Assembly: GCA_002704915.1 (NCBI GenBank)
Contig: PAIP01000059.1
Location: forward strand, 42,435 to 106,434
Source of the DNA: Parvularcula sp.
GTDB lineage: Bacteria; Pseudomonadota; Alphaproteobacteria; Caulobacterales; Parvularculaceae
Reading direction: 5' to 3'
Length of the DNA: 64,000 nucleotides
In this document: piece by piece, positions 1 through 64,000 of the stretch
Numbering within the stretch: the stretch's first letter is position 1
How the letters are laid out: each line of letters opens with the position of its first letter
Notes under the pieces: model-generated
What the model was told of the DNA's origin: nothing
The model's input: only the letters and a program-made list of their open reading frames with translations
Databases searched by the model: none
Made by a program: the position numbers and the translations under genes

Positions 1-178
1 GCACATCCTCGATCCACGCTGTTTTGAAGGCTTGCGAGCCGCCCATGGCCCAGCCCATGACCGCAACGATAACGGCAAGCCAGAAGAGCGTGATCCATTC
101 GATGCGCTCTGCATCCTCAAGCGCGGTCTCAACCGTTTGCGGATAGGCCGGGCGGTCGCGCACCGCATTCTCAGTCAT
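1..178 (-). CDS. Cation diffusion facilitator-like transporter, N-terminal fragment (gene runs off the window)
   Basis: This is the first 59 codons of a gene that continues beyond base 1. The start ATG overlaps the stop of the upstream lipoprotein gene as ATGA, so the two are translationally coupled. The fragment reads as an acidic N-terminus (ALEDAERIEW) followed by a first membrane segment (ITLFWLAVIVAVMGWAMG) and a short polar loop with SQAFKTAWIED. That layout resembles the N-terminus of a cation-efflux (CDF) subfamily in alphaproteobacteria, which exports divalent metals from the cytoplasm in exchange for protons. The metal-binding residues lie outside the window, so the family call rests on this short stretch only. 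Confidence 0.6.
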   Translation of the reverse strand, partial: MTENAVRDRPAYPQTVETALEDAERIEWITLFWLAVIVAVMGWAMGGSQAFKTAWIEDV

Positions 179-624
179 CGCGGCGTCTCCTGCATCAAGA
201 GCCGGTCCACCTCATAAAGCCAGGCGTTTTCGCCAGGCCTTACCGCCCAGGCGCGTTTTTGTGCGCGCTCTTGCGGGTTGGGATAGGGGCGGGAAAGGCC
301 GACTTCTGTTGCGAAAGGGGATTTGGCGGGCATGCCCATGATGAGGTCGATCTCGCCGCGGCGCAGCGCCTCTACAAGCTCATGAGCCTCGCCGGGCATC
401 TCTTCGATCCGGGCGTCTTTTCGTTCGCCGAGCGCGGCGAGCCATGCGCGTTCTGCGGCCAACTCTTCCGCTTGGGCGGAATATCCGGCGTGGATTTCGC
501 TCTCAAGCTCAATCCTCTCGGTGGTCCCGCGCTGATCCTTCGGCAATTCGCAGCCAAAGAGCACGCAGAGACAAAGAAGGGAGAAGCCCATCCTGGCGGA
601 AGTGAACAACGATCTCGACATCAT
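175..624 (-). CDS. Small periplasmic-binding-protein-like lipoprotein
   Basis: A 149-residue protein with an N-terminal signal and lipobox (LFGC, Cys about 25), so probably anchored in a membrane facing the periplasm. The mature part has a charged helix (AEELAAERAWLAAL), then a stretch (EALRRGEIDLIMGMP followed by SRPYPN) like the centre of family 3 solute-binding proteins, where the DLxxG segment sits at the ligand cleft. It is much shorter than a full binding protein (about 230-260 residues), so it is either a minimal one-lobe version or a degenerate relative. The stop overlaps the start of the CDF-like transporter gene, which suggests a joint role in metal or small-solute handling. The specific function is unknown. 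Confidence 0.7.
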   Translation of the reverse strand: MMSRSLFTSARMGFSLLCLCVLFGCELPKDQRGTTERIELESEIHAGYSAQAEELAAERAWLAALGERKDARIEEMPGEAHELVEALRRGEIDLIMGMPAKSPFATEVGLSRPYPNPQERAQKRAWAVRPGENAWLYEVDRLLMQETPR

Positions 625-690
625 ATTTTCGCTTTATCCGTAAAAAGCGAACAGATGCGCCGCCGAGACGGTTCCAGCCGGGTTGGCCGG

Positions 691-1674
691 CTATTCGTTC
701 ACCGGGAACGGTCCGTCTTCGAAAATCTCGTCGTGATAGCCTTTTTTGCCGATTATATCGCGCAACAGACTGAACGGGCTTTCGTTGCGCTTGATGCGGT
801 CGAGCGCCGTTAAGAAGTCGAATTCCGGATTCCAGCCAAGCTCTTTGCGGGCCAGATCGTTCACATAGACGCGGTCGAGCGTATCGAACATGCGCCAGCC
901 GCGGCGGGCATATTCCCCTTCATAGTCGGCATATCGTTTCAGGACGGCGGGCGCGTTGCGGCCGAGCTCTTCCATGTCGCCAGGCTGAAACGGCGTCGTT
1001 GCACTGATGATGTAACGGCCGAACCCGATCTCGCGCGCGCGGTCGAGGGCGCATAAATGCGCCGAGACCACATCGGCTATGTCGACGCGACGGTAAGTGA
1101 GTTCGTTCAGCTTGGCGTTCATGTCCTCATAGGCGTTGCGGATCGCCCCCTTGTCGTCTTCTTCCGGAAAAAACCGCGACGTGCGAAGGATAAGGCAGGG
1201 CAGGCCGTGCAGCTTATGAAACAGCCTGCATATATTTTCCGCCGCCAGCTTGGTGACGCCATAGATGTTGCGAGGAACGGGCGCCAGGTCTTCGGTGACA
1301 AGCACCGCGGGCGAACCGGGAGGCGGGCGCATGGCCTCGCCGAACGTGCTGGTGGTGCTCGTAAAGATGAAGCTTCCGACGCCCTCCGCAATCGCCGCTT
1401 CGAGCAGATTCAGCGTGCCGGTGATGTTGGTGTCGACAAAGTCCTGCATGGAATGCGTCGCCACATGGGGCTTGTGCAGCGTCGCCGTATGCAGGACCGC
1501 GCGGACGCCTTTCATGATGCGGGCGGAAAATTCAGCGTCGGCGATATCGCCGGTTTCTTGGGTGTAAGGTCCGGTTTTAATGTCCGCACTGATATAAGCG
1601 CGGCCCTGTGCCTCAAACGTACGGCAGAGCGCTTCACCGAGATGGCCGGAAGAGCCGGTGATGAGGATGGTCAT
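691..1674 (-). CDS. NAD-dependent epimerase/dehydratase (extended SDR family)
   Basis: A 327-residue extended short-chain dehydrogenase. The N-terminus carries the Rossmann glycine motif (TGSSGHLG, about residues 7-14) and an Asp after strand 2 (ISADI), favouring NAD. The YxxxK catalytic pair is visible as YGVTK, preceded by a TSTTS serine region. Such enzymes act on nucleotide sugars or similar hydroxylated substrates in the cytoplasm; the substrate cannot be read here. I chose the ATG at 1674 because the Rossmann fold begins right after it; the ORF track extends 20 residues upstream without homology. It lies 31 bases downstream of the DUF1971 gene and may be the last gene of the nsrR operon. 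Confidence 0.85.
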   Translation of the reverse strand: MTILITGSSGHLGEALCRTFEAQGRAYISADIKTGPYTQETGDIADAEFSARIMKGVRAVLHTATLHKPHVATHSMQDFVDTNITGTLNLLEAAIAEGVGSFIFTSTTSTFGEAMRPPPGSPAVLVTEDLAPVPRNIYGVTKLAAENICRLFHKLHGLPCLILRTSRFFPEEDDKGAIRNAYEDMNAKLNELTYRRVDIADVVSAHLCALDRAREIGFGRYIISATTPFQPGDMEELGRNAPAVLKRYADYEGEYARRGWRMFDTLDRVYVNDLARKELGWNPEFDFLTALDRIKRNESPFSLLRDIIGKKGYHDEIFEDGPFPVNE

Positions 1675-1705
1675 GGAGCGCTTTTGCCGGGACGCCGCGT
1701 CGCGG

Positions 1706-1990
1706 TCAATTCTCTCTACGGTAGAAGTCCACACGAAATGTCACGCCGTCGTCAGGCCTTACATAGTGTTTTACTTCCGGCTCAATGACAGCGAACTCCC
1801 CCGCGCAAACATGTTTTCGCTTTTCTGGCGGGCCGGGGATGACATAATCGAGCGCGCCTTCAATCACGACCAGCTTTCCCCAGACGCCCGCTTTGGTGTC
1901 GTGAGCGCGTGTGAGCTTCGCCGGAACGGTCTTTTCCGTGAAAACCGGCGTGCCGCCATATTTGACGAGCCCGGGCGGAAGGTCGCGCAT
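1706..1990 (-). CDS. DUF1971 / TehB-like cupin protein
   Basis: A 94-residue single-domain cupin of the DUF1971 type (YeaR/TehB N-terminal-like). Recognisable family segments are LPPGLVKYGGTPVF near the start, TKAGVWGKLVVIEG in the middle and AVIEPEVKHYV with the metal-type His near the end. Family members are often induced by nitrate or nitric oxide, or are fused to tellurite-resistance methyltransferases; the biochemical role is not settled. The ATG at 1990 shares one base with the stop of the haemoglobin gene (TGATG), so I prefer it to the TTG one codon earlier. Its place between trHb and the epimerase in an NsrR-headed operon fits a nitrosative-stress role. Confidence 0.85.
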   Translation of the reverse strand: MRDLPPGLVKYGGTPVFTEKTVPAKLTRAHDTKAGVWGKLVVIEGALDYVIPGPPEKRKHVCAGEFAVIEPEVKHYVRPDDGVTFRVDFYRREN

Positions 1991-2445
1991 CAACTTTGAC
2001 GGCGCCCGCCTGGCGCGCCGATCTCCGGAAGGCCGAACATGGCCAGTTTCAGACTCTCTGCAATGCGTTCGGCGCGCTCCATGAAATAGGCGGCGGCTTC
2101 GGGCGATGGGGCCGTATCGGTGAGGGTTGCGCGGAAGAGCCCCAGCCAGATATCGAAATGCCAGGGCTGGACCGATGTCAGCGCCTTGTGTTTCGGGACG
2201 GGCTTGCCGGAATAGCGTCCGGCGTTGAGCGCAACCGACGCCCAGAAGTCTTTCATCTTCGCAAGATGCGGCCCCCAGTCGCTGATGGCCTCATCGAAAA
2301 CCGGGCCGAGCAGGGGATGCGCGCGCACACGCTCATAAAACGTATCCACAAGGGTGGAGATATAGTCCTCATCGACGCCCATCGACGCGGCGGCGGCGGC
2401 GATCTCCTCACGGCGCTCATCGGCGGTGCGGATGCGGGTTTCCAT
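1990..2445 (-). CDS. Group III truncated haemoglobin
   Basis: A 151-residue globin of the truncated group III (P) type. The helices are recognisable: a B/C region with ISTLVDTFYERV, the E-helix region with FWASVALNAGRY, and the proximal His of helix F in QPWHFDIW. Family members bind O2 or NO and several are linked to NO detoxification in microaerobic bacteria. Its ATG overlaps the stop of nsrR as TAATG and its own stop overlaps the DUF1971 start, so the three genes form a tightly coupled operon. Control by the product of the upstream nsrR through the boxes at 2898-2966 is a strong inference. Confidence 0.92.
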   Translation of the reverse strand: METRIRTADERREEIAAAAASMGVDEDYISTLVDTFYERVRAHPLLGPVFDEAISDWGPHLAKMKDFWASVALNAGRYSGKPVPKHKALTSVQPWHFDIWLGLFRATLTDTAPSPEAAAYFMERAERIAESLKLAMFGLPEIGAPGGRRQS

Positions 2446-2885
2446 TACGCGGCCTCCTCTTCAAGCAATTGGCGCAGGCGCCCGTTGCGGCGCACGAGAT
2501 CGCCGAGCGTGTAGCCGTCGAGCGCTGCGAGGAACGCTTTCACCGCTTCATGCAGGACCGATTTCAGCCGGCATGACGGGGTAATGAGGCATTCCCCGGC
2601 GCCGCCCTCGAAACATTCGACAATGGCGAAATCGGCTTCCATCCGCCGGACGACATCGCCGACATTGATATGGGCGGGCGGGCGCGCCAGGCGCAATCCG
2701 CCGGTCCGTCCGCGCACCGTCTCGATGAAGCCTTCGCGCCCTAAAAGATGCGCGACCTTCATCAGGTGGTTTTTGGAAATGTCATATCGCGCCGCCGCCT
2801 CGGCGATGGTGCAGAGACGGTCTTCATTGACCGCCAGATGCATCAACAGGCGCAGGGCGTAGTCGGTTTGCAGATTGAGACGCAT
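2445..2885 (-). CDS. nsrR: Rrf2-family nitric-oxide-sensing repressor NsrR
   Basis: A 146-residue Rrf2 regulator. An N-terminal winged helix (MRLNLQTDYALRLLMHLA) is followed by the recognition helix region (YDISKNHLMKVAHLL) and a wing with RGRTGGLRLA. The three cysteines that hold the Fe-S cluster are in order: ECFEGG, ECLITP and SCRLK. This spacing is typical of NsrR, which loses DNA binding when NO attacks the cluster. I used the ATG at 2885; the ORF track runs 73 residues further into the promoter, which is clearly wrong. The promoter region holds two NsrR-like boxes, so autoregulation is likely, together with control of the divergent membrane protein gene. Confidence 0.93.
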   Translation of the reverse strand: MRLNLQTDYALRLLMHLAVNEDRLCTIAEAAARYDISKNHLMKVAHLLGREGFIETVRGRTGGLRLARPPAHINVGDVVRRMEADFAIVECFEGGAGECLITPSCRLKSVLHEAVKAFLAALDGYTLGDLVRRNGRLRQLLEEEAA

Positions 2886-2897
2886 TGCCGCTCCTAA

Positions 2898-2920
2898 AAG
2901 ATGCATATCATATATTGGAT
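2898..2920 (-). promoter_or_regulatory. NsrR-like half-site box near the nsrR start
   Basis: The left half (AAGATGCATAT) matches 10 of 11 positions of the known NsrR half-site AAGATGCATTT. The right half is poorly conserved. It lies 13 bases upstream of the nsrR start codon, a good position for autorepression. This is a pattern match by eye, not a scored search. Confidence 0.55.
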
Positions 2921-2942
2921 ATCGTCCGGGAATGCAATATAA

Positions 2943-2966
2943 AAGATGTATATAAAATACATGAAA
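2943..2966 (+). promoter_or_regulatory. NsrR-like operator upstream of the divergent membrane protein gene
   Basis: AAGATGTATATAAAATACAT contains a perfect inverted repeat, ATGTAT-N5-ATACAT, laid over the NsrR consensus arrangement of two half-sites. It ends about 13 bases before the start codon at 2979 and overlaps a very AT-rich stretch that could hold the promoter. Together with the box at 2898 it covers both divergent transcription units. Confidence 0.7.
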
Positions 2967-2978
2967 AGGATATGAGCC

Positions 2979-3437
2979 ATGGCGATGCTTGCCGAAGTGA
3001 TGGAAACCGGCCTGATCGAAGCGGAACTCGAGGCGGAGCGCAAAGAGCAGGCGGCGCCCGCGATAATGCTTGTCAAGATGACGCAGCCGAACACGACCCT
3101 GCATGGCGGCGTCTTCAAAAGCCTGGCGCTGATTTACGCGGCGCTGCTGGCGGTTTTCTGGCTGACCTTTCAGGGCGATGAGGAGGCGTTGTTCATGGTG
3201 GCGATCAGCGCCGTATATCTCGCCGCCTATATGGGAACGCCCTTCCTGCTGAGCCGCGTCGGCGGCCGGGTGGACCCCGAAAGCAACAAAAACTTCGCGG
3301 CGTTTCTCCGCGAGCCTTTCGAAACCTGGACCGGGATTGTGACGGGACGCGAGGCGATGCTGCAGGTCTTGCTCATTCCCATGGCGATCCTCATCGCCGG
3401 CTGCGGCATGGGCGTCATCATCGCTGTCAGCCGTTAG
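2979..3437 (+). CDS. Small three-helix membrane protein, probable NsrR target, function unknown
   Basis: A 152-residue protein with about 46 hydrophilic N-terminal residues (acidic, MLAEVMETGLIEAELEAE) and three predicted membrane helices: SLALIYAALLAVFWLTF, LFMVAISAVYLAAYMGTPFLL and LIPMAILIAGCGMGVIIAV. Between helices 2 and 3 is a soluble loop with NKNFAAFLREPFETWTG. I cannot assign it to a characterised family. It is divergent from nsrR and sits directly behind a good NsrR-like box, so NO-inducible expression is the best inference. Its stop interlocks with that of the convergent GNAT gene (TTAG, 4-base overlap). Confidence 0.8.
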   Translation: MAMLAEVMETGLIEAELEAERKEQAAPAIMLVKMTQPNTTLHGGVFKSLALIYAALLAVFWLTFQGDEEALFMVAISAVYLAAYMGTPFLLSRVGGRVDPESNKNFAAFLREPFETWTGIVTGREAMLQVLLIPMAILIAGCGMGVIIAVSR

Positions 3438-3886
3438 ACGGCGCCGAGATCGAAACGCAGTTTCGGCAGGACCCGTCTTGGAATGGAGCCGGAAGGAACC
3501 TGTCCATCGTCTTTTGCGCCCATGCGCATGTAAAAGGGAACGGCGTCGGGGTCGGCTTCGATGGTCATGAAACTTGCGCCTTGCGCGCGCGCTTCATCCG
3601 CCGCCCATTGAAAGAGCGCGCGCCCCACGCCGAGGCCCATAGCCTCCGGGTGAACGAAGAGTTTTTCCAGCGACGCGACGTCGCCGTTTAATTCCAACTG
3701 CGCCATGCCGAGGAGCGTTCCCTCACGCTCGGCGATCTGAATTGTCGAATAATCGAAATCCGTTTGCGTAATCGTCAGCTCTTCACGGCACGCTTCCATG
3801 AACGCATCGTCATACCCCCAATAGGCTTTGGAGAGCATACAGAGCTCGGAAAGCGCAGGTGCTTCTTCGAGGCGGGCGGAGCGCAT
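3434..3886 (-). CDS. GNAT-family N-acetyltransferase
   Basis: A roughly 150-residue single-domain GNAT protein that would transfer an acetyl group from acetyl-CoA to an unknown amine. The acetyl-CoA loop (Q/RxxGxG/A) is seen as AMGLGVGRAL after the strand ending in LEKLFVHPE. The C-terminal part reads FMTIEADPDAVPFYMRMGAK, the usual helix and strand near the fold's end. ATG at 3886 starts the fold as MRSARLEEAPAL, the common GNAT opening. A TTG at 3904 that overlaps the upstream stop is possible and would add six residues. It is the last gene of a minus-strand operon after the kelch and Imm1-like genes. Confidence 0.85.
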   Translation of the reverse strand: MRSARLEEAPALSELCMLSKAYWGYDDAFMEACREELTITQTDFDYSTIQIAEREGTLLGMAQLELNGDVASLEKLFVHPEAMGLGVGRALFQWAADEARAQGASFMTIEADPDAVPFYMRMGAKDDGQVPSGSIPRRVLPKLRFDLGAV

Positions 3887-3900
3887 TTTGAGTTCTGATT

Positions 3901-4314
3901 TCAAACTTCAGTCCAGCTTATCGCCCCGGAAAGTGCGCCGGTTCTGCAGAACTCGCCAACGGCCTCCAGTGCTGGCGCAATACCTATAATGTGCCGGGTT
4001 TCGACTTCGGTATGGTGATTGCCAAACAAATAGTAATCGACCGTGTCGTCGCTATTTTCTGTTTCGTTTATCGAGGCGAGATATGGCGGCTCATTGTCTT
4101 CGGGCATATGATGAAGACAAAGACCCTGCCGAGCGCCAATGCCGATACCCATTGCGCCTTTTCCAGGCGTTTCAATTGTTATTATAACAGGTTGTTTGTT
4201 TTGGCGCTGGCGAACAAAACCTTCGATGCGTCCGAATAGTTTCTCAACATCAAAGAATTCTTCTGGCTCATGTTCAGAAATTCGCAGAATGCTCGGGGCT
4301 TGGGAGCCGGGCAT
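3901..4314 (-). CDS. Imm1-like immunity protein family member (orphan)
   Basis: A 137-residue soluble protein. The C-terminal part (DYYLFGNHH, then HIIGIAPALEAVGEFCRTG and a final AISWTEV) follows the pattern I know from the Imm1 family of predicted contact-dependent or polymorphic-toxin immunity proteins: an aromatic-Gly strand, a helix with A-x-x-A-V-x-x-F, and a closing Trp strand. No toxin gene, VgrG, Rhs or two-partner secretion gene is visible nearby. It starts 3 bases after the stop of the kelch gene, so it is co-transcribed with it. Some Imm1-like proteins occur without toxins and may have other roles. Confidence 0.6.
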   Translation of the reverse strand: MPGSQAPSILRISEHEPEEFFDVEKLFGRIEGFVRQRQNKQPVIITIETPGKGAMGIGIGARQGLCLHHMPEDNEPPYLASINETENSDDTVDYYLFGNHHTEVETRHIIGIAPALEAVGEFCRTGALSGAISWTEV

Positions 4315-4317
4315 GTC

Positions 4318-5379
4318 TCAAATCTCAAACCTGTCGAGTGCGTTTGATGTTTCCGCGCCGCCGGCTTTTGCGGCGCCGCCGAGCACATAGATTGCTTCGC
4401 CCAAGGACACCGCGCCGAGCCCGTGACGCCGACGCGGCATGGCGGCGACGGCGCGCCAGTTGTCGGTATCGGGATCGTACTCCCACGCCTCCGCAAACAC
4501 GCCGCCGGGCGATGGCGTGAAATATTCGCCGCCAAAGGCGTAGATCTTGCCGTTCAGCACCGCGGCGGCGAGGCCGCCTTGGGCTTTCGGCATGGGACGC
4601 GCTTCGCCCCAGCGGTCGGCGAGGGGGTCGTAGACTTCGACGACATTGGTGTTGCCGCCATTCACGGTGCGTCCGCCGATCACATAAAAGACGCCATTGG
4701 CGACCACGCCTGCGGTTGAGTTGCGCGCCGTGAGCATGGGCGCGAGCGCGCGCCAGCGATTGTCGCCGGCGTCATAATACCAGTGCCGGTCCGTATCGAT
4801 ATGATCGTCCCATTCGAGATTGGCGCTGCCCGCCGGCGCGCGCCCGCCGGCCACGTGAATGAAGCCGTTGAGAGAAACGGCGGCGCATTCGGCCTGGGGG
4901 CTCGGCATGGGCGCGAACGGTTCCCAGCGTTCCTGTAAGTCGGTGAGGCGCCAGCATTGCGACTGCATGCGCCAGCCGCCGACCGCATCGCGGGCGAAAC
5001 CGCCGACGCCGTAGAGAAAGCCATTGTTATTCACCAGCGCCAGGTGATGGCGCGGCTGGGGAAGGGGCGTTGCAAAACCCCAGGCGTCATAGGCCGGATC
5101 GTAAAAGGTCACCTTGTCGGTGACGTTGAAGGGCGCGTCGGGCGTCAGGCCGCCCGCATTGACGAGAAGGTCAAGCGGTTTCGGCTTCATGGACGGGCCG
5201 GGATCGGACGACTTGCGGAACGGCGCGGGATAAATCTCCTGCACCGGAAAGGGCATGGGCGCGAGCGGCGTCCACGCGCCCGTCGGCAAAATCGTATTGT
5301 CCGCGCGCGCCGGCAAAACTGCGCCCGCGCCGAGCGCTGCGGCGCCAGCCAGCATCTTTCGTCTGTCTATCTTGTTCAT
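4318..5379 (-). CDS. Tat-exported kelch-repeat beta-propeller protein
   Basis: A 353-residue protein with a twin-arginine signal (DRRKMLAGAAALGAG) cut near ARA-D, followed by a beta-propeller of about six kelch repeats. Repeated units show the kelch signature: paired Gly (YGVGG, IHVAGG, FYVIGG, IYAFGG, IYVLGG) with W or Y at the blade end (YDAWGFATPLP, DNRWRALAPM, ADRWGEARPM). Propellers of this kind bind ligands or act as sialate mutarotase-like or galactose-oxidase-like enzymes; no catalytic signature is evident. The ATG at 5379 is preferred to the one at 5385 because the strong AAGGGGGG ribosome site is 6 bases from it but abuts the other. It heads the operon with the Imm1-like and GNAT genes. 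Confidence 0.88.
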   Translation of the reverse strand: MNKIDRRKMLAGAAALGAGAVLPARADNTILPTGAWTPLAPMPFPVQEIYPAPFRKSSDPGPSMKPKPLDLLVNAGGLTPDAPFNVTDKVTFYDPAYDAWGFATPLPQPRHHLALVNNNGFLYGVGGFARDAVGGWRMQSQCWRLTDLQERWEPFAPMPSPQAECAAVSLNGFIHVAGGRAPAGSANLEWDDHIDTDRHWYYDAGDNRWRALAPMLTARNSTAGVVANGVFYVIGGRTVNGGNTNVVEVYDPLADRWGEARPMPKAQGGLAAAVLNGKIYAFGGEYFTPSPGGVFAEAWEYDPDTDNWRAVAAMPRRRHGLGAVSLGEAIYVLGGAAKAGGAETSNALDRFEI

Positions 5380-5423
5380 TTGCATCCCCCCTTACGCGAC
5401 TTCCCCAAATTGCAGGCCCCGGC

Positions 5424-6008
5424 CTATTCCCCGAGATTGAACGCCGCGCAGGCGACGCGCGCCCCGGCGCCCCCGATCGGCTGCGTCATGTGATCGTCCG
5501 GATTTTCGTGAATGACGACAGCGAATCCGTCTGCGTCGGAAAGCGGTCCGCCGTCACTGAGTGAAAGGGCCGTATTGAAAAATGCAGCAACCGCGACGCC
5601 ATCAGGCCCCGCATAGATATTCGGCAGGTCCGCCGCTTCATATCCATTGGGATTGAGGAGACCGTGTTCGGCGCCTTCAGGATTGATATGGCTGCCCGAG
5701 GCCTTGAAGCCTTCGGCGCCGTCGCTGCAATCGCCAACCTGATGCAGATGCATCCCGTGCCAGCCCTCGGAAAGACCGCTGATGGAAACCCGGATGAGCA
5801 CGCCTTCCGGCGCGTCTTTGAGAGCGATGTCGCCGGTCTCGCCGCCCTCGACATTCACGAAATCAGCCTCGGCGTCGGGCCAGCCGGAGGGCGCCGCCAT
5901 GGGCGCGGAGGCCGCCTCGGATGTGTCGTTAGCGCCGCTTTTTCCACAAGCGACCAAAAGGATCGCTGAAAGGACTGTTATTGCTGCGCTTTTTCCGGCG
6001 GTCTTCAT
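5424..6008 (-). CDS. Superoxide dismutase [Cu-Zn] family lipoprotein
   Basis: A 194-residue secreted protein with a lipobox (LLVAC, Cys about 20) and a Ser/Ala/Pro-rich linker before the SodC fold. Copper ligands appear as the GMHLHQVGDC motif, the bridging His in SHINPEG and the late His in VVIHENPDDH. Cysteines in GDC and RVACAAF would form the structural disulphide. In the zinc loop the usual GPHAGDLPN becomes YEAADLPN, so one zinc-ligand His is replaced by Glu, although EHG and the Asp are kept. I infer periplasmic superoxide defence with possibly altered zinc binding. ATG at 6008 follows a GGGAGA ribosome site. Confidence 0.9.
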   Translation of the reverse strand: MKTAGKSAAITVLSAILLVACGKSGANDTSEAASAPMAAPSGWPDAEADFVNVEGGETGDIALKDAPEGVLIRVSISGLSEGWHGMHLHQVGDCSDGAEGFKASGSHINPEGAEHGLLNPNGYEAADLPNIYAGPDGVAVAAFFNTALSLSDGGPLSDADGFAVVIHENPDDHMTQPIGGAGARVACAAFNLGE

Positions 6009-6131
6009 GACATCTCCCAATGAGTTTCCAGGGGCATGATACCCTATCGCGGCGTATGAATAAACTGACGCGCCGGAGACGCCCAAAAGCCTGTAAAAAC
6101 CGGCGCTCACGCTTGGCTTTGAAGGGGCCGA

Positions 6132-8954
6132 ATGCTAAGCGAGAGCGTTCTTTTCCGACTGATTCCCAAAGGTTTTCCAAAAGGTTTTATTGTGGCCGAA
6201 GACAACGGCGATACCCCCGATAACGGCGATCACGGCTCCGGCGAAAACACCCCCGGCACACCGGCCGGCGGCGACGGCGCGTCGTCCATCTCCATCGAAG
6301 ACGAGATGAGGAAGTCCTATCTCGATTACGCCATGAGCGTGATCGTGAGCCGCGCGCTTCCCGATGCGCGGGACGGGTTGAAGCCCGTTCACCGGCGCAT
6401 CCTCTGGTCGATGCATGAAAACGGCTATGTCTGGAACAAGCCTTACCGCAAATCGGCGCGCGTCGTCGGGGACGTCATCGGTAAATATCACCCCCATGGC
6501 GACCAGTCGATTTACGACGCGCTTGTCAGGATGGCGCAGGATTTCGCCATGCGCCTGCCGTTGGTCGACGGGCAGGGCAATTTCGGCTCCATCGACGGCG
6601 ATCCGCCGGCGGCCATGCGCTACACCGAATGCCGCATGGAGAAAGTGGCGAACGCGCTGCTTGATGATATCGAGAAGGATACGGTTCGCTTCCAGGACAA
6701 TTATGACGGCACCGAAAGCGAGCCGTCCGTTTTGCCGGCGAAATTTCCGAACCTTCTCGTCAACGGTTCGGGCGGCATTGCAGTCGGCATGGCCACCAAC
6801 ATTCCCCCGCATAATCTCGGCGAAGTCGTCGATGCGACCATGGCGATGATCGACAATCCCGAGATCACCGATGACGAACTGATCGAAATCGTGCCGGGCC
6901 CCGACTTCCCGACCGGCGGCATCATTCTCGGCCGCGCGGGATCGAAGGCGGGGCTGTTGCTCGGGCGCGGCTCCGTGGTGATGCGCGGGCGCGCCACGAT
7001 CGAAGAGGTTCGCAAGGACCGATACGGCGTCATCATCACCGAAATTCCCTATCAGGTGAACAAGGCGATGATGGTTCAGCGCATCGCCGATCTGGTGCGC
7101 GAGAAAAAGATCGAAGGCATCGCCGACATTCGCGATGAATCGAGCCGTCAGGGCATTCGCGTGGTCGTCGAATTGCGCCGCGACGCCTCGCCGGACGTTG
7201 TCCTCAATCAGCTCTATCGACACTCGCAACTGCAGACGAGTTTCGGCGTCAACATGCTCGCCTTGAATGGCGGCAAGCCGCAGCAACTGACCTTGCGCGA
7301 TGTGCTTGCAGCCTTCGTCGATTTCCGCGAAGAGGTCATCACGCGGCGCACGAAATTCGATCTCAACAAGGCCCGCGACCGCGCGCATATTTTGGTCGGT
7401 CTCGCCATCGCCGTCGCCAATATCGATGAAGTCGTCGCGCTGATCCGCGCGGCGCCGGACCCGCAGACGGCGAAAGACCAGTTGATGGCCAAGGCCTGGC
7501 CAGCGAAGGATCTTGCGCCGCTGGTGCTCCTGGTCGCCGACCCGCGGCATTTGATGACCGAAGGCGACACGCTGAAACTTTCCGAAGAACAGGCGAAGGC
7601 TATTCTCGATTTGCGCCTGCAACGCCTGACCGCGCTCGGCCGCGACGAGATCGGCGACGAGCTGAAAGGCCTTGCGGAAAAGATCGCCGATTATCTCGAC
7701 ATCCTGCGCAACCGCGATCGCGTCCTGACCATCGTCAAGGACGAGCTGTCGGCGGTGAAGAACGAATTCGCAACCCCGCGCAAAACCGAAATCGTCGACG
7801 CCGAAGGCGAAGTGGAAGACGAAGACCTCATCGCCCAGGAAGACATGGTCGTCACCGTCACCCATGCGGGCTATGTGAAGCGCACGGCGCTCTCGACCTA
7901 TCGCGCGCAAAAACGCGGCGGCAAGGGCCGCGCCGGCATGAAGTTCAAGGACGAGGATTTCGTCAACCAGCTTTTCGTCGGCAACACCCACACGCCGCTT
8001 CTGTTCTTCACCTCGACGGGCATGGCCTACAAGCTGAAGCTGTGGCGCCTTCCCGAAGGCGCGCCGTCATCGCGCGGCAAGGCGTTTGTGAACCTGCTTC
8101 CGCTCGGGCCCGACGAGCGGGTCACCAACATTTTGCCGCTGCCAGAGGACGAAAACGCATGGGAGGATTTCCATGTGATGTTCGCCACAAAATCGGGCAA
8201 TGTCCGTCGCAACAAGCTGTCCGACTTCCAGCGTGTGAACCGCAACGGCAAGATCGCCATGAAGCTCGATGAGGGCGACCGGCTCGTCGGCGTCAAAGTC
8301 TGCCGCGAGGACGAGGATGTGTTGCTGACGACGGCGTCGGGCATGTGCATCCGCTTCCCCGTCGACACGGTGCGCGTCTTTGCGGGCCGCACCTCCACGG
8401 GCGTGCGCGGCATCCGCCTCGAAAAGGACAATCACGTCATCTCCATGGCGATCCTGCGCCATGTGGAGACGACCTCCGAAGAAACGAAAGCCTATCTCAA
8501 ACACGCCGCCGCCATGCGCCGCGCGGCGGGCGAGGCGGACGCCGAGGAGCCGGAAGACACCGAGACCGCTGATGTGGCGATCGGCCAGGACCGCATCGCC
8601 GAGCTTGGCGCGGCGGAGCAGTTTATCCTGACCGTCACCGAAAACGGTTATGGCAAGCGGACGTCGTCTTACGAATACAGAACCTCCGGCCGTGGCGGCA
8701 AAGGCATCATCGCGATCCAGACGACGAGCCGCAACGGACCCGTGGTCGCCGCCTTCGCGGTTGAGGATTCCGATCAGATCATGCTGGTCACCGATGGCGG
8801 CCAGTTGATCCGCACGCCGGTGGACGGCATCCGCATCGCCGGCCGCAATACGCAAGGCGTCACCATCTTCCGCACCCGGGAGGACGAACACGTGGTCTCC
8901 GTGGGCCGCATCGAGGATGTGGAAGGCGACGAGGAAGAGGGCGACGAGGAATAA
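6132..8954 (+). CDS. gyrA: DNA gyrase subunit A
   Basis: A 940-residue GyrA, which breaks and rejoins DNA with GyrB to introduce negative supercoils. Visible landmarks are the start of the winged-helix/tower part ([21 protein letters not shown], split here by the usual loop), the active-site Tyr in [10 protein letters not shown], and the six-bladed C-terminal domain with the GyrA box QKRGGKG at about residue 600. The quinolone-determining loop reads [13 protein letters not shown], so the position equal to E. coli Ser83 is Gln. A GTG at 6192 with an AAAAGG site is an alternative start; the ATG at 6132 also has a good GAAGGGG. The C-terminal tail is acidic ([10 protein letters not shown]). The stop overlaps the coaD start as TAATG. 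Confidence 0.98.
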
Positions 8955-9454
8955 TGACCAAACTCATCGGCCTTTATCCCGGCACGTTCGATCCGTTGAC
9001 GCTCGGGCATGTGGACCTTGTGGAGCGGGCGGTGAAGCTTGTGGACGAGCTGATCATCGGCGTCGCCATCAACCGCGATAAAGGCCCGCTCTTTTCCCTC
9101 GAAGAGCGCGTCGCGATGGTCGAAAAGGAAATGGCGCGCATCTCCAAGGCGACAGGCACGCCCATCCGTGTCGTTCCCTTCGAAACGCTGCTGATGAAGT
9201 TTGCGGAAGAGGTGAAGGCGAACATCATCATTCGCGGCCTTCGCGCCGTCTCGGATTTCGAATATGAATTTCAGATGGTCGGCATGAACCAGGCCTTGAA
9301 TGACGAGATCGAGACCGTCTTTCTGATGGCCGATGCGCGCTATCAGTCCATCGCTTCGCGCCTCGTCAAAGAGATTGCGCGCCTCGACGGCGAGATCTCC
9401 TCCTTCGTGCCGGCCCATGTGGCCGAGGCGCTGAGGGCCAAGTTTTCAAAGTAA
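8954..9454 (+). CDS. coaD: Phosphopantetheine adenylyltransferase
   Basis: A 166-residue enzyme that joins ATP and 4'-phosphopantetheine to dephospho-CoA, the penultimate step of coenzyme A synthesis in the cytoplasm. The nucleotidyltransferase motif is YPGTFDPLTLGH with the TxGH signature, followed by NIIIRGLRAVSDFEYE with the conserved RGLR and the phosphate-binding region, and SSFVPAHVAEAL at the end. Length is normal for the family. It overlaps gyrA by one base (TAATG), so it is translated from the gyrA message; the same gyrA-coaD-cyclophilin order is common in alphaproteobacteria. Confidence 0.97.
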   Translation: MTKLIGLYPGTFDPLTLGHVDLVERAVKLVDELIIGVAINRDKGPLFSLEERVAMVEKEMARISKATGTPIRVVPFETLLMKFAEEVKANIIIRGLRAVSDFEYEFQMVGMNQALNDEIETVFLMADARYQSIASRLVKEIARLDGEISSFVPAHVAEALRAKFSK

Positions 9455-9528
9455 CCGGTTCGCAATTTCGCCGCGGGCGCCTTATATGATGGCTCTCTGC
9501 CCGGGGCGGGTCTTGGCAAGGAGTTGAT

Positions 9529-10431
9529 ATGCGTTTTGGATCAATGAGTTGGGCAATGGCGGCGCTGGCCGCTGTGATGCTGTCGCCGGCTCTTGCGGAT
9601 GACGATGACGAGAACGCGCCCACGGCGCGGGAAATCGTCGAGAATGCGCCGGAAAGCGACTGGCGCGGCCTCGATCCTGAGAACACTTTATATATGGACC
9701 TGCCTGCGGGGACCGTGGTCATTGAGCTGCGCCCCGATTTTGCGCCGGGTCATGTGGAGCGCATCAAGACGCTGACCCGCCAGGGTTTTTATGACGGCCT
9801 CGCTTTCCATCGCGTGATCGAGGGCTTCATGGCCCAAGGCGGCGATCCGAAAGGGGATGGCACCGGCGGGTCCGATCTGCCCGACCTTGAAGCGGAATTC
9901 ACCCGCGACAGCACGGAAGTCGAAGGCTTCCGGGAGATCGGCCGCGATCGCATGGCGCCGCGGCTCGGCTATGTGGACGGCATGCCGACGGCGGCGGAGC
10001 CGGAGGGCCTGCGCGCCTTTCTGACCAATGGCCATGTGGATGTCTGGCCGGTGCATTGCCCCGGCGTCATGTCCATGGCGCGCGCCACGGACCCCGACAG
10101 CGCCAACAGCCAGTTCTTTTTGATGATCGGCGACAGCCGCCAGAATCTGGACCAGCGCTACACCGCCTGGGGCTGGATCGTCGATGGATATGAAGCGACG
10201 CGGCGTATTGTGCGCGGCGAGCCGCCTTCGCGGCCGACGCCGATCATCCGTATGCGCATCGAAGCCGACATCCCTGAGGCCGAGCGCGAGGACATCAAGG
10301 TTCTGAAAACCGACAGCCAGACTTTCACCGAGTATCTGAAGGCGGACGGTCAGCTTTCTGACACCGGCTTCCTGAAAGATATCTGCGACATCAAAGTGCC
10401 TGTGAAGGCGGAAGGAGACCTCGAACTATGA
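9529..10431 (+). CDS. Exported cyclophilin-type peptidyl-prolyl isomerase with insert and C-terminal extension
   Basis: A 300-residue protein with a signal peptide (cut near ALA-DDDD), so the enzyme works in the periplasm on folding proteins. The cyclophilin core is split: the first half has the catalytic Arg in FHRVIEGFMAQGGDP, then about 55 extra residues (from DSTEVEGF to VWPVHC) come before the second half with MSMARATDPDSANSQFF and the ligand-site Trp in YTAWGW. About 60 further residues follow the domain, ending in two Cys-containing stretches. The start ATG has a clear AAGGAG site. The stop overlaps the second cyclophilin gene (ATGA), so both are made together. Confidence 0.95.
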   Translation: MRFGSMSWAMAALAAVMLSPALADDDDENAPTAREIVENAPESDWRGLDPENTLYMDLPAGTVVIELRPDFAPGHVERIKTLTRQGFYDGLAFHRVIEGFMAQGGDPKGDGTGGSDLPDLEAEFTRDSTEVEGFREIGRDRMAPRLGYVDGMPTAAEPEGLRAFLTNGHVDVWPVHCPGVMSMARATDPDSANSQFFLMIGDSRQNLDQRYTAWGWIVDGYEATRRIVRGEPPSRPTPIIRMRIEADIPEAEREDIKVLKTDSQTFTEYLKADGQLSDTGFLKDICDIKVPVKAEGDLEL

Positions 10432-10877
10432 GCGATAAACTCATTCTCACCCTCGATACAGGCGACGTCGTTATCGAAACATTTCCGGACAAGGCGCCGG
10501 GTCATGTGGAGCGCATCAAGGAGCTTGCCGACGAAGGCTTTTATGACGGCATCCCCTTGCACCGCGTGATTGACGGGTTCATGGCGCAGATGGGCTGTCC
10601 TCGCGGCGACGGCACGGGCGGATCGAAAAAGCCCGACCTCAAGGCCGAGTTCAACGATGTCAGCCACCAGCGCGGCGTCTGCTCCATGGCCCGCGCCCAG
10701 GATCCGAACAGCGCCAACAGCCAGTTTTTCATCGTTTTCGACGACGCCTCTTTCCTCGACGGCCAGTACACCGCCTGGGGCAAGGTCGTTGAAGGCATGG
10801 AGCATGTGGACGAAGCGAACCGCGGCGAGCCGCCCGCAAACCCGACCAAGATCGTGAAATTCCGTACCGCGGCTTAA
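10428..10877 (+). CDS. Cytoplasmic cyclophilin-type peptidyl-prolyl isomerase
   Basis: A 149-residue minimal cyclophilin without a signal peptide, acting on proline bonds in the cytoplasm. Motifs are LHRVIDGFMAQMGCP with the catalytic Arg, SMARAQDPNSANSQFF and the drug-site Trp in YTAWGK. It lacks the insert of its neighbour, so the pair is a secreted and a cytosolic paralogue made from one message through an ATGA overlap. A strong terminator follows about 40 bases downstream. Confidence 0.96.
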   Translation: MSDKLILTLDTGDVVIETFPDKAPGHVERIKELADEGFYDGIPLHRVIDGFMAQMGCPRGDGTGGSKKPDLKAEFNDVSHQRGVCSMARAQDPNSANSQFFIVFDDASFLDGQYTAWGKVVEGMEHVDEANRGEPPANPTKIVKFRTAA

Positions 10878-10916
10878 GGAAACGGCAAGGAAATTTTCAC
10901 CTGCAACTGGCAAAAG

Positions 10917-10940
10917 GGCGCGAATCCATCGCGCCTTTTT
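10917..10940 (+). terminator. Rho-independent terminator after the cyclophilin operon
   Basis: GGCGCGA and TCGCGCC form a perfect 7-bp stem with a 5-base loop (ATCCA), followed by TTTTT. It closes the gyrA-coaD-cyclophilin transcription block. Confidence 0.85.
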
Positions 10941-10969
10941 CTTTGTTTATGTGAGCGACGCAAGCCCCC

Positions 10970-12190
10970 GTGACCCACAAGCCCAACATCGCCTATCTCA
11001 TGAACACCTATCCGCTGACGTCGACGACGTTCATCCGGCGGGAGATCGAGGCTCATGAGCGGCGGGGGTTGCGGGTCACGCGTTACGCGTTGCGGGGCCG
11101 GGACGGCGAACTTGTCGACCCGCTCGACATCGCGGAGATCGACCGCACCCATTACATTCTATCGGGCAATGCCGGCGGTCTTGTCAAAGCATTCTTCCGT
11201 GAGCTGATGACTAACATGGGAGGGTTGCTCAAGGCGCTCGGTCCCTGGCGGTCGCTGCTGAAACAAGCCCGGGGCGGGGTCATCCGGCATGTCGCCTATC
11301 TGATGGAGGCGTGTTATTTCCGCCAGCGCGCCGCGGCCGATCATATCGACCATGTTCATGTGCATTTCCTGACCAATTCGACGGCCGTCGCCATGCTTGC
11401 GCGGATCATGGGCGGGCCCACCTACAGCGCGACGGTCCATGGCCCCGATGAACTGGTGGATGCGCCGTTGCTCGATTTTCCCGCGAAGATCGAACACGCC
11501 TCTTTCATCGCGGCGATCACGCATTTCTGCAAATCGCAGCTCATCCGCTTTTCTTCGATTCAGGCGGCGGACAAGATCAAGATCATTCATTGCGGCCTCG
11601 ATCTCTCCGGATTTGAGGCGACGCCGCCGCCGGACAATCAAACGCTTGTCTGCGTCGGGCGCCTGTGCCCGCAAAAGGGACAGGCGCAATTGCCAGCCGC
11701 CGTCGCGGCGCTGAAAGACGAATTTCCGGATATGAAGCTCGTCCTGATAGGCGACGGCGAAAGCCGCGCGGTGATCGAGGCGGAGATCGCCCGGCTCGGC
11801 GTCGGCGACCGGATTGAGATCACCGGCTGGATGGAGAACGCAAAAGTCCGCGAAGTCGTGAAGAACGCCCGCGCCTTCCTGTTGCCGAGTTACGCCGAAG
11901 GCCTGCCCGTCGTCATTATGGAGGCGCTGGCGCTTGGCCGTCCCGTGATCTCAACCTATATCGCCGGCATTCCTGAACTCGTGGACGAAGGCTGCGGCTG
12001 GATCATCCCGGCCGGCGACGGCGAGGCCTTGGTCCGTGTCATGCGCGAGGCGCTGACCGCGTCGCCTGAAAACCTCCGCGATCTCGGCGCCGAGGGCCGT
12101 CGCCGTATCGAAGACCGGCATGATGTGGACAAGGAAGCGGAAAAGCTTGGGGCGCTGTTTGAAGATGTCGTGAAGCGCCGGAAGCTTTAA
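10970..12190 (+). CDS. Family 4 (GT-B fold) glycosyltransferase
   Basis: A 406-residue GT-B enzyme that would add a sugar from a nucleotide sugar to an exopolysaccharide or lipid acceptor at the cytoplasmic face of the membrane. The N-terminal domain starts with IAYLMNTYPLTSTTFIRRE, a pattern of WcaL/colanic-acid-like transferases. The C-terminal domain has VCVGRLCPQKG, GDGESRAVIEAEIARLG and the donor-binding EX7E region in LPSYAEGLPVVIMEALALG. GTG at 10970 is taken as the start because it gives a complete first strand; no strong ribosome site is seen. The gene stands alone, with no polysaccharide cluster beside it. Confidence 0.88.
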   Translation: MTHKPNIAYLMNTYPLTSTTFIRREIEAHERRGLRVTRYALRGRDGELVDPLDIAEIDRTHYILSGNAGGLVKAFFRELMTNMGGLLKALGPWRSLLKQARGGVIRHVAYLMEACYFRQRAAADHIDHVHVHFLTNSTAVAMLARIMGGPTYSATVHGPDELVDAPLLDFPAKIEHASFIAAITHFCKSQLIRFSSIQAADKIKIIHCGLDLSGFEATPPPDNQTLVCVGRLCPQKGQAQLPAAVAALKDEFPDMKLVLIGDGESRAVIEAEIARLGVGDRIEITGWMENAKVREVVKNARAFLLPSYAEGLPVVIMEALALGRPVISTYIAGIPELVDEGCGWIIPAGDGEALVRVMREALTASPENLRDLGAEGRRRIEDRHDVDKEAEKLGALFEDVVKRRKL

Positions 12191-12215
12191 CAATAAGTGC
12201 TGCTTGGCGTCTTCT

Positions 12216-12343
12216 CTTCCCCCGTTTACGGGGGAAGTCCCCGCGAAGCGGGGGATGGGGGCGTGCCCAAAAAGAGCAAAAATTCTTTGCCGGCTTCGCC
12301 CCCCTCCGTCCCTTCGGGACACCTCCCCCGCAAGCGGGGGAGG
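12216..12343. repeat. Composite palindromic intergenic repeat (REP/BIME-like)
   Basis: Four hairpins in a row: CTTCCCCCGT-tt-ACGGGGGAAG, then TCCCCGC-gaa-GCGGGGA, then GTCCC-ttc-GGGAC, then CCTCCCCCGC-aa-GCGGGGGAGG. The left half is, with a few changes, the reverse complement of the right half, so the whole block is also a large inverted repeat around an AAAAAGAGCAAAAATT centre. Such elements occur in many copies between genes of GC-rich bacteria. Here it may also act as a two-way terminator for the glycosyltransferase gene. Confidence 0.8.
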
Positions 12344-12624
12344 AGAACGTCTGAGTCATTTGAAAAACCCGCACCCCAAAAACGCGAAAAATACCTCAAA
12401 AATGGTGAATTCTTACGTTTTTCCCAATGTTGGTGAAGAGTTATCCACCACCCTTAGCCCTGCTTTATGATCCCTCCATCGCGCTTGCCCACGCGTCCAG
12501 CGTGGGGTTCAGGAATGGCCAGCCGTGGTGAGGCGCGAGAGGAAGGAGACCGGAGCATAAAATGTCAAATGGCGCCACATTCGTCTGTAGCCCAATAAAT
12601 CCGCGGGCGAAAACGGGCGGCGCG
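12344..12624. other. Intergenic stretch with no recognised gene
   Basis: Between the palindromic repeat and the aldehyde dehydrogenase stop lie about 280 bases. The first half is AT-richer (runs of AAAAATACC and AAAAATGG). The second half carries small open frames on both strands that overlap the dehydrogenase 3' end and lack ribosome sites. I see no promoter, RNA or terminator I would defend. Confidence 0.5.
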
Positions 12625-14079
12625 CTATTTTCCAAGCCCGCCGAAAAGCCCGTATTTGACGTTGATGTAATCCTCGAGCCCGTATTTGGAGCCTTCGCGG
12701 CCGACGCCCGAATCCTTGACGCCGCCAAAGGGCGCAACCGGCGTCGAGAGAATGCCCTCATTGATCGCGACCATGCCGTATTCGAGCCCTTCCATGACGC
12801 GCCATGCACGGCCGATATCCCTGGTGTAGAAATAGGAAGCGAGACCGAACTCGGTGTCGTTGGCCATTTCGATGGCTTCTTCTTCGGTGTCGAATTTAAA
12901 GAGCGGCGCGACTGGCCCGAATGTTTCCTCGCTCGATATTTTCATGTCCGGCGTTACGCCGGTCAGCACCGTCGGTTCGAAGAACGTGCCGCCAAGTTCA
13001 TGGCGGTCGCCGCCCACAGCGACTTTCGCGCCTTTGGAGACTGCGTCGCCGATATGGTCCTCGACTTTCTCGACCGCCTTTTCTTCGATGAGCGGGCCCT
13101 GTTCGACGCCGTCTTTAAGGCCGTCCCCGACTTTCAGTTCGGAAACGCGTTTGGCGAATTTGTCGGCGAATGCGTCATAGACGCCCGCCTGCACCAGAAT
13201 GCGGTTGGCGCAGACGCAAGTTTGCCCCGCATTGCGGAACTTGCAGGCGATGGCGCCCTCGACCGCGCTGTCGAGATCGGCGTCGTCGAAAATGATCAGC
13301 GGCGCATTGCCGCCAAGCTCCATGGAGACGCGCTTCATATTGCCCATGGCTTTGGCGGCGAGTTGCTTGCCGACGCCGGTGGAGCCGGTGAAGGTGATCT
13401 TCGCGACCGCGGGGTTTTCGCAGAATTCCTCGCCGATGGGCGCGGCCTCGCCGGTGATAACGGAAAAGACGCCTTTGGGCAGCCCGATCTCGTCCGCGAT
13501 GACGCCGAGCGCCAGCGCCGAATAGGGCGTCTGCGAGGCCGGCTTGCAGATGATGGGGCAGCCCGCGGCGAGCGCCGCGGCGGCCTTGCGCGCGATCATG
13601 GCGGTCGGGAAATTCCACGGGGTGATGGAACAGACGACGCCCACCGGCTCTTTCGTCACCACAATGCGCTTGTCGGCCCAGGGAGAGGGGATGACGTCGC
13701 CGTAAACGCGCGACGCTTCCTCGGCGAACCATTTGAAGAAGCCGGCGCCATAGGCGATTTCGCCTTTTGCTTCGGCGAGCGGCTTGCCCTGTTCCAAGGT
13801 CAGAAGCTCGCCGAGCGCCTGTTGGTTGTCCATCAACGCTTCGTAAAAGCCGCGGCAGAGCTTTCCGCGCTCATCGGCGGTCTTGGCGCGCCATTCCGGA
13901 AAGGCTTTCGCCGCGGCGGCGATCGCCTCTTTCGCCTCGTCGCGGCCGAAATCGGGGACATGGCCGATGGTCTCGCCATTAGCCGGATTCGTCACCGCAA
14001 TGGTTTTGTCGCCGCTGCGCCACTCGCCGGCGATGTAACAGTCTTCACGAAAAAATTTTTGACGGTCAGCCTGGCTCAT
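12625..14079 (-). CDS. gabD: NAD(P)-dependent succinate-semialdehyde-type aldehyde dehydrogenase
   Basis: A 484-residue aldehyde dehydrogenase. It carries the catalytic Cys in RNAGQTCVCANR, the general-base Glu in MELGGNAP, the cofactor segment TGSTGVGKQLA and the family opening DCYIAGEWRSG. The closest type is GabD, which oxidises succinate semialdehyde to succinate in the GABA shunt; related semialdehydes are possible. The ATG at 14079 has an AAGGAG site 8 bases upstream and removes 19 non-homologous residues of the ORF. The gene is divergent from an enoyl-CoA hydratase; no gabT lies beside it. Confidence 0.9.
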   Translation of the reverse strand: MSQADRQKFFREDCYIAGEWRSGDKTIAVTNPANGETIGHVPDFGRDEAKEAIAAAAKAFPEWRAKTADERGKLCRGFYEALMDNQQALGELLTLEQGKPLAEAKGEIAYGAGFFKWFAEEASRVYGDVIPSPWADKRIVVTKEPVGVVCSITPWNFPTAMIARKAAAALAAGCPIICKPASQTPYSALALGVIADEIGLPKGVFSVITGEAAPIGEEFCENPAVAKITFTGSTGVGKQLAAKAMGNMKRVSMELGGNAPLIIFDDADLDSAVEGAIACKFRNAGQTCVCANRILVQAGVYDAFADKFAKRVSELKVGDGLKDGVEQGPLIEEKAVEKVEDHIGDAVSKGAKVAVGGDRHELGGTFFEPTVLTGVTPDMKISSEETFGPVAPLFKFDTEEEAIEMANDTEFGLASYFYTRDIGRAWRVMEGLEYGMVAINEGILSTPVAPFGGVKDSGVGREGSKYGLEDYINVKYGLFGGLGK

Positions 14080-14198
14080 ATGGGACGCTCCTTCCGGTTT
14101 GGGGGCAAGGCTTATCACTGCAGCAGGGTTTTGCAATCGGCTTGCGCTGCGGCCATGATGCCTTCCAGAACAGGACGTTAGCGGCGAGGAATGGTTCC

Positions 14199-14969
14199 AT
14201 GACGGTGAAATATGAAACCCCGAAAGAGGGCGTTGCGCTTATTACGCTGAACCGGCCGGACAAGCTCAATTCGTTTAACCGGGAGTTGCGGGCGGATCTG
14301 ACGCAGGCGCTGGCGAAGGCTTCAGCCGACGATGCGGTGCGCGCAGTCGTGGTGACGGGGGAAGGCCGCGCTTTCTGCGCCGGCGCGGATGTCTCCGCCG
14401 TCGACGAAATGGCGAATGTGGAAGATGTTCTGAATACGGAATATGCGGGCTTTCTGAATATCCTGCAGTCCATGCCGAAGCCGGTGATTGCGGCGATCAA
14501 CGGACCCGCCGCCGGCATCGGCATGACCCTGGCCCTCACCTGCGATTTGCGGGTGATGGGCGAGGGCGCCTATCTCATGAGCGCGTTCGCCAATATCGGA
14601 CTTGTGCCCGATGGCGGGCTCTCGTTTTTGCTGACGCGCGAGATCGGTTACGCCCGCGCCTATCAGCTCGCCATTGAGGCGGAGAAGATCGACGCGAAAC
14701 GCGCGCTCGACTGGGGGCTCGTTAATCGCGTTGTCGCCGACGGGGATGTTTTGACCAATGCGCTCGACTGGGCCGCGTCGCTGACCGAACGCGCGCCGGT
14801 CGCCATGGCGTTCACCAAGCGCGCCTTCCGCGCGGCGGCGCAGGACGGGCTGAAGACCGCCATGGCCTATGAGGCGATGCTGCAGCGTCAGGCGATCACG
14901 ACCGAGGACTGCGCCGAAGGCGTCGCGGCGCTGTTCCAGAAACGCAAGCCCCAATTCAAAGGACGATAA
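14199..14969 (+). CDS. Enoyl-CoA hydratase/isomerase family protein
   Basis: A 256-residue crotonase-fold enzyme acting on acyl-CoA substrates in the cytoplasm. The CoA-binding and oxyanion segments are NRPDKLNSFN, FCAGADVSAV and INGPAAGIGMTLALTCDLRV. Near the usual Glu positions it reads NIGLVPDGG, with Asp where hydratases often have Glu; this is the pattern of PaaG-like isomerases of phenylacetate breakdown. The start ATG at 14199 follows a GAGGAA site; an ATG at 14191 is out of frame. No other paa genes are present, so the substrate is uncertain. Confidence 0.9.
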   Translation: MTVKYETPKEGVALITLNRPDKLNSFNRELRADLTQALAKASADDAVRAVVVTGEGRAFCAGADVSAVDEMANVEDVLNTEYAGFLNILQSMPKPVIAAINGPAAGIGMTLALTCDLRVMGEGAYLMSAFANIGLVPDGGLSFLLTREIGYARAYQLAIEAEKIDAKRALDWGLVNRVVADGDVLTNALDWAASLTERAPVAMAFTKRAFRAAAQDGLKTAMAYEAMLQRQAITTEDCAEGVAALFQKRKPQFKGR

Positions 14970-14981
14970 GGTCAAGGGACG

Positions 14982-15797
14982 CTAGGAGAAATAGGGCAGG
15001 TTGAGGCCATGGGCGATCATGGCGGCGCCGCCGGCAGCGGCGAGGGCGGGCCCGAACGGAATGGGCGTCTCCCGGCCGATATGGGCGCCGCGCAGCGCCG
15101 CGAGCCCCACGCCGATCAGCGCCATGATGGCGGCGAGGAAAACCACCGGCGGTAGAACCGGCCAGCCGAACCAGGCCCCGATGGCGCCAAGCAGCTTGGC
15201 GTCGCCCTGGCCCAGCCCCTCGATCCCGCGCAGGCGCAGGAAAATCATGTCGACGAGCCGGAAGGCCCCATAGCCGACGATCGCGCCGAGGATCGCTGCG
15301 CCAGGCGCGGCATTGAAAAGGTCGAGAGCGTTGGCCACGACGCCCAGGACCATGAGCGAAAGGGTCAGGACATCGGGCAGATAGCCGGTTTCCGCGTCGA
15401 TAGCGCCCAGTGCGATGAGATAGAGAAAAAAGACAAAAGCGCCCGCCCCCTCAAGGCTCAGCCCGAACAAGGCGAGTGCGATGATCCCGGCGGCCGCGCC
15501 GGCGACCTCCACCAGCGGATAGCGAAGGGAGATTGGCGCGCTGCAATCGGCGCACTTCCCGCCAAGCATGGCGTATCCCGCCAGCGGAATAAGATGGAGG
15601 CTGCGAATCGGCTTGCGGCATGACGGACAATAAGAGCGGGGCGACGCCAGATTTCCGCGCTTTTCTCCATCCACCAGCTTCCACAATACAGGGCCGCGAT
15701 AAATGACGACGTTGAGAAAGCTTCCCAGAACGGCGCCGAGCGCGGCGGCTGTGACGAAAAAGACCCAGTGAGGCGTCATCGCGCCGGCGCTGTCCAT
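14982..15797 (-). CDS. Prepilin peptidase (type IV leader peptidase, GspO/PilD)
   Basis: A 271-residue membrane aspartyl protease that cuts and N-methylates the leaders of pseudopilins. The N-terminal cytoplasmic domain has the two zinc-type pairs (YCPSCRKP and GGKCADCSAP). About seven hydrophobic helices follow, with the two catalytic aspartates in GAIDAETGYLPD and GLGQGDAKL. It is the likely processing enzyme for GspG-K encoded 12-15 kb downstream. It is transcribed away from the lipoprotein gene, with a shared 329-base upstream region. ATG at 15797 has an AGGA site. Confidence 0.95.
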   Translation of the reverse strand: MDSAGAMTPHWVFFVTAAALGAVLGSFLNVVIYRGPVLWKLVDGEKRGNLASPRSYCPSCRKPIRSLHLIPLAGYAMLGGKCADCSAPISLRYPLVEVAGAAAGIIALALFGLSLEGAGAFVFFLYLIALGAIDAETGYLPDVLTLSLMVLGVVANALDLFNAAPGAAILGAIVGYGAFRLVDMIFLRLRGIEGLGQGDAKLLGAIGAWFGWPVLPPVVFLAAIMALIGVGLAALRGAHIGRETPIPFGPALAAAGGAAMIAHGLNLPYFS

Positions 15798-16126
15798 GGC
15801 AATTTCCTGATTCGTGAATAAGGCATTGTTAACCTGCCTCGACTGCGCCGTGAAACTGGCCGAATTTTAGGCTCCCGGCAATCACATGACTTGAAAACGC
15901 TTTTTCTAAACAGGCGCATTTTATGCGCATGGTAAATGTGCGCGGAGTGCGCATTTCTTTTTGCCGCACGTGGTGCGCATACGGATGAAATGCCTGTGCG
16001 CAATTGTCATCAATCTGAAACAAACGTGTCACTCGCCTGTCAAACGTCTGCTCTATCGGCACGGAGCAACGACGCGTGGGGCGTCGTCCTTTGTGCGTGA
16101 AACCTTTTCCTCCGGGGGTCTCTTCA
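15798..16126. other. 329-base divergent promoter region between prepilin peptidase and lipoprotein genes
   Basis: The region is visibly AT-richer than its neighbours. It has a GTTAAC palindrome at about 15828, close to the peptidase start, and the cluster of GTGCGCAT-like motifs described separately. No open frame with a ribosome site is present. Confidence 0.6.
15913..16003. promoter_or_regulatory. Cluster of six GTGCGCAT-like motifs upstream of the lipoprotein/TonB receptor genes
   Basis: Within 91 bases the core GCGC recurs in GGCGCATT (15913), ATGCGCAT (15923), GTGCGC (15938), GTGCGCAT (15947), GTGCGCAT (15973) and GTGCGCAA (15996). ATGCGCAT is a perfect 8-base palindrome. Repeated short palindromic cores at spacings of 9-26 bases suggest a multi-site operator for an unknown regulator of the peptidase, the lipoprotein, or both. 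Confidence 0.5.
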
Positions 16127-18979
16127 ATGAGCCAAATCTCGAAATTCAAATCTATTCTTCTTGCGGGCGCCGCGCTGACAGTTGCAGCCTGTACGCAAGG
16201 CAGCGACATCGAATCGCCGGGCGTCACAAATCCCGGCACGCCCCCGACGGGCGGCGGCGGCGGTGGAGGCGGTGGAACCGTTTCCGGCGACACCTGTCCT
16301 TCCGGCTTCGCCGCCGGCGCGAATGTGGATCGCGCTTCCGGCCCCGATCAGGTTGTCTGCGACATCGCCGGCACCTATCTCGCAAATATTGCGCTTCCCT
16401 ATAAAGACGATGACGGCGACGGCGTGCCGGTTGCGTATCGCATTGCCGGCCGCGTCAATATCGGCGAGGACATCGGCGCAGACGGTTCGGCGGGCAATCC
16501 GGCGGTGCTCACCATTCAGCCGGGCGTCACCCTTTTCGGCGAGTCCGGCAGCGACTTCATGGTCGTCAACCGCGGTTCGCGTATTGAAGCCGACGGCACG
16601 GCAGATGCGCCCATCGTTTTCACCAGCCGCGCTGACCTTGAAGGCACGCAGTCCGATCCGGACAACGCCATCGGCGAGTGGGGCGGTCTTGTGATCCTCG
16701 GCCGCGCGCCGATCAACCGCTGCGAAGGCGGCGGCACGCCGGGCATGGCGGACTGCGAAAACTTCATCGAAGGCGTGACCGCGCCGGAAGCGCAATATGG
16801 CGGCGGCGTCGCAACGGACAATTCGGGCACGCTGCGCTATGTGCGCGTTCAATATGCGGGCTTCCCGCTGTCCTCGGGCAATGAGCTGAACGGCATCTCC
16901 TTCGGCGGCGTCGGCAGCGACACGGTCGTCGACTATGTGCAGGTTCACAACAACTCCGACGACGGCATCGAGATGTTCGGCGGCACGGTGAATCTGAAGC
17001 ACATCGTCCTCACAGGCAATGACGACGACTCCCTCGACACCGACAATGGCTGGAACGGCAAAGTGCAGTTCCTCGTCGTCAGCCAGATCGACGGCCGCGG
17101 CGACAATGGCTTCGAAATGTCATCCGCAGGCACGACCGTGTCGCCGGCGACGAACCCGACAATCGCGAACTTCACCATTGTCGGGTCGACAAAAGCCGCC
17201 GATGCGGGCAACGCCATTCGTCTGAACTCCGGCCATATCGGCCGCTTCCTCAACGGCGTCGTGCAGGATCAGGACGAGTGCTTCCGCTGGCAGGACGCCG
17301 GCAATGACAACGCCACCTATGACGGCATCGGCGTCGATCCGACCTTCAATTCCGTTCTCTTCGATTGCGGAACCGGCGGTCTGACCATCGACGATCCGGA
17401 AACGCCGGCCGCCGTTGCTTCGGTTGCGGCTGACGCCAACAACTCGGAAGACACAAGCTCCATCACCGGGAACTTCCAGGCCGGCGCCAAAGAGCTGCCG
17501 CCCATGGCGACGCCTTTTGCGGTTGAAACGCTCGATCCGTTCTTTGTGGAAGCCGATTATCTCGGCGCCTTCGGTCCGGAAGAAACGGAAACCAACAACT
17601 GGGCGACCGGCTGGACTTTTGGCCTGTTCGCCGATCCGGGCTGCCCGGACGGCACGTCCGATACGGGCAACACCATCAACGGCACGCGCGTTTGTCTCCT
17701 GACCGGCACGCTTGACGGAGATTCGGGCGCCTATACCGAGGTCAGCCTGACTCGCGGCAACTTCTTCGAAATCGACGGCCGCGTTGATGTGGGCGTCGAT
17801 ATCGGCAATGACGGCCTCGAGCCGGATGGCGAGTCGATCGTGCTCAATATCGAGCCGGGTGTTTCGATCTTCGGCAACTCCGGCTCCGACTTCCTGGTCG
17901 TCAATCGCGGTTCGCAGATCTTCGCGAACGGCACGCGTCAGAACCCGGTTGTCTTCACCTCTGAAGCGGACCTTCAGGATGCGGTTGACCCTTCCCTGCG
18001 TCTCGACTCCATTGGTGAGTGGGGTGGTCTTGTGATCCTCGGCCGTGCGCCGATCAATCGCTGCGAAGGCGGCGGCACGCCGGGCGCAGCGGATTGCGAG
18101 AACTTCATCGAAGGCGTGACCGCGCCGGAAGCCCAGTATGGCGGCGGGGTCGCAGGCGATAACTCCGGCATGCTGATGTATACGCTGGTCAAATTCGCCG
18201 GCTTCCCGCTCTCCTCGGGCAACGAGCTGAACGGCATCTCCTTCGGCGGCGTCGGCTCGGGCACCACGGTTGAGTATGTCCAGGTTCACAACAACTCCGA
18301 CGACGGCATCGAGATGTTCGGCGGCACGGTCGATCTGAAACACATCGTTCTGACCGGCAATGACGACGACTCGCTCGACACCGACAATGGCTGGAACGGC
18401 AACGCTCAGTTCGTGATCGTCAAACAGCGCGACGGCCGTGGCGACAACGGTTTCGAGATGTCGTCAGCCGGCACCGCGGTGTCGCCGGCGACCAATCCGA
18501 CGATCGCCAACTTCACGATCTTCGGCACGACCAAAATGACCGATCCGGGCAACGCCATCCGCATCAATAGCGGTCATATCGGACGGTTCATCAACGGCGT
18601 GATCACCGATGAGGATGAGTGCTTCCGCTGGCAGGATGCGGGCGACGGCAACGCCACCTATGACGGCCTCGGCGTCGATCCGACTTTCAACAATTCGCTG
18701 TTCGATTGCGGAACGGGCGGTCTGACCATCGACTCGCCGGAAACGCCGGCGGCGGTCGCCTCCATCGGCGCCGACGCGTCCAATACGACGGCCGTCGACG
18801 TCAACCTGATCGACGACTTCATCAATGATACGGCGGCGGCGGGGCGCACGGCCTTCACCGACCTCCCGACCAATGTCGATCCGTTCTTCGAAGACGTGTC
18901 CTATATCGGCGCCGTCGAAGATCAGAACGACGACTGGTGGGACGAGTGGAGCTGCGGTCTCGCTGCGGACGATTGCTAA
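16127..18979 (+). CDS. Large two-domain beta-helix-like lipoprotein, probable partner of the TonB receptor
   Basis: A 950-residue lipoprotein: signal with lipobox (VAAC, Cys about 21), a Gly-rich linker (TGGGGGGGGG), then two homologous halves of about 447 residues. Each half opens with a Cys-containing segment (CPSGFAAG or CPDGTSDTG). It then runs through the shared strings GSDFMVVNRGS or GSDFLVVNRGS, GEWGGLVILGRAPINRC, SFGGVGS, NNSDDGIEMFGGTV and TGNDDDSLDTDNGWNG. Short strand repeats rich in Gly, Asn and Asp suggest a right-handed beta-helix, with Asp clusters that could bind calcium. No catalytic motif is recognised. It lies just upstream of a TonB receptor and the gsp operon, so secretion to the cell surface by the T2SS and partnership with the receptor are inferred, not shown. 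Confidence 0.85.
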   Translation: MSQISKFKSILLAGAALTVAACTQGSDIESPGVTNPGTPPTGGGGGGGGGTVSGDTCPSGFAAGANVDRASGPDQVVCDIAGTYLANIALPYKDDDGDGVPVAYRIAGRVNIGEDIGADGSAGNPAVLTIQPGVTLFGESGSDFMVVNRGSRIEADGTADAPIVFTSRADLEGTQSDPDNAIGEWGGLVILGRAPINRCEGGGTPGMADCENFIEGVTAPEAQYGGGVATDNSGTLRYVRVQYAGFPLSSGNELNGISFGGVGSDTVVDYVQVHNNSDDGIEMFGGTVNLKHIVLTGNDDDSLDTDNGWNGKVQFLVVSQIDGRGDNGFEMSSAGTTVSPATNPTIANFTIVGSTKAADAGNAIRLNSGHIGRFLNGVVQDQDECFRWQDAGNDNATYDGIGVDPTFNSVLFDCGTGGLTIDDPETPAAVASVAADANNSEDTSSITGNFQAGAKELPPMATPFAVETLDPFFVEADYLGAFGPEETETNNWATGWTFGLFADPGCPDGTSDTGNTINGTRVCLLTGTLDGDSGAYTEVSLTRGNFFEIDGRVDVGVDIGNDGLEPDGESIVLNIEPGVSIFGNSGSDFLVVNRGSQIFANGTRQNPVVFTSEADLQDAVDPSLRLDSIGEWGGLVILGRAPINRCEGGGTPGAADCENFIEGVTAPEAQYGGGVAGDNSGMLMYTLVKFAGFPLSSGNELNGISFGGVGSGTTVEYVQVHNNSDDGIEMFGGTVDLKHIVLTGNDDDSLDTDNGWNGNAQFVIVKQRDGRGDNGFEMSSAGTAVSPATNPTIANFTIFGTTKMTDPGNAIRINSGHIGRFINGVITDEDECFRWQDAGDGNATYDGLGVDPTFNNSLFDCGTGGLTIDSPETPAAVASIGADASNTTAVDVNLIDDFINDTAAAGRTAFTDLPTNVDPFFEDVSYIGAVEDQNDDWWDEWSCGLAADDC
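16290..18976 (+). repeat. Internal tandem duplication within the lipoprotein gene (period 1341 bases)
   Basis: Half one spans roughly 16290-17632 and half two 17633-18976. Matching segments are offset by exactly 1341 bases (447 codons), for example the GAGTGGGGC region at 16676 and 18017. The central 740 bases of each half are nearly identical at DNA level; the outer parts have diverged. This is an in-frame gene duplication and fusion. Confidence 0.85.
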
Positions 18980-18994
18980 GGACGAGTGATAGTG

Positions 18995-19020
18995 CGGCGC
19001 GCTCCTTAAGGAGCGCGCCG
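18995..19020. repeat. Perfect 26-base palindrome between lipoprotein and TonB receptor genes
   Basis: The arm CGGCGCGCTCCTT is followed at once by its exact reverse complement, giving a 13-bp perfect inverted repeat with no spacer. No T-run follows, so it is not a standard terminator. It could be an mRNA-stabilising hairpin, a partial terminator that sets the ratio of the two products, or a protein-binding site. Confidence 0.75.
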
Positions 19021-19061
19021 AGCTTCCTTTCTCACGAAATCAGATCAGGGTAATTATTGTC

Positions 19062-21719
19062 ATGAAGCCGTATCAAACATTCGGGAGCGCGCTGCTCGCA
19101 TCGACGATGCTCATCGCTCCCTCTGCGTTCGCGCAGGACGCAGGGACGGAAGGGTCGGGAACCGGCAGCAGCCTTTCTTCTTTCCAGCCCACCTATTCCG
19201 ACGAGATCGTGGTCCGCGGCCGCAACATTCCGGAGCCGCAGCGCGCAACCTCTCAAGTCGCAACCTTCTTGAACGCAGACGATTTGCAACGCACAGGCGA
19301 CGACAACGCCGCGCTGGCGCTGACCCGCCTCAGCGGTCTCAGCGTCGTCGGCGGCAAGTTCGCCTATGTCCGCGGTCTCGGCGACCGTTATTCTTCCGCG
19401 CGCCTGAACGGGTCTCCTCTGCCGAGCCCGGAGCCGTTGAAGCGTACCGTGCCGCTGGACCTGTTCCCGTCCAATATTCTTGCAGGCGCTACGGTGCAGA
19501 AAACCTTTTCGCCGAATTATCCGGGCGAATTTGGCGGCGGCATCATCGACCTTCAGACCCTGCGCAAGCCGGACGAGAACTTCCTTAACGTCAAGCTTGG
19601 CATCGGCGCCAATCTCGTCACGACGGCTCGCGAAGGCCTTTACGTCAATGGCGGCGATCTCGACTGGCTTGGCTATGATGACGGCATTCGCAGCATGCCG
19701 GATGAGCTGCAGGCGGTTGTCAATACTGATCAGGAGCTGTCTGACCTGGACCCGGCGGTTCAGGAAGCGGTTGGCGAAAGCCTCGTCAATTCGCCTCTTT
19801 CCGTTATTCAGGAAGGCAGCCTGGGGCCGAATTTCGAAGGCTCTGTCGATGGCGGCAAATATTGGGATATGGATAGCGGAGCGACGTTCTCCATCCTGGG
19901 CGTTGTCGGCTACAAGCAGGACTGGACGACGGAACAAGCCGTGCGCCAGCTCGCCTCTGAAGAGCGGGTCGGAATCAACTCGACCCAAACAGAAACCGCG
20001 CTTGATGTCACTGTTAATGGGCTGCTGACTGCAGCTCTTGAGATGGATCGTCACGCCTTCTCGTTGACCGGTCTTTATATCCATTCGACCCGAAAGGAAG
20101 CGCAGGTACAGCAAGGTTTCAACTTTAACGCTGACGGCGCTGGCGGTTTTGTCACCGAGGCGAACTCCTGGCTCGAGCGCGCCTTGATGATGGGGCAGGC
20201 GGCGGGCGAACACGATCTGAGCGATCAGTTTGCGGTCAACTGGCGTGGCGCATTTGCGCGGTCTACCCGCGATGCGCCTTATGAACGCACCCTCGAAAAC
20301 AGGTCGGCACCCATCGACGAAAACGACAATGTCGTTGGTCCGCCATCGATTGTTTTCAACACGCGTCACAATATCAATTTCTCGGAGCTGACCGACGACA
20401 CCTGGAGTGGCGGCGCTGAACTCCTCTGGTATGTGCCGGTTTCCGGCGCCCGCGAAGCGACGATCTCCGCAGGCTACGAATACAGCGATAATGACCGCGA
20501 GTTCATTTCCGATCCGTTCAACTTCACGTTGAACACGTCGATCCCGATCGATGTGGCTCAAGCCCGCATCGATTTCGCCTATTCGCCGGATAATATCGAT
20601 CCGAACCGGTTCAAGCTGATCGACACCAATACCCAAGGCGTCAACTCCTATAATGGCGAGTTGACGACCCATGCGGGCTACGCCCAGATCGATGCGGAGC
20701 TGATTTCCACGATCCGCACCACGGCGGGCGTTCGCTATGAGACCGCCGATCAGTCCGTGGACGTCTTTGACCGGTTCAACGACTCCAGCGCGTTCGACAC
20801 ATCCTTGTCGAACGATTACTGGCTGCCGTCGGCGATGGTGACCTGGAACTTCACGGATAACATGCAGTTCCGCGTTGGTTACTCTCATACCATCGCGCGC
20901 CCGCAATTCCGCGAGCTTGCCGCCTCGCAGTTCACCGATCCTGAGACGGACCGGATTTATTTCGGCAACTCCAATCTGACGGATAGCAAGTTCAGAAACT
21001 ATGACGCTCGTTATGAATTTTATCTCGGGCGCAACCAGTTCCTGACACTGGCTGGTTTCTATAAGACCATCGACAAGCCGATTGAAGAAATCCAATTCAC
21101 GACGACCGACTTTTCGTTCCAGTCGAGCTTCATCAACTCGCCCAAAGCCGAGCTCCTTGGCGGCGAGTTCGAATATCGCACACGCTTCTTCCTGCCGGGC
21201 GATGGCTGGCTTGCCGATCAGGAATGGTTGTTCTCGGTCAACTACACCTACACGGAATCGGAAATCGTCGTCGGGGCTGGCGACACGATTACCGAACGCG
21301 ACGGCGATATCGTGGCGGCATCGTCCTACGGCCTCGACGGATCTCCGATGGTCGGCACGCCGAAACACATTGTGAACACCCAATTCGGTTGGGAAGGCGA
21401 GAATACGCAGTTCACCATCCTCGGGGGGTGGGTCTCCGAGCGTCTTCTGGCGCGCGGCGAAGCCCTGACAAAGGCGAACCGTCTCCTCGATGTCTATGAA
21501 AAACCGGGTTTCCAGCTTGACGCGGTTTTCCGCCACAGGGTGAACATCCACGGCACGGATTTCACGATCGGGCTGGCTGGGCGCAATCTTCTTGCTACCA
21601 AGCATATCGAGGAGCAACGGGGCGTTGACGACCCGGATCGGGCGCCCGACGGCATCGTCGACTTTAATACCTATGAGCGTGGGCGCAGTCTTTCGGCCAG
21701 CCTCACGGCGCATTTCTAG
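19062..21719 (+). CDS. TonB-dependent outer-membrane receptor
   Basis: An 885-residue receptor with a signal peptide (cut near AFA-QD), a TonB-box-like DEIVVRG near residue 47, a plug domain and a 22-strand barrel ending in an aromatic residue (SLTAHF). The plug has the segments FAYVRGLGDRYSSARLNG and PLDLFPSNILAGATVQKTFS, typical of a TonB-receptor subgroup common in alphaproteobacteria. The substrate is unknown. It would import a ligand across the outer membrane using TonB energy. It follows the beta-helix-like lipoprotein gene with only the palindrome between, and precedes gspC. A clear terminator lies downstream. Confidence 0.95.
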   Translation: MKPYQTFGSALLASTMLIAPSAFAQDAGTEGSGTGSSLSSFQPTYSDEIVVRGRNIPEPQRATSQVATFLNADDLQRTGDDNAALALTRLSGLSVVGGKFAYVRGLGDRYSSARLNGSPLPSPEPLKRTVPLDLFPSNILAGATVQKTFSPNYPGEFGGGIIDLQTLRKPDENFLNVKLGIGANLVTTAREGLYVNGGDLDWLGYDDGIRSMPDELQAVVNTDQELSDLDPAVQEAVGESLVNSPLSVIQEGSLGPNFEGSVDGGKYWDMDSGATFSILGVVGYKQDWTTEQAVRQLASEERVGINSTQTETALDVTVNGLLTAALEMDRHAFSLTGLYIHSTRKEAQVQQGFNFNADGAGGFVTEANSWLERALMMGQAAGEHDLSDQFAVNWRGAFARSTRDAPYERTLENRSAPIDENDNVVGPPSIVFNTRHNINFSELTDDTWSGGAELLWYVPVSGAREATISAGYEYSDNDREFISDPFNFTLNTSIPIDVAQARIDFAYSPDNIDPNRFKLIDTNTQGVNSYNGELTTHAGYAQIDAELISTIRTTAGVRYETADQSVDVFDRFNDSSAFDTSLSNDYWLPSAMVTWNFTDNMQFRVGYSHTIARPQFRELAASQFTDPETDRIYFGNSNLTDSKFRNYDARYEFYLGRNQFLTLAGFYKTIDKPIEEIQFTTTDFSFQSSFINSPKAELLGGEFEYRTRFFLPGDGWLADQEWLFSVNYTYTESEIVVGAGDTITERDGDIVAASSYGLDGSPMVGTPKHIVNTQFGWEGENTQFTILGGWVSERLLARGEALTKANRLLDVYEKPGFQLDAVFRHRVNIHGTDFTIGLAGRNLLATKHIEEQRGVDDPDRAPDGIVDFNTYERGRSLSASLTAHF

Positions 21720-21770
21720 GTTCGGGCGGGGAGAGTTAGAAACGTCCTGTTAACCAGTTGCGTAATCCTG

Positions 21771-21810
21771 AAACCCGGCGGGCCGTCAGCGGCGCCGCCG
21801 GGTTTTTCTT
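21771..21810 (+). terminator. Rho-independent terminator after the TonB receptor gene
   Basis: AAACCCGGCGG pairs with CCGCCGGGTTT over 11 bp across a 13-base loop that can itself pair, and the stem ends in TTTTTCTT. It separates the receptor unit from the gsp operon. Confidence 0.85.
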
Positions 21811-21881
21811 TCCGAAACGTTAAAGATGGGCCGGCGCAGCTCACGACCGCAGGGCTCGGCAGGTGAATATTCAAGGAATTT

Positions 21882-21902
21882 CAGGGCTTTTGCCCTGTTT
21901 TT
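21882..21902 (+). terminator. Second terminator-like hairpin in the gspC leader
   Basis: CAGGGC-tttt-GCCCTG followed by TTTTT, reading toward gspC. It lies about 70 bases before the gspC start. It may back up the first terminator or act as an attenuator if the gsp promoter lies upstream of it (for example near the AT-rich GAATATTC at 21866). Confidence 0.6.
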
Positions 21903-21970
21903 GGAACAGAATTTGAATGAAAATCGTCCAGACGAGAGTGGGCGGCTTCTCATCGGTTTGCTAAAGCTTT

Positions 21971-22909
21971 TTGCGTTATGAAAAGCAGGTGGGCCGAAAA
22001 GGCGACAGACCGGGTAAGGCGTTAAGCAAGGTGGCGGGTCTTGAACTTCGAAGAGGGTTTGGCGCGCCCGCATTTTTGCGGGGCGAACGGGCCCGCGCGC
22101 TCGGCCCCCGGATCGTCGAATGGGCGCTGATCGCCGTGATCGCCTTTTTGCTGGCCCGCACAGCCATCGCCTTCTTCGCGCCCCTGCCTGTTCCCGCCGG
22201 CGATCAACTTGCAGCTCTGCCCGCGACGAAATCCGGCGGCGCGACGCCTCTTGAGGGACGTAATCCGTTTCCGGCCGCCGTGGTTGATGCGGCGCCCGTC
22301 GAGACCGGCCCCGATCTCGCCGAGACAGCGCTCGATCTGACGCTGACCGGCGTCTGGCCCGGTGATGACAATAGCTCCGCCATCATTCAGCGTCCGGACG
22401 GAAGGCAAAAACGCTTTGCCGTCGGCGATGAAATCGTTTCCGGCGTCCGGCTTGTGGCGGTTTATTCCGATCAGGTCGTAATCGAGCAAAACGGCGTGCG
22501 CGAGTCCCTGCGGTTTGAATCCAAAATCACCGCCCCGCGCGCAATCCAAAATACAAACCGGCCGGCAACTGAAAATGCGCGCGATGCTGCGCCCGAAAAC
22601 AAGATAGAGAATGCGCCGGCAGGGAGCGATCTCAGCGGCGCCTTCCGGCTGGCGCCAGGCGTCGATCCCGCCGGCAAGCCCGCGATCCTTCTTTATGCCG
22701 GTCGAGACCGGGCAACATTCGAAGCGACGGGATTGCGCGACGGCGATGTCTTACGCCTCGTGAACGGCTCGGCGCCGCCGAACGAACCGAACGAACTCGC
22801 TGCGATGATGAGCCAATTCATGAAATCGGGCGCTGCGACCATTGTGATCGAACGCAATGGCGCCATGCAAAAAATCGAGCTGTCGCGAGACGGATCAGGG
22901 GATGAGTAA
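21971..22909 (+). CDS. gspC: Type II secretion protein GspC (inner-membrane link to the secretin)
   Basis: A protein of up to 312 residues. One membrane helix (IVEWALIAVIAFLLARTAIAFF, about residues 48-69) is preceded by a basic cytoplasmic tail. The periplasmic homology-region domain follows (LDLTLTGVWPGDDNSSAIIQ, then RFAVGDEIVSGVRLVAVYSD), and a C-terminal PDZ-like domain (ATFEATGLRDGDVLRLVNG). GspC connects the inner-membrane platform to GspD. The start is uncertain: TTG at 21971 opens the frame, and GTG at 21989 is an alternative that loses six residues. The stop overlaps gspD as TAATG. It is the first gene of the gspCDEFGHIJKLMN operon. Confidence 0.85.
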   Translation: MRYEKQVGRKGDRPGKALSKVAGLELRRGFGAPAFLRGERARALGPRIVEWALIAVIAFLLARTAIAFFAPLPVPAGDQLAALPATKSGGATPLEGRNPFPAAVVDAAPVETGPDLAETALDLTLTGVWPGDDNSSAIIQRPDGRQKRFAVGDEIVSGVRLVAVYSDQVVIEQNGVRESLRFESKITAPRAIQNTNRPATENARDAAPENKIENAPAGSDLSGAFRLAPGVDPAGKPAILLYAGRDRATFEATGLRDGDVLRLVNGSAPPNEPNELAAMMSQFMKSGAATIVIERNGAMQKIELSRDGSGDE

Positions 22910-24924
22910 TGTTGTTGTGTCGTAAAATCCTTGCCGCTTGCAGCGGCGTCGTCTTGTGGGCCGCCGCGCCGCATGCCCTCGCGCAGGAGAATTGCGGCGA
23001 AGCCTTGAATTATGAAGATGCCGACATCCGGGCGGTCATTGACGAAATCGCCATTCGCACCGGCCGCACCTTTCTGCTCGATCCGGCGGTGCAGGGGCGC
23101 GTCACGGTAAAATCGCCGCCCAATGGCGGTCTCTGCGCCGACGAGGCCTGGGAGTTGTTCCAGGCGATGCTGAGGGTCAATGATTTCGTGGCGACCCCGG
23201 TGGGCGATGGAAAATACCGCATCGTTCCCTTACAGGAAGCGGCGCGCACGGCGGGCCCTGTGGGCGAGGGCGTGGGCTCGGACCTCACCACGCAGATTGT
23301 GCGTCTCAACTATGTGGACGCGCGCGAAGCGGCGGCGAACCTGGCGCAGATCATCGGGAATAATGGCGTGGTCAGCCCGGTGCGGTCAGGCAACGCCGTC
23401 ATCATCGTCGACACCGCCGACAATGTGGAGCGCATTCGTCAGGTTCTCAGACAACTCGACCGCGACATGACCGTCTATCGCACCATCGCGTTGGAGCACG
23501 CTTCCGCAACCGAGATTGCGCGGCTTGTGCGCGAACTGGCGCAGGAAATGACCGAAGAGGGCGGCGGTCGCGCCGCCTATAGCGTCGTTGCGGTTGAGGC
23601 CAGCAATTCCCTTTTGATCCGCGCCGAGCCGGCCCTCATGCGCCGTCTTGAACTCGTCATCGGCGAGCTCGACCAATATGGGGAGGCCTCTTCGGAACTC
23701 ACCGTCGTGCATCTGAACCACGCCAACGCCGAAGAGCTTGCGCCCTTGCTTGAGGAAGTCGCAAATAATACCCGTAGCAGTGGCTCCGGCGAAGGAACCG
23801 TCTCCAGTAATCGCGCCACGATTTCCTTCCACAAGGCGACCAACTCCATCATCATCAATGGCGACGCCAATATTCAGCGAACGCTTCAGAATGTGATCGC
23901 CGAGCTCGATGTGCGGCGCCCGCAGGTGCAGGTGGAAGCCATTGTTGTCGAGATTTCGGACACGGCGGCGCGCGAGCTTGGCGTTCAGTATTTTCTGACC
24001 GGCGACAATATTCCGTTCTCGGCGACCAATTATTCCGCTGCGCCGAACATTTTTCCGGCCGCCGGCGCGGCGCTGCTCAACAGCTCTCGTTACAGCGGCA
24101 TTTTCGAAACGCCGACAACCACCGTTGTCGATGACGGCGTTCAGACTCAAAGCGAGACCGAGGGTATTCAGTCGGAGCTCGCCAGACAGGCGCTGCAATC
24201 CTTGCTAGGCGTTCAGGGCCTTGCGCTTGGCGGCGGTTTCGAATTTGGCGATGGAAACATTTTCGGCGGCATTCTGACGGCGCTCAAGAACGACGCGGAT
24301 TCGAATGTCCTTTCGACGCCGTCTGTCGTGACCCTCAACAATGAAACAGCGCGTCTGCAGGTCGGCCAGGAGATCCCGATCACCACAGGTGAAGCGATCG
24401 GAGATGACTTCACCAACGCTTTCCGCACCATATCCCGCGAACAGGTGGGCGTCATTCTGGAAGTGACGCCGCAGATCAATGACGGCGACACGGTGACGAT
24501 GCAGATCGTGCAGGAAATCTCCAGCATCGCCGGGCCCATCAACACCTCCTCCACCGATCTGATCACGAACAAGCGTGAGATTACGACCACGGCGCTGGTT
24601 GATGACGGCGACATCCTCGTCATCGGCGGGCTTATCGACGACACGCGCGAGGAGCGCTCGGAGAAGGTGCCGCTGTTGGGTGATATTCCCGGCGTCGGAA
24701 ACCTGTTCAGATCCTCCGCCAAAGAGCGCCGGCGTCAGAATCTGATGGTCTTCATCCGCCCGACTATCATTCGCGACAAGGAAACGGCGAACGCCGCGAC
24801 AAAACGCAAATTCGATTACATGCGCGCGCGCGAGCTGTTGCGGAACGGCGAGCCTGTTTCCGAAATGGAGCGTCTGATCAACGATGTGACCGGCGTCGCG
24901 CCGCCGGATGCGCAGCCGCAATAG
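22909..24924 (+). CDS. gspD: Type II secretion outer-membrane secretin GspD
   Basis: A 671-residue secretin with a signal peptide (cut near ALA-QE). The N0 domain (LNYEDADIRAVIDEIAIRTG) is followed by N1-N3 repeats (IVRLNYVDAREAAANLAQII, IALEHASATEIARLVREL, VVHLNHANAEELAPLLEEV). The C-terminal secretin domain has the characteristic VPLLGDIPGVGNLFRS and LMVFIRPTII. It forms the multimeric outer-membrane channel through which folded proteins leave the periplasm. It is not a lipoprotein, and a tail of about 45 residues after the secretin domain could be a pilotin-binding S-domain. Confidence 0.97.
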   Translation: MLLCRKILAACSGVVLWAAAPHALAQENCGEALNYEDADIRAVIDEIAIRTGRTFLLDPAVQGRVTVKSPPNGGLCADEAWELFQAMLRVNDFVATPVGDGKYRIVPLQEAARTAGPVGEGVGSDLTTQIVRLNYVDAREAAANLAQIIGNNGVVSPVRSGNAVIIVDTADNVERIRQVLRQLDRDMTVYRTIALEHASATEIARLVRELAQEMTEEGGGRAAYSVVAVEASNSLLIRAEPALMRRLELVIGELDQYGEASSELTVVHLNHANAEELAPLLEEVANNTRSSGSGEGTVSSNRATISFHKATNSIIINGDANIQRTLQNVIAELDVRRPQVQVEAIVVEISDTAARELGVQYFLTGDNIPFSATNYSAAPNIFPAAGAALLNSSRYSGIFETPTTTVVDDGVQTQSETEGIQSELARQALQSLLGVQGLALGGGFEFGDGNIFGGILTALKNDADSNVLSTPSVVTLNNETARLQVGQEIPITTGEAIGDDFTNAFRTISREQVGVILEVTPQINDGDTVTMQIVQEISSIAGPINTSSTDLITNKREITTTALVDDGDILVIGGLIDDTREERSEKVPLLGDIPGVGNLFRSSAKERRRQNLMVFIRPTIIRDKETANAATKRKFDYMRARELLRNGEPVSEMERLINDVTGVAPPDAQPQ

Positions 24925-24938
24925 GCGCGTGAGAGCTT

Positions 24939-26447
24939 ATGAGTGAAACAACCGCAAAAGCGGCGACACGGCTCGCCTATGCTTTCGCCAAGGAACGCGG
25001 CCTCATCGTGCTGGACGCCGCGTCGAGGCCGGTTGTGCTCGGCGCGCGCGGTAAGGCGCCGGACCCTTGGGCGGTCATCGAGGCGCGGCGCGCCATGGGC
25101 GCGCCGGTGGCTGTGGACGTCATGCCGCTCGACGCTTTCGAAAGGCGGCTTTCGGAAATCTATTCGGTCGAGGGGATTTCCACTGACGATCTCGGTCTCG
25201 ACGATGATGACGCGGATCTCGCCTCGCTGGCCGAAGGCCTGCCCAAAACCGCGGACCTCCTCGACAGCGAAAATGATGCGCCGGTGATCCGCTTGATCAA
25301 TGCGCTCATCGCCGAGGCGGTGAAAGTAAAAGCGTCCGACATTCACATCGAACCTTATGAAAAGGCGCTGTCCGTCCGCTTGCGTATAGACGGCGTTTTG
25401 CGCGAAATCCTGTCGCTGCCCTCGCGGATGACGCCGGTGCTGACCTCGCGTGTCAAAGTCATGGCGCGTCTCGACATCGCCGAGCGGCGCGTGCCTCAGG
25501 ACGGACGCATTTCTCTGGCGCTGGGCGGCAAGACGGTCGACGTGCGCGTCTCGACCTTGCCAGCGCGCTTTGGCGAGCGCGTCGTCATGCGTATTCTCGA
25601 CAAGGATGAGGCGCGGCTGGATCTCGACGGGCTCGGCATGCCGAAGGAAATCCTGACGCGCTTCAAACATGCGCTGGCGCGGCCCAACGGCATCATTCTT
25701 GTCACCGGCCCAACAGGCTCCGGCAAGACGACGACGCTTTACGGCGCCCTCACGCTGCTCAATGAACCGAGCCGCAATATTCTCACGGTCGAAGACCCGG
25801 TTGAATACGCCATCGAGGGCGTCGGCCAGACCCAGATCAATCCGAAAGTCGGGATGACCTTTGCGACGGGCCTGCGCGCGATCCTGCGTCAGGACCCGGA
25901 TATCGTCATGGTGGGTGAGATCCGCGATGTGGAAACAGCCGAGATCGCGGTGCAGGCCTCGCTCACCGGGCACCTTGTCCTGTCCACTGTGCATACCAAC
26001 TCCGCCGCCGGCGCCATCACCCGACTGCGCGATATGGGCGTCGAGGCGTTTCTGCTCTCCTCGACCATCGCGGCGGTGATGGCGCAGCGGCTTGTGCGGC
26101 GCCTGTGTCCGTCCTGCAAACAGCCTTACGCGCCGGATGCGGCAACGCGGCGCCTGCTCGGCGTCGGTCCGCGGGAAGAGGTGACGCTCTACCATCCCGG
26201 CGCATGCGGTCGCTGCAACCACACTGGCTATGAAGGGCGCATCGGCGTTTACGAATTGATCGTGGTCGATGAAAAGCTCAAACGCCTCATCCATGACGGC
26301 GCCAATGAACAGGATATTTCCTCCTACGCTTTTGCGCATGGGGACACTTTGCAGCAATCGGGCCTGCGCCATGCGCGCGCCGGCGTCACCTCGCTGGAAG
26401 AGGTCTTGAGGGTCGTGCATCAGGAGGAAGACGATGCCGGCCTTTGA
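24939..26447 (+). CDS. gspE: Type II secretion ATPase GspE
   Basis: A 502-residue cytoplasmic hexameric ATPase that powers pseudopilus assembly. Walker A is GPTGSGKTTT at about residue 256. The Asp and His boxes are seen in SDIHIEPYE, EDPVEYAIEG and STVHTNSAAGA, and Walker B in PDIVMVGEIRD. The zinc-type cysteine pairs (CPSCKQPY and CGRCNHTGYEGRIGVYE) are present. The N-terminal segment that binds GspL is shortened to about 90 residues. The 3' end overlaps gspF by 14 bases. Confidence 0.97.
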   Translation: MSETTAKAATRLAYAFAKERGLIVLDAASRPVVLGARGKAPDPWAVIEARRAMGAPVAVDVMPLDAFERRLSEIYSVEGISTDDLGLDDDDADLASLAEGLPKTADLLDSENDAPVIRLINALIAEAVKVKASDIHIEPYEKALSVRLRIDGVLREILSLPSRMTPVLTSRVKVMARLDIAERRVPQDGRISLALGGKTVDVRVSTLPARFGERVVMRILDKDEARLDLDGLGMPKEILTRFKHALARPNGIILVTGPTGSGKTTTLYGALTLLNEPSRNILTVEDPVEYAIEGVGQTQINPKVGMTFATGLRAILRQDPDIVMVGEIRDVETAEIAVQASLTGHLVLSTVHTNSAAGAITRLRDMGVEAFLLSSTIAAVMAQRLVRRLCPSCKQPYAPDAATRRLLGVGPREEVTLYHPGACGRCNHTGYEGRIGVYELIVVDEKLKRLIHDGANEQDISSYAFAHGDTLQQSGLRHARAGVTSLEEVLRVVHQEEDDAGL

Positions 26448-27648
26448 ATATGAAGCCGTCGATTTTGGCGGGCGGACAAAAAAAGGCGTTCTTTCCGCCG
26501 ACAGCCCGCGCCAGGCGCGACAGGAATTAAGACGCATGAAGCTGACGCCGTTGCGCCTTTCCGCGCCGCGGTCGGAACGTAAAGCGGGCGCTTTCGGCTC
26601 GGACAAGCCGCGCGTCAAACCCGCGCAACTGGTGATGATGACGCGGCAATTATCGGCGTTGATCGGCGCGGGCACGCCCTTGGAAGAAGCCCTCAACGCC
26701 GTGGCGGTGCAATCGGAATCCGGGCCGGCGCGCACGCGTCTTCTTTCGGTGCGCGAGCGGGTAATGGAGGGCTGGCGGTTCGCCGATGCGCTGGCCGAAG
26801 ATGAAAAGTCCTTCCCGCCGCTCTATCGCGCCGTCATCGCTGCGGGCGAGACCTCCGGCGATCTCGGCGGTGTGCTCGACCGCCTCGCCTCCATGCTGGA
26901 GAAAAACCGGGCCATCAAGAACAAGGCGGTTGCCTCGCTCATCTATCCGGCGGCGCTGATGATGATCGCCGGCGGCGTCGTCACTGCGCTGATGGTGTTC
27001 GTCGTTCCAAAGATCATCGACCAGTTCAACAGCTTCAACGCCGAGTTGCCTTTTCTCACGAAGGTCGTTGTCGGGCTTTCCAACTGGACTGTGAGCTATG
27101 GGCTGTTTGCGCTTCTTTTTATTGTTATTTTGGGCGTCGCCTTCTGGCGCGCCATGAAGGAGCCGCGCTTCAAGCTCGCCGTGGACCGCTTCATGCTGCG
27201 CGTTCCGGTGCTGGGCCGGCTTTCCCGGGGCGTTGATGGGGCCCGTTTCGCCCGCACGCTGGCGACCCTTTTTTCCGGCGGCGCGCCCTTGCTGGACAGT
27301 CTTGTGGGGGCGCAAAAGACGGTTTCAAACAGCTATATCCGCTCGCGGCTTGACCGGACGGTGACGATGGTGGGAGAGGGAGCCTCGCTCGCCGCCGCCA
27401 TCAAGCGGGCGGATGTTTTGCCGCCCATGCTCACCCATATGATTGCGGCGGGCGAACGGGCGGGCGCCCTGTCGGAGCTGCTCGACAAGGCGGCGCTGCA
27501 GCTCGAAGAAGAATTCGATACGGCGTCGACGGTGGCCCTGAGGCTTTTGGAGCCGGCCATCATCGTCGCCATGGGCGGCGCGGTGCTCGTCATCGTGCTG
27601 TCAATTTTGCTGCCGATCCTGCGCATCAACACGCTGGCTGTCGGCTAA
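26434..27648 (+). CDS. gspF: Type II secretion inner-membrane platform protein GspF
   Basis: A 404-residue platform protein with the usual N-terminal opening (MPAFEYEAVDFGGRTKKG), two repeated GspF cytoplasmic domains (first LVMMTRQLSALIGAGTPLEEAL, second FARTLATLFSGGAPLLDSL) and three membrane helices (IYPAALMMIAGGVVTALMVF, VSYGLFALLFIVILGVAF and IIVAMGGAVLVIVLSILLPIL). It couples the GspE motor to the pseudopilus. The start lies inside the end of gspE. Confidence 0.96.
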   Translation: MPAFEYEAVDFGGRTKKGVLSADSPRQARQELRRMKLTPLRLSAPRSERKAGAFGSDKPRVKPAQLVMMTRQLSALIGAGTPLEEALNAVAVQSESGPARTRLLSVRERVMEGWRFADALAEDEKSFPPLYRAVIAAGETSGDLGGVLDRLASMLEKNRAIKNKAVASLIYPAALMMIAGGVVTALMVFVVPKIIDQFNSFNAELPFLTKVVVGLSNWTVSYGLFALLFIVILGVAFWRAMKEPRFKLAVDRFMLRVPVLGRLSRGVDGARFARTLATLFSGGAPLLDSLVGAQKTVSNSYIRSRLDRTVTMVGEGASLAAAIKRADVLPPMLTHMIAAGERAGALSELLDKAALQLEEEFDTASTVALRLLEPAIIVAMGGAVLVIVLSILLPILRINTLAVG

Positions 27649-27662
27649 ACGGGAGACGCTAA

Positions 27663-28118
27663 ATGAAGAAGACCATGAAACGCCGTCAAAGAGGCTTTTC
27701 GCTTGTTGAATTGCTCGTAGCGCTCGCCATTCTCGCGCTAATTTCTGCGATTGTCGTGATCAATGTGCTGCCGGCGCGCGACAAAGCGGCGGTCGATACG
27801 GCGAAGATCGATATCGGCGTTATCGAAAGCGCGCTCGATCAATACCGTCTCGACATGATGAACTATCCGAATTCGCAGCAGGGCTTGCGGGCGCTGATCA
27901 CTGTTCCCGCCGATGCGCGCAACGCGTCGAACTACCGCCCAGGCGGTTATCTGCGCGGCGAAGTCCCGACCGATCCCTGGGGCAATCCTTATCAGTATCG
28001 TTTTCCGGGCGAGCGCGGCGGCGCCTATGATCTCTATTCCCTTGGCGCCGATGGCGAGCCCGGCGGCGAGGGGCTGAACGCCGATATCGGCAACTGGTCG
28101 GATGACGAGCGGCTGTAA
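27663..28118 (+). CDS. gspG: Type II secretion major pseudopilin GspG
   Basis: A 151-residue pseudopilin. The prepilin cleavage site is RQRG-FSLVELLVALAILAL with Glu at +5, so the prepilin peptidase would cut after Gly. The C-terminal half holds the GspG signature PTDPWGNPYQYRFPG and the calcium loop GADGEPGGEG ending in ADIGNW. It builds the periplasmic pseudopilus that pushes cargo through GspD. The 3' end overlaps gspH by 17 bases. Confidence 0.97.
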   Translation: MKKTMKRRQRGFSLVELLVALAILALISAIVVINVLPARDKAAVDTAKIDIGVIESALDQYRLDMMNYPNSQQGLRALITVPADARNASNYRPGGYLRGEVPTDPWGNPYQYRFPGERGGAYDLYSLGADGEPGGEGLNADIGNWSDDERL

Positions 28119-28650
28119 GCATAAGTCACGCCGGATCTCGCGGCGACAGGCGCAGCGCGGTCTCTCGCTTGTGGAACTGCTTGTGGTCATGGCGCTCGCC
28201 GCCATGGTCGCCGGCGTCGTCGTCATCAATGCGCCCCCGGGCCGAACGGATGCGCGCCGGGCCGCCGAAGCTCTTGCCGCGCGGCTCGATTTTGCGGCGC
28301 AGGATGCGGTCACGCGCGGCGCCGTTCTTGGCATGCGCCTCGATGACGAAGGGTATGCTTTCTTTCGTTATCAGCGCGGCGAGTGGAAGCCGGAAACAAC
28401 GGCGCAGATGAAAGCGGATAGTTTTCCGCCGGAATTTTCCGTCGATGTTTCGCGCGAGGCGCCGGCGAAAAGAAATGAGCCGGAGGAAAAACGCCGGGAG
28501 ACAGAAACTGTCATCCGGCCGGATCTGCGGTTCATGCCGACGGGCGAAACAACGCCGGTGACGGTGATGTTGCAGGATCGGCGCGAGATTTGGCGCGTGA
28601 CGCTGGACGGCGCGGGCCATGTGGAAGTGAGCAATGTCGATGGCGCGTAA
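28102..28650 (+). CDS. gspH: Type II secretion minor pseudopilin GspH
   Basis: A 182-residue minor pseudopilin with a long basic leader, the cleavage site AQRG-LSLVELLVVMALAAM and a GspH-type segment RRAAEALAARLDFAAQDAVTRG. The rest forms the variable globular head; a Lys/Glu-rich loop (APAKRNEPEEKRRETE) is unusual but plausible. It starts inside gspG and its end overlaps gspI by 17 bases. Confidence 0.88.
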   Translation: MTSGCKHKSRRISRRQAQRGLSLVELLVVMALAAMVAGVVVINAPPGRTDARRAAEALAARLDFAAQDAVTRGAVLGMRLDDEGYAFFRYQRGEWKPETTAQMKADSFPPEFSVDVSREAPAKRNEPEEKRRETETVIRPDLRFMPTGETTPVTVMLQDRREIWRVTLDGAGHVEVSNVDGA

Positions 28651-29008
28651 CAACCAGAAGGGCGTGACCCTTGTCGAGACACTGGTGGCGCTCGCCGTTA
28701 TGGGCCTCGTTATCGGCGCGCTCCTGGTGCTGATGGGCCAGAATTCGCGTTTCGCCGCCTCCATGCGCGAGCGCACGCTCGCCGCCATCGCAGCAGACAA
28801 TCTCATGGTCGAGGCGATGGTGCTGCGCGAGGCGACGGAAATCGGCGAAACCGAAGGCGAGGTGACGGTGGGCGGCGCTGCGCTTCGTTATCGTCGCACG
28901 ATTGTCGAAACCGGCGTCGACAACATTGTGCGTATCGAGATCGATGTTCTGTCGCCGGGTGGGGAGCAGCGCCTTGCGCATGCCGTCTCCATGCGGAGGC
29001 CGTCATGA
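28634..29008 (+). CDS. gspI: Type II secretion minor pseudopilin GspI
   Basis: A 124-residue minor pseudopilin of normal length with cleavage site NQKG-VTLVETLVALAVMGL and the family segment RTLAAIAADNLMVEAMV. GspI nucleates the pseudopilus tip with GspJ and GspK. The ATG at 28634 has a GGAAG site in the end of gspH; its stop overlaps gspJ as ATGA. Confidence 0.92.
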   Translation: MSMARNNQKGVTLVETLVALAVMGLVIGALLVLMGQNSRFAASMRERTLAAIAADNLMVEAMVLREATEIGETEGEVTVGGAALRYRRTIVETGVDNIVRIEIDVLSPGGEQRLAHAVSMRRPS

Positions 29009-29658
29009 ACGCCCACGCACAAAAAGGCCTGACCCTGCCGGAGGTGCTGATCGCGCTGCTCGTGTTTTCAGCGATCGCCGCGACCGCTGTTTACGCCCTG
29101 CGGCTTGGCGTTGACAGCCGCGACCAGCTTGCGGTTGTCGATGACGATCTGAAATCCTTCCAGATTGCGCGCACGCTCATCAAGGAAGATCTGGCGCAGA
29201 TAACTTCGCGCACCGTGCGCGATGAGTTCGGCGACGGCCGGCCTGCGGCCTTTATGGGCAATCTTCAGAATTTCGCGTCGCGCCGTGAGGAGGACGAGCG
29301 CGTGCTCGCCTCTTTCGTGCGGGCGGGCTGGATCAATCCGGGGGCGGAGGAACCGCGCAGCGCCCTTCAATATGTGGAATATGTGTTTCGCGACGGGGTG
29401 CTCCTGCGCCGCAGCCGCGCCTATCTCGACGAGGCCTCCGGCGCAGATGCTGACGAGCGCGTCTTGTTCGCCAACCTTGTGGATGCGCAGGCCGCTTTTT
29501 TGATCGGCGAGCAGCGCGGCGAGCTGGAATGGTCGGATATCTGGCCGGTGTCGGGCAGGGGCTCGGCGCCGCAGGCCCTATCCATTACCCTTGACCGCGA
29601 AGGCCGAGAGCCGGTGGAGCAGCTTTTCTGGATCGCCCCCGTGGAGGCGCAGTCATGA
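29005..29658 (+). CDS. gspJ: Type II secretion minor pseudopilin GspJ
   Basis: A 217-residue minor pseudopilin with cleavage site AQKG-LTLPEVLIALLVFSA, Glu at +5. The family segments FQIARTLIKEDLAQITSR and YVEYVFRDGVLLRRSR are present. It forms part of the pseudopilus tip. ATGA overlaps occur at both its start and its end. Confidence 0.94.
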   Translation: MNAHAQKGLTLPEVLIALLVFSAIAATAVYALRLGVDSRDQLAVVDDDLKSFQIARTLIKEDLAQITSRTVRDEFGDGRPAAFMGNLQNFASRREEDERVLASFVRAGWINPGAEEPRSALQYVEYVFRDGVLLRRSRAYLDEASGADADERVLFANLVDAQAAFLIGEQRGELEWSDIWPVSGRGSAPQALSITLDREGREPVEQLFWIAPVEAQS

Positions 29659-30623
29659 CCCGGGGGGAGGACCAGAAAGGCGCCGCCCTGCTGATCGTGC
29701 TTCTTCTGGCGGCGACGCTGTCTTTCGTGGCGTTGTCCGCCATGGAGCTGACCACGCGCGCTGCGGCGCGGACCGTTAATGTCAATGCGCGCGGCGAAGC
29801 CTTGTGGCGCGCCTTCGCCGTTGAAACGCTGACGCTCGCCGCTGTGGAAGAGATCGCGTCGGCCGATAGCGGAATCATGTCGCTTGACGATCCATGGGCG
29901 AGCGAGCCTGTGGAATTGCCTTTCGAGGAAGGCGGCGCGCGCGTTCTTCTCGGGGACGGAACCGCCTGTTTCAACGTCAACGCCTTGAACACGACCTATG
30001 GCGAAGGCGCCGGCGATCAGACTGTCGCTGAATTTATCCGCCTCGCCGGTCATCTCGGCGTCAGTGAATTCGACGCGGCCGCGCTGGCGCAGGCGATTGG
30101 CGACTGGGTCGATGAAGATACGAGCCGGCGCCCGCAAGGCGGCGAGGATGAGCATTATACGGTCTTGCCGTCGCCCTATCGCACCGGCAATCAGGCGATG
30201 GCTTCCGTTTCCGAATTGCGTGCGGTCAAAGGCGTGACGCGAGAGCTTTACGGCGCGCTGAAGCCGCATCTTTGTGCGCGCGAAGGCGGGGCGCCGTCAG
30301 TGATCAATGTAAACATGCTTTCAGAGCGCCATGCGCCCGTGCTCGCGGCCGCTCTCGGGCCGGCGGTGACCCCGCAAATGGCGGCGGACGTGATTTCCGC
30401 CCGCCCGCCGGGCGGCTGGACCAGTGTGGATGCGTTTCTCGCGACCCCGCCGATCAGCGATCTGGAACTTGAAAACGGGAGCCGGTTCGCCGTGTCGTCC
30501 CGCTTCCTGATCGCCCGTGCAGAGATTGTTTATGATACTGCCTTACTGGAGATGACGTCGGTTATTGACGCAAATGAAGGGGCTGCGCGCGTGATATCGC
30601 GCCGGCTCGGAGCGGAAGAGTGA
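29655..30623 (+). CDS. gspK: Type II secretion minor pseudopilin GspK (tip protein)
   Basis: A 322-residue minor pseudopilin. The cleavage site DQKG-AALLIVLLLAATLS lacks Glu at +5, as is usual for GspK. The large inserted domain has LGDGTACFNVNALNTTYG and AIGDWVDEDTSRRPQGGEDEHYT, the GspK calcium and alpha-domain segments, and INVNMLSERHAPVLAAAL. It caps the pseudopilus and may contact cargo. It overlaps gspL as GTGA. Confidence 0.95.
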   Translation: MTRGEDQKGAALLIVLLLAATLSFVALSAMELTTRAAARTVNVNARGEALWRAFAVETLTLAAVEEIASADSGIMSLDDPWASEPVELPFEEGGARVLLGDGTACFNVNALNTTYGEGAGDQTVAEFIRLAGHLGVSEFDAAALAQAIGDWVDEDTSRRPQGGEDEHYTVLPSPYRTGNQAMASVSELRAVKGVTRELYGALKPHLCAREGGAPSVINVNMLSERHAPVLAAALGPAVTPQMAADVISARPPGGWTSVDAFLATPPISDLELENGSRFAVSSRFLIARAEIVYDTALLEMTSVIDANEGAARVISRRLGAEE

Positions 30624-31816
30624 ACGAAACCTTAATTCTTCTTGCAGGCTCGACGCCGGAGGCCCCCGTGCAATGGGCCTTTGTCGGCGAGTCAGGCATC
30701 ATCGAGGCCGATACGGCTGACAGCGTCGCCGACCTTGCCGCCATCACCGACCGCGCCGCGGAGGCGCGTTCCATTGCGTTGATCTTGCACGGCGAGTGCG
30801 CCACCATGCGCGCGTTGCCCGTTCCGCCGAAGTCCACGGCCCAGTTCCGCGCGGCCGCGAGCATGCTGCTTGAAGACGAACTCGCGGAAAGTCTGGAAAA
30901 TGTCCATGTCGTTACAACGCGACATGAGAGCGGCGCCGGGATATCGCTGGCGATCAAGAAATCGGAAATGGACGCGTGGCTTACGGCGCTGGCGCAGTCC
31001 GGATTGTCGCCAGACATCCTCACCGTGGACTATGCCGTAACGCCTATGGCGCCGGGCCGCGCGGTCGTCATCGAAACCTCGGACCGGATGATGGGCGTTG
31101 TGGGTTTGAAAGGCTTCGCCCTCGAGAAGACGCTCGCGGGCGAACTCTTATCATCGCTGCTCCATGACGAGGAACTGAGGAAGATCGTCGCCTGTACTGC
31201 GCAGAGGATCACGGCGGACGAGCGCGAAACGCTGGAGATCGATCAGCGCGAGCCCATGAACGGCGAAGCGCTTCTCGGGTTTTTCGCCGAAGGTCTCGCC
31301 AAGGCGCCGAATTTTCTGCAGGGCGCCTATCGCAAGCGGCGCGACTGGCGTGCGACCGCCGGTCCGTGGCGCCGGGCGGGACTTCTCGCGGCGGCGTCGG
31401 TTGCGGCGCTGTTGCTGGTCAATATTGCGGAACTTATACGCGATCTGCGTACGGCGGATCGCCTTGAAGAAGACACGCTCGCCCTTCATCAAACCGTGTT
31501 TCCGGATGCGGCCGGCGTCGATCCAAGAACGCATGCGCGGCAGGTCCTGGGCGCCGGCGCCGGCGGCCGATCGTTTCTGACAATTTCCAATGCGCTTGCC
31601 GACAGCCTTGAGGGATCGAGCGGCATTCAGATCGACCGCATCCGCTATAATGGCGCGCGCGACGAATATGCCGTGAATTTGCGCTTCGGCGACATCAGCC
31701 AGATCGAAACACTGAAGCGCATGCTGGAGGCGCGCGGCCTGACTGCGGCGGAGGCTGGCGGCGTTCGGCGCACTGGCAACGCCTATCTCGGCGAATTGAG
31801 GGTGAGCGCGTCATGA
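30620..31816 (+). CDS. gspL: Type II secretion assembly protein GspL
   Basis: A 398-residue bitopic protein: a cytoplasmic actin-like domain that recruits GspE (residues about 1-245, with AQFRAAASMLLEDELAE and DILTVDYAVTP), one membrane helix (AGLLAAASVAALLLVNIAEL, about residue 255) and a periplasmic ferredoxin-like domain. GTG at 30620 is used because it overlaps the gspK stop (GTGA) in line with the rest of the operon. Confidence 0.92.
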   Translation: MNETLILLAGSTPEAPVQWAFVGESGIIEADTADSVADLAAITDRAAEARSIALILHGECATMRALPVPPKSTAQFRAAASMLLEDELAESLENVHVVTTRHESGAGISLAIKKSEMDAWLTALAQSGLSPDILTVDYAVTPMAPGRAVVIETSDRMMGVVGLKGFALEKTLAGELLSSLLHDEELRKIVACTAQRITADERETLEIDQREPMNGEALLGFFAEGLAKAPNFLQGAYRKRRDWRATAGPWRRAGLLAAASVAALLLVNIAELIRDLRTADRLEEDTLALHQTVFPDAAGVDPRTHARQVLGAGAGGRSFLTISNALADSLEGSSGIQIDRIRYNGARDEYAVNLRFGDISQIETLKRMLEARGLTAAEAGGVRRTGNAYLGELRVSAS

Positions 31817-32271
31817 CCTGGTGGACTGATCTTTCGCAGCGCGAGCGCCTGATGATCCTCATCGCCGGCGCGCTTGCGGCTGTGCTTTTCGTTTCGCTTG
31901 CCATTGTGCGGCCCTTCGCGGATTTGCGCTCAGACGCCGCCCGCAAGGCGGCCGCAGCCCGAGACGGCTATGAACTGACCGCTGCTGCGGCGGCTGTCGC
32001 CGGCGTCTCGGATACGACAGCCCCGCAGGACGGCGCGCCATTGCGGCAGGCGGTGCTTCAGTCTGCGCGAGCCGCGGGCATTGAAGTCGTGCGCATCGGC
32101 GCGGAAAGCGACGGCCAGCTAGAAATTCAGGCCGCGCCTGTCAATGGCGACGTGTTTTTTGAATGGCTGGCGCAGGTGCAAGGAAATTACGGCGCACGGG
32201 TCGCCTTTGCGGATATCGCCCGCGGCGAGGACGGCATGGTGACGCCGCAAGTTCTGGTGTTGGAGCGGTAA
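31813..32271 (+). CDS. gspM: Type II secretion protein GspM
   Basis: A 152-residue inner-membrane protein with a short cytoplasmic tail (MTWWTDLSQRERLMI), one helix (IAGALAAVLFVSLAIVRPF), a coiled stretch and a small periplasmic ferredoxin-like domain (GQLEIQAAPVNGDVFFEWLAQVQ). GspM binds GspL and steers pseudopilin assembly. It is joined to gspL by ATGA and to gspN by TAATG. Confidence 0.93.
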   Translation: MTWWTDLSQRERLMILIAGALAAVLFVSLAIVRPFADLRSDAARKAAAARDGYELTAAAAAVAGVSDTTAPQDGAPLRQAVLQSARAAGIEVVRIGAESDGQLEIQAAPVNGDVFFEWLAQVQGNYGARVAFADIARGEDGMVTPQVLVLER

Positions 32272-33047
32272 TGACGAAAGGCGCTGTGCAATCGAAAAAG
32301 CTGCTCGCGCCAATTCTCGTTGGCGGCTTTATCTTTCTTGCAACGCTGATCGCCTCGATCCCGGCCAGCGCTGTGTCTCTGCTCGCAAACAACAGCGGCG
32401 GCGCGATCTCTTATGCGGATGCGCGCGGGACAATCTGGAATGGCGAACTCGGGTCCGCTTCGGCGGGGGGCGTGGCCCTCGGCGACGTTCGGTTCCATCT
32501 GTCGCCCTGGTCGTTGCTGACGTTCTCGCCAAAAGTGACACTCTCCGCGAACGGCGCTGTACGGGGAACGGGCGCCGTCGCTTTCGGTCCGGGCGCCAAG
32601 CTTTCATTGAAGAATGTGAAAGCGGATATCGATCTTGCCGCGGCCGCGCCGCGCGGCCTTCTGGGCGAACCGGCGCGCGGTGAAGCGAGACTGAACATAA
32701 AGCGGCTCGACTTCAGCCGCAAAAACGGTTGCCTGAACGCCGCCGGGGATTTGTGGACCAATGCGCTCGATGCGCCGGCGAAGCGTTATGATCTGCCCGC
32801 CCTGCCCATGAGCGGCGGCGTGGCCTGCGAAGACGGCAAGCTGGTGATTGCGATGACCGGCGAAAACGCCCGCACGGCGGCCCGTATCCGACTTTTGCTC
32901 GACCGGTCGCTCGCTTATGAAGTGACAGCGACAGCGCAGCCTTCGGAAGAAAATGTCGCCTCCGCCTTGCGCTATTTCGGGTTCGAAGACGACAATGGCG
33001 AAATGACCTATGGCACAGTGGGCGTGCTGACTGGAGCAGGATCATGA
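32271..33047 (+). CDS. gspN: Type II secretion protein GspN
   Basis: A 258-residue protein with an N-terminal signal anchor (LLAPILVGGFIFLATLIASIP) and the family opening ARGTIWNGELGSASAGGVALG, a repeat-strand segment also seen in AsmA-like proteins. GspN is present in only some T2SS and its role is unclear. The ATG at 32271 overlaps the gspM stop; the ORF track starts 36 codons earlier inside gspM and is not credible there. Confidence 0.9.
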   Translation: MTKGAVQSKKLLAPILVGGFIFLATLIASIPASAVSLLANNSGGAISYADARGTIWNGELGSASAGGVALGDVRFHLSPWSLLTFSPKVTLSANGAVRGTGAVAFGPGAKLSLKNVKADIDLAAAAPRGLLGEPARGEARLNIKRLDFSRKNGCLNAAGDLWTNALDAPAKRYDLPALPMSGGVACEDGKLVIAMTGENARTAARIRLLLDRSLAYEVTATAQPSEENVASALRYFGFEDDNGEMTYGTVGVLTGAGS

Positions 33048-33538
33048 ACAAGTCCATTCTCGCCATATGTTCTTTCGCGGCGCTCGCCGGTGCCTGCGTA
33101 ACAGACGGGATGTCCTCGCCGCGTCAGGCCGAAGCCGGCAGAATTGATCTGGCGAGCGATGCTGCGGGGGCGCAAGGCTTGCGTCCTTTGGGCGATGCGG
33201 CGCTTCCGGACAAATCCTGCGGCATGATTTTGTGGACGCTCGAGGGCGTGCGTCCTGCGGCGGTATTCAGGTTCGTTTCTGGCAAAGAGGCCGAGATCAA
33301 TATCGCCGGTCAGCCGGTAATGCTAACCCGCACTGCGCAGGACGGCGCGGCGGGCTTTGGCGTTTTCGAACGTCAGGTCTTTGAAAGTGAAGACGGGGTG
33401 ACTGTTGAAGTGTCCGCCCGTTTTGGGCTCGGTTTTGACGGCGGCGCCTATCTTGAAAAAGGATTGATCAAGGTTCGGGATGATCAAGGCTGGAGCATGG
33501 TCGCGCCAACGGCCGGCATCGCCGGATGCAAAAATTAA
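33044..33538 (+). CDS. Uncharacterised lipoprotein closing the gsp operon
   Basis: A 164-residue protein with lipobox (ALAGAC, Cys about 18). The mature part is a small domain with two further cysteines (DKSCGMILW and IAGCKN), which could form a disulphide linking its first strand to its end. A central region (PVMLTRTAQDGAAGFGVFERQVFE) is predicted mostly strand. I recognise no family. It overlaps gspN by ATGA and is the last gene of the T2SS operon, so a role as pilotin for GspD or another T2SS accessory is a reasonable guess. Its stop interlocks with that of the ZIP gene (TTAA). Confidence 0.8.
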   Translation: MNKSILAICSFAALAGACVTDGMSSPRQAEAGRIDLASDAAGAQGLRPLGDAALPDKSCGMILWTLEGVRPAAVFRFVSGKEAEINIAGQPVMLTRTAQDGAAGFGVFERQVFESEDGVTVEVSARFGLGFDGGAYLEKGLIKVRDDQGWSMVAPTAGIAGCKN

Positions 33539-34287
33539 TGAACGTGGTTGAAGTGTTCGAACAAGAGCGCAGCGGTTCCGGCCATCACGCCTAGCATGGC
33601 GACGTCATAGCCGCGTTTGTTCGGCGTGCCCGTTGCGTGCGGGCCGAGGTGAAAGATCAGCACATAAATCAGAGCGCCGGCGGCGGCGCCCAGCATGGCG
33701 GCGAGGGGGGGCGCTGTCGCCAGACCGAAAAGCGATTGCGCGCTTAACGTTCCCGCTATGGTTGTCAGCGCCGCGGCGATAATCGCAAACAGGATTGCGC
33801 GGCCGCGTGGCAGACCGGCTTGAGCGAGCAACGCATAAGCTATGACTCCTTCCGGAAATTCATGGAAAAGGAGCCCGCCAGTCGCAAGCCAGCCGGTGAA
33901 GGCCTCTTCCCAAAAGGAAGCAGCGTAAACGGCGCCGTCCAGAAAAGAATGAGCGGCAAGGCCGATAATCGAGACGTAACCGAAAGTAAGCGCCGCGCCC
34001 TCGGGCTGGCGCGCAACGGCGGTCTGGACCGCCATGCCGATCAACACCATGGCGACAAAACCGGCCAGAACCCAGCTTAAAGCGGAGGTGGAAATACTTG
34101 CGGCTTCAGGGATGAGATGAAACATCACGCCGACGGTCAACAGACCGACAGCGAAAGCTGCGCAATAAGCGCTGTTGCGCTGGGCCCAGCCGCTGAATGA
34201 GGCCATGGCGAAAATGCCAAAGGTGCTCATGGCCGCGGCTATCAAGCTCGCGATCAGCCCATTGATGATGCTGGCGTCCCCAAACAA
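33535..34287 (-). CDS. ZIP-family divalent metal transporter
   Basis: A 250-residue membrane protein with about eight helices. The ZIP metal site is clear: AAHSFLDGAVYAA in helix 4 and LFHEFPEGVIAYAL in helix 5. ZIP proteins bring zinc, iron or similar ions into the cytoplasm. A TTG at 34287 appears to be the start, preceded by GGAAGGGGG; no ATG lies before the first helix. It is divergent from a CDF zinc exporter, so the pair probably belongs to metal homeostasis. Confidence 0.88.
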   Translation of the reverse strand: MFGDASIINGLIASLIAAAMSTFGIFAMASFSGWAQRNSAYCAAFAVGLLTVGVMFHLIPEAASISTSALSWVLAGFVAMVLIGMAVQTAVARQPEGAALTFGYVSIIGLAAHSFLDGAVYAASFWEEAFTGWLATGGLLFHEFPEGVIAYALLAQAGLPRGRAILFAIIAAALTTIAGTLSAQSLFGLATAPPLAAMLGAAAGALIYVLIFHLGPHATGTPNKRGYDVAMLGVMAGTAALLFEHFNHVH

Positions 34288-34563
34288 ACCCGCAGGGCCC
34301 CCTTCCTGCCCATTTTAACTCTACTTTACTTATACATGCACGCGCAGGCGGTTGTCCTTAGCCTCAAACCGTACCGAATGATAGCAAGGAAGATGTTATC
34401 ACGTCACTTTTTTTCCCATGCGGGGCGGGCTCATCAGGGTGAACAGAGCGTGTTGAAATTACTGTGAAATGTAGGGACCGCGCCTTGCTCTGGCGGGCAA
34501 GCGCAGACTAAAGTCCCCGAGCCTAAAACAGCTTCGCGCAAAACAGGGCGCTCTGACGAACGC
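34288..34563. other. Divergent promoter region between ZIP and CDF genes
   Basis: 276 bases without a gene. The only structure I note is an imperfect inverted repeat at 34480-34504 (GCGCCTTGC, 8 bases, GCAAGCGC, one bulged base) about 60 bases before the CDF start, a possible metal-regulator operator. I see no clear Zur box. Confidence 0.35.
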
Positions 34564-35565
34564 ATGAGCAATTGCACACATCAGGATCATTCGCAGCCTG
34601 TCGGCAAAGTGACGGGACGCCTCCTGATGGCGCTCGCTGTCATCGTGGTCTTCATGGTCATCGAGGTTGTCGGCGGACTGCTATCGGGGTCGCTGGCCCT
34701 GCTCGCCGATGCGACCCATATGCTGACCGATGCGCTGGCCCTCGGGCTCGCCGCGAGCGCGCAGTTTTTCGCGGCGCGCCCGCCGGATAAACGGCTCCAT
34801 TTCGGTTATAACCGCGCGCAGGTTCTCGCCGCTTTCGTCAATGGCGTGTTGCTTGCCATTCTCCTCGTCTGGATTGTTTTCGAGGCTGTGCATCGCTTTT
34901 TCTCGCCGGTTGAGGTCGAGGCACAGCTCATGTTGTGGGTAGCGGTCGCCGGGCTGATCGCCAACGGCATCGCGTTTTTCATTCTTCACCGGCGCGATGA
35001 GCATAATCTGAATATGCGCGGCGCATTGCTCCATGTGATAAGCGACCTTTTGGGCTCGGTCGCGGCGATCATTGCGGCGCTGGTGATCGCCGCTACAGGG
35101 TGGATGGCCATCGACCCCATCCTCTCCGTCGGCGTCGCGTTCCTGATCGGCGTTTCAGCATTAAGGCTGGTGCGCGAAACCGGACACATTCTACTCGAAG
35201 GCGCGCCGGAGAATATCGATCTCGCTGAGCTGGAAGCGGAGTTGCTGAAATCGGGCCCGCAGATAAAAAGCGTCCACAGCATTCAGATTTCGCAAATCAC
35301 GCCGGAGCAGCCGCGTTTGACCATGCATGTCTGCGTCGGGGACGCGCGTGACGCCGCCGGCGCGCTTGCCGAGGTGAAAGCCTTTCTCGAAGAGCGCTAC
35401 GGCATCCATTATTCCACCATTCAGGTGGAGATTGGCGAGGAATGCCCGGACGCGGCCTCTCCGGGCGCCGCGGCGTCATTTGAGGTTCACGGCCATGGTC
35501 CGTCCTGCCGCAGTAACGTGGAAATCAAACCCCAGGGCGGCGCAGCGGCTTTCGTTACGGATTAA
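34564..35565 (+). CDS. Cation diffusion facilitator (zinc/cobalt/cadmium exporter)
   Basis: A 333-residue CDF transporter of the CzcD/ZitB kind with six helices. The metal-site pairs are DATHMLTDALAL in helix 2 and HVISDLLGSVAA in helix 5. The cytoplasmic C-terminal domain (HSIQISQITPEQPRLTMHVC) is present. The N-terminus (NCTHQDH) and C-terminus (HGHGPSC) carry extra His and Cys that could bind zinc. It exports Zn2+ or similar ions in exchange for protons. The stop interlocks with the O-ligase gene (TTAA). Confidence 0.93.
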   Translation: MSNCTHQDHSQPVGKVTGRLLMALAVIVVFMVIEVVGGLLSGSLALLADATHMLTDALALGLAASAQFFAARPPDKRLHFGYNRAQVLAAFVNGVLLAILLVWIVFEAVHRFFSPVEVEAQLMLWVAVAGLIANGIAFFILHRRDEHNLNMRGALLHVISDLLGSVAAIIAALVIAATGWMAIDPILSVGVAFLIGVSALRLVRETGHILLEGAPENIDLAELEAELLKSGPQIKSVHSIQISQITPEQPRLTMHVCVGDARDAAGALAEVKAFLEERYGIHYSTIQVEIGEECPDAASPGAAASFEVHGHGPSCRSNVEIKPQGGAAAFVTD

Positions 35566-36896
35566 GCCGGATTTTCCCCTTCGCCGAGGAGCTGTTTCAG
35601 GCGCTTGCGGCCGCGCCAGTTGCGAAGCCGCGCTTCGCGCAGGGCGTAGCCGACCGGTTTTCCTTCGGCAACGGACATTTTGCTCAATGCGGCGATGAGC
35701 GCGATGACAATGAGATACCCATCCCACATTTCCAGCGAAACGGAAGCGCCGCCAATGGCGAAAACGGCAAGCGACATTTGCGCGTAATAGGCGAAGCGCC
35801 ATTTCCATGGCGCGAGCTTTTCGTTTCCGCGCGAGAGATAGATGCGCCAGGATGTGAAAAACGCGGTTGCGAAGAGCGCCAGATAGATCAACAGCCCGAC
35901 AAAACCGGCGCCCCCCAATACTTCGAAATAGATGCTGTGCGCCGCCTTGGCGCGCGCCGCACGCTCAATGTCGACGGATTGCGCTATCTCTTTTTCATAG
36001 GAGTTGCGTAGTCCGGCGCCGGTCATGGGATGCTCAACCGCGAGTTTGTAGTTGATCACCCAGGCGTCGACCCGGCCCATAAAGGACGCATCCTGCGTCG
36101 CCTCGCCGATGGTGCTCATGCGCTCTGTCCATTTTCCCGGCATGAAAGCGATGGCGGGCGCCATGACGAGAACAAGCCCCGCCAGAATGGCGAATTTGTG
36201 TTTGGCGCGGATCCAGAAAAAGCCGCTGAACGCAATCAAGGACAGGAAGGCGCCCCGCGATTGCGTGCCGATGATGGCGACGATGGCGAGGCAGAAAAGA
36301 GCCAGAAGCCCACGCCTGACAATGGGCCGCACTGACTCGTCGCGCAGATAGAGAATGAGCGGCAGGATCGTTGCGACGGCGATGCCGAAATGGTTGTTGT
36401 CTTCAAGCACCGTGTTTGGAAGACCCTGCACTCTGAATTGGCCGAGCGTGGCGAAGGTGAAGGCGGCGCCCTTCGCGGCGAAGAACCCGATGGACGCCAC
36501 CATGGTCCACACCAGCGCATTAAAACGCAATTTGCCCGCGGCCATCTGCGCGCAGAGCAGGACGAAGAGCAGCGTCTTGATGAAGCGGTCGTGATAGACC
36601 GCCGAGTTTTCAGGGCTGAGCGAGAAAGCCTGCGCCAACGTCAGCCAGCCTGCGAAGAGAATAATGAGAATGGTGATGACGTCGAAGCGGAACTTTGCGA
36701 TTTCACCGGAGACGACATAGGAGCCGATGGTGACGCCGGCGATGATGACGTTGAGCGGAACGCCATAAACGCCGAAAGCGGCCTGATGCGGCGTCATCAG
36801 GGTAAACCACGCCCAGGTCAAAAGCCCGGCGAACGGGTGGCGGATCGCCGCCGCAAGGCAGAGCGCCATAAAACTGAGCAGAATGAGGTCGCGCAT
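35562..36896 (-). CDS. O-antigen-ligase-like protein, exosortase-A-associated O-glycosylation ligase type
   Basis: A 444-residue polytopic protein with about ten or more helices and an N-terminal DUF5935-like part (RHPFAGLLTWAWFTLMTPH, then YGVPLNVIIAG). The ligase domain has QSRGAFLSL and the periplasmic loop with PMTGAGLRNSYEKE and AHSIYFEVLGGAGFVGLLI, the pattern of WaaL/PglL-like transferases. In exosortase-A bacteria this family is linked to extracellular polysaccharide or protein glycosylation. No exosortase or EpsH gene is in the window, so it may be an isolated member of a dispersed system. Confidence 0.85.
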   Translation of the reverse strand: MRDLILLSFMALCLAAAIRHPFAGLLTWAWFTLMTPHQAAFGVYGVPLNVIIAGVTIGSYVVSGEIAKFRFDVITILIILFAGWLTLAQAFSLSPENSAVYHDRFIKTLLFVLLCAQMAAGKLRFNALVWTMVASIGFFAAKGAAFTFATLGQFRVQGLPNTVLEDNNHFGIAVATILPLILYLRDESVRPIVRRGLLALFCLAIVAIIGTQSRGAFLSLIAFSGFFWIRAKHKFAILAGLVLVMAPAIAFMPGKWTERMSTIGEATQDASFMGRVDAWVINYKLAVEHPMTGAGLRNSYEKEIAQSVDIERAARAKAAHSIYFEVLGGAGFVGLLIYLALFATAFFTSWRIYLSRGNEKLAPWKWRFAYYAQMSLAVFAIGGASVSLEMWDGYLIVIALIAALSKMSVAEGKPVGYALREARLRNWRGRKRLKQLLGEGENPA

Positions 36897-37001
36897 GCCT
36901 GCCGCCGCGGTTCATCGCGGGAAAAACCCGCCGCCGATTAAGCATATATACAAGGAACAGGCCGAATCCGGCGCTCGTTTCGCGCAAATTTACAAGCTTG
37001 G

Positions 37002-38006
37002 TTAACGGCCAGCTTCGTAAACGGCGCGGGCGATGGCGCGGGTCAGGCAGTCGGATGCCGCGGCCCCGATGCGCGCCACAAGGCCGTGGCGGAAAGGCGG
37101 AGGATCGGAAGGCAGATCTTTTTCGGCTGTCGCGATGGCGAAGACGATGTCGCCGTCAAAGGCCGTATGCGCGGGGCGAACGGCGCGGGCGATCCCGTCC
37201 TGCGCCATCATGGCGATGCGTTTGACTTCCACATTGGTGAGGTCCGCATTGGTGGCGACGATCGCCAGCGTCGTATTGGCGCCGGCCTGAGCGCGGGCGT
37301 GAAGACGCGAAAAGTTTGGGAAGGGCTCAGCAAGCTCATGCAGGGTCGGCGGCCTCTGTCCCCCGAACTCGCCGGCGAGTTCATAGGGCCAGGCGTGGAA
37401 GGTTTCGCCGTCCGCCATATAGACAGACCCGACAGGATTGGCCGCAACAAGCGCGCCGACCACAACGCCCTGTTCAAGCACAAGCGAAGCCGAGCCGAGC
37501 CCGCCCTTTTCGACGCCGGCCATGGCGCCGCGCCCCGCGCCGGTCGAACCGAGTTCGAAGGTCACATCGGCATTTACGACTGCGTCCATGCCGAGCTTTC
37601 GGTAAGGCGGCGTGTCGCCCCAGTCCTTGTCGCCGTCATTGCCGAGATCGTGCAGCACGGCGGCGGGCATGATGGGAATCGCCGGGCCCTTGTCGCTGAG
37701 TTTGAGGCCCACATCGGCTTGAGACAACGCGCTTGTGGCGCCGTCCGCCGCGGCGAGGCCGAAGACGGAACCGCCGGTCAACACAATCGCGTCGCAGCGG
37801 CCCACAAGATTTTCCGTTGAAAGCACGTCGATCTCGCGCGTGCCCGGCGCGCCGCCGCGCACATCGGCGGCGGCGATGAAACGCCGGGCGCAGCGCAACA
37901 CGGTGACGCCGGTCTGAACGTTTTCGTCAGTCGCGTTGCCAACCGTAAGACCAGTCACATCGGTGATCAGATTGCGCGGGCCGGGTTTCAGAATGTCGTC
38001 GCTCAT
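37002..38006 (-). CDS. P1-family peptidase (DmpA/L-aminopeptidase type)
   Basis: A 334-residue Ntn-type hydrolase made as a precursor that cuts itself. Typical segments are the opening TDVTGLTVGNATDENVQTG, GRGAMAGVEKGGLGSASLV with the self-cleavage site before the nucleophilic Ser in KGGLGSAS, and NTTLAIVATNADLT. Family members remove N-terminal residues from peptides, often beta- or D-amino acid containing ones. ATG at 38006 overlaps the stop of the ABC ATPase gene (ATGA), so peptide uptake and hydrolysis are made together. It is the last gene of the operon. Confidence 0.92.
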   Translation of the reverse strand: MSDDILKPGPRNLITDVTGLTVGNATDENVQTGVTVLRCARRFIAAADVRGGAPGTREIDVLSTENLVGRCDAIVLTGGSVFGLAAADGATSALSQADVGLKLSDKGPAIPIMPAAVLHDLGNDGDKDWGDTPPYRKLGMDAVVNADVTFELGSTGAGRGAMAGVEKGGLGSASLVLEQGVVVGALVAANPVGSVYMADGETFHAWPYELAGEFGGQRPPTLHELAEPFPNFSRLHARAQAGANTTLAIVATNADLTNVEVKRIAMMAQDGIARAVRPAHTAFDGDIVFAIATAEKDLPSDPPPFRHGLVARIGAAASDCLTRAIARAVYEAGR

Positions 38007-39610
38007 AAGGTCTCTCCGGCGCTTTGCCGCCACTTTATCACAGGGGCCGCTGCGATGAGACGTCTGGTATAGTCATTTTCCGGCGCGGCGAAAATCTGCC
38101 CGGTTTCGCCGCGTTCGACAATATGGCCGTTTTTCATGACCAGCACGCGGTCAGCGATATCGTGGATCACCGACAAATCATGAGTGATAAACAGAAGCGA
38201 CACGCCTCGCGAGGCAGAGAGGGATTGCAGCAAGTCGAGGATGCGATTGCGCGAGCCGATATCGAGGGCGGAGGTCGCTTCGTCGAGGATCACCACATCC
38301 GGATCCGTTGCGAGCGCCCGGGCGATGGCGATGCGCTGGCGCTGTCCCCCGGAGAAAGCGTGCGGATATTTATCGAGCGTTTCCTCATTGAGGCCGACGC
38401 TTTCGATAAGTGCTGCAGCGCGCTGGCGCTTTTGCATACGCGTCAGGGGGGCGTCGATGAGATGCAGGGGTTCGGCGACGATATCGGCGATGCGCTGGCG
38501 CGGGTTGAAACTGGAATAGGGATCCTGAAAGACAATCTGGATTTTTCGGCGCAACCGCCGCATGGAGGCCTTGTCTCTGGCGGGAAAACTTTCGCCGCCA
38601 ATGGCGGCGCGCCCTTCCGCCAGCGGATGAAGTCCAAGCAGCGCTTTCGCCAGAGTGGACTTGCCGCAGCCAGACTCGCCCACAAGCCCCAGTGTTTCGC
38701 CCTTCATGATGTCGAAATCGACATTGTGAACAGCGCGGAAGAGGGACGGCGCCGCAAACAGCGATGGGCGCCTGTTTACATAGTCGCAGGAAATGTTTTC
38801 GGCTTTCAGGACCGATTCGGTTTTCGGCGCCGCGGAGGTCTCGCGTCTCACGCGCGCCGGAATAAAATCTCTGGCGAGCGCGGAGTCGGCATGGGCGTAA
38901 AAATCATTAGCGGCTTCCTCGGCGATGATGCGGCCGTGATCCATCACTGCGATCCGGTCAGCGATGTGCGACACCACAGCGAGGTCGTGAGTGATGAGCA
39001 GGAGCGACGTACCGTCTTCTTTCACGAGGCTCTTCAAAAGATCGAGAATTTCCGCCTGTGTGGTTACGTCGAGCGCCGTTGTCGGCTCGTCGGCGATCAG
39101 CACTTTCGGTTTCATGGCGATGGCGATGGCGATGACGGCGCGCTGTCGCTGACCGCCGGAAAGTTCATGGGGCCGCTTGGCGGGAGAAACTTCCTCAGGC
39201 GGCAAACCGGCGCGGGCGAGAGCGGTCTCGGCTTTCTTTTGGGCCTCGGCGCGGCTGATCTTTTCATGCGTCTGAAAAACTTCCGCCACTTGCGCGCCGA
39301 TGGTCTGGAGCGGATTGAGCGCCGTCATGGGCTCCTGAAACACCATGGCGACTTTTCGTCCGCGAAGCTCGCACAGAGCCCGTTCGCGCATGGCTAATAT
39401 GTTCTCGCCATCCATGATGATCTTGCCGGAAAGTTGTGCGGCCCGGGGGCTCAGCCCCATCATGGCGAGCGCCGTCATGGACTTGCCGGAGCCGGATCGT
39501 CCGATCAGCCCTGTAATTTCGCCTTCGCGCAGAGAGAGCGTGACGCCGTCGAGAATCTGCGCGCCGCCTATGCTGAGAGACAGATTATCCAGCCGGATTG
39601 CGTCGGTCAC
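38003..39610 (-). CDS. Fused double ATPase of a peptide ABC transporter (DppD-DppF in one chain)
   Basis: A 535-residue protein with two complete ABC domains. First: Walker A GRSGSGKSMTA, signature LSGGQRQRAVIA, Walker B VLIADEPTTALD. Second: Walker A GESGCGKSTLA, signature FSGGQRQRIAIA, Walker B VVILDEATSALD. Each has the C-terminal oligopeptide-type switch. It would drive import of di- or oligopeptides by the two permease domains encoded upstream. It overlaps both neighbours by 4 bases. Confidence 0.95.
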   Translation of the reverse strand: MTDAIRLDNLSLSIGGAQILDGVTLSLREGEITGLIGRSGSGKSMTALAMMGLSPRAAQLSGKIIMDGENILAMRERALCELRGRKVAMVFQEPMTALNPLQTIGAQVAEVFQTHEKISRAEAQKKAETALARAGLPPEEVSPAKRPHELSGGQRQRAVIAIAIAMKPKVLIADEPTTALDVTTQAEILDLLKSLVKEDGTSLLLITHDLAVVSHIADRIAVMDHGRIIAEEAANDFYAHADSALARDFIPARVRRETSAAPKTESVLKAENISCDYVNRRPSLFAAPSLFRAVHNVDFDIMKGETLGLVGESGCGKSTLAKALLGLHPLAEGRAAIGGESFPARDKASMRRLRRKIQIVFQDPYSSFNPRQRIADIVAEPLHLIDAPLTRMQKRQRAAALIESVGLNEETLDKYPHAFSGGQRQRIAIARALATDPDVVILDEATSALDIGSRNRILDLLQSLSASRGVSLLFITHDLSVIHDIADRVLVMKNGHIVERGETGQIFAAPENDYTRRLIAAAPVIKWRQSAGETL

Positions 39611-40446
39611 ATGGCCCCCACGATCCGGTGCGGGTCGAGGCGCCGGCGCAGCCCGTCGCCCAGAAGATTTAGTCCGAAGACGAACAGAAAAATCGCAAGG
39701 CCCGGAAAAATGGCGAGCCAGGGCGCGAAGCTGATCATGGTCTGGCTTTCGGCCAGCATGCGCCCCCAGCTCGGGGACGGCGGCTGCGCGCCCAGCCCTA
39801 CATAAGAGAGCGCCGCTTCGGCGAGAACGGCCAGCGAGAACTGCACCGTCGCCTGCACAATGATCACCGGCAAAATGTTCGCCAGCACATGTTCGAGAGA
39901 GATTTGAAACGCGTTCTTTCCGGCGGTTCTTGCGCTCATGACAAAGCCGCGCGTCCAGATCGGTAAGGCTGCGCCGCGGGTCAGCCGCGCGAATACGGGA
40001 ATATTGAAGATGCCGATGGCGATGATCGCGTTGACGGCGCCGGGTCCGTAAACCGCGGCGATGAGAATGGCGAGAATGATCGCGGGAAAAGCGAAAACGA
40101 CATCGCTCATGCGCATCACAGCATCTTCGACAAGTCCTTGCGTTTGCGCTGCCAAAAGACCGAGGGGAACGCCGACGAACATCCCAATGCTGACAGCGAC
40201 GAGCGCCACAAAGATCGATATGCGCGCACCGACCATGATCATGGAAAAGACATCGCGGCCTAGATGATTTGTTCCGAAAGGATGAGCAAAAGAGGGCGCC
40301 GCGAGGCGTGCGTCGGCGTCGACCAGCGCGACATCATGAGGCGTCCAGACAAAGGAGAGCAGGGCGATGAAGAGGAATAATGCGACAATCGCCGCGCCGG
40401 CGGCGAAGCCCTTGTCGCTGCGCAAACTGGCTGCGATCGCGCTCAT
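39607..40446 (-). CDS. Peptide ABC transporter permease (DppC type)
   Basis: A 279-residue permease with six helices and the DppC opening (HPFGTNHLGRDVFSMIMVGARIS). The EAA loop that contacts the ATPase appears as SARTAGKNAFQISLEHVLANILP, and the end ALSYVGLGAQPPSPSWGRML is typical. It pairs with the permease half of the fused upstream gene. Starts and stops overlap its neighbours (ATGA). Confidence 0.95.
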   Translation of the reverse strand: MSAIAASLRSDKGFAAGAAIVALFLFIALLSFVWTPHDVALVDADARLAAPSFAHPFGTNHLGRDVFSMIMVGARISIFVALVAVSIGMFVGVPLGLLAAQTQGLVEDAVMRMSDVVFAFPAIILAILIAAVYGPGAVNAIIAIGIFNIPVFARLTRGAALPIWTRGFVMSARTAGKNAFQISLEHVLANILPVIIVQATVQFSLAVLAEAALSYVGLGAQPPSPSWGRMLAESQTMISFAPWLAIFPGLAIFLFVFGLNLLGDGLRRRLDPHRIVGAM

Positions 40447-42998
40447 CGCCGTTCCCCGTGAAGGCGCGGGTCGACAATGGCGTAGGCGAGATCGATCAGA
40501 AAGGCGATGGCGACCACAGCGAAGACAAGCACCATGACGACGCTTTCGACGACGATCAGGTCGCGCTGTGCGATCGCCTGAAACACCATGCGGCCGAGAC
40601 CCGGCAAATAGAAGACGTTTTCAATGATGACGCCGCCGGCGAGCAGGAAGGCGAATTGCAGGCCCAATATGGTCAGCACCGGGATGAGCGCATTTCTGAG
40701 TGCATGACCGGTCAGGGTTTCGCGCCGCGTAAGACCTTTTGCGCGCGCCGTGCGGATATAATCCTCGCGCAGGGTTTCAATGGTCGACGACCGCATGATC
40801 TGTGTCAGGATCGCCGCCTGCGGAATGGCGAGCGCAATGGCGGGAAGCAGCAGCGCCTTCAGGGCGGAAAAGAAACCGGCGTCCCAGCCGGGAAAGCCGC
40901 CGGCGGAAAACCAGCGAAACGCAACGGCGAAGATCATCACCAGCAGGATCGCGAGCCAGAAATTCGGGATGGCGACGCCGGCTTGCGCCGTCGCGACGAT
41001 GGCTTTGCCGGATGCGCGGTCGCGGCGCGCTGCGGCGGCAAGACCCGCCGGGATGCCGATAGCGGTCGAGATGGCGAAGGCGAGGAGGGCGAGTGGCAGC
41101 GACACCCAAATGCGCTCCGCCATCAACTCGGCGACCGGCGTGCGGTAAGTGTAGCTGACGCCGAAATCGCCCATGGCGAGCCCGCCGATCCAGCTTGCAT
41201 AGCGCGCGATCAGCGACTGATTGAGCCCCAGCTCTTCGCGCAGCGCATCGACGGCGGCGGGGTCGGCGTTCAGCCCCATCATGAACGCCGCCGGATCGCC
41301 TGGCGCGATTTCAATCAGAAAGAAAATCACCAGCGACGCGGTGAACAGTGTCAGCGCCATGGAGGCGGCGCGGCTGGCGAGAAAAGCAGGACTAGCTCTG
41401 GCGAACACCGCGACCACGGTGAAGGCGAGTGCGATAACAACGAATATCGGCCAGAGCGGAAGCATGCGCGTTGGATGATCTCCGGGAGCCAATGGTGCGC
41501 GCCCGACGACATCAGCGTCGGTGAGATCATTGGCCTGCACTGGCGCATTGGCCCACACGCCCGTTACGTCTTTCGACCAGACCGCAATTTTCGGACTGGA
41601 GGCGATGAACACATTCACCGCATCCTCCGCGATGATCTCTTGCGCCTCGTGCAACAGCGCATCGCGGCGCGCCGGATTGGTTTCTCCGCGCAGAACAGCG
41701 ATCACCTTGTTGAAAGCGTCGCTATGATACTGAAAATAATAATCGTCGCGCGCATAGATATCGATATCCACAGGCTCGGTGTGGGAAACGATGGTGAGAT
41801 CGTAGTTCTTATTGGCGAAGACCTGGTCGAGCCATTGCGCCCATTCGATATTGCGGATCTCGACTTTAACTCCAACAGCTTCGAGCTGCGCCGCGATCAC
41901 CTCGCCGCCGCGGCGCGCATAGGCCGGCGGGGGCAGGGCAAGCGTGGTTTCGAAGCCGTCGGGATAGCCAGCTTCCGCCAGCAGACGCCGTGCTTCCGCC
42001 GGGTCGTATGGGTAAAGACCGGTGAGGTCTTCATAGGAAGGATGATGCGGCGGAAAATGGCTGCCAATCGGCGTTCCAAAGCCGAAGAGGCCTGCTTCGA
42101 TGACGGCTTGCTTGTCGATGGCGTGATTGAGCGCGCGGCGAACGCGAATATCGTCAAAAGGCGGGACGCCATTATTGATGGCGAGAATCATTTCCCCTTC
42201 GCCCGTGCCGGTGACGATCTTGAAGCGATCATCGCGTTCGATCAGTCCGAGATTTTCCGCCGCCGGATAATTCGGGAAGCCGTCCACATCGCCAGCCATC
42301 AGGGCTGCAAAAGCGGCGGTCGGGTCGGGAATGAAAATGAAATTGATCCGGTCGAGCGCCGGGCGGTTCCCCCAATAGTCATCATTGCGGACAAGCGTCG
42401 CGGAGGCGCCTCTGCGCCAGCGCAGGAATTTGAACGGGCCTGTGCCGACCGGGTTGCTGGCATTGGTCGCGGCGCTTTCCTCGGCGACAATGACCGCGTC
42501 GCCCCAGCCGAGATAAGTGGGGAACGCGCCGAGCGGTTCATTCAGGGTGATGCGTACTGAATAGGGGCCAGTCGCGCGCGCCTCATTGATTATTTCAAAG
42601 ATCGGGCGTTGTGCGTTTGTAGATTCCGGCGCTTTCGCGCGGTTCAGCGTGAAGACGACATCTTCCGCGTCGAACGATGTTCCATCGTGAAATGTGACAC
42701 CTTCGCGCAACTTGAAATCGTAAATGCGCCCGTCCCCGGAAACGGTCCAGCTTTCCGCGAGGAGGGGCGAGACAGCGCCGTCTTCATTAATGCGGGTCAG
42801 CCCCTCGAAGACATTGGCGTAAACGATTTCGTCAATCGCCGCCGCCGCGCCGCTGGTGGGGTCGAGATTGGGGGGCTCAAGCTGTACGCCGATATTGAGC
42901 GCCCCGGCAGCGTGCGCCGGAGAAATGGACAAGGCCGCCGCCAGAACCAGAAGGGCGCGCAGCATCGTCAGACGAAACATGTCGGCCTTGGCCGGCAT
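40443..42998 (-). CDS. Fused peptide-binding protein and DppB-type permease
   Basis: An 851-residue fusion. A signal peptide (cut near AHA-AG) leads a complete family 5 binding protein (about residues 28-480; IGVQLEPPNLDPTSGAAAAID, then VYANVFEGLTRINEDG). A membrane helix (LWPIFVVIALAFTVVAVFA) connects it to a DppB permease (about 530-850; FFLIEIAPGDPAAFMMG and the EAA segment ARAKGLTRRETLTGHALRNAL). Normally these are two genes; here the binding domain is tethered to its own permease. The ATG at 42998 has an AAGGAG site 5 bases before. The reading frame is intact across the junction, so it is not an obvious sequencing join. Confidence 0.93.
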   Translation of the reverse strand: MPAKADMFRLTMLRALLVLAAALSISPAHAAGALNIGVQLEPPNLDPTSGAAAAIDEIVYANVFEGLTRINEDGAVSPLLAESWTVSGDGRIYDFKLREGVTFHDGTSFDAEDVVFTLNRAKAPESTNAQRPIFEIINEARATGPYSVRITLNEPLGAFPTYLGWGDAVIVAEESAATNASNPVGTGPFKFLRWRRGASATLVRNDDYWGNRPALDRINFIFIPDPTAAFAALMAGDVDGFPNYPAAENLGLIERDDRFKIVTGTGEGEMILAINNGVPPFDDIRVRRALNHAIDKQAVIEAGLFGFGTPIGSHFPPHHPSYEDLTGLYPYDPAEARRLLAEAGYPDGFETTLALPPPAYARRGGEVIAAQLEAVGVKVEIRNIEWAQWLDQVFANKNYDLTIVSHTEPVDIDIYARDDYYFQYHSDAFNKVIAVLRGETNPARRDALLHEAQEIIAEDAVNVFIASSPKIAVWSKDVTGVWANAPVQANDLTDADVVGRAPLAPGDHPTRMLPLWPIFVVIALAFTVVAVFARASPAFLASRAASMALTLFTASLVIFFLIEIAPGDPAAFMMGLNADPAAVDALREELGLNQSLIARYASWIGGLAMGDFGVSYTYRTPVAELMAERIWVSLPLALLAFAISTAIGIPAGLAAAARRDRASGKAIVATAQAGVAIPNFWLAILLVMIFAVAFRWFSAGGFPGWDAGFFSALKALLLPAIALAIPQAAILTQIMRSSTIETLREDYIRTARAKGLTRRETLTGHALRNALIPVLTILGLQFAFLLAGGVIIENVFYLPGLGRMVFQAIAQRDLIVVESVVMVLVFAVVAIAFLIDLAYAIVDPRLHGERR

Positions 42999-43095
42999 TG
43001 GCGCTCCTTGGGGCGGCGTCGGATTTCGTCTGTTTATCAGGCTTTTAGGCTGGATCAAGAAACGCTTTTGAGAGCAGGGGCTTGCAGCCGTTCTC

Positions 43096-43959
43096 TTAGG
43101 GCCATTTGGCCAGCGGCGGCAGGGAAGAGAGAATCGACGTCACATTGCCGCCGGTCTTGAGACCGAAGGTGGTGCCGCGATCATAGAGCAGGTTGAACTC
43201 GGCGTAGCGACCGCGCTGGATCAGCTGCTTTTCGCGGTCGTCGTCGGTCCAGGGCTGGTCCATGCGTTTGGCGACAAGCTTCGGATAGATGTCGCGGAAG
43301 GCCCTGCCCACATCCTGAGTGAAGGCAAAGTCCTTGTCCCAGTCGCCGGAATTATGGCGGTCGTAAAAAATACCGCCGACGCCGCGCGGTTCGTTTCGGT
43401 GCGGCAGATAAAAATACTCATCGCACCATTTTTTAAACTTCGGAAAATAGTCCGCATCATGAGCGTCGCAAGCGGCTTTATAGGCGGCGTGGAACTCTCG
43501 CGCGTCTTCGTGATTTTCATCGCGATAGGCGGGGTGCATGGGGTTAAGGTCGCCTCCGCCGCCGAACCACCATTTGGTGGTGGCGATCATGCGCGTGTTC
43601 ATGTGAGCGGCGGGCGCATGCGGGTTGCGCGTATGGGCGATCAGCGAAATGCCAGACGCCCAGAAACGCGGGTCCTCCTCCGCGCCCGGTATCTGCTTGC
43701 GGAATTCTTCGGAGAATTCGCCGTGAACGGTGGAAACGTGAACGCCCGCCTTTTCAAAGACGCGTCCGTGAAGTATGCCCATTTCGCCGCCACCTTGATC
43801 GGGTCCGCGCTCCCAGGACGTGATCTCGAACTTGCCCGGCGCCAAGTGGGCGTAAAGTTCCCCGGCCTCGCCTTCGAGACGCTCAAACGAGGCGCAAATC
43901 TGGTCGCGCAAGGTCACGAACCAGGCTTTGGCGGTTTCCTTGTTCTGTTCAAAACTCAT
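43096..43959 (-). CDS. hemF: Oxygen-dependent coproporphyrinogen-III oxidase
   Basis: A 287-residue enzyme that oxidatively decarboxylates coproporphyrinogen III to protoporphyrinogen IX in haem synthesis, using O2. Family signatures are [31 protein letters not shown] and [18 protein letters not shown], and the end [19 protein letters not shown]. Length is close to the E. coli enzyme. It stands alone; no other haem genes are near. Haem demand from petABC and the globin fits loosely. Confidence 0.97.
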
Positions 43960-44080
43960 CGAGGGGTCCTTTTTCGGGCGTTCCCGGTCTATGCTTTTCC
44001 CTGCGTCCGGTCAAAGGCCGGCCCGGAACGAAACCCTCTTTCGTCTTGTTATACCAGCACAAGAAAAGCGAGGTGAAATC

Positions 44081-44566
44081 ATGCGAGATTTAGCGGATCA
44101 GATTACCTGGGTTGTGGTGGCGGACGGCGAAAAAGCCTTGATATTTGTTAATGACGATACGCCCGAGCAGCCCTTTTTAAACGTGATTTCCAAAGACAAG
44201 ATCGACAATCCGCCGACGCGCGAACAGGCGGCGAATCGCCGGGGTCGGTTCAATGACGCCGGCGCAGGAGGCGCGCAACGCTCCGCCGTGGCGGACACTG
44301 ACTGGCACGAGTTTGAAAAAGAACGTTTTGCGAAAGACTTTGCCGAGACGCTGAACAAGGCGGCGATGAAAAACAAATTCGATCACCTCGTCCTGTTCGC
44401 GCCGCCCCAGGCGCTCGGCCGGCTGCGCAAGGAGCTGCACAAGGAAGTGGAGCAGCGCCTCACCTTTACGGTCGACAACGACCTGACGAACCACCCGGTC
44501 GACGAAATCGAAACGCATCTTGCGAAAGCCTATAAAGAGGAGGCGGCTGCGAAACCGCTCGCCTAG
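44081..44566 (+). CDS. Host-attachment-like protein
   Basis: A 161-residue soluble protein of the host-attachment (AtsE-like) family. It has the usual core: TWVVVADGEKALIFVND, a variable middle (DNPPTREQAANRRGRFND), WHEFEKERFAKDFAETLNKAA and the C-terminal HLVLFAPPQALGRLRKEL. The name comes from an Agrobacterium attachment locus, but the fold resembles peptide-release-factor and nuclease-like proteins and the biochemical role is not known. ATG at 44081 follows GAGGTG. The stop interlocks with the convergent regulator gene (CTAG). Confidence 0.88.
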   Translation: MRDLADQITWVVVADGEKALIFVNDDTPEQPFLNVISKDKIDNPPTREQAANRRGRFNDAGAGGAQRSAVADTDWHEFEKERFAKDFAETLNKAAMKNKFDHLVLFAPPQALGRLRKELHKEVEQRLTFTVDNDLTNHPVDEIETHLAKAYKEEAAAKPLA

Positions 44567-45324
44567 CCGCCTTCGAAATAATCGCGCGTCGCCTCGTCGG
44601 CAGGGAACATCAATTCGATGCGGATATCGCTTGCGCCGATATCCTGAACCGAGCCGAAATGCGCGATTGTAGAGAAGAGCGACAGGCGAACGTCCTCAAG
44701 GCGCAGCACGGTCGGAACCACAGCCTGACTGTAATCTGCCGTGCTTTTGAACGCTTGCAGCCGTGAGTGCCGGGCGAAGCGATCAGCGAAGTCTTCAAGC
44801 TTGTCATCGCCGCCATAGTGGATGATTTCGCTCTTCAAGCGGCTGAGAATGATTAGCGCGTTATCTTCCCAGTTTTCCACTGTGCTGCCATCGCCAAGTT
44901 CTAGCATGACTTCAAGCATATTGGCGCTTCCCCCTACGCCCACGGCGGCAAACAATGCGGCTGCTCCGTGATTGGCGTCAGTGATGTTCCACCAGCGGTC
45001 GATGGCGACTCCGGGAAAGGGGGCATGATTGTCGAGCATCATTTTTACCGCATTACGCACAGGCTCAAGCGCCTTGTCGTCGAAAGGCAAGGCTGGGTAA
45101 ACCGGCGCAAAGCCCGCTGAATGCAGCGCCCTGTTCGCCGTCTCCTTGGGCATGGCGAGCGCGTCGGTCAGCCTTAAAACCATGGCGCGGCTGGGACGCG
45201 AGCGCCCCGATTCAAGAAAGCTGAGATGCCGCGCCGACATGCCGGCCTCCAGGCTGAGCTGAAGCTGGCTGAGCCGGCGCAAATCGCGCCACTCCCGTAT
45301 AATGTCGCCGAAAGCGTTCGACAT
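44563..45324 (-). CDS. XRE-family regulator with MmyB-like ligand-binding domain
   Basis: A 253-residue regulator with an N-terminal helix-turn-helix (LRRLSQLQLSLEAGMSARHLSF and ESGRSRPSRAMVLRL) and a PAS-like MmyB C-terminal domain (FPGVAIDRWWNITDANHGAAALF). MmyB-type proteins bind fatty acids or similar hydrophobic ligands to control nearby genes. Divergent from it, 122 bases away, is a four-helix membrane protein gene, the likely target. Confidence 0.92.
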   Translation of the reverse strand: MSNAFGDIIREWRDLRRLSQLQLSLEAGMSARHLSFLESGRSRPSRAMVLRLTDALAMPKETANRALHSAGFAPVYPALPFDDKALEPVRNAVKMMLDNHAPFPGVAIDRWWNITDANHGAAALFAAVGVGGSANMLEVMLELGDGSTVENWEDNALIILSRLKSEIIHYGGDDKLEDFADRFARHSRLQAFKSTADYSQAVVPTVLRLEDVRLSLFSTIAHFGSVQDIGASDIRIELMFPADEATRDYFEGG

Positions 45325-45446
45325 CAGGTGCTCCTCGCGAACCTCTATAGCGTTTTCACACGCGCCGCGCGCTTACCTCTGACGTAATTGTCCGACTGCG
45401 GCGCCGATCCCATCATGATCCTGAAACCCAATCAGGAGAATAAACC

Positions 45447-45893
45447 ATGTCGCCAACCACCGCCGCCGCGCTGATGCGGGCCCTCGCCGCCTTCTTTTTC
45501 ATCGCCGCGCTGATATTTGCATCAGGAGCGTTTCCCGGGCTCGATGGCTTATCGATTCTGATGCACGACTTTGTCGACTTTCCGCTGGACGGAACAACAG
45601 GGCCCTATACCGAAGACGCGCGCTGGTTCAGCGCCATCGGCGGCGGCGTCTTCGCGAGCCTCTGTGTTGTAATGTGGATGATCTTCGCCCCGGCGATTGA
45701 AAATGGCGACAAGCAGATTGTTCGCAGCGCCATTATCTCAATTTTGGTGTGGTTCGTGATCGACAGCGCCGGGTCCGTCGCAGCCGGCGTGCCCGTGAAC
45801 GTGGCCTTTAATGTGCTGTTTCTCGCCATGCTGATGGCGCCGCTGACGCTCGTCCGGGAGCCGTCCGGCGTTGGCGCGGCAAGCCGGGCCTAA
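45447..45893 (+). CDS. Small four-helix membrane protein, function unknown
   Basis: A 148-residue protein with four hydrophobic segments (LAAFFFIAALIFASGAFPG, ARWFSAIGGGVFASLCVVMWMIFA, IVRSAIISILVWFVIDSAGS and VNVAFNVLFLAMLMAPLTLV). I do not recognise a characterised family. It is divergent from the XRE/MmyB-like regulator gene and probably regulated by it. A GGAG site precedes the ATG. The stop interlocks with that of trmL (CTAA). Confidence 0.82.
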   Translation: MSPTTAAALMRALAAFFFIAALIFASGAFPGLDGLSILMHDFVDFPLDGTTGPYTEDARWFSAIGGGVFASLCVVMWMIFAPAIENGDKQIVRSAIISILVWFVIDSAGSVAAGVPVNVAFNVLFLAMLMAPLTLVREPSGVGAASRA

Positions 45894-46339
45894 GCCCATC
45901 CGGTCTGGCGGCGGGCTTCGGCGAGCGCCACCGCCGCCGCCGTTGCGACATTGAGGGAGCGCGCGCCCGAAGCGATGGGGATCCGCAGACGCGCATTGGC
46001 GCGCTCATGGACCTCGTCCGGGGCGCCGGCGCTCTCCCGGCCCATGAGGATGATGTCGTCCGGCCGGAACGAAAACTCCCAAATGGTTTCGTTGGCTTTG
46101 GTGGTGAGCAGGATCAGCCGCGCAGGGCCGAGCGTTTCCAGAAAGGCCGTCCAGCCCGGATGAGCGCGCGGCGGGGCGGCCGTCGCCCCATAGTCCATGG
46201 CGACCCGGCGGACCTCGCGCGAATCAAGCGGAAACCCGCAAGGCTCGATCACATCCATCCCTGCGCCGAAGCAGGCCGCGGCGCGGATTGCCGCGCCTAC
46301 ATTTTGCGGAATGTCAGGCTGATAAAGGGCGAGGCGCAT
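45890..46339 (-). CDS. trmL: tRNA (cytidine(34)-2'-O)-methyltransferase
   Basis: A 149-residue SPOUT methyltransferase that methylates the wobble ribose of certain tRNA-Leu species. The knotted fold signatures are clear: LALYQPDIPQNVGAAIRAAACFG at the start, ILMGRESAGAPDEVHE in the middle, and IPIASGARSLNVATAAAVAL at the end, where AdoMet binds. Length is normal. It is divergent from the petABC operon across 154 bases. Confidence 0.96.
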   Translation of the reverse strand: MRLALYQPDIPQNVGAAIRAAACFGAGMDVIEPCGFPLDSREVRRVAMDYGATAAPPRAHPGWTAFLETLGPARLILLTTKANETIWEFSFRPDDIILMGRESAGAPDEVHERANARLRIPIASGARSLNVATAAAVALAEARRQTGWA

Positions 46340-46493
46340 GAAGCTGATTTTCCAAGGATTTTCGGAGCAGTCACTGAGCCGCAGCGACGCTAGGCCGCAG
46401 CGCGTCGTCGCCTAGACTTTGTACATAGGACATGTCAAACACCCCGGCGATTCTTCTTATGGGGCGCATCCTTCCTAAAGGCGTAAGAGAGCC

Positions 46494-47090
46494 ATGACGA
46501 CATCTGACATGAGCGATGACGGCGAACCGACCCGCCGCGACTTTATTCACATCTTTGGCGCGGCGACCGCCGCCGCCGGCGCAGGCGCGGTGCTCTGGCC
46601 GCTGGTTCATCAGATGAACCCCGACGCCTCGGTGCTGGCGCTGTCGACCAAGGAAGTCGACCTCTCGGCGGTGCCGGAGGGGCAGGCCATCAAGGTGATG
46701 TGGCAGGGCAAGCCGGTCTTCATCCGCCACCGCACGCCGGCGGAAATCGAAGAGGCGAAGTCCGTCGCTATTGCGCAGCTCAAGGATCCGGTCGCGCGCA
46801 ACGCCAATCTGTCTGGCACGGAAGAGGCAACGGATGAAAACATCGTCACCGGCGCCTCCGGCGAAGCGCATGAGCCCTGGCTGATCCTTGTGGGTGTATG
46901 CACCCATCTCGGCTGTATTCCTCTTGGCACCAGCGCCGGCGAAAGCCGCGGCGATTTCGGGGGCTGGTTCTGCCCCTGTCACGGATCTCACTACGATCTC
47001 GCAGGCCGCATTCGCAAAGGTCCCGCGCCGGAGAACCTCCTGGTGCCGCCTTATCAGTTCGTCACCGACACTGTCGTGAAGATCGGCTAG
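46494..47090 (+). CDS. petA: Cytochrome bc1 Rieske iron-sulphur subunit
   Basis: A 198-residue Rieske protein with an N-terminal membrane anchor ([21 protein letters not shown]; a twin-arginine-like TRRDF lies just before it). The cluster ligands are CTHLGC and CPCHGSHYD, each Cys-x-His pair holding the 2Fe-2S cluster. It moves electrons from ubiquinol to cytochrome c1 at the periplasmic side. First gene of petABC. Confidence 0.98.
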
Positions 47091-47104
47091 GGGAGCGAGA
47101 GATA

Positions 47105-48397
47105 ATGAGCCACGTTTCCAATTACAATCCGTCGAGCGGCATCGAGAAATGGCTGGACAAGCGTCTGCCGATTATCCGCATGAGTGCGGATTTCATGGAT
47201 TTTCCAACGCCGAAGAACCTCAATTACTGGTACACCTTCGGCGCCATTCTCGCTGTGTGTCTGGTGATCCAGATTATCACCGGCATCGTGCTCGCGATGC
47301 ATTATACGCCGCACACCGACATGGCTTTCCAAAGCGTCGAGCATATCATGCGCGATGTGAATTACGGCTGGCTTTTGCGCTATATCCACGCCAACGGCGC
47401 GTCCATGTTCTTCCTCGCCGTTTATATCCATATGTTCCGCGGGCTCTATTACGGCTCCTATAAAGAGCCGCGCGAAGTCGTGTGGATGCTTGGCGTCGTG
47501 ATCTTCCTGTTGATGATGGCGACCGCGTTCATGGGCTATGTGCTTCCCTGGGGTCAGATGTCCTATTGGGGCGCGACGGTGATCACCAACCTGTTTTCGG
47601 CGATCCCTGTTGTGGGTGAATCGATCCGTACGCTGCTCTGGGGCGGCTTCTCGGTCGACAACCCGACGCTGAACCGCTTCTTCTCGCTGCACTATTTGTT
47701 GCCGTTTGCGATTTTCGGCGTGGTGGCGCTCCACATCTGGGCGTTCCACACCTCGGGCAACAACAACCCGTCGGGCGTCGAGATCAAGGACGTCAAGAAA
47801 GACGCGGTGCCGTTCCACCCCTATTACACGGTGAAGGACGGCTTCGCGATCGTTGTCTTCCTGATCCTCTTTGCGGCTTTCGTCTTCTTCAATCCGAACG
47901 GTCTCGGCCACCCGGACAACTATATCGAGGCGAACCCGCTGTCGACGCCGGCGCATATCGTGCCGGAATGGTATTTCCTGCCGTTTTACGCCATGCTGCG
48001 CGCCATCACCTTCGATGTGGGTCCGATCTCGTCAAAGCTCGGCGGCGTCCTTGTCATGTTCTCGTCGATCCTGATCCTGTTCGTGCTGCCCTGGCTCGAC
48101 ACCTCAAAGGTGCGCTCCATGCGCTATCGGCCGGTGGCGAAGCTCTGGTTCGTTCTGTTTGTGATCGCCTGCATCGCGCTTGGTTACCTCGGCGGCAAAC
48201 CGGCGGAAGGCATCTATGTGATGTGGGCGCAGATCGCGACGGCTTATTACTTCGCGTTCTTCCTCATCATCCTGCCGCTTCTCGGCATTCTCGAAACCCC
48301 GAAACCGCTGCCGCGCTCCATCTCGGAGTCGGTGCTGCATAGATCCGCGAAACCTGAAAGCTCGGCGGCGCCTGGCGCGCCGGCGGCGGCTGAATAA
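47105..48397 (+). CDS. petB: Cytochrome b of the bc1 complex
   Basis: A 430-residue membrane protein with eight helices. Haem ligands are in [14 protein letters not shown] and [24 protein letters not shown] (split here for length). The quinol-oxidation loop carries the conserved PEW motif ([12 protein letters not shown]). The ORF track begins inside petA; ATG at 47105 with a GGGGAGCGAGAG region is the correct start. The C-terminus has a short Ala/Pro-rich tail. Confidence 0.98.
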
Positions 48398-48412
48398 GGG
48401 ACGCTCTCCGTG

Positions 48413-49333
48413 ATGAAAGCCATGACGATAACGAAAACGCTCATCGCCGTCCTTGCCGCTGCGGCCGCAAGTCAGGCTGTCGCGCTCGCAGCCGGCGGCG
48501 GAGAGAAACACCCCGAGCATCAGCACTGGCATTTCTCGGGCCCGTTCGGGACCTATGACCCCAACGCGCTTCAGCGCGGCTATCAGGTCTATGAGACCGT
48601 CTGCTCGAACTGCCACAGCCTTAATTACGTTGCGTTCCGCAATCTCGGTCAGAAAGGCGGGCCGTTCTATCTCGAAAGCTGCCCGGAAGGCTTTCCGGAC
48701 AATGTCGATTGCTCGAACCCGAACGACAATCCGATCGTGAAGGCGCTGGCCGACAAATACAAATATCAGGTGACCGACGGACCCGACGATACGGGCGAAA
48801 TGTTCCAGCGCGCGGCCTTGCCGTCGGATAGCATCCCGGCGCCTTACGCCAATGAGCAGCTTGCCCGCATGGCCAACAACAACGCGTTGCCGCCGGATCT
48901 GTCTCTAATCACCAAAGCGCGGGGCGGCGGCCCGGATTATGTTTACTCGCTCCTGACCGGCTATGAAGAGGCTCCCTCGACCGTTCAGCTTGCGCCCGGT
49001 CAGTATTACAATCCTTATTTTCCGGGCGACATGGCCCAGGCCATGAAGCCGGAATATATGCATGACGGACATCCGGTGGAGGGCGTCACGGTCCCGCCGG
49101 GGGGCGTTTTGTCCATGGCGCCGCCGCTCGCCGACGGCATTGTCGAATATGGCGACGGCAGCCCGCAAACCGTGGAGCAATACGCCAAGGACGTTACCGA
49201 GTTCCTGATGTGGGCGGCCGAGCCGAAAATGGAAGCGCGTAAGGCGCTCGGCGTCATGTCGATCATCTATCTCGTGATCCTTGCCGGCATCCTTTACTGG
49301 TCCTACCGCAAGGTCTGGGCTGACCAGCACTAG
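48413..49333 (+). CDS. petC: Cytochrome c1 of the bc1 complex
   Basis: A protein of about 306 residues with a signal peptide (cut near LAA-GGG), the haem attachment site VCSNCHSLNYV, the distal Met region (GDMAQAM or GVLSMAPPL) and a C-terminal anchor (SIIYLVILAGILYWSYRKVW). It passes electrons to soluble cytochrome c. ATG at 48413 is used; the GTG one codon earlier is possible. A strong terminator follows. Confidence 0.97.
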   Translation: MKAMTITKTLIAVLAAAAASQAVALAAGGGEKHPEHQHWHFSGPFGTYDPNALQRGYQVYETVCSNCHSLNYVAFRNLGQKGGPFYLESCPEGFPDNVDCSNPNDNPIVKALADKYKYQVTDGPDDTGEMFQRAALPSDSIPAPYANEQLARMANNNALPPDLSLITKARGGGPDYVYSLLTGYEEAPSTVQLAPGQYYNPYFPGDMAQAMKPEYMHDGHPVEGVTVPPGGVLSMAPPLADGIVEYGDGSPQTVEQYAKDVTEFLMWAAEPKMEARKALGVMSIIYLVILAGILYWSYRKVWADQH

Positions 49334-49362
49334 ACTTAACGGCTTTGCGATTTTGAATCCCG

Positions 49363-49395
49363 AACGGCGGCGCATAGACTGCGCCGCCGTTTTCA
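49363..49395 (+). terminator. Rho-independent terminator after petABC
   Basis: AACGGCGGCGC pairs with GCGCCGCCGTT over 11 bp with a 7-base loop (ATAGACT), followed by TTCATTT. The T-run is short. It lies only 14 bases before the mtnP start, so it may also limit read-through into mtnP. Confidence 0.75.
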
Positions 49396-49408
49396 TTTGA
49401 GGACTTTC

Positions 49409-50290
49409 ATGACCGAACAAAAACGCGTTCTGGGCTTTATCGGCGGGTCGGGCGTTTATTCCATGGATGCGCTGGAAGGTCCGGAGCGGCTGGAGATCGA
49501 CACGCCCTGGGGCGCGCCGTCGGACGGGCTGATCAAGGGAAAGCTCAGCGGCGTGGAGGTCGTGTTTCTCGCCCGTCACGGCGCGGGCCATACGTTGCCG
49601 CCATCGCATATCAATTACCGCGCCAATATCGACGCCATGAAACGGGCGGGGGTGACGGATCTCGTCTCTGTCTCCGCCTGCGGATCTTTCCGGGAGGAGC
49701 TGTCGCCGGGAACATTCGTGATCGTCGACCAGTTTATCGACCGCACGACGATGCGGCCGAAGAGCTTTTTCGGTCCGGGTTTCGTCGCCCATGTCTCCAT
49801 GGCGGATCCCGTTTGTCCGGCGCTCGCCGAGGCGCTTGTGGCGTCTTGCGCGGCCATCGGCGTCGCTCATGAAAAGGGCGGAACCTATATTTGCATCGAC
49901 GGCCCGCAATTTTCCTCGCGCGCGGAGTCGCATCTCTATCGCTCCTGGGGTTGCGACGTGATCGGCATGACCAACATGCCCGAAGCGAAACTCGCGCGCG
50001 AGGCCGAACTGCCTTACGCCAGCGTCGCTATGGTCACGGACTACGACTGCTGGCGAGAGCAGGATGGCCCCGTGGAAGTGGGGCTGATCCTCGAAACCCT
50101 GAAACAGAATACGGCGAACGCCGCCCGCCTTGTCGCCGATCTGGCGCCGCGTCTCGGGCCAATGCGCATTGGCTCGCCGCTTGGCATTGAGACCGCGCTC
50201 GACATGGCGGTGATCACGCCGCCGGAACGTCGCGATCCTGAAATGATGAGAAAGCTGGACGCCGTTGCGGGGCGCTTCTTTAAGCGCTGA
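49409..50290 (+). CDS. mtnP: S-methyl-5'-thioadenosine phosphorylase
   Basis: A 293-residue PNP-family enzyme that splits methylthioadenosine into adenine and methylthioribose-1-phosphate in methionine salvage. Motifs are LGFIGGSGVYSMD at the start, FLARHGAGHTLPPSHINYRAN (here shortened), GTYICIDGPQFSSRAES and IGMTNMPEAKLAREAELPYA with substrate residues. ATG at 49409 follows a GAGGA site. Its 3' end overlaps the convergent PilZ gene by 11 bases. Confidence 0.96.
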   Translation: MTEQKRVLGFIGGSGVYSMDALEGPERLEIDTPWGAPSDGLIKGKLSGVEVVFLARHGAGHTLPPSHINYRANIDAMKRAGVTDLVSVSACGSFREELSPGTFVIVDQFIDRTTMRPKSFFGPGFVAHVSMADPVCPALAEALVASCAAIGVAHEKGGTYICIDGPQFSSRAESHLYRSWGCDVIGMTNMPEAKLAREAELPYASVAMVTDYDCWREQDGPVEVGLILETLKQNTANAARLVADLAPRLGPMRIGSPLGIETALDMAVITPPERRDPEMMRKLDAVAGRFFKR

Positions 50291-51005
50291 GGGCCATTTG
50301 CATCGGCGATAAGGAATCGAGGTGGTCGGCGATCGGCTCCGCGTCGATGTCGAGCGTCCAGGCGCCGGCCTCGCTCATAATCGCGATTTTGAGGCCATAG
50401 GCGGCGCCCATATAGGCCTGCCAGTCATTAAGGCTCAGAACCGCGATGCCGCGATTGTTGCGCTGTTCGAATTTCAAGGCCTTCGCCGTCCATTTGACGC
50501 CATCGGCGTTGATCCAGATCGTCTTGATGTTTTCAAGCGCCGCCGGGTCGGCCGTGACGATGGAGAGGAAATGGCGATTATAGCCCGGTTGATAGCCCAC
50601 GCCTGATGAGATTAAAGCGCGGGCCGGCACGGACGAGTGGGTGCGGATAAACGGGCTGTTCTGCGTTTCCACCGGTCCGGAAACACCGGCCGCATGAAAT
50701 GCGCTGTGCCCGTTGCCCGGATCGGTATGCGCCATGAGCGCGAGCGATCCTTCATTGAGCACGACCGCAAAGCCTTCTGGGAAGACACGCACGATTTCGC
50801 CTTCGATCGCCGGCAGTCCCGCAAAAGAGATGGCGATGCGGTCGCCTTTCTGGGCGAGCACGTCGCTGCGGATGGCGATGGAGCGTGACGTGAAATTGAG
50901 CGTGTTGCTCACGATTTCCGCGCCGTCATTTATGGAAAAGCGGATATCGAAACCCGCTTTGTAACGCTGCGCCTGGCGGCGGTCGATGGTCTGAACAACT
51001 GTCAT
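50280..51005 (-). CDS. PilZ-domain protein (probable c-di-GMP effector)
   Basis: A 241-residue protein with a PilZ domain in the first 90 residues. The Arg motif is DRRQAQRYKAGF, followed by the second motif region NFTSRSIAIRS (normally D/N-x-S-x-x-G; the Gly is replaced here), and the strand EGEIVRVFPEGFAVVL. The second half (GVGYQPGYNRHFLSIV and so on) may be a second, degenerate PilZ-like barrel. Such proteins sense c-di-GMP to adjust motility or surface growth. ATG at 51005 replaces the TTG of the ORF track. A CtrA-like site lies just upstream. Confidence 0.8.
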   Translation of the reverse strand: MTVVQTIDRRQAQRYKAGFDIRFSINDGAEIVSNTLNFTSRSIAIRSDVLAQKGDRIAISFAGLPAIEGEIVRVFPEGFAVVLNEGSLALMAHTDPGNGHSAFHAAGVSGPVETQNSPFIRTHSSVPARALISSGVGYQPGYNRHFLSIVTADPAALENIKTIWINADGVKWTAKALKFEQRNNRGIAVLSLNDWQAYMGAAYGLKIAIMSEAGAWTLDIDAEPIADHLDSLSPMQMALSA

Positions 51006-51030
51006 GGTTGGCAATCATAGTTGATCCGGC

Positions 51031-51046
51031 TTAACCATGCGTAAAA
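51031..51046. promoter_or_regulatory. CtrA-like binding site upstream of the PilZ gene
   Basis: TTAACCATGCGTAAA contains the TTAACCAT half-site known for CtrA and a TTAA-N7-TAAA arrangement near the full consensus TTAA-N7-TTAA. It is 26 bases upstream of the PilZ start codon. CtrA control of motility genes is well known in alphaproteobacteria; the match here is by eye only. Confidence 0.45.
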
Positions 51047-51082
51047 AATACCGTGAACGGAGTATTAACGGCCCGGGGCGGG

Positions 51083-52180
51083 CTAGGTGTTGAACCGGAA
51101 ATGCATGACGTCGCCGTCTTTGACGACATATTCCTTGCCTTCGAGCCGCATTTTCCCGGCTTCCTTGGCGCCTTGTTCGCCATTGAGGTTGACATAATCG
51201 TCGAAGGAAATCGTCTCGGCCCGGATAAAGCCTTTCTCGAAATCCGTATGGATGACGCCCGCGGCTTGCGGCGCCGTCGCGCCGCGTCTGACGGTCCAGG
51301 CGCGCGCTTCTTTCGGTCCGGCGGTGAAATAGGTTTGAAGCCCCAGGAGGTCGTAACCGGTGCTGATCAGTCGATTGAGCCCGGGCTCCGACAGCCCGAT
51401 GGTATCGAGATATTCGGCCTGTTCCTCGTCAGAAAGCTGCGCCAGCTCCGACTCGATTTTGGCGGAGATGACGACCGTCGCCGCGCCTTCCTTGGCGGCG
51501 CGCGCCTCCACCATCTTTGAATATTCATTTCCCTCAGCGGCGCTTTCTTCATCCACATTGGCGACGAAGAGGACCGGCTTGGAGGTCAGCAATTGCAGTC
51601 CGGCCCAGGCTTTCTTGTCTTCTTCGGCTACATCGGCGGCCCGCGCCGGATTGCCCTCGCGCAGTTCAGCGAGCGCCTTGTCGACAAGGAGGAGCAGGGC
51701 TTTTGCTTCCTTGTCCTGCCCCTTGGCCTTCTTTTCCAGATTGACCCGGCGCTTTTCGAGGCTTTCAAGATCCGCAAGCATCAGCTCTGTTTCGACAGTT
51801 TCAAAATCGGCGATCGGGTCGATCTTGTTCGAGACATGGGTGACGTCGTCATCGTCAAAGCAGCGAAGCACATAAACCACGGCGTCGACCTCCCGGATAT
51901 TGGCGAGGAACTGGTTGCCGAGGCCTTCGCCCTGGCTCGCGCCTTTGACGAGCCCGGCAATGTCCACGAACTGCATGCGCGCCGGGATGATCTCTTTCGA
52001 GCCGGCGATTTCAGCAAGCTGCTTCAGGCGCGGCTCCGGCACGGCGACGTCGCCCACATTGGGCTCAATGGTGCAGAAAGGATAATTCGCCGCCTGCGCC
52101 GCCGCCGTCTTGGTCAGCGCGTTGAAGAGAGTGGACTTGCCCACATTCGGCAAGCCTACGATGCCGCATTTGAAACCCAT
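51083..52180 (-). CDS. ychF: Redox-regulated ATPase YchF (OBG family)
   Basis: A 365-residue P-loop protein that prefers ATP over GTP. Motifs: G1 [15 protein letters not shown] at residues 7-21, G3 [21 protein letters not shown], and NxxE (FVANVDEE) in place of NKxD, which explains ATP use. A coiled hairpin follows, and a TGS domain ends the chain ([20 protein letters not shown]). It binds the ribosome and affects stress responses. ATG at 52180 is the true start, 16 bases after pth. Confidence 0.97.
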
Positions 52181-52196
52181 GGATCGTTCTTTCTGG

Positions 52197-52892
52197 TTAT
52201 TCCTTGTCGCCGCGCTTTTTGAAGACTTCGGCGAAGACATTCAATGCCGTCTTTGAGGGCGTGTTCGGCTCGGCTGGTTTCGATTCTGAAGCCGGTTCTT
52301 TTTTCGCAGGCGCCGATTTCTTCGGCGGCGCGAGCTTGTGCGCAACGGCGGTCTGAAAGCGGTTGTTATCCGGTTCGGCGAGATAGGGCGCCTCGCTGGC
52401 GATGGCGTCGAGGAGAGGCTCCAGCCAGTCCTGATCCGCCTTTGCAAAATCGCCCAGCACATGGCCCGTTACGCGGGATTTGTCGCCGGGATGGCCAATG
52501 CCGATTCGCACGCGCCGGAAGCCGTTGCCGATATGAGAGTCGATAGACCGGATGCCGTTATGCCCGGCCGCGCCGCCGCCGGTTTTCATTTTGATCTTGC
52601 CGGGGGCGAGGTCGAGTTCGTCGTAAAAGACAATGACGTCCTCCGGCGCGAGCTTGTAAAAGCGCACGGCTTCGCCAACCGACCGACCGGAATCGTTCAT
52701 AAACGTCTGGGGTTTCAGGATCAGCGCCTTTTCGCCGCCGATCGTCCCGTCGCGGACCTCGCCCTGAAATTTCGCGCGGGCAGGGCCGAAACCGTGGGCG
52801 TCCGCAATAGCGTCTGCGGCCATGAAACCCACATTATGCCGATGGCGCGCGTATTTGCCGCCGGGATTGCCGAGCCCTACGAGAAGCAGCAT
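52197..52892 (-). CDS. pth: Peptidyl-tRNA hydrolase
   Basis: A 231-residue enzyme that frees tRNA from stalled peptidyl-tRNA. Catalytic segments: [20 protein letters not shown] with the active His, [18 protein letters not shown], and [13 protein letters not shown]. It is longer than the E. coli protein by about 35 residues because of a Lys/Pro/Ala-rich tail ([14 protein letters not shown]) that is common in alphaproteobacteria. It sits between rplY and ychF. Confidence 0.97.
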
Positions 52893-52946
52893 GAGGCGCT
52901 CCGTTTTGCGCCGGGCCGGAAGAACATGAAGAAACGGCGAAGGAGG

Positions 52947-53609
52947 TTAGTCTTCCTTCGCGTCCTCTTCTTTTTTCTCTTCGCTCTCTTCGCCTTCACC
53001 TTCCGCTTCGCCTTCGTCTTCGTCAGAGGCGCGCAGCGCCGACGGCGCGGCAATGGTGGCGATCGTGAAGTCGCGGTCAGTGATCACGAAGGTGACGCCC
53101 TGGGGCAGGTTAATGGCCGAAGCGTGAATGCCGTCGCCGACCTCAAGACCCGATACGTCGATTTCGAAGACTTCCGGAATCGAGGTCGCCGGCGCGTAAA
53201 CCTCAACCGTGTGACGCACAACGTTCAAAACGCCGCCTTTCTTGAGGCCCGGGGATTTTTCTTCATTGATGAAGTGAACCGGAATTTCGACGTCAATGCG
53301 GGTCTTTTCGTCAACGCGCATCATGTCGATATGGATCGGATGACCTTTTACGGGATGCACCTGAACATCGCGGGCGATGACCGGCTGCTGACCTTCTTCA
53401 CCCGGAACGTCGATTTTCGCCAGATGCGAAAGAAGGCGCCCGTTGAGATAAGCCTTGTTCACCTCATTGATGCGGAGGCTGATCGCAACCGGGTCCTGGC
53501 CGCCGCCATAAAGAACGCCCGGCACCCAGCCTTCGCGGCGCGCGGCGCGTGCGCCGCCAGTGCCGATATCCTTGCGGGGTTCACAGTAGAAAATGTCGGT
53601 CTGGGCCAT
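52947..53609 (-). CDS. rplY: 50S ribosomal protein L25 (CTC-type, long form)
   Basis: A 220-residue L25/CTC protein that binds 5S rRNA. The N-terminal domain has RKDIGTGGARAARREGWVPG and VLYGGGQDPVAI. The C-terminal TL5/CTC domain has IPVHFINEEKSPGLKKGGVLN. The chain ends in a strongly acidic and Lys-mixed tail (EGEAEGEGEESEEKKEED). It is the first gene of an rplY-pth-ychF operon, a common alphaproteobacterial order. Confidence 0.97.
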   Translation of the reverse strand: MAQTDIFYCEPRKDIGTGGARAARREGWVPGVLYGGGQDPVAISLRINEVNKAYLNGRLLSHLAKIDVPGEEGQQPVIARDVQVHPVKGHPIHIDMMRVDEKTRIDVEIPVHFINEEKSPGLKKGGVLNVVRHTVEVYAPATSIPEVFEIDVSGLEVGDGIHASAINLPQGVTFVITDRDFTIATIAAPSALRASDEDEGEAEGEGEESEEKKEEDAKED

Positions 53610-53928
53610 CGGTCTCGGCGTCCTTCGCGCAAAAACCGCCGTGGCGGCGAGCCTGATCCGGCTCCCGGGTCGGCGGGAAATTCCTGATTGAGCGGCGCTC
53701 TATAGTGGAAAGCCCGGCGGACCGCAAGCCGTGAAACCGGCTCTTTTGCGGCCTTTTGGCCCCGCGGCCAGCGTCTCGCTGGGGGCGCGGCGGGGCGGAA
53801 AGAAAAGGCGGGAAGCGCGCATGACTGTCCTAAAGCGTCTTTGGGCCCGCAGAAGCTTCAGAAAAGCAAACTGGCGTTAACCCAACCTGCCTAGGGTTGC
53901 GCTGAACTAGCGAGTTTACGGGGCGGGA
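53610..53928. other. 319-base divergent region between rplY and the hybrid kinase gene
   Basis: It must hold the rplY operon promoter and the kinase promoter. A TATAGT hexamer (53701) and a GTTAACCC stretch (about 53876) are visible. The rest is GC-rich with no open frame carrying a ribosome site, no hairpin with a T-run and no RNA gene that I recognise. Confidence 0.45.
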
Positions 53929-56514
53929 ATGAAAGTTACAGGCAAGGCGGCGGCAGACCGCAGGAACGCGCCGTCCGGCGTGCGCCTAATGGGGCCCGCG
54001 GTTGTGGCCGGCACACTCGCTGTCATCTTCGCTTTCTTCGTTTTTGCGCTTTTTCAGGACCTGTCGCAGGGCGAGTTCCGCCGCCAGGAAATGGAAAAAT
54101 ACCTGGAAACCGTCAGTTCGACCACGGCCTGGGGGGCGGACAACTGGCTCAACCAGCGCATTGCGCTTGCCGAAAGCCTCGCCCAGTCCGTCTCCAAACG
54201 CTTTGACGGCGGCGATGCGGTCGCCATCGTTCACCAGGATATCTATGAAGAGACCTTTATCTGGACCTATTTCGGCGAGGCGAACGGCCGCTATCACATC
54301 TGGCCGCCCGATGACACGCTGCCCGCGGATTACGATCCGCGCACGCGTCCCTGGTACGCCGCCGCCATGCTCGCCGGCGAAGCCACGCTGACCGAACCTT
54401 ATTTCGACATCGTGACCAAAGTGGAGACCATCACCGTCGCCGGTCCCGTCTATCGCGACGGAGAGCTGCTCGGAGTGGTGGGCGCCGATTTCTCAACGGA
54501 TTCCCTGAGCGAGATCCTCGCCGAAACCGATATGGGCGGTCTCGGCCACGCTTTTCTCGTGTCGGGGGACGGTAAAATCCTCGCCCACCCCGATCGCAGC
54601 CTAGTCTCCAAAGACATTGCGGCCGCATATCCAGGGCAGCGTCCTGATATTTCCAACCGGGTTCAATATCTCGATGATTTGGAAGCGCCGCAGATGGTCA
54701 TCTTCGAACGCATTCCGTCGCTGTCTTCGGTGGACTGGTATCTTGGGCTGTCCGTCGACAAGAGCGCTGCATTTCACAGCCGCGTGGAATTCCGCCATTC
54801 CGCGGTGATCGCCGCCCTCGGCATGGCGTTGTTGCTGGCGCTCGTCCTGGGCGTCGTCATTCACCGGATGCTTGTGCGTCCGCTGATGAATGCGCGCATC
54901 GCCGCCGATGCGGCCAATGTGGCGAAATCGGAATTCCTCGCCTCCATGAGCCATGAAATTCGCACGCCAATGAACGGTGTTCTCGGCATGGCTGAAGTCC
55001 TGATGACCACCAATCTCGACAAGCGCCAGCGCGAGCTCGCGGGCATCATCGTCTCTTCGGGCAACGCCCTGATGACCGTGATCAATGACGTGCTCGATTT
55101 TTCAAAGCTTGAGGCGGGCAAGTTCAGGCTGTCGCGGCAGCCCTTCAATCTGCGCCAGACCGTCAACGAAATCGCGATGATGATGCAGGCGCCGGCCCTG
55201 GAAAAAGATATCGAGCTGATTGTGCGCTATGCGCCGGAACTGCCGGAGGGTGTTGTTTCGGATGAATCGCGCCTGCGCCAGGTTTTGGGCAACCTGATTG
55301 GCAATGCGGTGAAGTTCACCGAGCGGGGGTATGTGCTGATCGAAGTGGCCGGAGAGCGCAGGGACGGCGATGTCGACCTTGTCATCAGCGTCACCGACAC
55401 CGGCGTCGGGATCTCCGAGGAATTCCTGCCGCGCCTGTTCGAAAAGTTCGAACAGGCTGACGCATCTCATACGCGCAAGTTCGGCGGCACGGGGCTGGGC
55501 CTCGCCATATGCAAAAACATTGTGGAGCTTATGGGCGGGACAATCGATGTAAAAAGCGAGCCCGGCAAGGGCTCGCGTTTCTCAGTGTCGCTGACCGTGC
55601 CGGCGGAAGACTCCATTCGCTCCATGCCGAGCGTTCCGTCTTCGGCGTTCAACGGCGTGCGGCTTCTCGCGGTCGACGACAATGCCGTCAATCGTCGCAT
55701 CCTGCAGGAGCTGTTCGAGGGTTGGGGCTTCCGCGCCACGGTGGCGCCCGATCCTGTCAAGGCGATGGCTGCGCTGGAGCGATCCGTCAGCGACAATGAC
55801 CCATATCACGCCCTGATCCTCGATTTCCAAATGCCGAATGAAAACGGCGTTGAACTGGCCGCACGCATTCAGGCCAATCCGAATTTCGGCGCCATCCCGA
55901 TTCTGATCCTGTCATCAGTGGAAAATGCGCCGGCGGCTGCGAGCCAGGCCGGCGCCCGCATCTCCGCCTATCTGTCGAAACCGGTGCGCCCGTCACAGAT
56001 CATGGACGCCCTTGCGCAGTCCCTTGCCGAGGACGCCCCGCGCTTGTTGCGCCGTAAGATCCTCAAGGAAACAGAAGAAGAGACTGCGCTGCTTCCGGCC
56101 CCCACGCCGGACAAAATGAAAATCCTGATTGTCGAGGACAATCCGGTGAACCGCATCGTGTTGACTCAATTTATCGATCAGAGTGCGTTCGAGATTATCG
56201 TCGCCGAAAATGGCGTAGAGGCGGTGGAGCAGTTCAAGAAACATGCGCCGGCGGTTGTGATGATGGATATTTCCATGCCGCTCATGGACGGTCTTCAGGC
56301 GACGAAGATCATCCGCGAATATGAGGCCGAAAACGGCCTCGACCGGCGCCCAATCATCGCCACCACAGCCCATGTGCTGGAGGAAGACCGCAAACGCTGC
56401 GACGCCGCGGGCATGGATGATTTCCTGTCCAAGCCCATGAAAAAGACCGCCGTTGCCGAAACCCTCGAACGGTGGCTGGGCGAGGATTATGCGGCGGCCG
56501 CCAACGACGGGTGA
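53929..56514 (+). CDS. Hybrid sensor histidine kinase with dCache sensor and two receiver domains
   Basis: An 861-residue membrane kinase. It has a first membrane helix (about 25-45), a periplasmic double-Cache sensor (about 50-285, with [15 protein letters not shown] and [20 protein letters not shown]), and a second helix (about 288-312). The HisKA follows with phospho-His in [13 protein letters not shown] (about His342), then an ATPase domain ([32 protein letters not shown]). Two receiver domains complete it, with phospho-Asp at about 632 (LILDFQMP) and about 780 (VMMDISMP). No Hpt domain and no partner regulator are nearby. dCache sensors usually bind small molecules such as amino or organic acids. 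Confidence 0.95.
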
Positions 56515-56570
56515 CCTTTCGGTTTCGTGAAGTTTTGCGGCAAGGATGCCTCCACCCTTGACACCGTTTG

Positions 56571-56608
56571 TGATGCATGTATCAGCGTGTTAATACAGTA
56601 TTACACGC
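56571..56608. promoter_or_regulatory. Promoter with two inverted repeats before the TrpR-like/hisG operon
   Basis: A TTGACA hexamer lies at 56558. Two repeats follow: TGATGCATGTATCA (56571-56584, one mismatched pair) and GCGTGTTAATA-cag-TATTACACGC (56585-56608, 10-base arms with one bulged base). They overlap the likely -10 region, which is where a repressor such as the TrpR-like protein encoded 13 bases downstream would bind. Confidence 0.5.
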
Positions 56609-56620
56609 GAAGGGCCTCTC

Positions 56621-56965
56621 GTGGCGAGCGAAGTGAAAAAAGCCGAGCGATCCGGCGCGGCAGGGAAACGTACCGGCGATGAACGGGCCCTGTTCGATGC
56701 TTTTGCGCATTTAACTTCAGGCAAGGAGGCCGCGCGGTTCCTGCGCGATCTGGCCACCCCGGGCGAACTCGGCGCTTTCGCCGAGCGCTGGCGCATTGCC
56801 CGCTTGCTCGATGAAGGAAAGCTTTCCTATCGCGAGATTGCGTCGGCGACGGGCGCCTCAACTACGACGGTGGGCCGGGTCGCGCGGTTTCTGCGCGAAG
56901 AAAATCATCAGGGATACCGGCTTGTGCTCGACCGCATGGCCGAAAAATCGGGAGCGAAAAGATGA
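56621..56965 (+). CDS. TrpR-like (YerC/YecD family) DNA-binding protein
   Basis: A 114-residue all-helical protein of the TrpR superfamily. It has ERALFDAFAHLTSGKEAARFLRDL, then LATPGELGAFAERWRIARLLDEG, and the helix-turn-helix YREIASATGASTTTVGRVARFL. Members next to histidine genes are predicted to repress histidine synthesis; direct evidence for this lineage is unknown to me. GTG at 56621 is preceded by AAGGG. Its stop overlaps hisG (ATGA), and two inverted repeats lie in front. Confidence 0.9.
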   Translation: MASEVKKAERSGAAGKRTGDERALFDAFAHLTSGKEAARFLRDLATPGELGAFAERWRIARLLDEGKLSYREIASATGASTTTVGRVARFLREENHQGYRLVLDRMAEKSGAKR

Positions 56966-57849
56966 GCGAGCAGAGACTGCGCATCGCCATTCAGAAATCC
57001 GGTCGCCTTTCTGACGGCAGCTTCGAGCTCTTGAAAAGCTGCGGCCTTACCGTGTCGCGTGGGCGTGACAAGCTCTATGGCCGGGTGCAGGAATTGCCCA
57101 TCGATGTTCTCCTGCTGCGCGATGACGACATTCCCGCTTTTGTCGCCGACGACGCCTGCGATATCGGCATTGTTGGCCAGAATGTCTTTGAGGAAGAGCG
57201 TCTCAGCGAAAGTCACGAGGCGCCGGCGGAGGAGGTGATGCCGCTGGGCTTCGCCCGCTGCCGGCTGATGCTCGCCGCGCCCAAGGAATGGAGTTTCGAT
57301 GGCGCATCCATGCTTGAAGGAAAGCGCATCGCCACTTCCTATCCGGCGCTCACACGCGCTTGGTTTGAACGTGAAAAGGTCGACGCCAAGGCCGTGATGA
57401 TGAAAGGCTCGGTCGAGGTGGCGCCGCGGCTCAAAATCGCTGACGCTATTTGCGACATCGTCTCCACCGGCGCCACGCTCGACGCCAACGGGTTGAAGCC
57501 AGTGGCGAATGTTTTCGATTCCGAGGCGATCCTCATCCGCAACCGCAACGCCTTCTCTCTTGAAAAACAGACGGTTTTCGACGCGCTGTTGAAACGCATC
57601 AATGGCGTCATGACCTCGCGAGAGGCGAAATACATCATGATGAACGCGCCGCGTTCCGCTGTTCCCGCCATCACGGAATTCTTGCCGGGCGCTGACGCCC
57701 CAACCGTGCTTGAACTTGCCGGAAATCGGGAAAAGGTCGCCATACACGCCGTCTGCCGCGAAAGCGTTTTCTGGGACACGCTTGAAGAACTGAAAAAACT
57801 CGGCGCGAGCGCGATTCTCGTTTTGCCGATTGAAAAGATGATGGCTTGA
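56962..57849 (+). CDS. hisG: ATP phosphoribosyltransferase, long form
   Basis: A 295-residue HisG catalysing the first step of histidine synthesis (ATP plus PRPP). The catalytic part starts LRIAIQKSGRLSDGSFELL and has RDDDIPAFVADDACDIGIVG and the PRPP site in DIVSTGATLDANGL. The C-terminal ACT-like regulatory domain (from about 225; VMTSREAKYIMMNAPRSAVP) is present, so this is the self-sufficient long form that binds histidine for feedback and does not need HisZ. No hisZ is beside it. Confidence 0.96.
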   Translation: MSEQRLRIAIQKSGRLSDGSFELLKSCGLTVSRGRDKLYGRVQELPIDVLLLRDDDIPAFVADDACDIGIVGQNVFEEERLSESHEAPAEEVMPLGFARCRLMLAAPKEWSFDGASMLEGKRIATSYPALTRAWFEREKVDAKAVMMKGSVEVAPRLKIADAICDIVSTGATLDANGLKPVANVFDSEAILIRNRNAFSLEKQTVFDALLKRINGVMTSREAKYIMMNAPRSAVPAITEFLPGADAPTVLELAGNREKVAIHAVCRESVFWDTLEELKKLGASAILVLPIEKMMA

Positions 57850-58106
57850 GCGATTCGTTTCTTGTGACTGTGATGCGAAAGTGAAGGCGCAACGGGTGCG
57901 TTTGATTTCAATCGCGCCGCGCACGGCTTGCGCTTTTCGAAAATAGTTTTCCAGATTTTTTATTTTTAACTCCGGTTCGGCGGGAATGTCATATTCTTGA
58001 AAACATCGATGCATAGACAGCGACCGGTAGCGTTTTATCCGTACAAATATGATTTGCGCATTGATTGCGCCGGCCATGTTCTTTCAGGGACAGGAGAGGA
58101 GTAACT
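57850..58106. other. 257-base intergenic region before phoX
   Basis: AT-rich in places (GATTTTTTATTTTTAAC). One TGTCAT hexamer occurs near 57987, but I do not see the tandem pair that would make a Pho box. No gene or terminator is recognised. Confidence 0.4.
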
Positions 58107-59672
58107 ATGTCTATGCACAGCGCGCCTAAAGGAGTGCAGGGTCCATTCGTAAACAGGGGTTTGAGTCGCCGGGACATGCTGCGCAGCGGCGCAATGCTTG
58201 CCGGCGCGGCGGCGATTGCAACGCCGCTGAAAGGACTTGCCGCTTTTCAGGGAGCCGCCGCTTCCTATGCCGAACCGATTGCAAGCCCTTACGGCCCGAT
58301 CTCACCGAAACTCGATCAGACGACCGGCCTGCCGCTTTTGCAACTGCCGGATGGCTTCACCTATCGTTCCATGGGATGGACGGGCGATATGATGAATAAC
58401 GGCCAGCCGACGCCGCCGCGCCATGACGGCATGGCGGTGGTCGAGCAGCGCGGCCAGCTCACCATGCTTGTCCGCAATCATGAAAACGGCGTCGTCAACG
58501 ATCTCGAAGGCAACCCGTTCGGGCTGATTGACGCTCGCGGCATTTATGACGATGTCGTCAGCGCCGAACAGGGCGCCCCGAAAGGCATTTCCGGCGGGAC
58601 GTCCACGCTGGTCCTGCGCCGGGGCGAATATTACAAGACGATCCCAAGCCTTGGCGGCACGTTGACCAACTGCGCCGGCGGGCCGACGCCATGGGGCACC
58701 TGGCTCACCTGCGAGGAAACGACGACCAATCTCGAACCGCTTGGCGGCAAGAAGCACGGTTACGTTTTCGAAGTTGCCTGGAACGGCAACAAACGCTCGC
58801 AGCAGCCGATTGTCCATATGGGGCGCATGGCGCACGAAGCTGTGGCGGTCTATCCCCATACGGGCGATGTCTACCTTACGGAAGACCGCCGCAACGCAGC
58901 GGGCTTCTACAAATATGTTCCGGACTACCCCCAGCACAGATTCGGGGCGCTCGAGAAAGGCGGAACGCTTTACGCCGCGAAGATTGTCGGCGAAGACAAT
59001 GTGGACATCAACAATCCATCCATCGGCGATTGCTATCAGCTTGAATGGGTCAAGATCGACGAGCCGGATATGGACCCGGCGCAATATACAGATGAGATCG
59101 TCGATACAGAGGCGAGCGGACCGTTCCTGCAGGCTCGCGCCAAAGGCGGCCTGCGCATGAGCCGCGGCGAAGGGTGCTGGTATTCGCAAGCCGACGGGCT
59201 CATCTATTTCGTGGATACGGCCGCCGGCGTTGACGGTTCGGGCCGCCCGGGCCGCGGCGATGGCGGGGTTTGGGCCTTCGATCCGGTGCGCAACCTGCTG
59301 AGCTGCATCTATGTTTCGGGCAATCCGCTCGCTGGCAACAACGCCGACAATCTGACGGTCAGCCCACGCGGCGGCATCGTGCTGTGCGAAGACGGCGGCG
59401 GCGTTGAGGACATGTTCGGCTTCGGCGAGCGCCTGCTTGGACTGACGCCGTCAGGCGCCCCGTTCATCCTCGCCAAGAACAATATCCAGCTCTCGACTGC
59501 GGATCTTAAAGCCGCAGGCAAATCGACGTTGCTGATCGCTGAGGATGACTATCGCAACAGGGAGTGGTGCGGCGCCTGCTTCGATCCTTCGGGGTCTACG
59601 CTCTTCGTCAACGTCCAGACGCCGGGCGTCACTTTCGCCATCACCGGCCCATGGAGCGCCGGACCGATCTAG
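58107..59672 (+). CDS. phoX: PhoX-family Tat-exported alkaline phosphatase (DUF839)
   Basis: A 521-residue protein with a twin-arginine signal (SRRDMLRSGAMLAGAAA). The PhoX/DUF839 fold is recognised by the iron-ligand Cys region TNCAGGPTPWGTWLTCEE, the calcium-type acidic stretches (MAHEAVAVYPHTGDVYLTED, VDTAAGVDGSGRPGRGDGG) and the end EWCGACFDPSGSTLFVNVQTPG (split here). PhoX enzymes use an iron-calcium cluster to release phosphate from esters outside the cytoplasm. ATG at 58107 has a GGAGAGGAG site. It is a monocistronic gene followed by a terminator. Confidence 0.92.
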   Translation: MSMHSAPKGVQGPFVNRGLSRRDMLRSGAMLAGAAAIATPLKGLAAFQGAAASYAEPIASPYGPISPKLDQTTGLPLLQLPDGFTYRSMGWTGDMMNNGQPTPPRHDGMAVVEQRGQLTMLVRNHENGVVNDLEGNPFGLIDARGIYDDVVSAEQGAPKGISGGTSTLVLRRGEYYKTIPSLGGTLTNCAGGPTPWGTWLTCEETTTNLEPLGGKKHGYVFEVAWNGNKRSQQPIVHMGRMAHEAVAVYPHTGDVYLTEDRRNAAGFYKYVPDYPQHRFGALEKGGTLYAAKIVGEDNVDINNPSIGDCYQLEWVKIDEPDMDPAQYTDEIVDTEASGPFLQARAKGGLRMSRGEGCWYSQADGLIYFVDTAAGVDGSGRPGRGDGGVWAFDPVRNLLSCIYVSGNPLAGNNADNLTVSPRGGIVLCEDGGGVEDMFGFGERLLGLTPSGAPFILAKNNIQLSTADLKAAGKSTLLIAEDDYRNREWCGACFDPSGSTLFVNVQTPGVTFAITGPWSAGPI

Positions 59673-59698
59673 GCTTTCGCCATTGTCGCGTAGAAGCG

Positions 59699-59732
59699 CC
59701 CGTCATCCGCTTTTGGCGGATGGCGGGTTTTT
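59699..59732 (+). terminator. Rho-independent terminator after phoX
   Basis: CCCGTCATCCGC pairs with GCGGATGGCGGG (one A-G mismatch position) across a 5-base loop (TTTTG), followed by TTTTT. Confidence 0.85.
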
Positions 59733-59844
59733 GTATGGTTTCACGGATAATCCCTAACCGCGAGAACAACGGTTCTATGAAACTGTCGTTCGCGGCGATT
59801 GTTTCGAAACTGTAGAAACAAAACTGCGATTTGGAGGCGACCCC

Positions 59845-61242
59845 ATGTTCATTGAAAAAATAAAAACCGATGGATTGTCGCATCTTTCCTATCTTGTGGG
59901 AGCAGGGGGCAAGGCGGCTGTGATCGATCCGCGCCGCGATTGCGACCTTTATGTGGAAATGGCGGTGGCGCGCGATTGCCGCATCACTCATGTTTTCGAA
60001 ACGCATCGCCATGAAGACATTATTTCCGGGGCGCCGGTTCTGAAGGAGATGACGGGCGCCGCCGTCTTTCACGGGCCCGACGCGGATGGCGAAGTCGTCT
60101 ATGCCGAAACGGTGCGCGAAGGCGATGAGTTTGAATTCGGGTCGCTATTGATCAAGGTTCTTCAAACGCCGGGACATACTTTCGATAGCGTGTCCTACGC
60201 GGTCTACGACAAAGACTTCGGAGACAAGGCGGTCGGCGTTTTTACAGGCGACGCTCTCTTTGTCGGCGATGTGGGCCGCACCGATTTCTATCCTGACCGC
60301 GCCGAAGAGGTTGCGGGCCTGTTATATGAGAGCCTGCAGAAACTCCTGTCGCTGGGGGATCAGGCGATTGTCTATCCGGCCCATGGCGCGGGCTCGGTCT
60401 GCGGCGACAATATGGCCGATCGGGAGTTTTCGACGCTCGGCTATGAGCGCAAATACAATCCCATGTTGCAGCATGAGAGCAAACAGGCCTTCATAGAAAA
60501 GAAACTGAACGAATATCACGACCAGCCGCCATATTTCCGGCTGATGGAAAAGCTCAATCTCGAGGGCGCGGGGCCGGCGAAGCACGTCTTGACGCCGCCG
60601 CCGCTCGATGCGGAAACATTTCTTCGCCGCAAGGAAGAAGCGACTGTCGTCGATGTGCGCGGCATCGCCGACTATCTCGGCGCGCATGTAAAGGGCAGCT
60701 TCGCCATTCCCTCCGACATGATTCCGGCTTTCGCGGGCTGGCTGCTGGATCCGGACAAGGATCTCCTCCTGATCGCAAGCGGCGCCGCGGAAGCCGAAAC
60801 CGCGGCACGCCATCTCGCGCGCATCGGCTATGACCGGGTCTGCGGATATCTCTCGCCGGCGATGACTGGCTGGGCCGCACAGGGGCGGGATTTTGAAACA
60901 ACGCCTGCGATTGACGCCGATGCCGTGGCCGAGCGCGTCACGAAGGACGACGCCGATTGGCGCTTGCTCGATGTGCGCAAACTGACGGAGGTCGCCGAAG
61001 GCGTCGTGCCCGGCGCAATGCCTATTTTTCTAGGGGATCTGCCTGACCGCCTCGGCGATCTCGACCGCAATGCCCATTACACCACCATGTGCGCCAGCGG
61101 CGCGCGCGCGACCATCGCCGCCTCGATCCTTCAGCGCGCTGGTTTTTCGAAGGTGGATGTCTTTCTCGGCTCTATGGGCGCGTGGCGCGCCGCCGGCCGT
61201 GACATTGTGGATTTGGAAAATGGTGCTGCCGGAGAGAATTGA
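59845..61242 (+). CDS. MBL-fold hydrolase fused to two rhodanese domains (persulphide dioxygenase-like)
   Basis: A 465-residue fusion. The metallo-beta-lactamase domain has the metal motif THRHEDIISG (the third ligand position normally His or Phe is Ile), TPGHTFDSVSYAV and FTGDALFVGDVGRTD. Two rhodanese domains follow. The first (about 260-350; TVVDVRGIADYLGAHVKGS) lacks the catalytic Cys (IASGAAEAE). The second has it in TMCASGARATIA. Such proteins oxidise persulphides in sulphide detoxification. ATG has a GGAGG site. The last 22 bases lie antisense to the tRNA-Thr gene. Confidence 0.92.
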   Translation: MFIEKIKTDGLSHLSYLVGAGGKAAVIDPRRDCDLYVEMAVARDCRITHVFETHRHEDIISGAPVLKEMTGAAVFHGPDADGEVVYAETVREGDEFEFGSLLIKVLQTPGHTFDSVSYAVYDKDFGDKAVGVFTGDALFVGDVGRTDFYPDRAEEVAGLLYESLQKLLSLGDQAIVYPAHGAGSVCGDNMADREFSTLGYERKYNPMLQHESKQAFIEKKLNEYHDQPPYFRLMEKLNLEGAGPAKHVLTPPPLDAETFLRRKEEATVVDVRGIADYLGAHVKGSFAIPSDMIPAFAGWLLDPDKDLLLIASGAAEAETAARHLARIGYDRVCGYLSPAMTGWAAQGRDFETTPAIDADAVAERVTKDDADWRLLDVRKLTEVAEGVVPGAMPIFLGDLPDRLGDLDRNAHYTTMCASGARATIAASILQRAGFSKVDVFLGSMGAWRAAGRDIVDLENGAAGEN

Positions 61243-61295
61243 ACTCTCGGCCTCTCCCTTACCAAGGGAGTGCTCTACCCCTGAGCTACGGCAGC
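61221..61295 (-). tRNA. tRNA-Thr (anticodon GGT), CCA encoded
   Basis: On the minus strand the cloverleaf reads: acceptor GCTGCCG pairing with CGGCAGC, D-arm with GCTC-AGGGGTA-GAGC, anticodon stem CTCCC and GGGAG around the loop TTGGTAA (anticodon GGT), and T-arm GAGAG-TTCAATT-CTCTC with discriminator A and encoded CCA. All stems are perfect. It decodes ACC and ACU. A TATACC hexamer at 61330-61335 (minus strand) is about 35 bases upstream and may be the -10 box. Confidence 0.98.
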
Positions 61296-61350
61296 ATTGC
61301 GGGCCCCAAGGGGCCTCAAAAGAGGCGGCGGTATAGCGCGGCCCGGACGG

Positions 61351-61380
61351 CTTGAAAAGGCGCATGCGAGCATTTTCAAG
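61351..61380. repeat. Nested inverted repeat upstream of tRNA-Thr
   Basis: CTTGAAAA (61351) and TTTTCAAG (61373) flank a perfect palindrome CGCATGCG (61361-61368). It lies in the promoter region of the tRNA gene. No function is assigned. Confidence 0.5.
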
Positions 61381-61488
61381 CGAAGTGGTCTCCGGTTCGC
61401 GTTAAGAAAATGCGACCAAAGAAGAATCTTGTCTGGTTACGGGCTATTGGCGGCTTCCGTGGACTAGCATCAGGCGGCGGCAAAAAGC

Positions 61489-61944
61489 CTAATCAGATGT
61501 GGAGACGCCGAAGCGATCCAGAATCTCCTGGCTGACCCGCTTGGGCTTGCGGGTTTTCGCATCGATCAGGCACCAGTCGGTTTCAACCTTGGCGGAAAAG
61601 CGCTTTGCGCCAGGTTTTCGGATATCGATATGGCGGATGAAGCGGGGGCCGGAGACGCGGCCGAGCCAGGTGCGGATTTCCACCGTCTCTCCCTCGACCA
61701 CCTGGTCGCGATAGTCGATCTCATGACGCAGCGCGACCCACACCATCTCCTTTTGCATCTCTTCGGACGCCACGGCGCGCCAATGGGCCGTGCCGGCGTC
61801 CTGGGCCCAGATCAGGTAGACGGCGTTGTTCACATGGCCGAGCTCGTCAATATGCTCGGCTTCGGCCCGCCGGGTCATTACGACGGCGGTCTCAAAGGAG
61901 CGGGCCCCGGCAAGGTCGCCCGAAAGTGCAAGGTCTGAGGTCAT
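61489..61944 (-). CDS. Acyl-CoA thioesterase, hotdog fold (4-hydroxybenzoyl-CoA thioesterase type)
   Basis: A 151-residue single hotdog-domain enzyme that hydrolyses acyl-CoA. The family helix and loop are HIDELGHVNNAVYLIWAQDAG, followed by HEIDYRDQVVEGETVEIRTWL. The Asn-Asn in HVNNAVY is typical of the FadM/YbgC-like group. ATG at 61944 has a GAAG site; the track adds 10 residues from a GTG. Physiological substrate unknown. Confidence 0.9.
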   Translation of the reverse strand: MTSDLALSGDLAGARSFETAVVMTRRAEAEHIDELGHVNNAVYLIWAQDAGTAHWRAVASEEMQKEMVWVALRHEIDYRDQVVEGETVEIRTWLGRVSGPRFIRHIDIRKPGAKRFSAKVETDWCLIDAKTRKPKRVSQEILDRFGVSTSD

Positions 61945-62036
61945 GAGGGCTTCTCTAAACGGCCTTACGGCCACGCAAAAGGCCGCAAATGAGCGCGCTT
62001 GACGGATAGGGCGGCAGGGCCTTTAAGTCCCGCCTC

Positions 62037-62249
62037 ATGCCGGAAAACAAGGACAAATCGCAGGATCGCCCGATCGGCGCCCCGAAAAAGCCGGGCGCCG
62101 CGCCGAAGGCGGGCGTGAAAGCGAAAAACGCCCCGAAAAAGGGCGCAGACAGGGAAGTCCGGCTCGCAGAGGCCCTGCGCGCCAATCTGCGCCGGCGCAA
62201 GGCGCCGAAATCGGGCGATGGCGGCGGTGAGGACACGAAAGAAGAATAA
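62037..62249 (+). CDS. Small basic protein upstream of murA, function unknown
   Basis: A 70-residue Lys/Ala/Pro-rich protein with no hydrophobic core ([20 protein letters not shown]) and one probable helix near the end ([16 protein letters not shown]), then an acidic tail (GGGEDTKEE). Its stop overlaps the murA start (TAATG), which supports real translation. Similar short genes precede murA in related bacteria as far as I recall. It may be a disordered nucleic-acid or ribosome-binding peptide, but no function is known. Confidence 0.8.
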
Positions 62250-63508
62250 TGGATAAACTGGCGATCATAGGCGGGCGGCCCCTTTACGGCGTGCTGCCCA
62301 TCAGCGGGGCGAAGAACTCCGCCCTGAAGGTGATGGCGGCGGCGCTTTTATCGGACGAGCCGCTGACCCTCGCCAATGTGCCGCGATTGGCCGATGTGGA
62401 TATGCTGCTGCGGCTCCTGGAGCAGCACGGCGCCAGCGTCGATTTCCACGGCTCCAAACTGAAGCTTCATGCCAAAGACATCGCCTCAACTGAGGCGCCG
62501 TATGATCTAGTGCGCAAAATGCGCGCGAGTTTCAACGTATTGGGCCCGCTTCTTGCGCGGGAGGGCAAGGCGAAGGTGTCGCTGCCCGGCGGCTGCGCTA
62601 TCGGCGCGCGGCCCGTGGATCTGCATCTGAAAGCGCTCACCGCCATGGGCGCGAAGATCGACCTCGATGAGGGCTATGTGCTGGCCGAGGCGCCGGACGG
62701 GCTGCATGGCGCTCACGTGACCTTCCCCTTTGTCTCCGTGGGCGCCACCGAGCATACGATGCTCGCGGCGGTGCTGGCGCAGGGCGAGACCCTGATCGAA
62801 AATGCCGCCCGCGAGCCGGAGATCGCCGATCTCGCTGATTGTCTCAACGCCATGGGCGCGAAGATTTCCGGCGCCGGAACCTCGAAGATCTCGGTCGAGG
62901 GCGTGGAGCGCCTGCATGCCGCCGAACACAGCGTGCTCCCCGACCGGATCGAAACCGGGGCCTACGCCATGGCGGTGGCGGCGACCGGCGGCGAACTGAC
63001 GCTAACCGGAACCCGCGCCGACCTTCTCGGCGCCGCCTGGGCGGCGATGGAAGAAGCGGGCGTTGAAATGGCCGAAGTCGACAACGGCATTCGCATCCGC
63101 CGCAACGGGGCGGGTTGCAAGGCGGTGGACATCGTCACCCAGCCTTTCCCCGGCTTTCCGACCGACCTTCAGGCGCAGTTCATGGCGCTGATGGCGACGG
63201 CGGACGGCGTTTCCACGATCAAGGAAACCATCTTCGAGAACCGCTTCATGCACGCGCCGGAGCTTGGCCGCATGGGCGCTAAAATCTCCGTAGACGGACA
63301 GACGGCGACCGTGCGCGGCGTATCGCGCCTGAAGGGCGCGCCGGTGATGGCGACGGATTTGCGCGCCTCTATGTCGCTGATCATCGCCGGGCTCGCCGCG
63401 GAAGGACAAACCATGGTCAATCGTGTTTACCACCTTGACCGCGGCTTTGAACGTCTGGAAGAAAAACTCCAGGCCTGCGGCGCGCTGATCGAGCGGGTGA
63501 AGGAATAG
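62249..63508 (+). CDS. murA: UDP-N-acetylglucosamine 1-carboxyvinyltransferase
   Basis: A 419-residue enzyme that adds enolpyruvate from PEP to UDP-GlcNAc, the first step to peptidoglycan. Motifs: [20 protein letters not shown] at the start with the conserved Lys and Asn, [18 protein letters not shown], and the catalytic loop [15 protein letters not shown] with Cys in GGCAIG, the residue alkylated by fosfomycin. Length is normal. Translationally coupled to the small gene upstream; DUF2948 follows after 11 bases. Confidence 0.98.
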
Positions 63509-63519
63509 GAGAGGCGGCT

Positions 63520-63972
63520 TTGGCTTCGCTTACGGATTATAAACCCTTGCGGCTCATGGCGGGCGATGAAGAGGATCTCGGCGTCCTCTCCGCGGTGCTT
63601 CAGGATGCCGTGGCGAAGTTGGGCGATTTCGCCTTTATCCCGTCGGAGAGGCGCTTTGCCTTCGTGACCAACCGGTTCTGCTGGGAATGCGCGGCGGAGC
63701 GCAAGCACGGCCCCTTCGCCCGGGTGCGGGCGGGCGTCCATTTCGACGATGTGAAAGCGGCGCAATTTCAGAATCTCAAAACGGACGCCAAAGACGCCGT
63801 CGTCGAACTGCTCGCCGCGCGTTTCGAGCCGGGAGAGGACGGAACGGGCGCGATCATCCTCGATTTCGCCGGCGGCGGCGCCGTGCGGCTCGAGGTCGAA
63901 AGCGTCAACGCCTGGCTTTCCGATTTGTCGGAGCCTTGGCGGACCCGCGCCAGGCCGGAGCATGAAGGCTAA
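63520..63972 (+). CDS. DUF2948 family protein
   Basis: A 150-residue soluble protein of the alphaproteobacterial DUF2948 family, which follows murA in many genomes. The opening (LRLMAGDEEDLGVLSAVLQDAVAKLGD) and IPSERRFAFVTNRFCWE are characteristic; the C-terminal half has GGGAVRLEVESVNAWLSDL. No function is known. TTG at 63520 is the start, supported by AGGAGAGG. In many relatives hisD comes next, beyond the window. Confidence 0.9.
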   Translation: MASLTDYKPLRLMAGDEEDLGVLSAVLQDAVAKLGDFAFIPSERRFAFVTNRFCWECAAERKHGPFARVRAGVHFDDVKAAQFQNLKTDAKDAVVELLAARFEPGEDGTGAIILDFAGGGAVRLEVESVNAWLSDLSEPWRTRARPEHEG

Positions 63973-64000
63973 TTAGAGCATAAAGCCCTCTCCCCCTTGG

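Follow-up and report, generated by a model that had tools for sequence, protein, structure and literature searches.

The closest described counterparts of the protein analysed here are the pilotins PulS/OutS (PF09691) and AspS/GspS-beta (PF16549) and the T2SS accessory proteins GspB/OutB (T2SSB, PF16537) and GspN (PF01203). The folds of pilotins are not conserved (PMC10499894), secretins that depend on a pilotin have been proposed to be marked by an Ala-Phe motif in alpha-12, and pilotin-independent secretins such as ExeD exist (PMC6532946). GspB binds the N-domains of the secretin GspD and aids secretin assembly (PMC10128026, PMC9239104). In A. baumannii, lipoprotein substrates of the T2SS carry a motif rich in Gly/Ser or in Asn/Asp behind the lipid Cys, and T2SS surface lipoproteins need GspN, for which a hand-off partner has been postulated (PMC12802150). 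The gsp cluster of Caulobacter crescentus encodes a working T2SS and ends with gspN followed by an opposite gspO; the cluster also has a TonB-dependent receptor, cc0171 (PMC2996285). The route by which alphaproteobacterial T2SS secretins reach the outer membrane, and their seat in it, have been little studied.

The window, which is the whole stretch of 64,000 nucleotides analysed from Parvularcula sp. contig PAIP01000059.1, carries a standard gspC-gspN operon followed by one further ORF, for which we use the provisional name gspX. Genes C, D, J, K, L, M and N were assigned by Pfam/NCBIfam, and those of relatives by family HMMs. The nearest named relatives place the genome close to Marinicaulis (Parvularculaceae). 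The features, all on the forward strand, are listed by position.

21971..22909, +, gspC, start of the gsp operon (PF11356, E 2.1e-19)
22909..24924, +, gspD, secretin and putative partner of GspX (TIGR02517, E 1.8e-153; top co-divergence pair with gspX)
24757..24921, +, C-terminal S-domain tail of GspD (from RPTIIRD), with a conserved alpha-11 part and without the Ala-Phe motif
24939..32271, +, gspE to gspM (J, K, L and M by Pfam; E to I by position, translation and use as queries in relatives)
32268..33047, +, gspN (PF01203, E 5.5e-30), probable start at 32268, where it overlaps the stop of gspM
33044..33047, +, ATGA in the sequence, overlap of the gspN stop and the gspX start
33044..33538, +, gspX, ORF with translation, 164-aa predicted exported lipoprotein closing the gsp operon
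33044..33094, +, signal peptide of GspX with lipobox, MNKSILAICSFAALAGA followed by CVTDG, cleavage predicted before Cys18 (codon 33095-33097)
33098..33181, +, variable linker of GspX, probably disordered (pLDDT <50 for residues 1-46; unconserved in the alignment)
33182..33535, +, conserved core of GspX, residues 47-164, nine predicted strands (AlphaFold2), with C59, W64, P155 and C162 invariant

Translational coupling of gspX to gspN, which the initial annotation had noted, is borne out by the ATGA overlap, and the same 4-bp overlap is found in 27 of the 32 relatives having gspN upstream. With its sequence conserved in five families and also beyond the order, gspX cannot be a chance ORF. A lipoprotein gene merely adjoining the operon was also considered and rejected. 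RNA fold prediction at the operon end gave no unusual structure. Directly upstream of gspC lies a TonB-dependent receptor gene (19062-21719, +), a neighbourhood common to the window, the Caulobacter gsp cluster and the Indioceanicola plasmid described below. A 967-aa ORF upstream of the receptor (16076-18979, +) has no Pfam match at E 1e-5 and could encode an exported substrate.

GspX homologues were found in 39 of 60 relatives and in 164 of 298 well-assembled genomes of the order. T2SS-type GspD, scored by TIGR02517 at E <1e-80, is present in 162 of these 164 genomes (Fisher p 4e-25), and the other two carry gsp fragments at contig edges, E-M-X on one and N-X on the other. Among the 298 genomes, 69 have GspD without GspX and 65 have neither. 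Across 387 genomes sampled from the class, genuine GspX outside the order occurs in one genus only (G187, G396), where it is last after gspN; the most distant class match (G362) was discarded as a Pal-like lipoprotein matching only in its signal peptide. GspX was found only with and inside T2SS loci, and its linkage to the T2SS is well supported. The T2SSs of Caulobacter- and Brevundimonas-like genomes are without GspX, and a search of GspX-less operons with a broader HMM found no divergent GspX after gspN. Because some T2SSs of the clade are without it, GspX is optional for T2SS function across the clade and not a core part.

Conservation of the gene at the end of gsp operons had been proposed as a check, and GspX is the last gene in every inspected locus. 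At least ten operons (L063-L065, L085, L089-L091, L184, L185, L188) have no gspN and keep GspX after gspM, and GspX is thus independent of GspN. Four genomes of family f5 (G055, G059, G503, G628) have split clusters, with gspC-D-N-X together and gspK on a different contig. Such a split T2SS is a natural separation of the outer and inner modules. At the loci concerned (L106, L108, L186 and L187 in G055, G059, G628 and G503, respectively), gspK and presumably the rest of E-M lie away from gspC-D-N-X. A 454-kb plasmid of Indioceanicola profundi (Rhodospirillales; Azospirillaceae) carries a complete gspC-gspN operon and then gspX, annotated as "hypothetical protein" (L159; NZ_CP030128.1, 349908-378228). 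Since this plasmid-borne operon with gspX stands in another order, the gene travels with the operon, and horizontal transfer of the whole T2SS is probable. The plasmid locus has a TonB-dependent receptor upstream and transposases nearby, and its gspL is annotated as two ORFs. At another locus (L195, in G581) gspH precedes gspG and gspE appears as two matches; GspX is present in that genome, outside this locus.

The lipobox that had been seen in the window protein, MNKSILAICSFAALAGA before the Cys, is present, and most of about 80 homologues have one. In E. coli the +2 residue after the lipid Cys governs outer-membrane sorting of lipoproteins, and the rules differ among species. The family mostly reads CA[ST], with Ala at +2 in 29 of 52 members and Asp in none, which suggests, by the E. 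coli rule, sorting to the outer membrane. Five members instead have a plain signal peptide in which the lipid Cys is lost, namely L199 (f1, the family of the window itself), L101 and L153 (f3), L152 (f4) and L105 (f5); L151 and L154 could be read either way. As these five span f1, f3, f4 and f5, at least four families have members that, judged from predicted signal peptides, lost the lipid anchor but kept the core and the operon place.

An alignment of 37 GspX sequences has just four invariant residues, C59, W64, P155 and C162, and its conserved residues include no catalytic-looking motif. Searches with GspX against Pfam, NCBIfam and PHROGs gave chance-level matches and no family, and those with 37 family members against Pfam and NCBIfam likewise stayed at chance level; a profile search of the PDB returned only chance GTPase and complement matches and no solved pilotin. 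Modelled with AlphaFold2, both the full protein and the core alone have nine strands, no core helix and a core pLDDT of about 80; the models are of moderate confidence, the input being five sequences after the contig scan feeding the prediction had found four close relatives. In the model, C59 belongs to the first strand and C162 to the last, and a C59-C162 disulfide therefore probably closes an all-beta, barrel-like domain. The two Cys earlier suggested to bridge are both invariant, and the bond itself is probable. The best fold matches are the avidin/calycin-type barrels zebavidin (4BJ8) and agroavidin (8ASR), with probability 0.97-1.0, E 0.013, TM <=0.50 and about 10% identity for models of moderate confidence, which suggests a barrel-type resemblance and not kinship.

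The likely partner of GspX was sought by co-divergence, comparing pairwise protein distances among loci and controlling for the mean of the remaining Gsp proteins; this test is not tree-aware, and shared inheritance can inflate distance-matrix correlations. GspX-GspD gave the top residual correlation, 0.51 (66 pairs, 29 loci) and 0.54 (55 pairs, 34 loci), with a permutation p of 2e-4. The method is supported by the high ranks of the expected T2SS neighbours F-L, E-L, E-F, L-M and J-K. The partial r was 0.20 for GspX-GspN and 0.02 for GspX-GspE, and GspC was covered in 16 loci only. GspX-GspD kept rank 1 with any one family left out, except for rank 3 without f2. GspX thus appears to co-evolve preferentially with one machine subunit, but not within f5, the best-sampled family, alone, where the signal is gone (0.19, rank 25 of 55). 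Within GspD, the signal comes from columns 0-450, which hold the N-domains and the early secretin domain; the C-terminal tail gave -0.02, a value that is suggestive and not decisive for this short and very variable segment. Since GspX-GspD is the strongest residual co-divergence of the 55-66 pairs, GspD as the likeliest partner of GspX is moderately supported. GspN as sole partner was considered and rejected.

On these grounds we give about even chances to the reading that GspX serves the alphaproteobacterial (Caulobacterales-type) T2SS as a clade-specific accessory subunit working at the secretin end. Most likely it is a new family that is usually anchored in the outer membrane and, facing the periplasm, acts on the secretin. 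The small all-beta, barrel-like domain, its ends probably joined by the C59-C162 disulfide, would bind the periplasmic N-domains or the lower secretin domain of GspD in a putative contact, and would help the secretin to assemble, to be held or to be gated at the outer membrane. What we infer are the outer-membrane location, the disulfide, physical binding to GspD, and the role in assembly or stabilisation. A more specific form, in which GspX is a lipidation-optional, disulfide-closed beta-barrel secretin cofactor on the GspD N-domains and not on the S-domain, possibly as an acyl-chain-binding acceptor through which the T2SS hands lipoproteins to the secretin, is doubtful at present. If true, it would make GspX the founder of a new class of secretin cofactor.

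The initial annotation had proposed GspX as a candidate pilotin. The part of this proposal that stands is a conserved operon-closing T2SS lipoprotein with GspD as its best partner by co-divergence; there is no such support for a classical pilotin that acts on the S-domain of GspD, the partial r for the tail being about zero. GspX is a lipoprotein of about the right size inside the gsp operon, and the tail of GspD, which had been thought a possible S-domain, does have a genuine S-domain start, aligned to solved GspDs, and then a short amphipathic segment. Genomes of the clade conserve a short amphipathic motif ([LIMV][DE]x[hydrophobic]2) close to the C-terminus of GspD, whether or not they carry GspX. 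It is also true that no recognised pilotin is otherwise present: the ORF has no Pfam/NCBIfam match, and a search of 100 genomes of the order for PulS/OutS and AspS, the two pilotin families described from gammaproteobacterial T2SSs, found none with a positive E. coli control, so no described pilotin fills the role. Neither GspX nor 36 homologues belong to these two families by Pfam and NCBIfam, and with pilotin folds not conserved a pilotin may be all-beta.

Against a classical pilotin, lipoprotein status holds for the window protein and most homologues but not for the five plain-signal members, including one of the window's own family. The GspD tail does not co-diverge with GspX, and the same tail is kept where GspX is absent: a simple tail motif matched in 17 of 19 GspD tails without GspX in the locus and in 25 of 28 with it, and f5 sister genomes have a near-identical tail with GspX (L143) and without it (L130-L133). 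The Ala-Phe alpha-12 motif occurs in none of 47 GspD tails, and the functional C. crescentus cluster does without GspX. Because of the shared tails, the absence of Ala-Phe, the existence of pilotin-independent secretins and the GspX-less T2SS of C. crescentus, we have lowered the classical pilotin to an unlikely reading, and GspX may yet have a role in secretin assembly.

It is likewise unlikely that GspX instead serves GspN as an outer-membrane acceptor, a lipocalin- or LolB-like beta domain that would receive surface-lipoprotein acyl chains from the groove of GspN and pass them to the secretin. The gspN-gspX overlap in most relatives, the adjacency of the two genes even in split C-D-N-X clusters, the hand-off partner postulated for A. 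baumannii and the ligand-binding avidin-type barrels as best fold matches all speak for such an acceptor. However, the operons without gspN keep GspX, many genomes have gspN without gspX, the co-divergence of GspX with GspN is weak, and the fold matches are not significant.

Very unlikely is a T2SS substrate or surface lipoprotein standing in the operon by chance. GspX is exported, probably disulfide-bonded, and lipidated or soluble, as T2SS substrates are, but it is strictly the last gene, a place kept in five families and through a plasmid transfer, and it has no conserved catalytic-looking residues. A sorting motif rich in Gly or in Asn/Asp behind the lipid Cys is also absent, the window protein reading CVTDGMSS, although the motif was defined in A. 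baumannii and its transfer is uncertain. A periplasmic inhibitor or immunity-type barrel restraining T2SS-exported enzymes before export is most unlikely: small disulfide-closed beta barrels, such as AprI-type proteins, can inhibit, but none of 37 members matched AprI/Inh or any other Pfam family, and GspX is linked to the machine and not to a substrate gene, and co-diverges with GspD.

The preferred reading of GspX as an accessory subunit at the secretin end describes a widespread T2SS-linked family that is nameless in Pfam and NCBIfam, and it can be set beside the known systems. ElpS of C. crescentus is, like GspX, a lipoprotein whose gene adjoins a Caulobacterales gsp cluster, but the gene of this phosphate-starvation protein lies upstream, and the product, of about 50 kDa, is released in a manner that depends on the T2SS (PMC2996285), whereas GspX has 164 aa and closes the operon. 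GspN is likewise a T2SS accessory component, and its gene is adjacent to and usually overlaps gspX; it is, however, an inner-membrane beta-taco protein (PMC12802150), and each of the two is found without the other. PulS/OutS and AspS/GspS-beta resemble GspX as small outer-membrane-type T2SS lipoproteins with GspD as likely partner. GspX differs from them in having no sequence match to them, a predicted all-beta fold, optional lipidation and no link to the S-domain tail of GspD, and its GspD is without Ala-Phe. GspX has no PF16537 (GspB) match in Pfam, and a PF16537 search of 40 relatives was silent, as was its control. GspB is an inner-membrane protein, whereas GspX is Sec-exported or lipidated and has a different predicted fold. 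In function, GspB comes close to the role proposed here, as an accessory factor which acts on GspD N-domains and aids secretin assembly, and GspX points to these same domains as the place to look.
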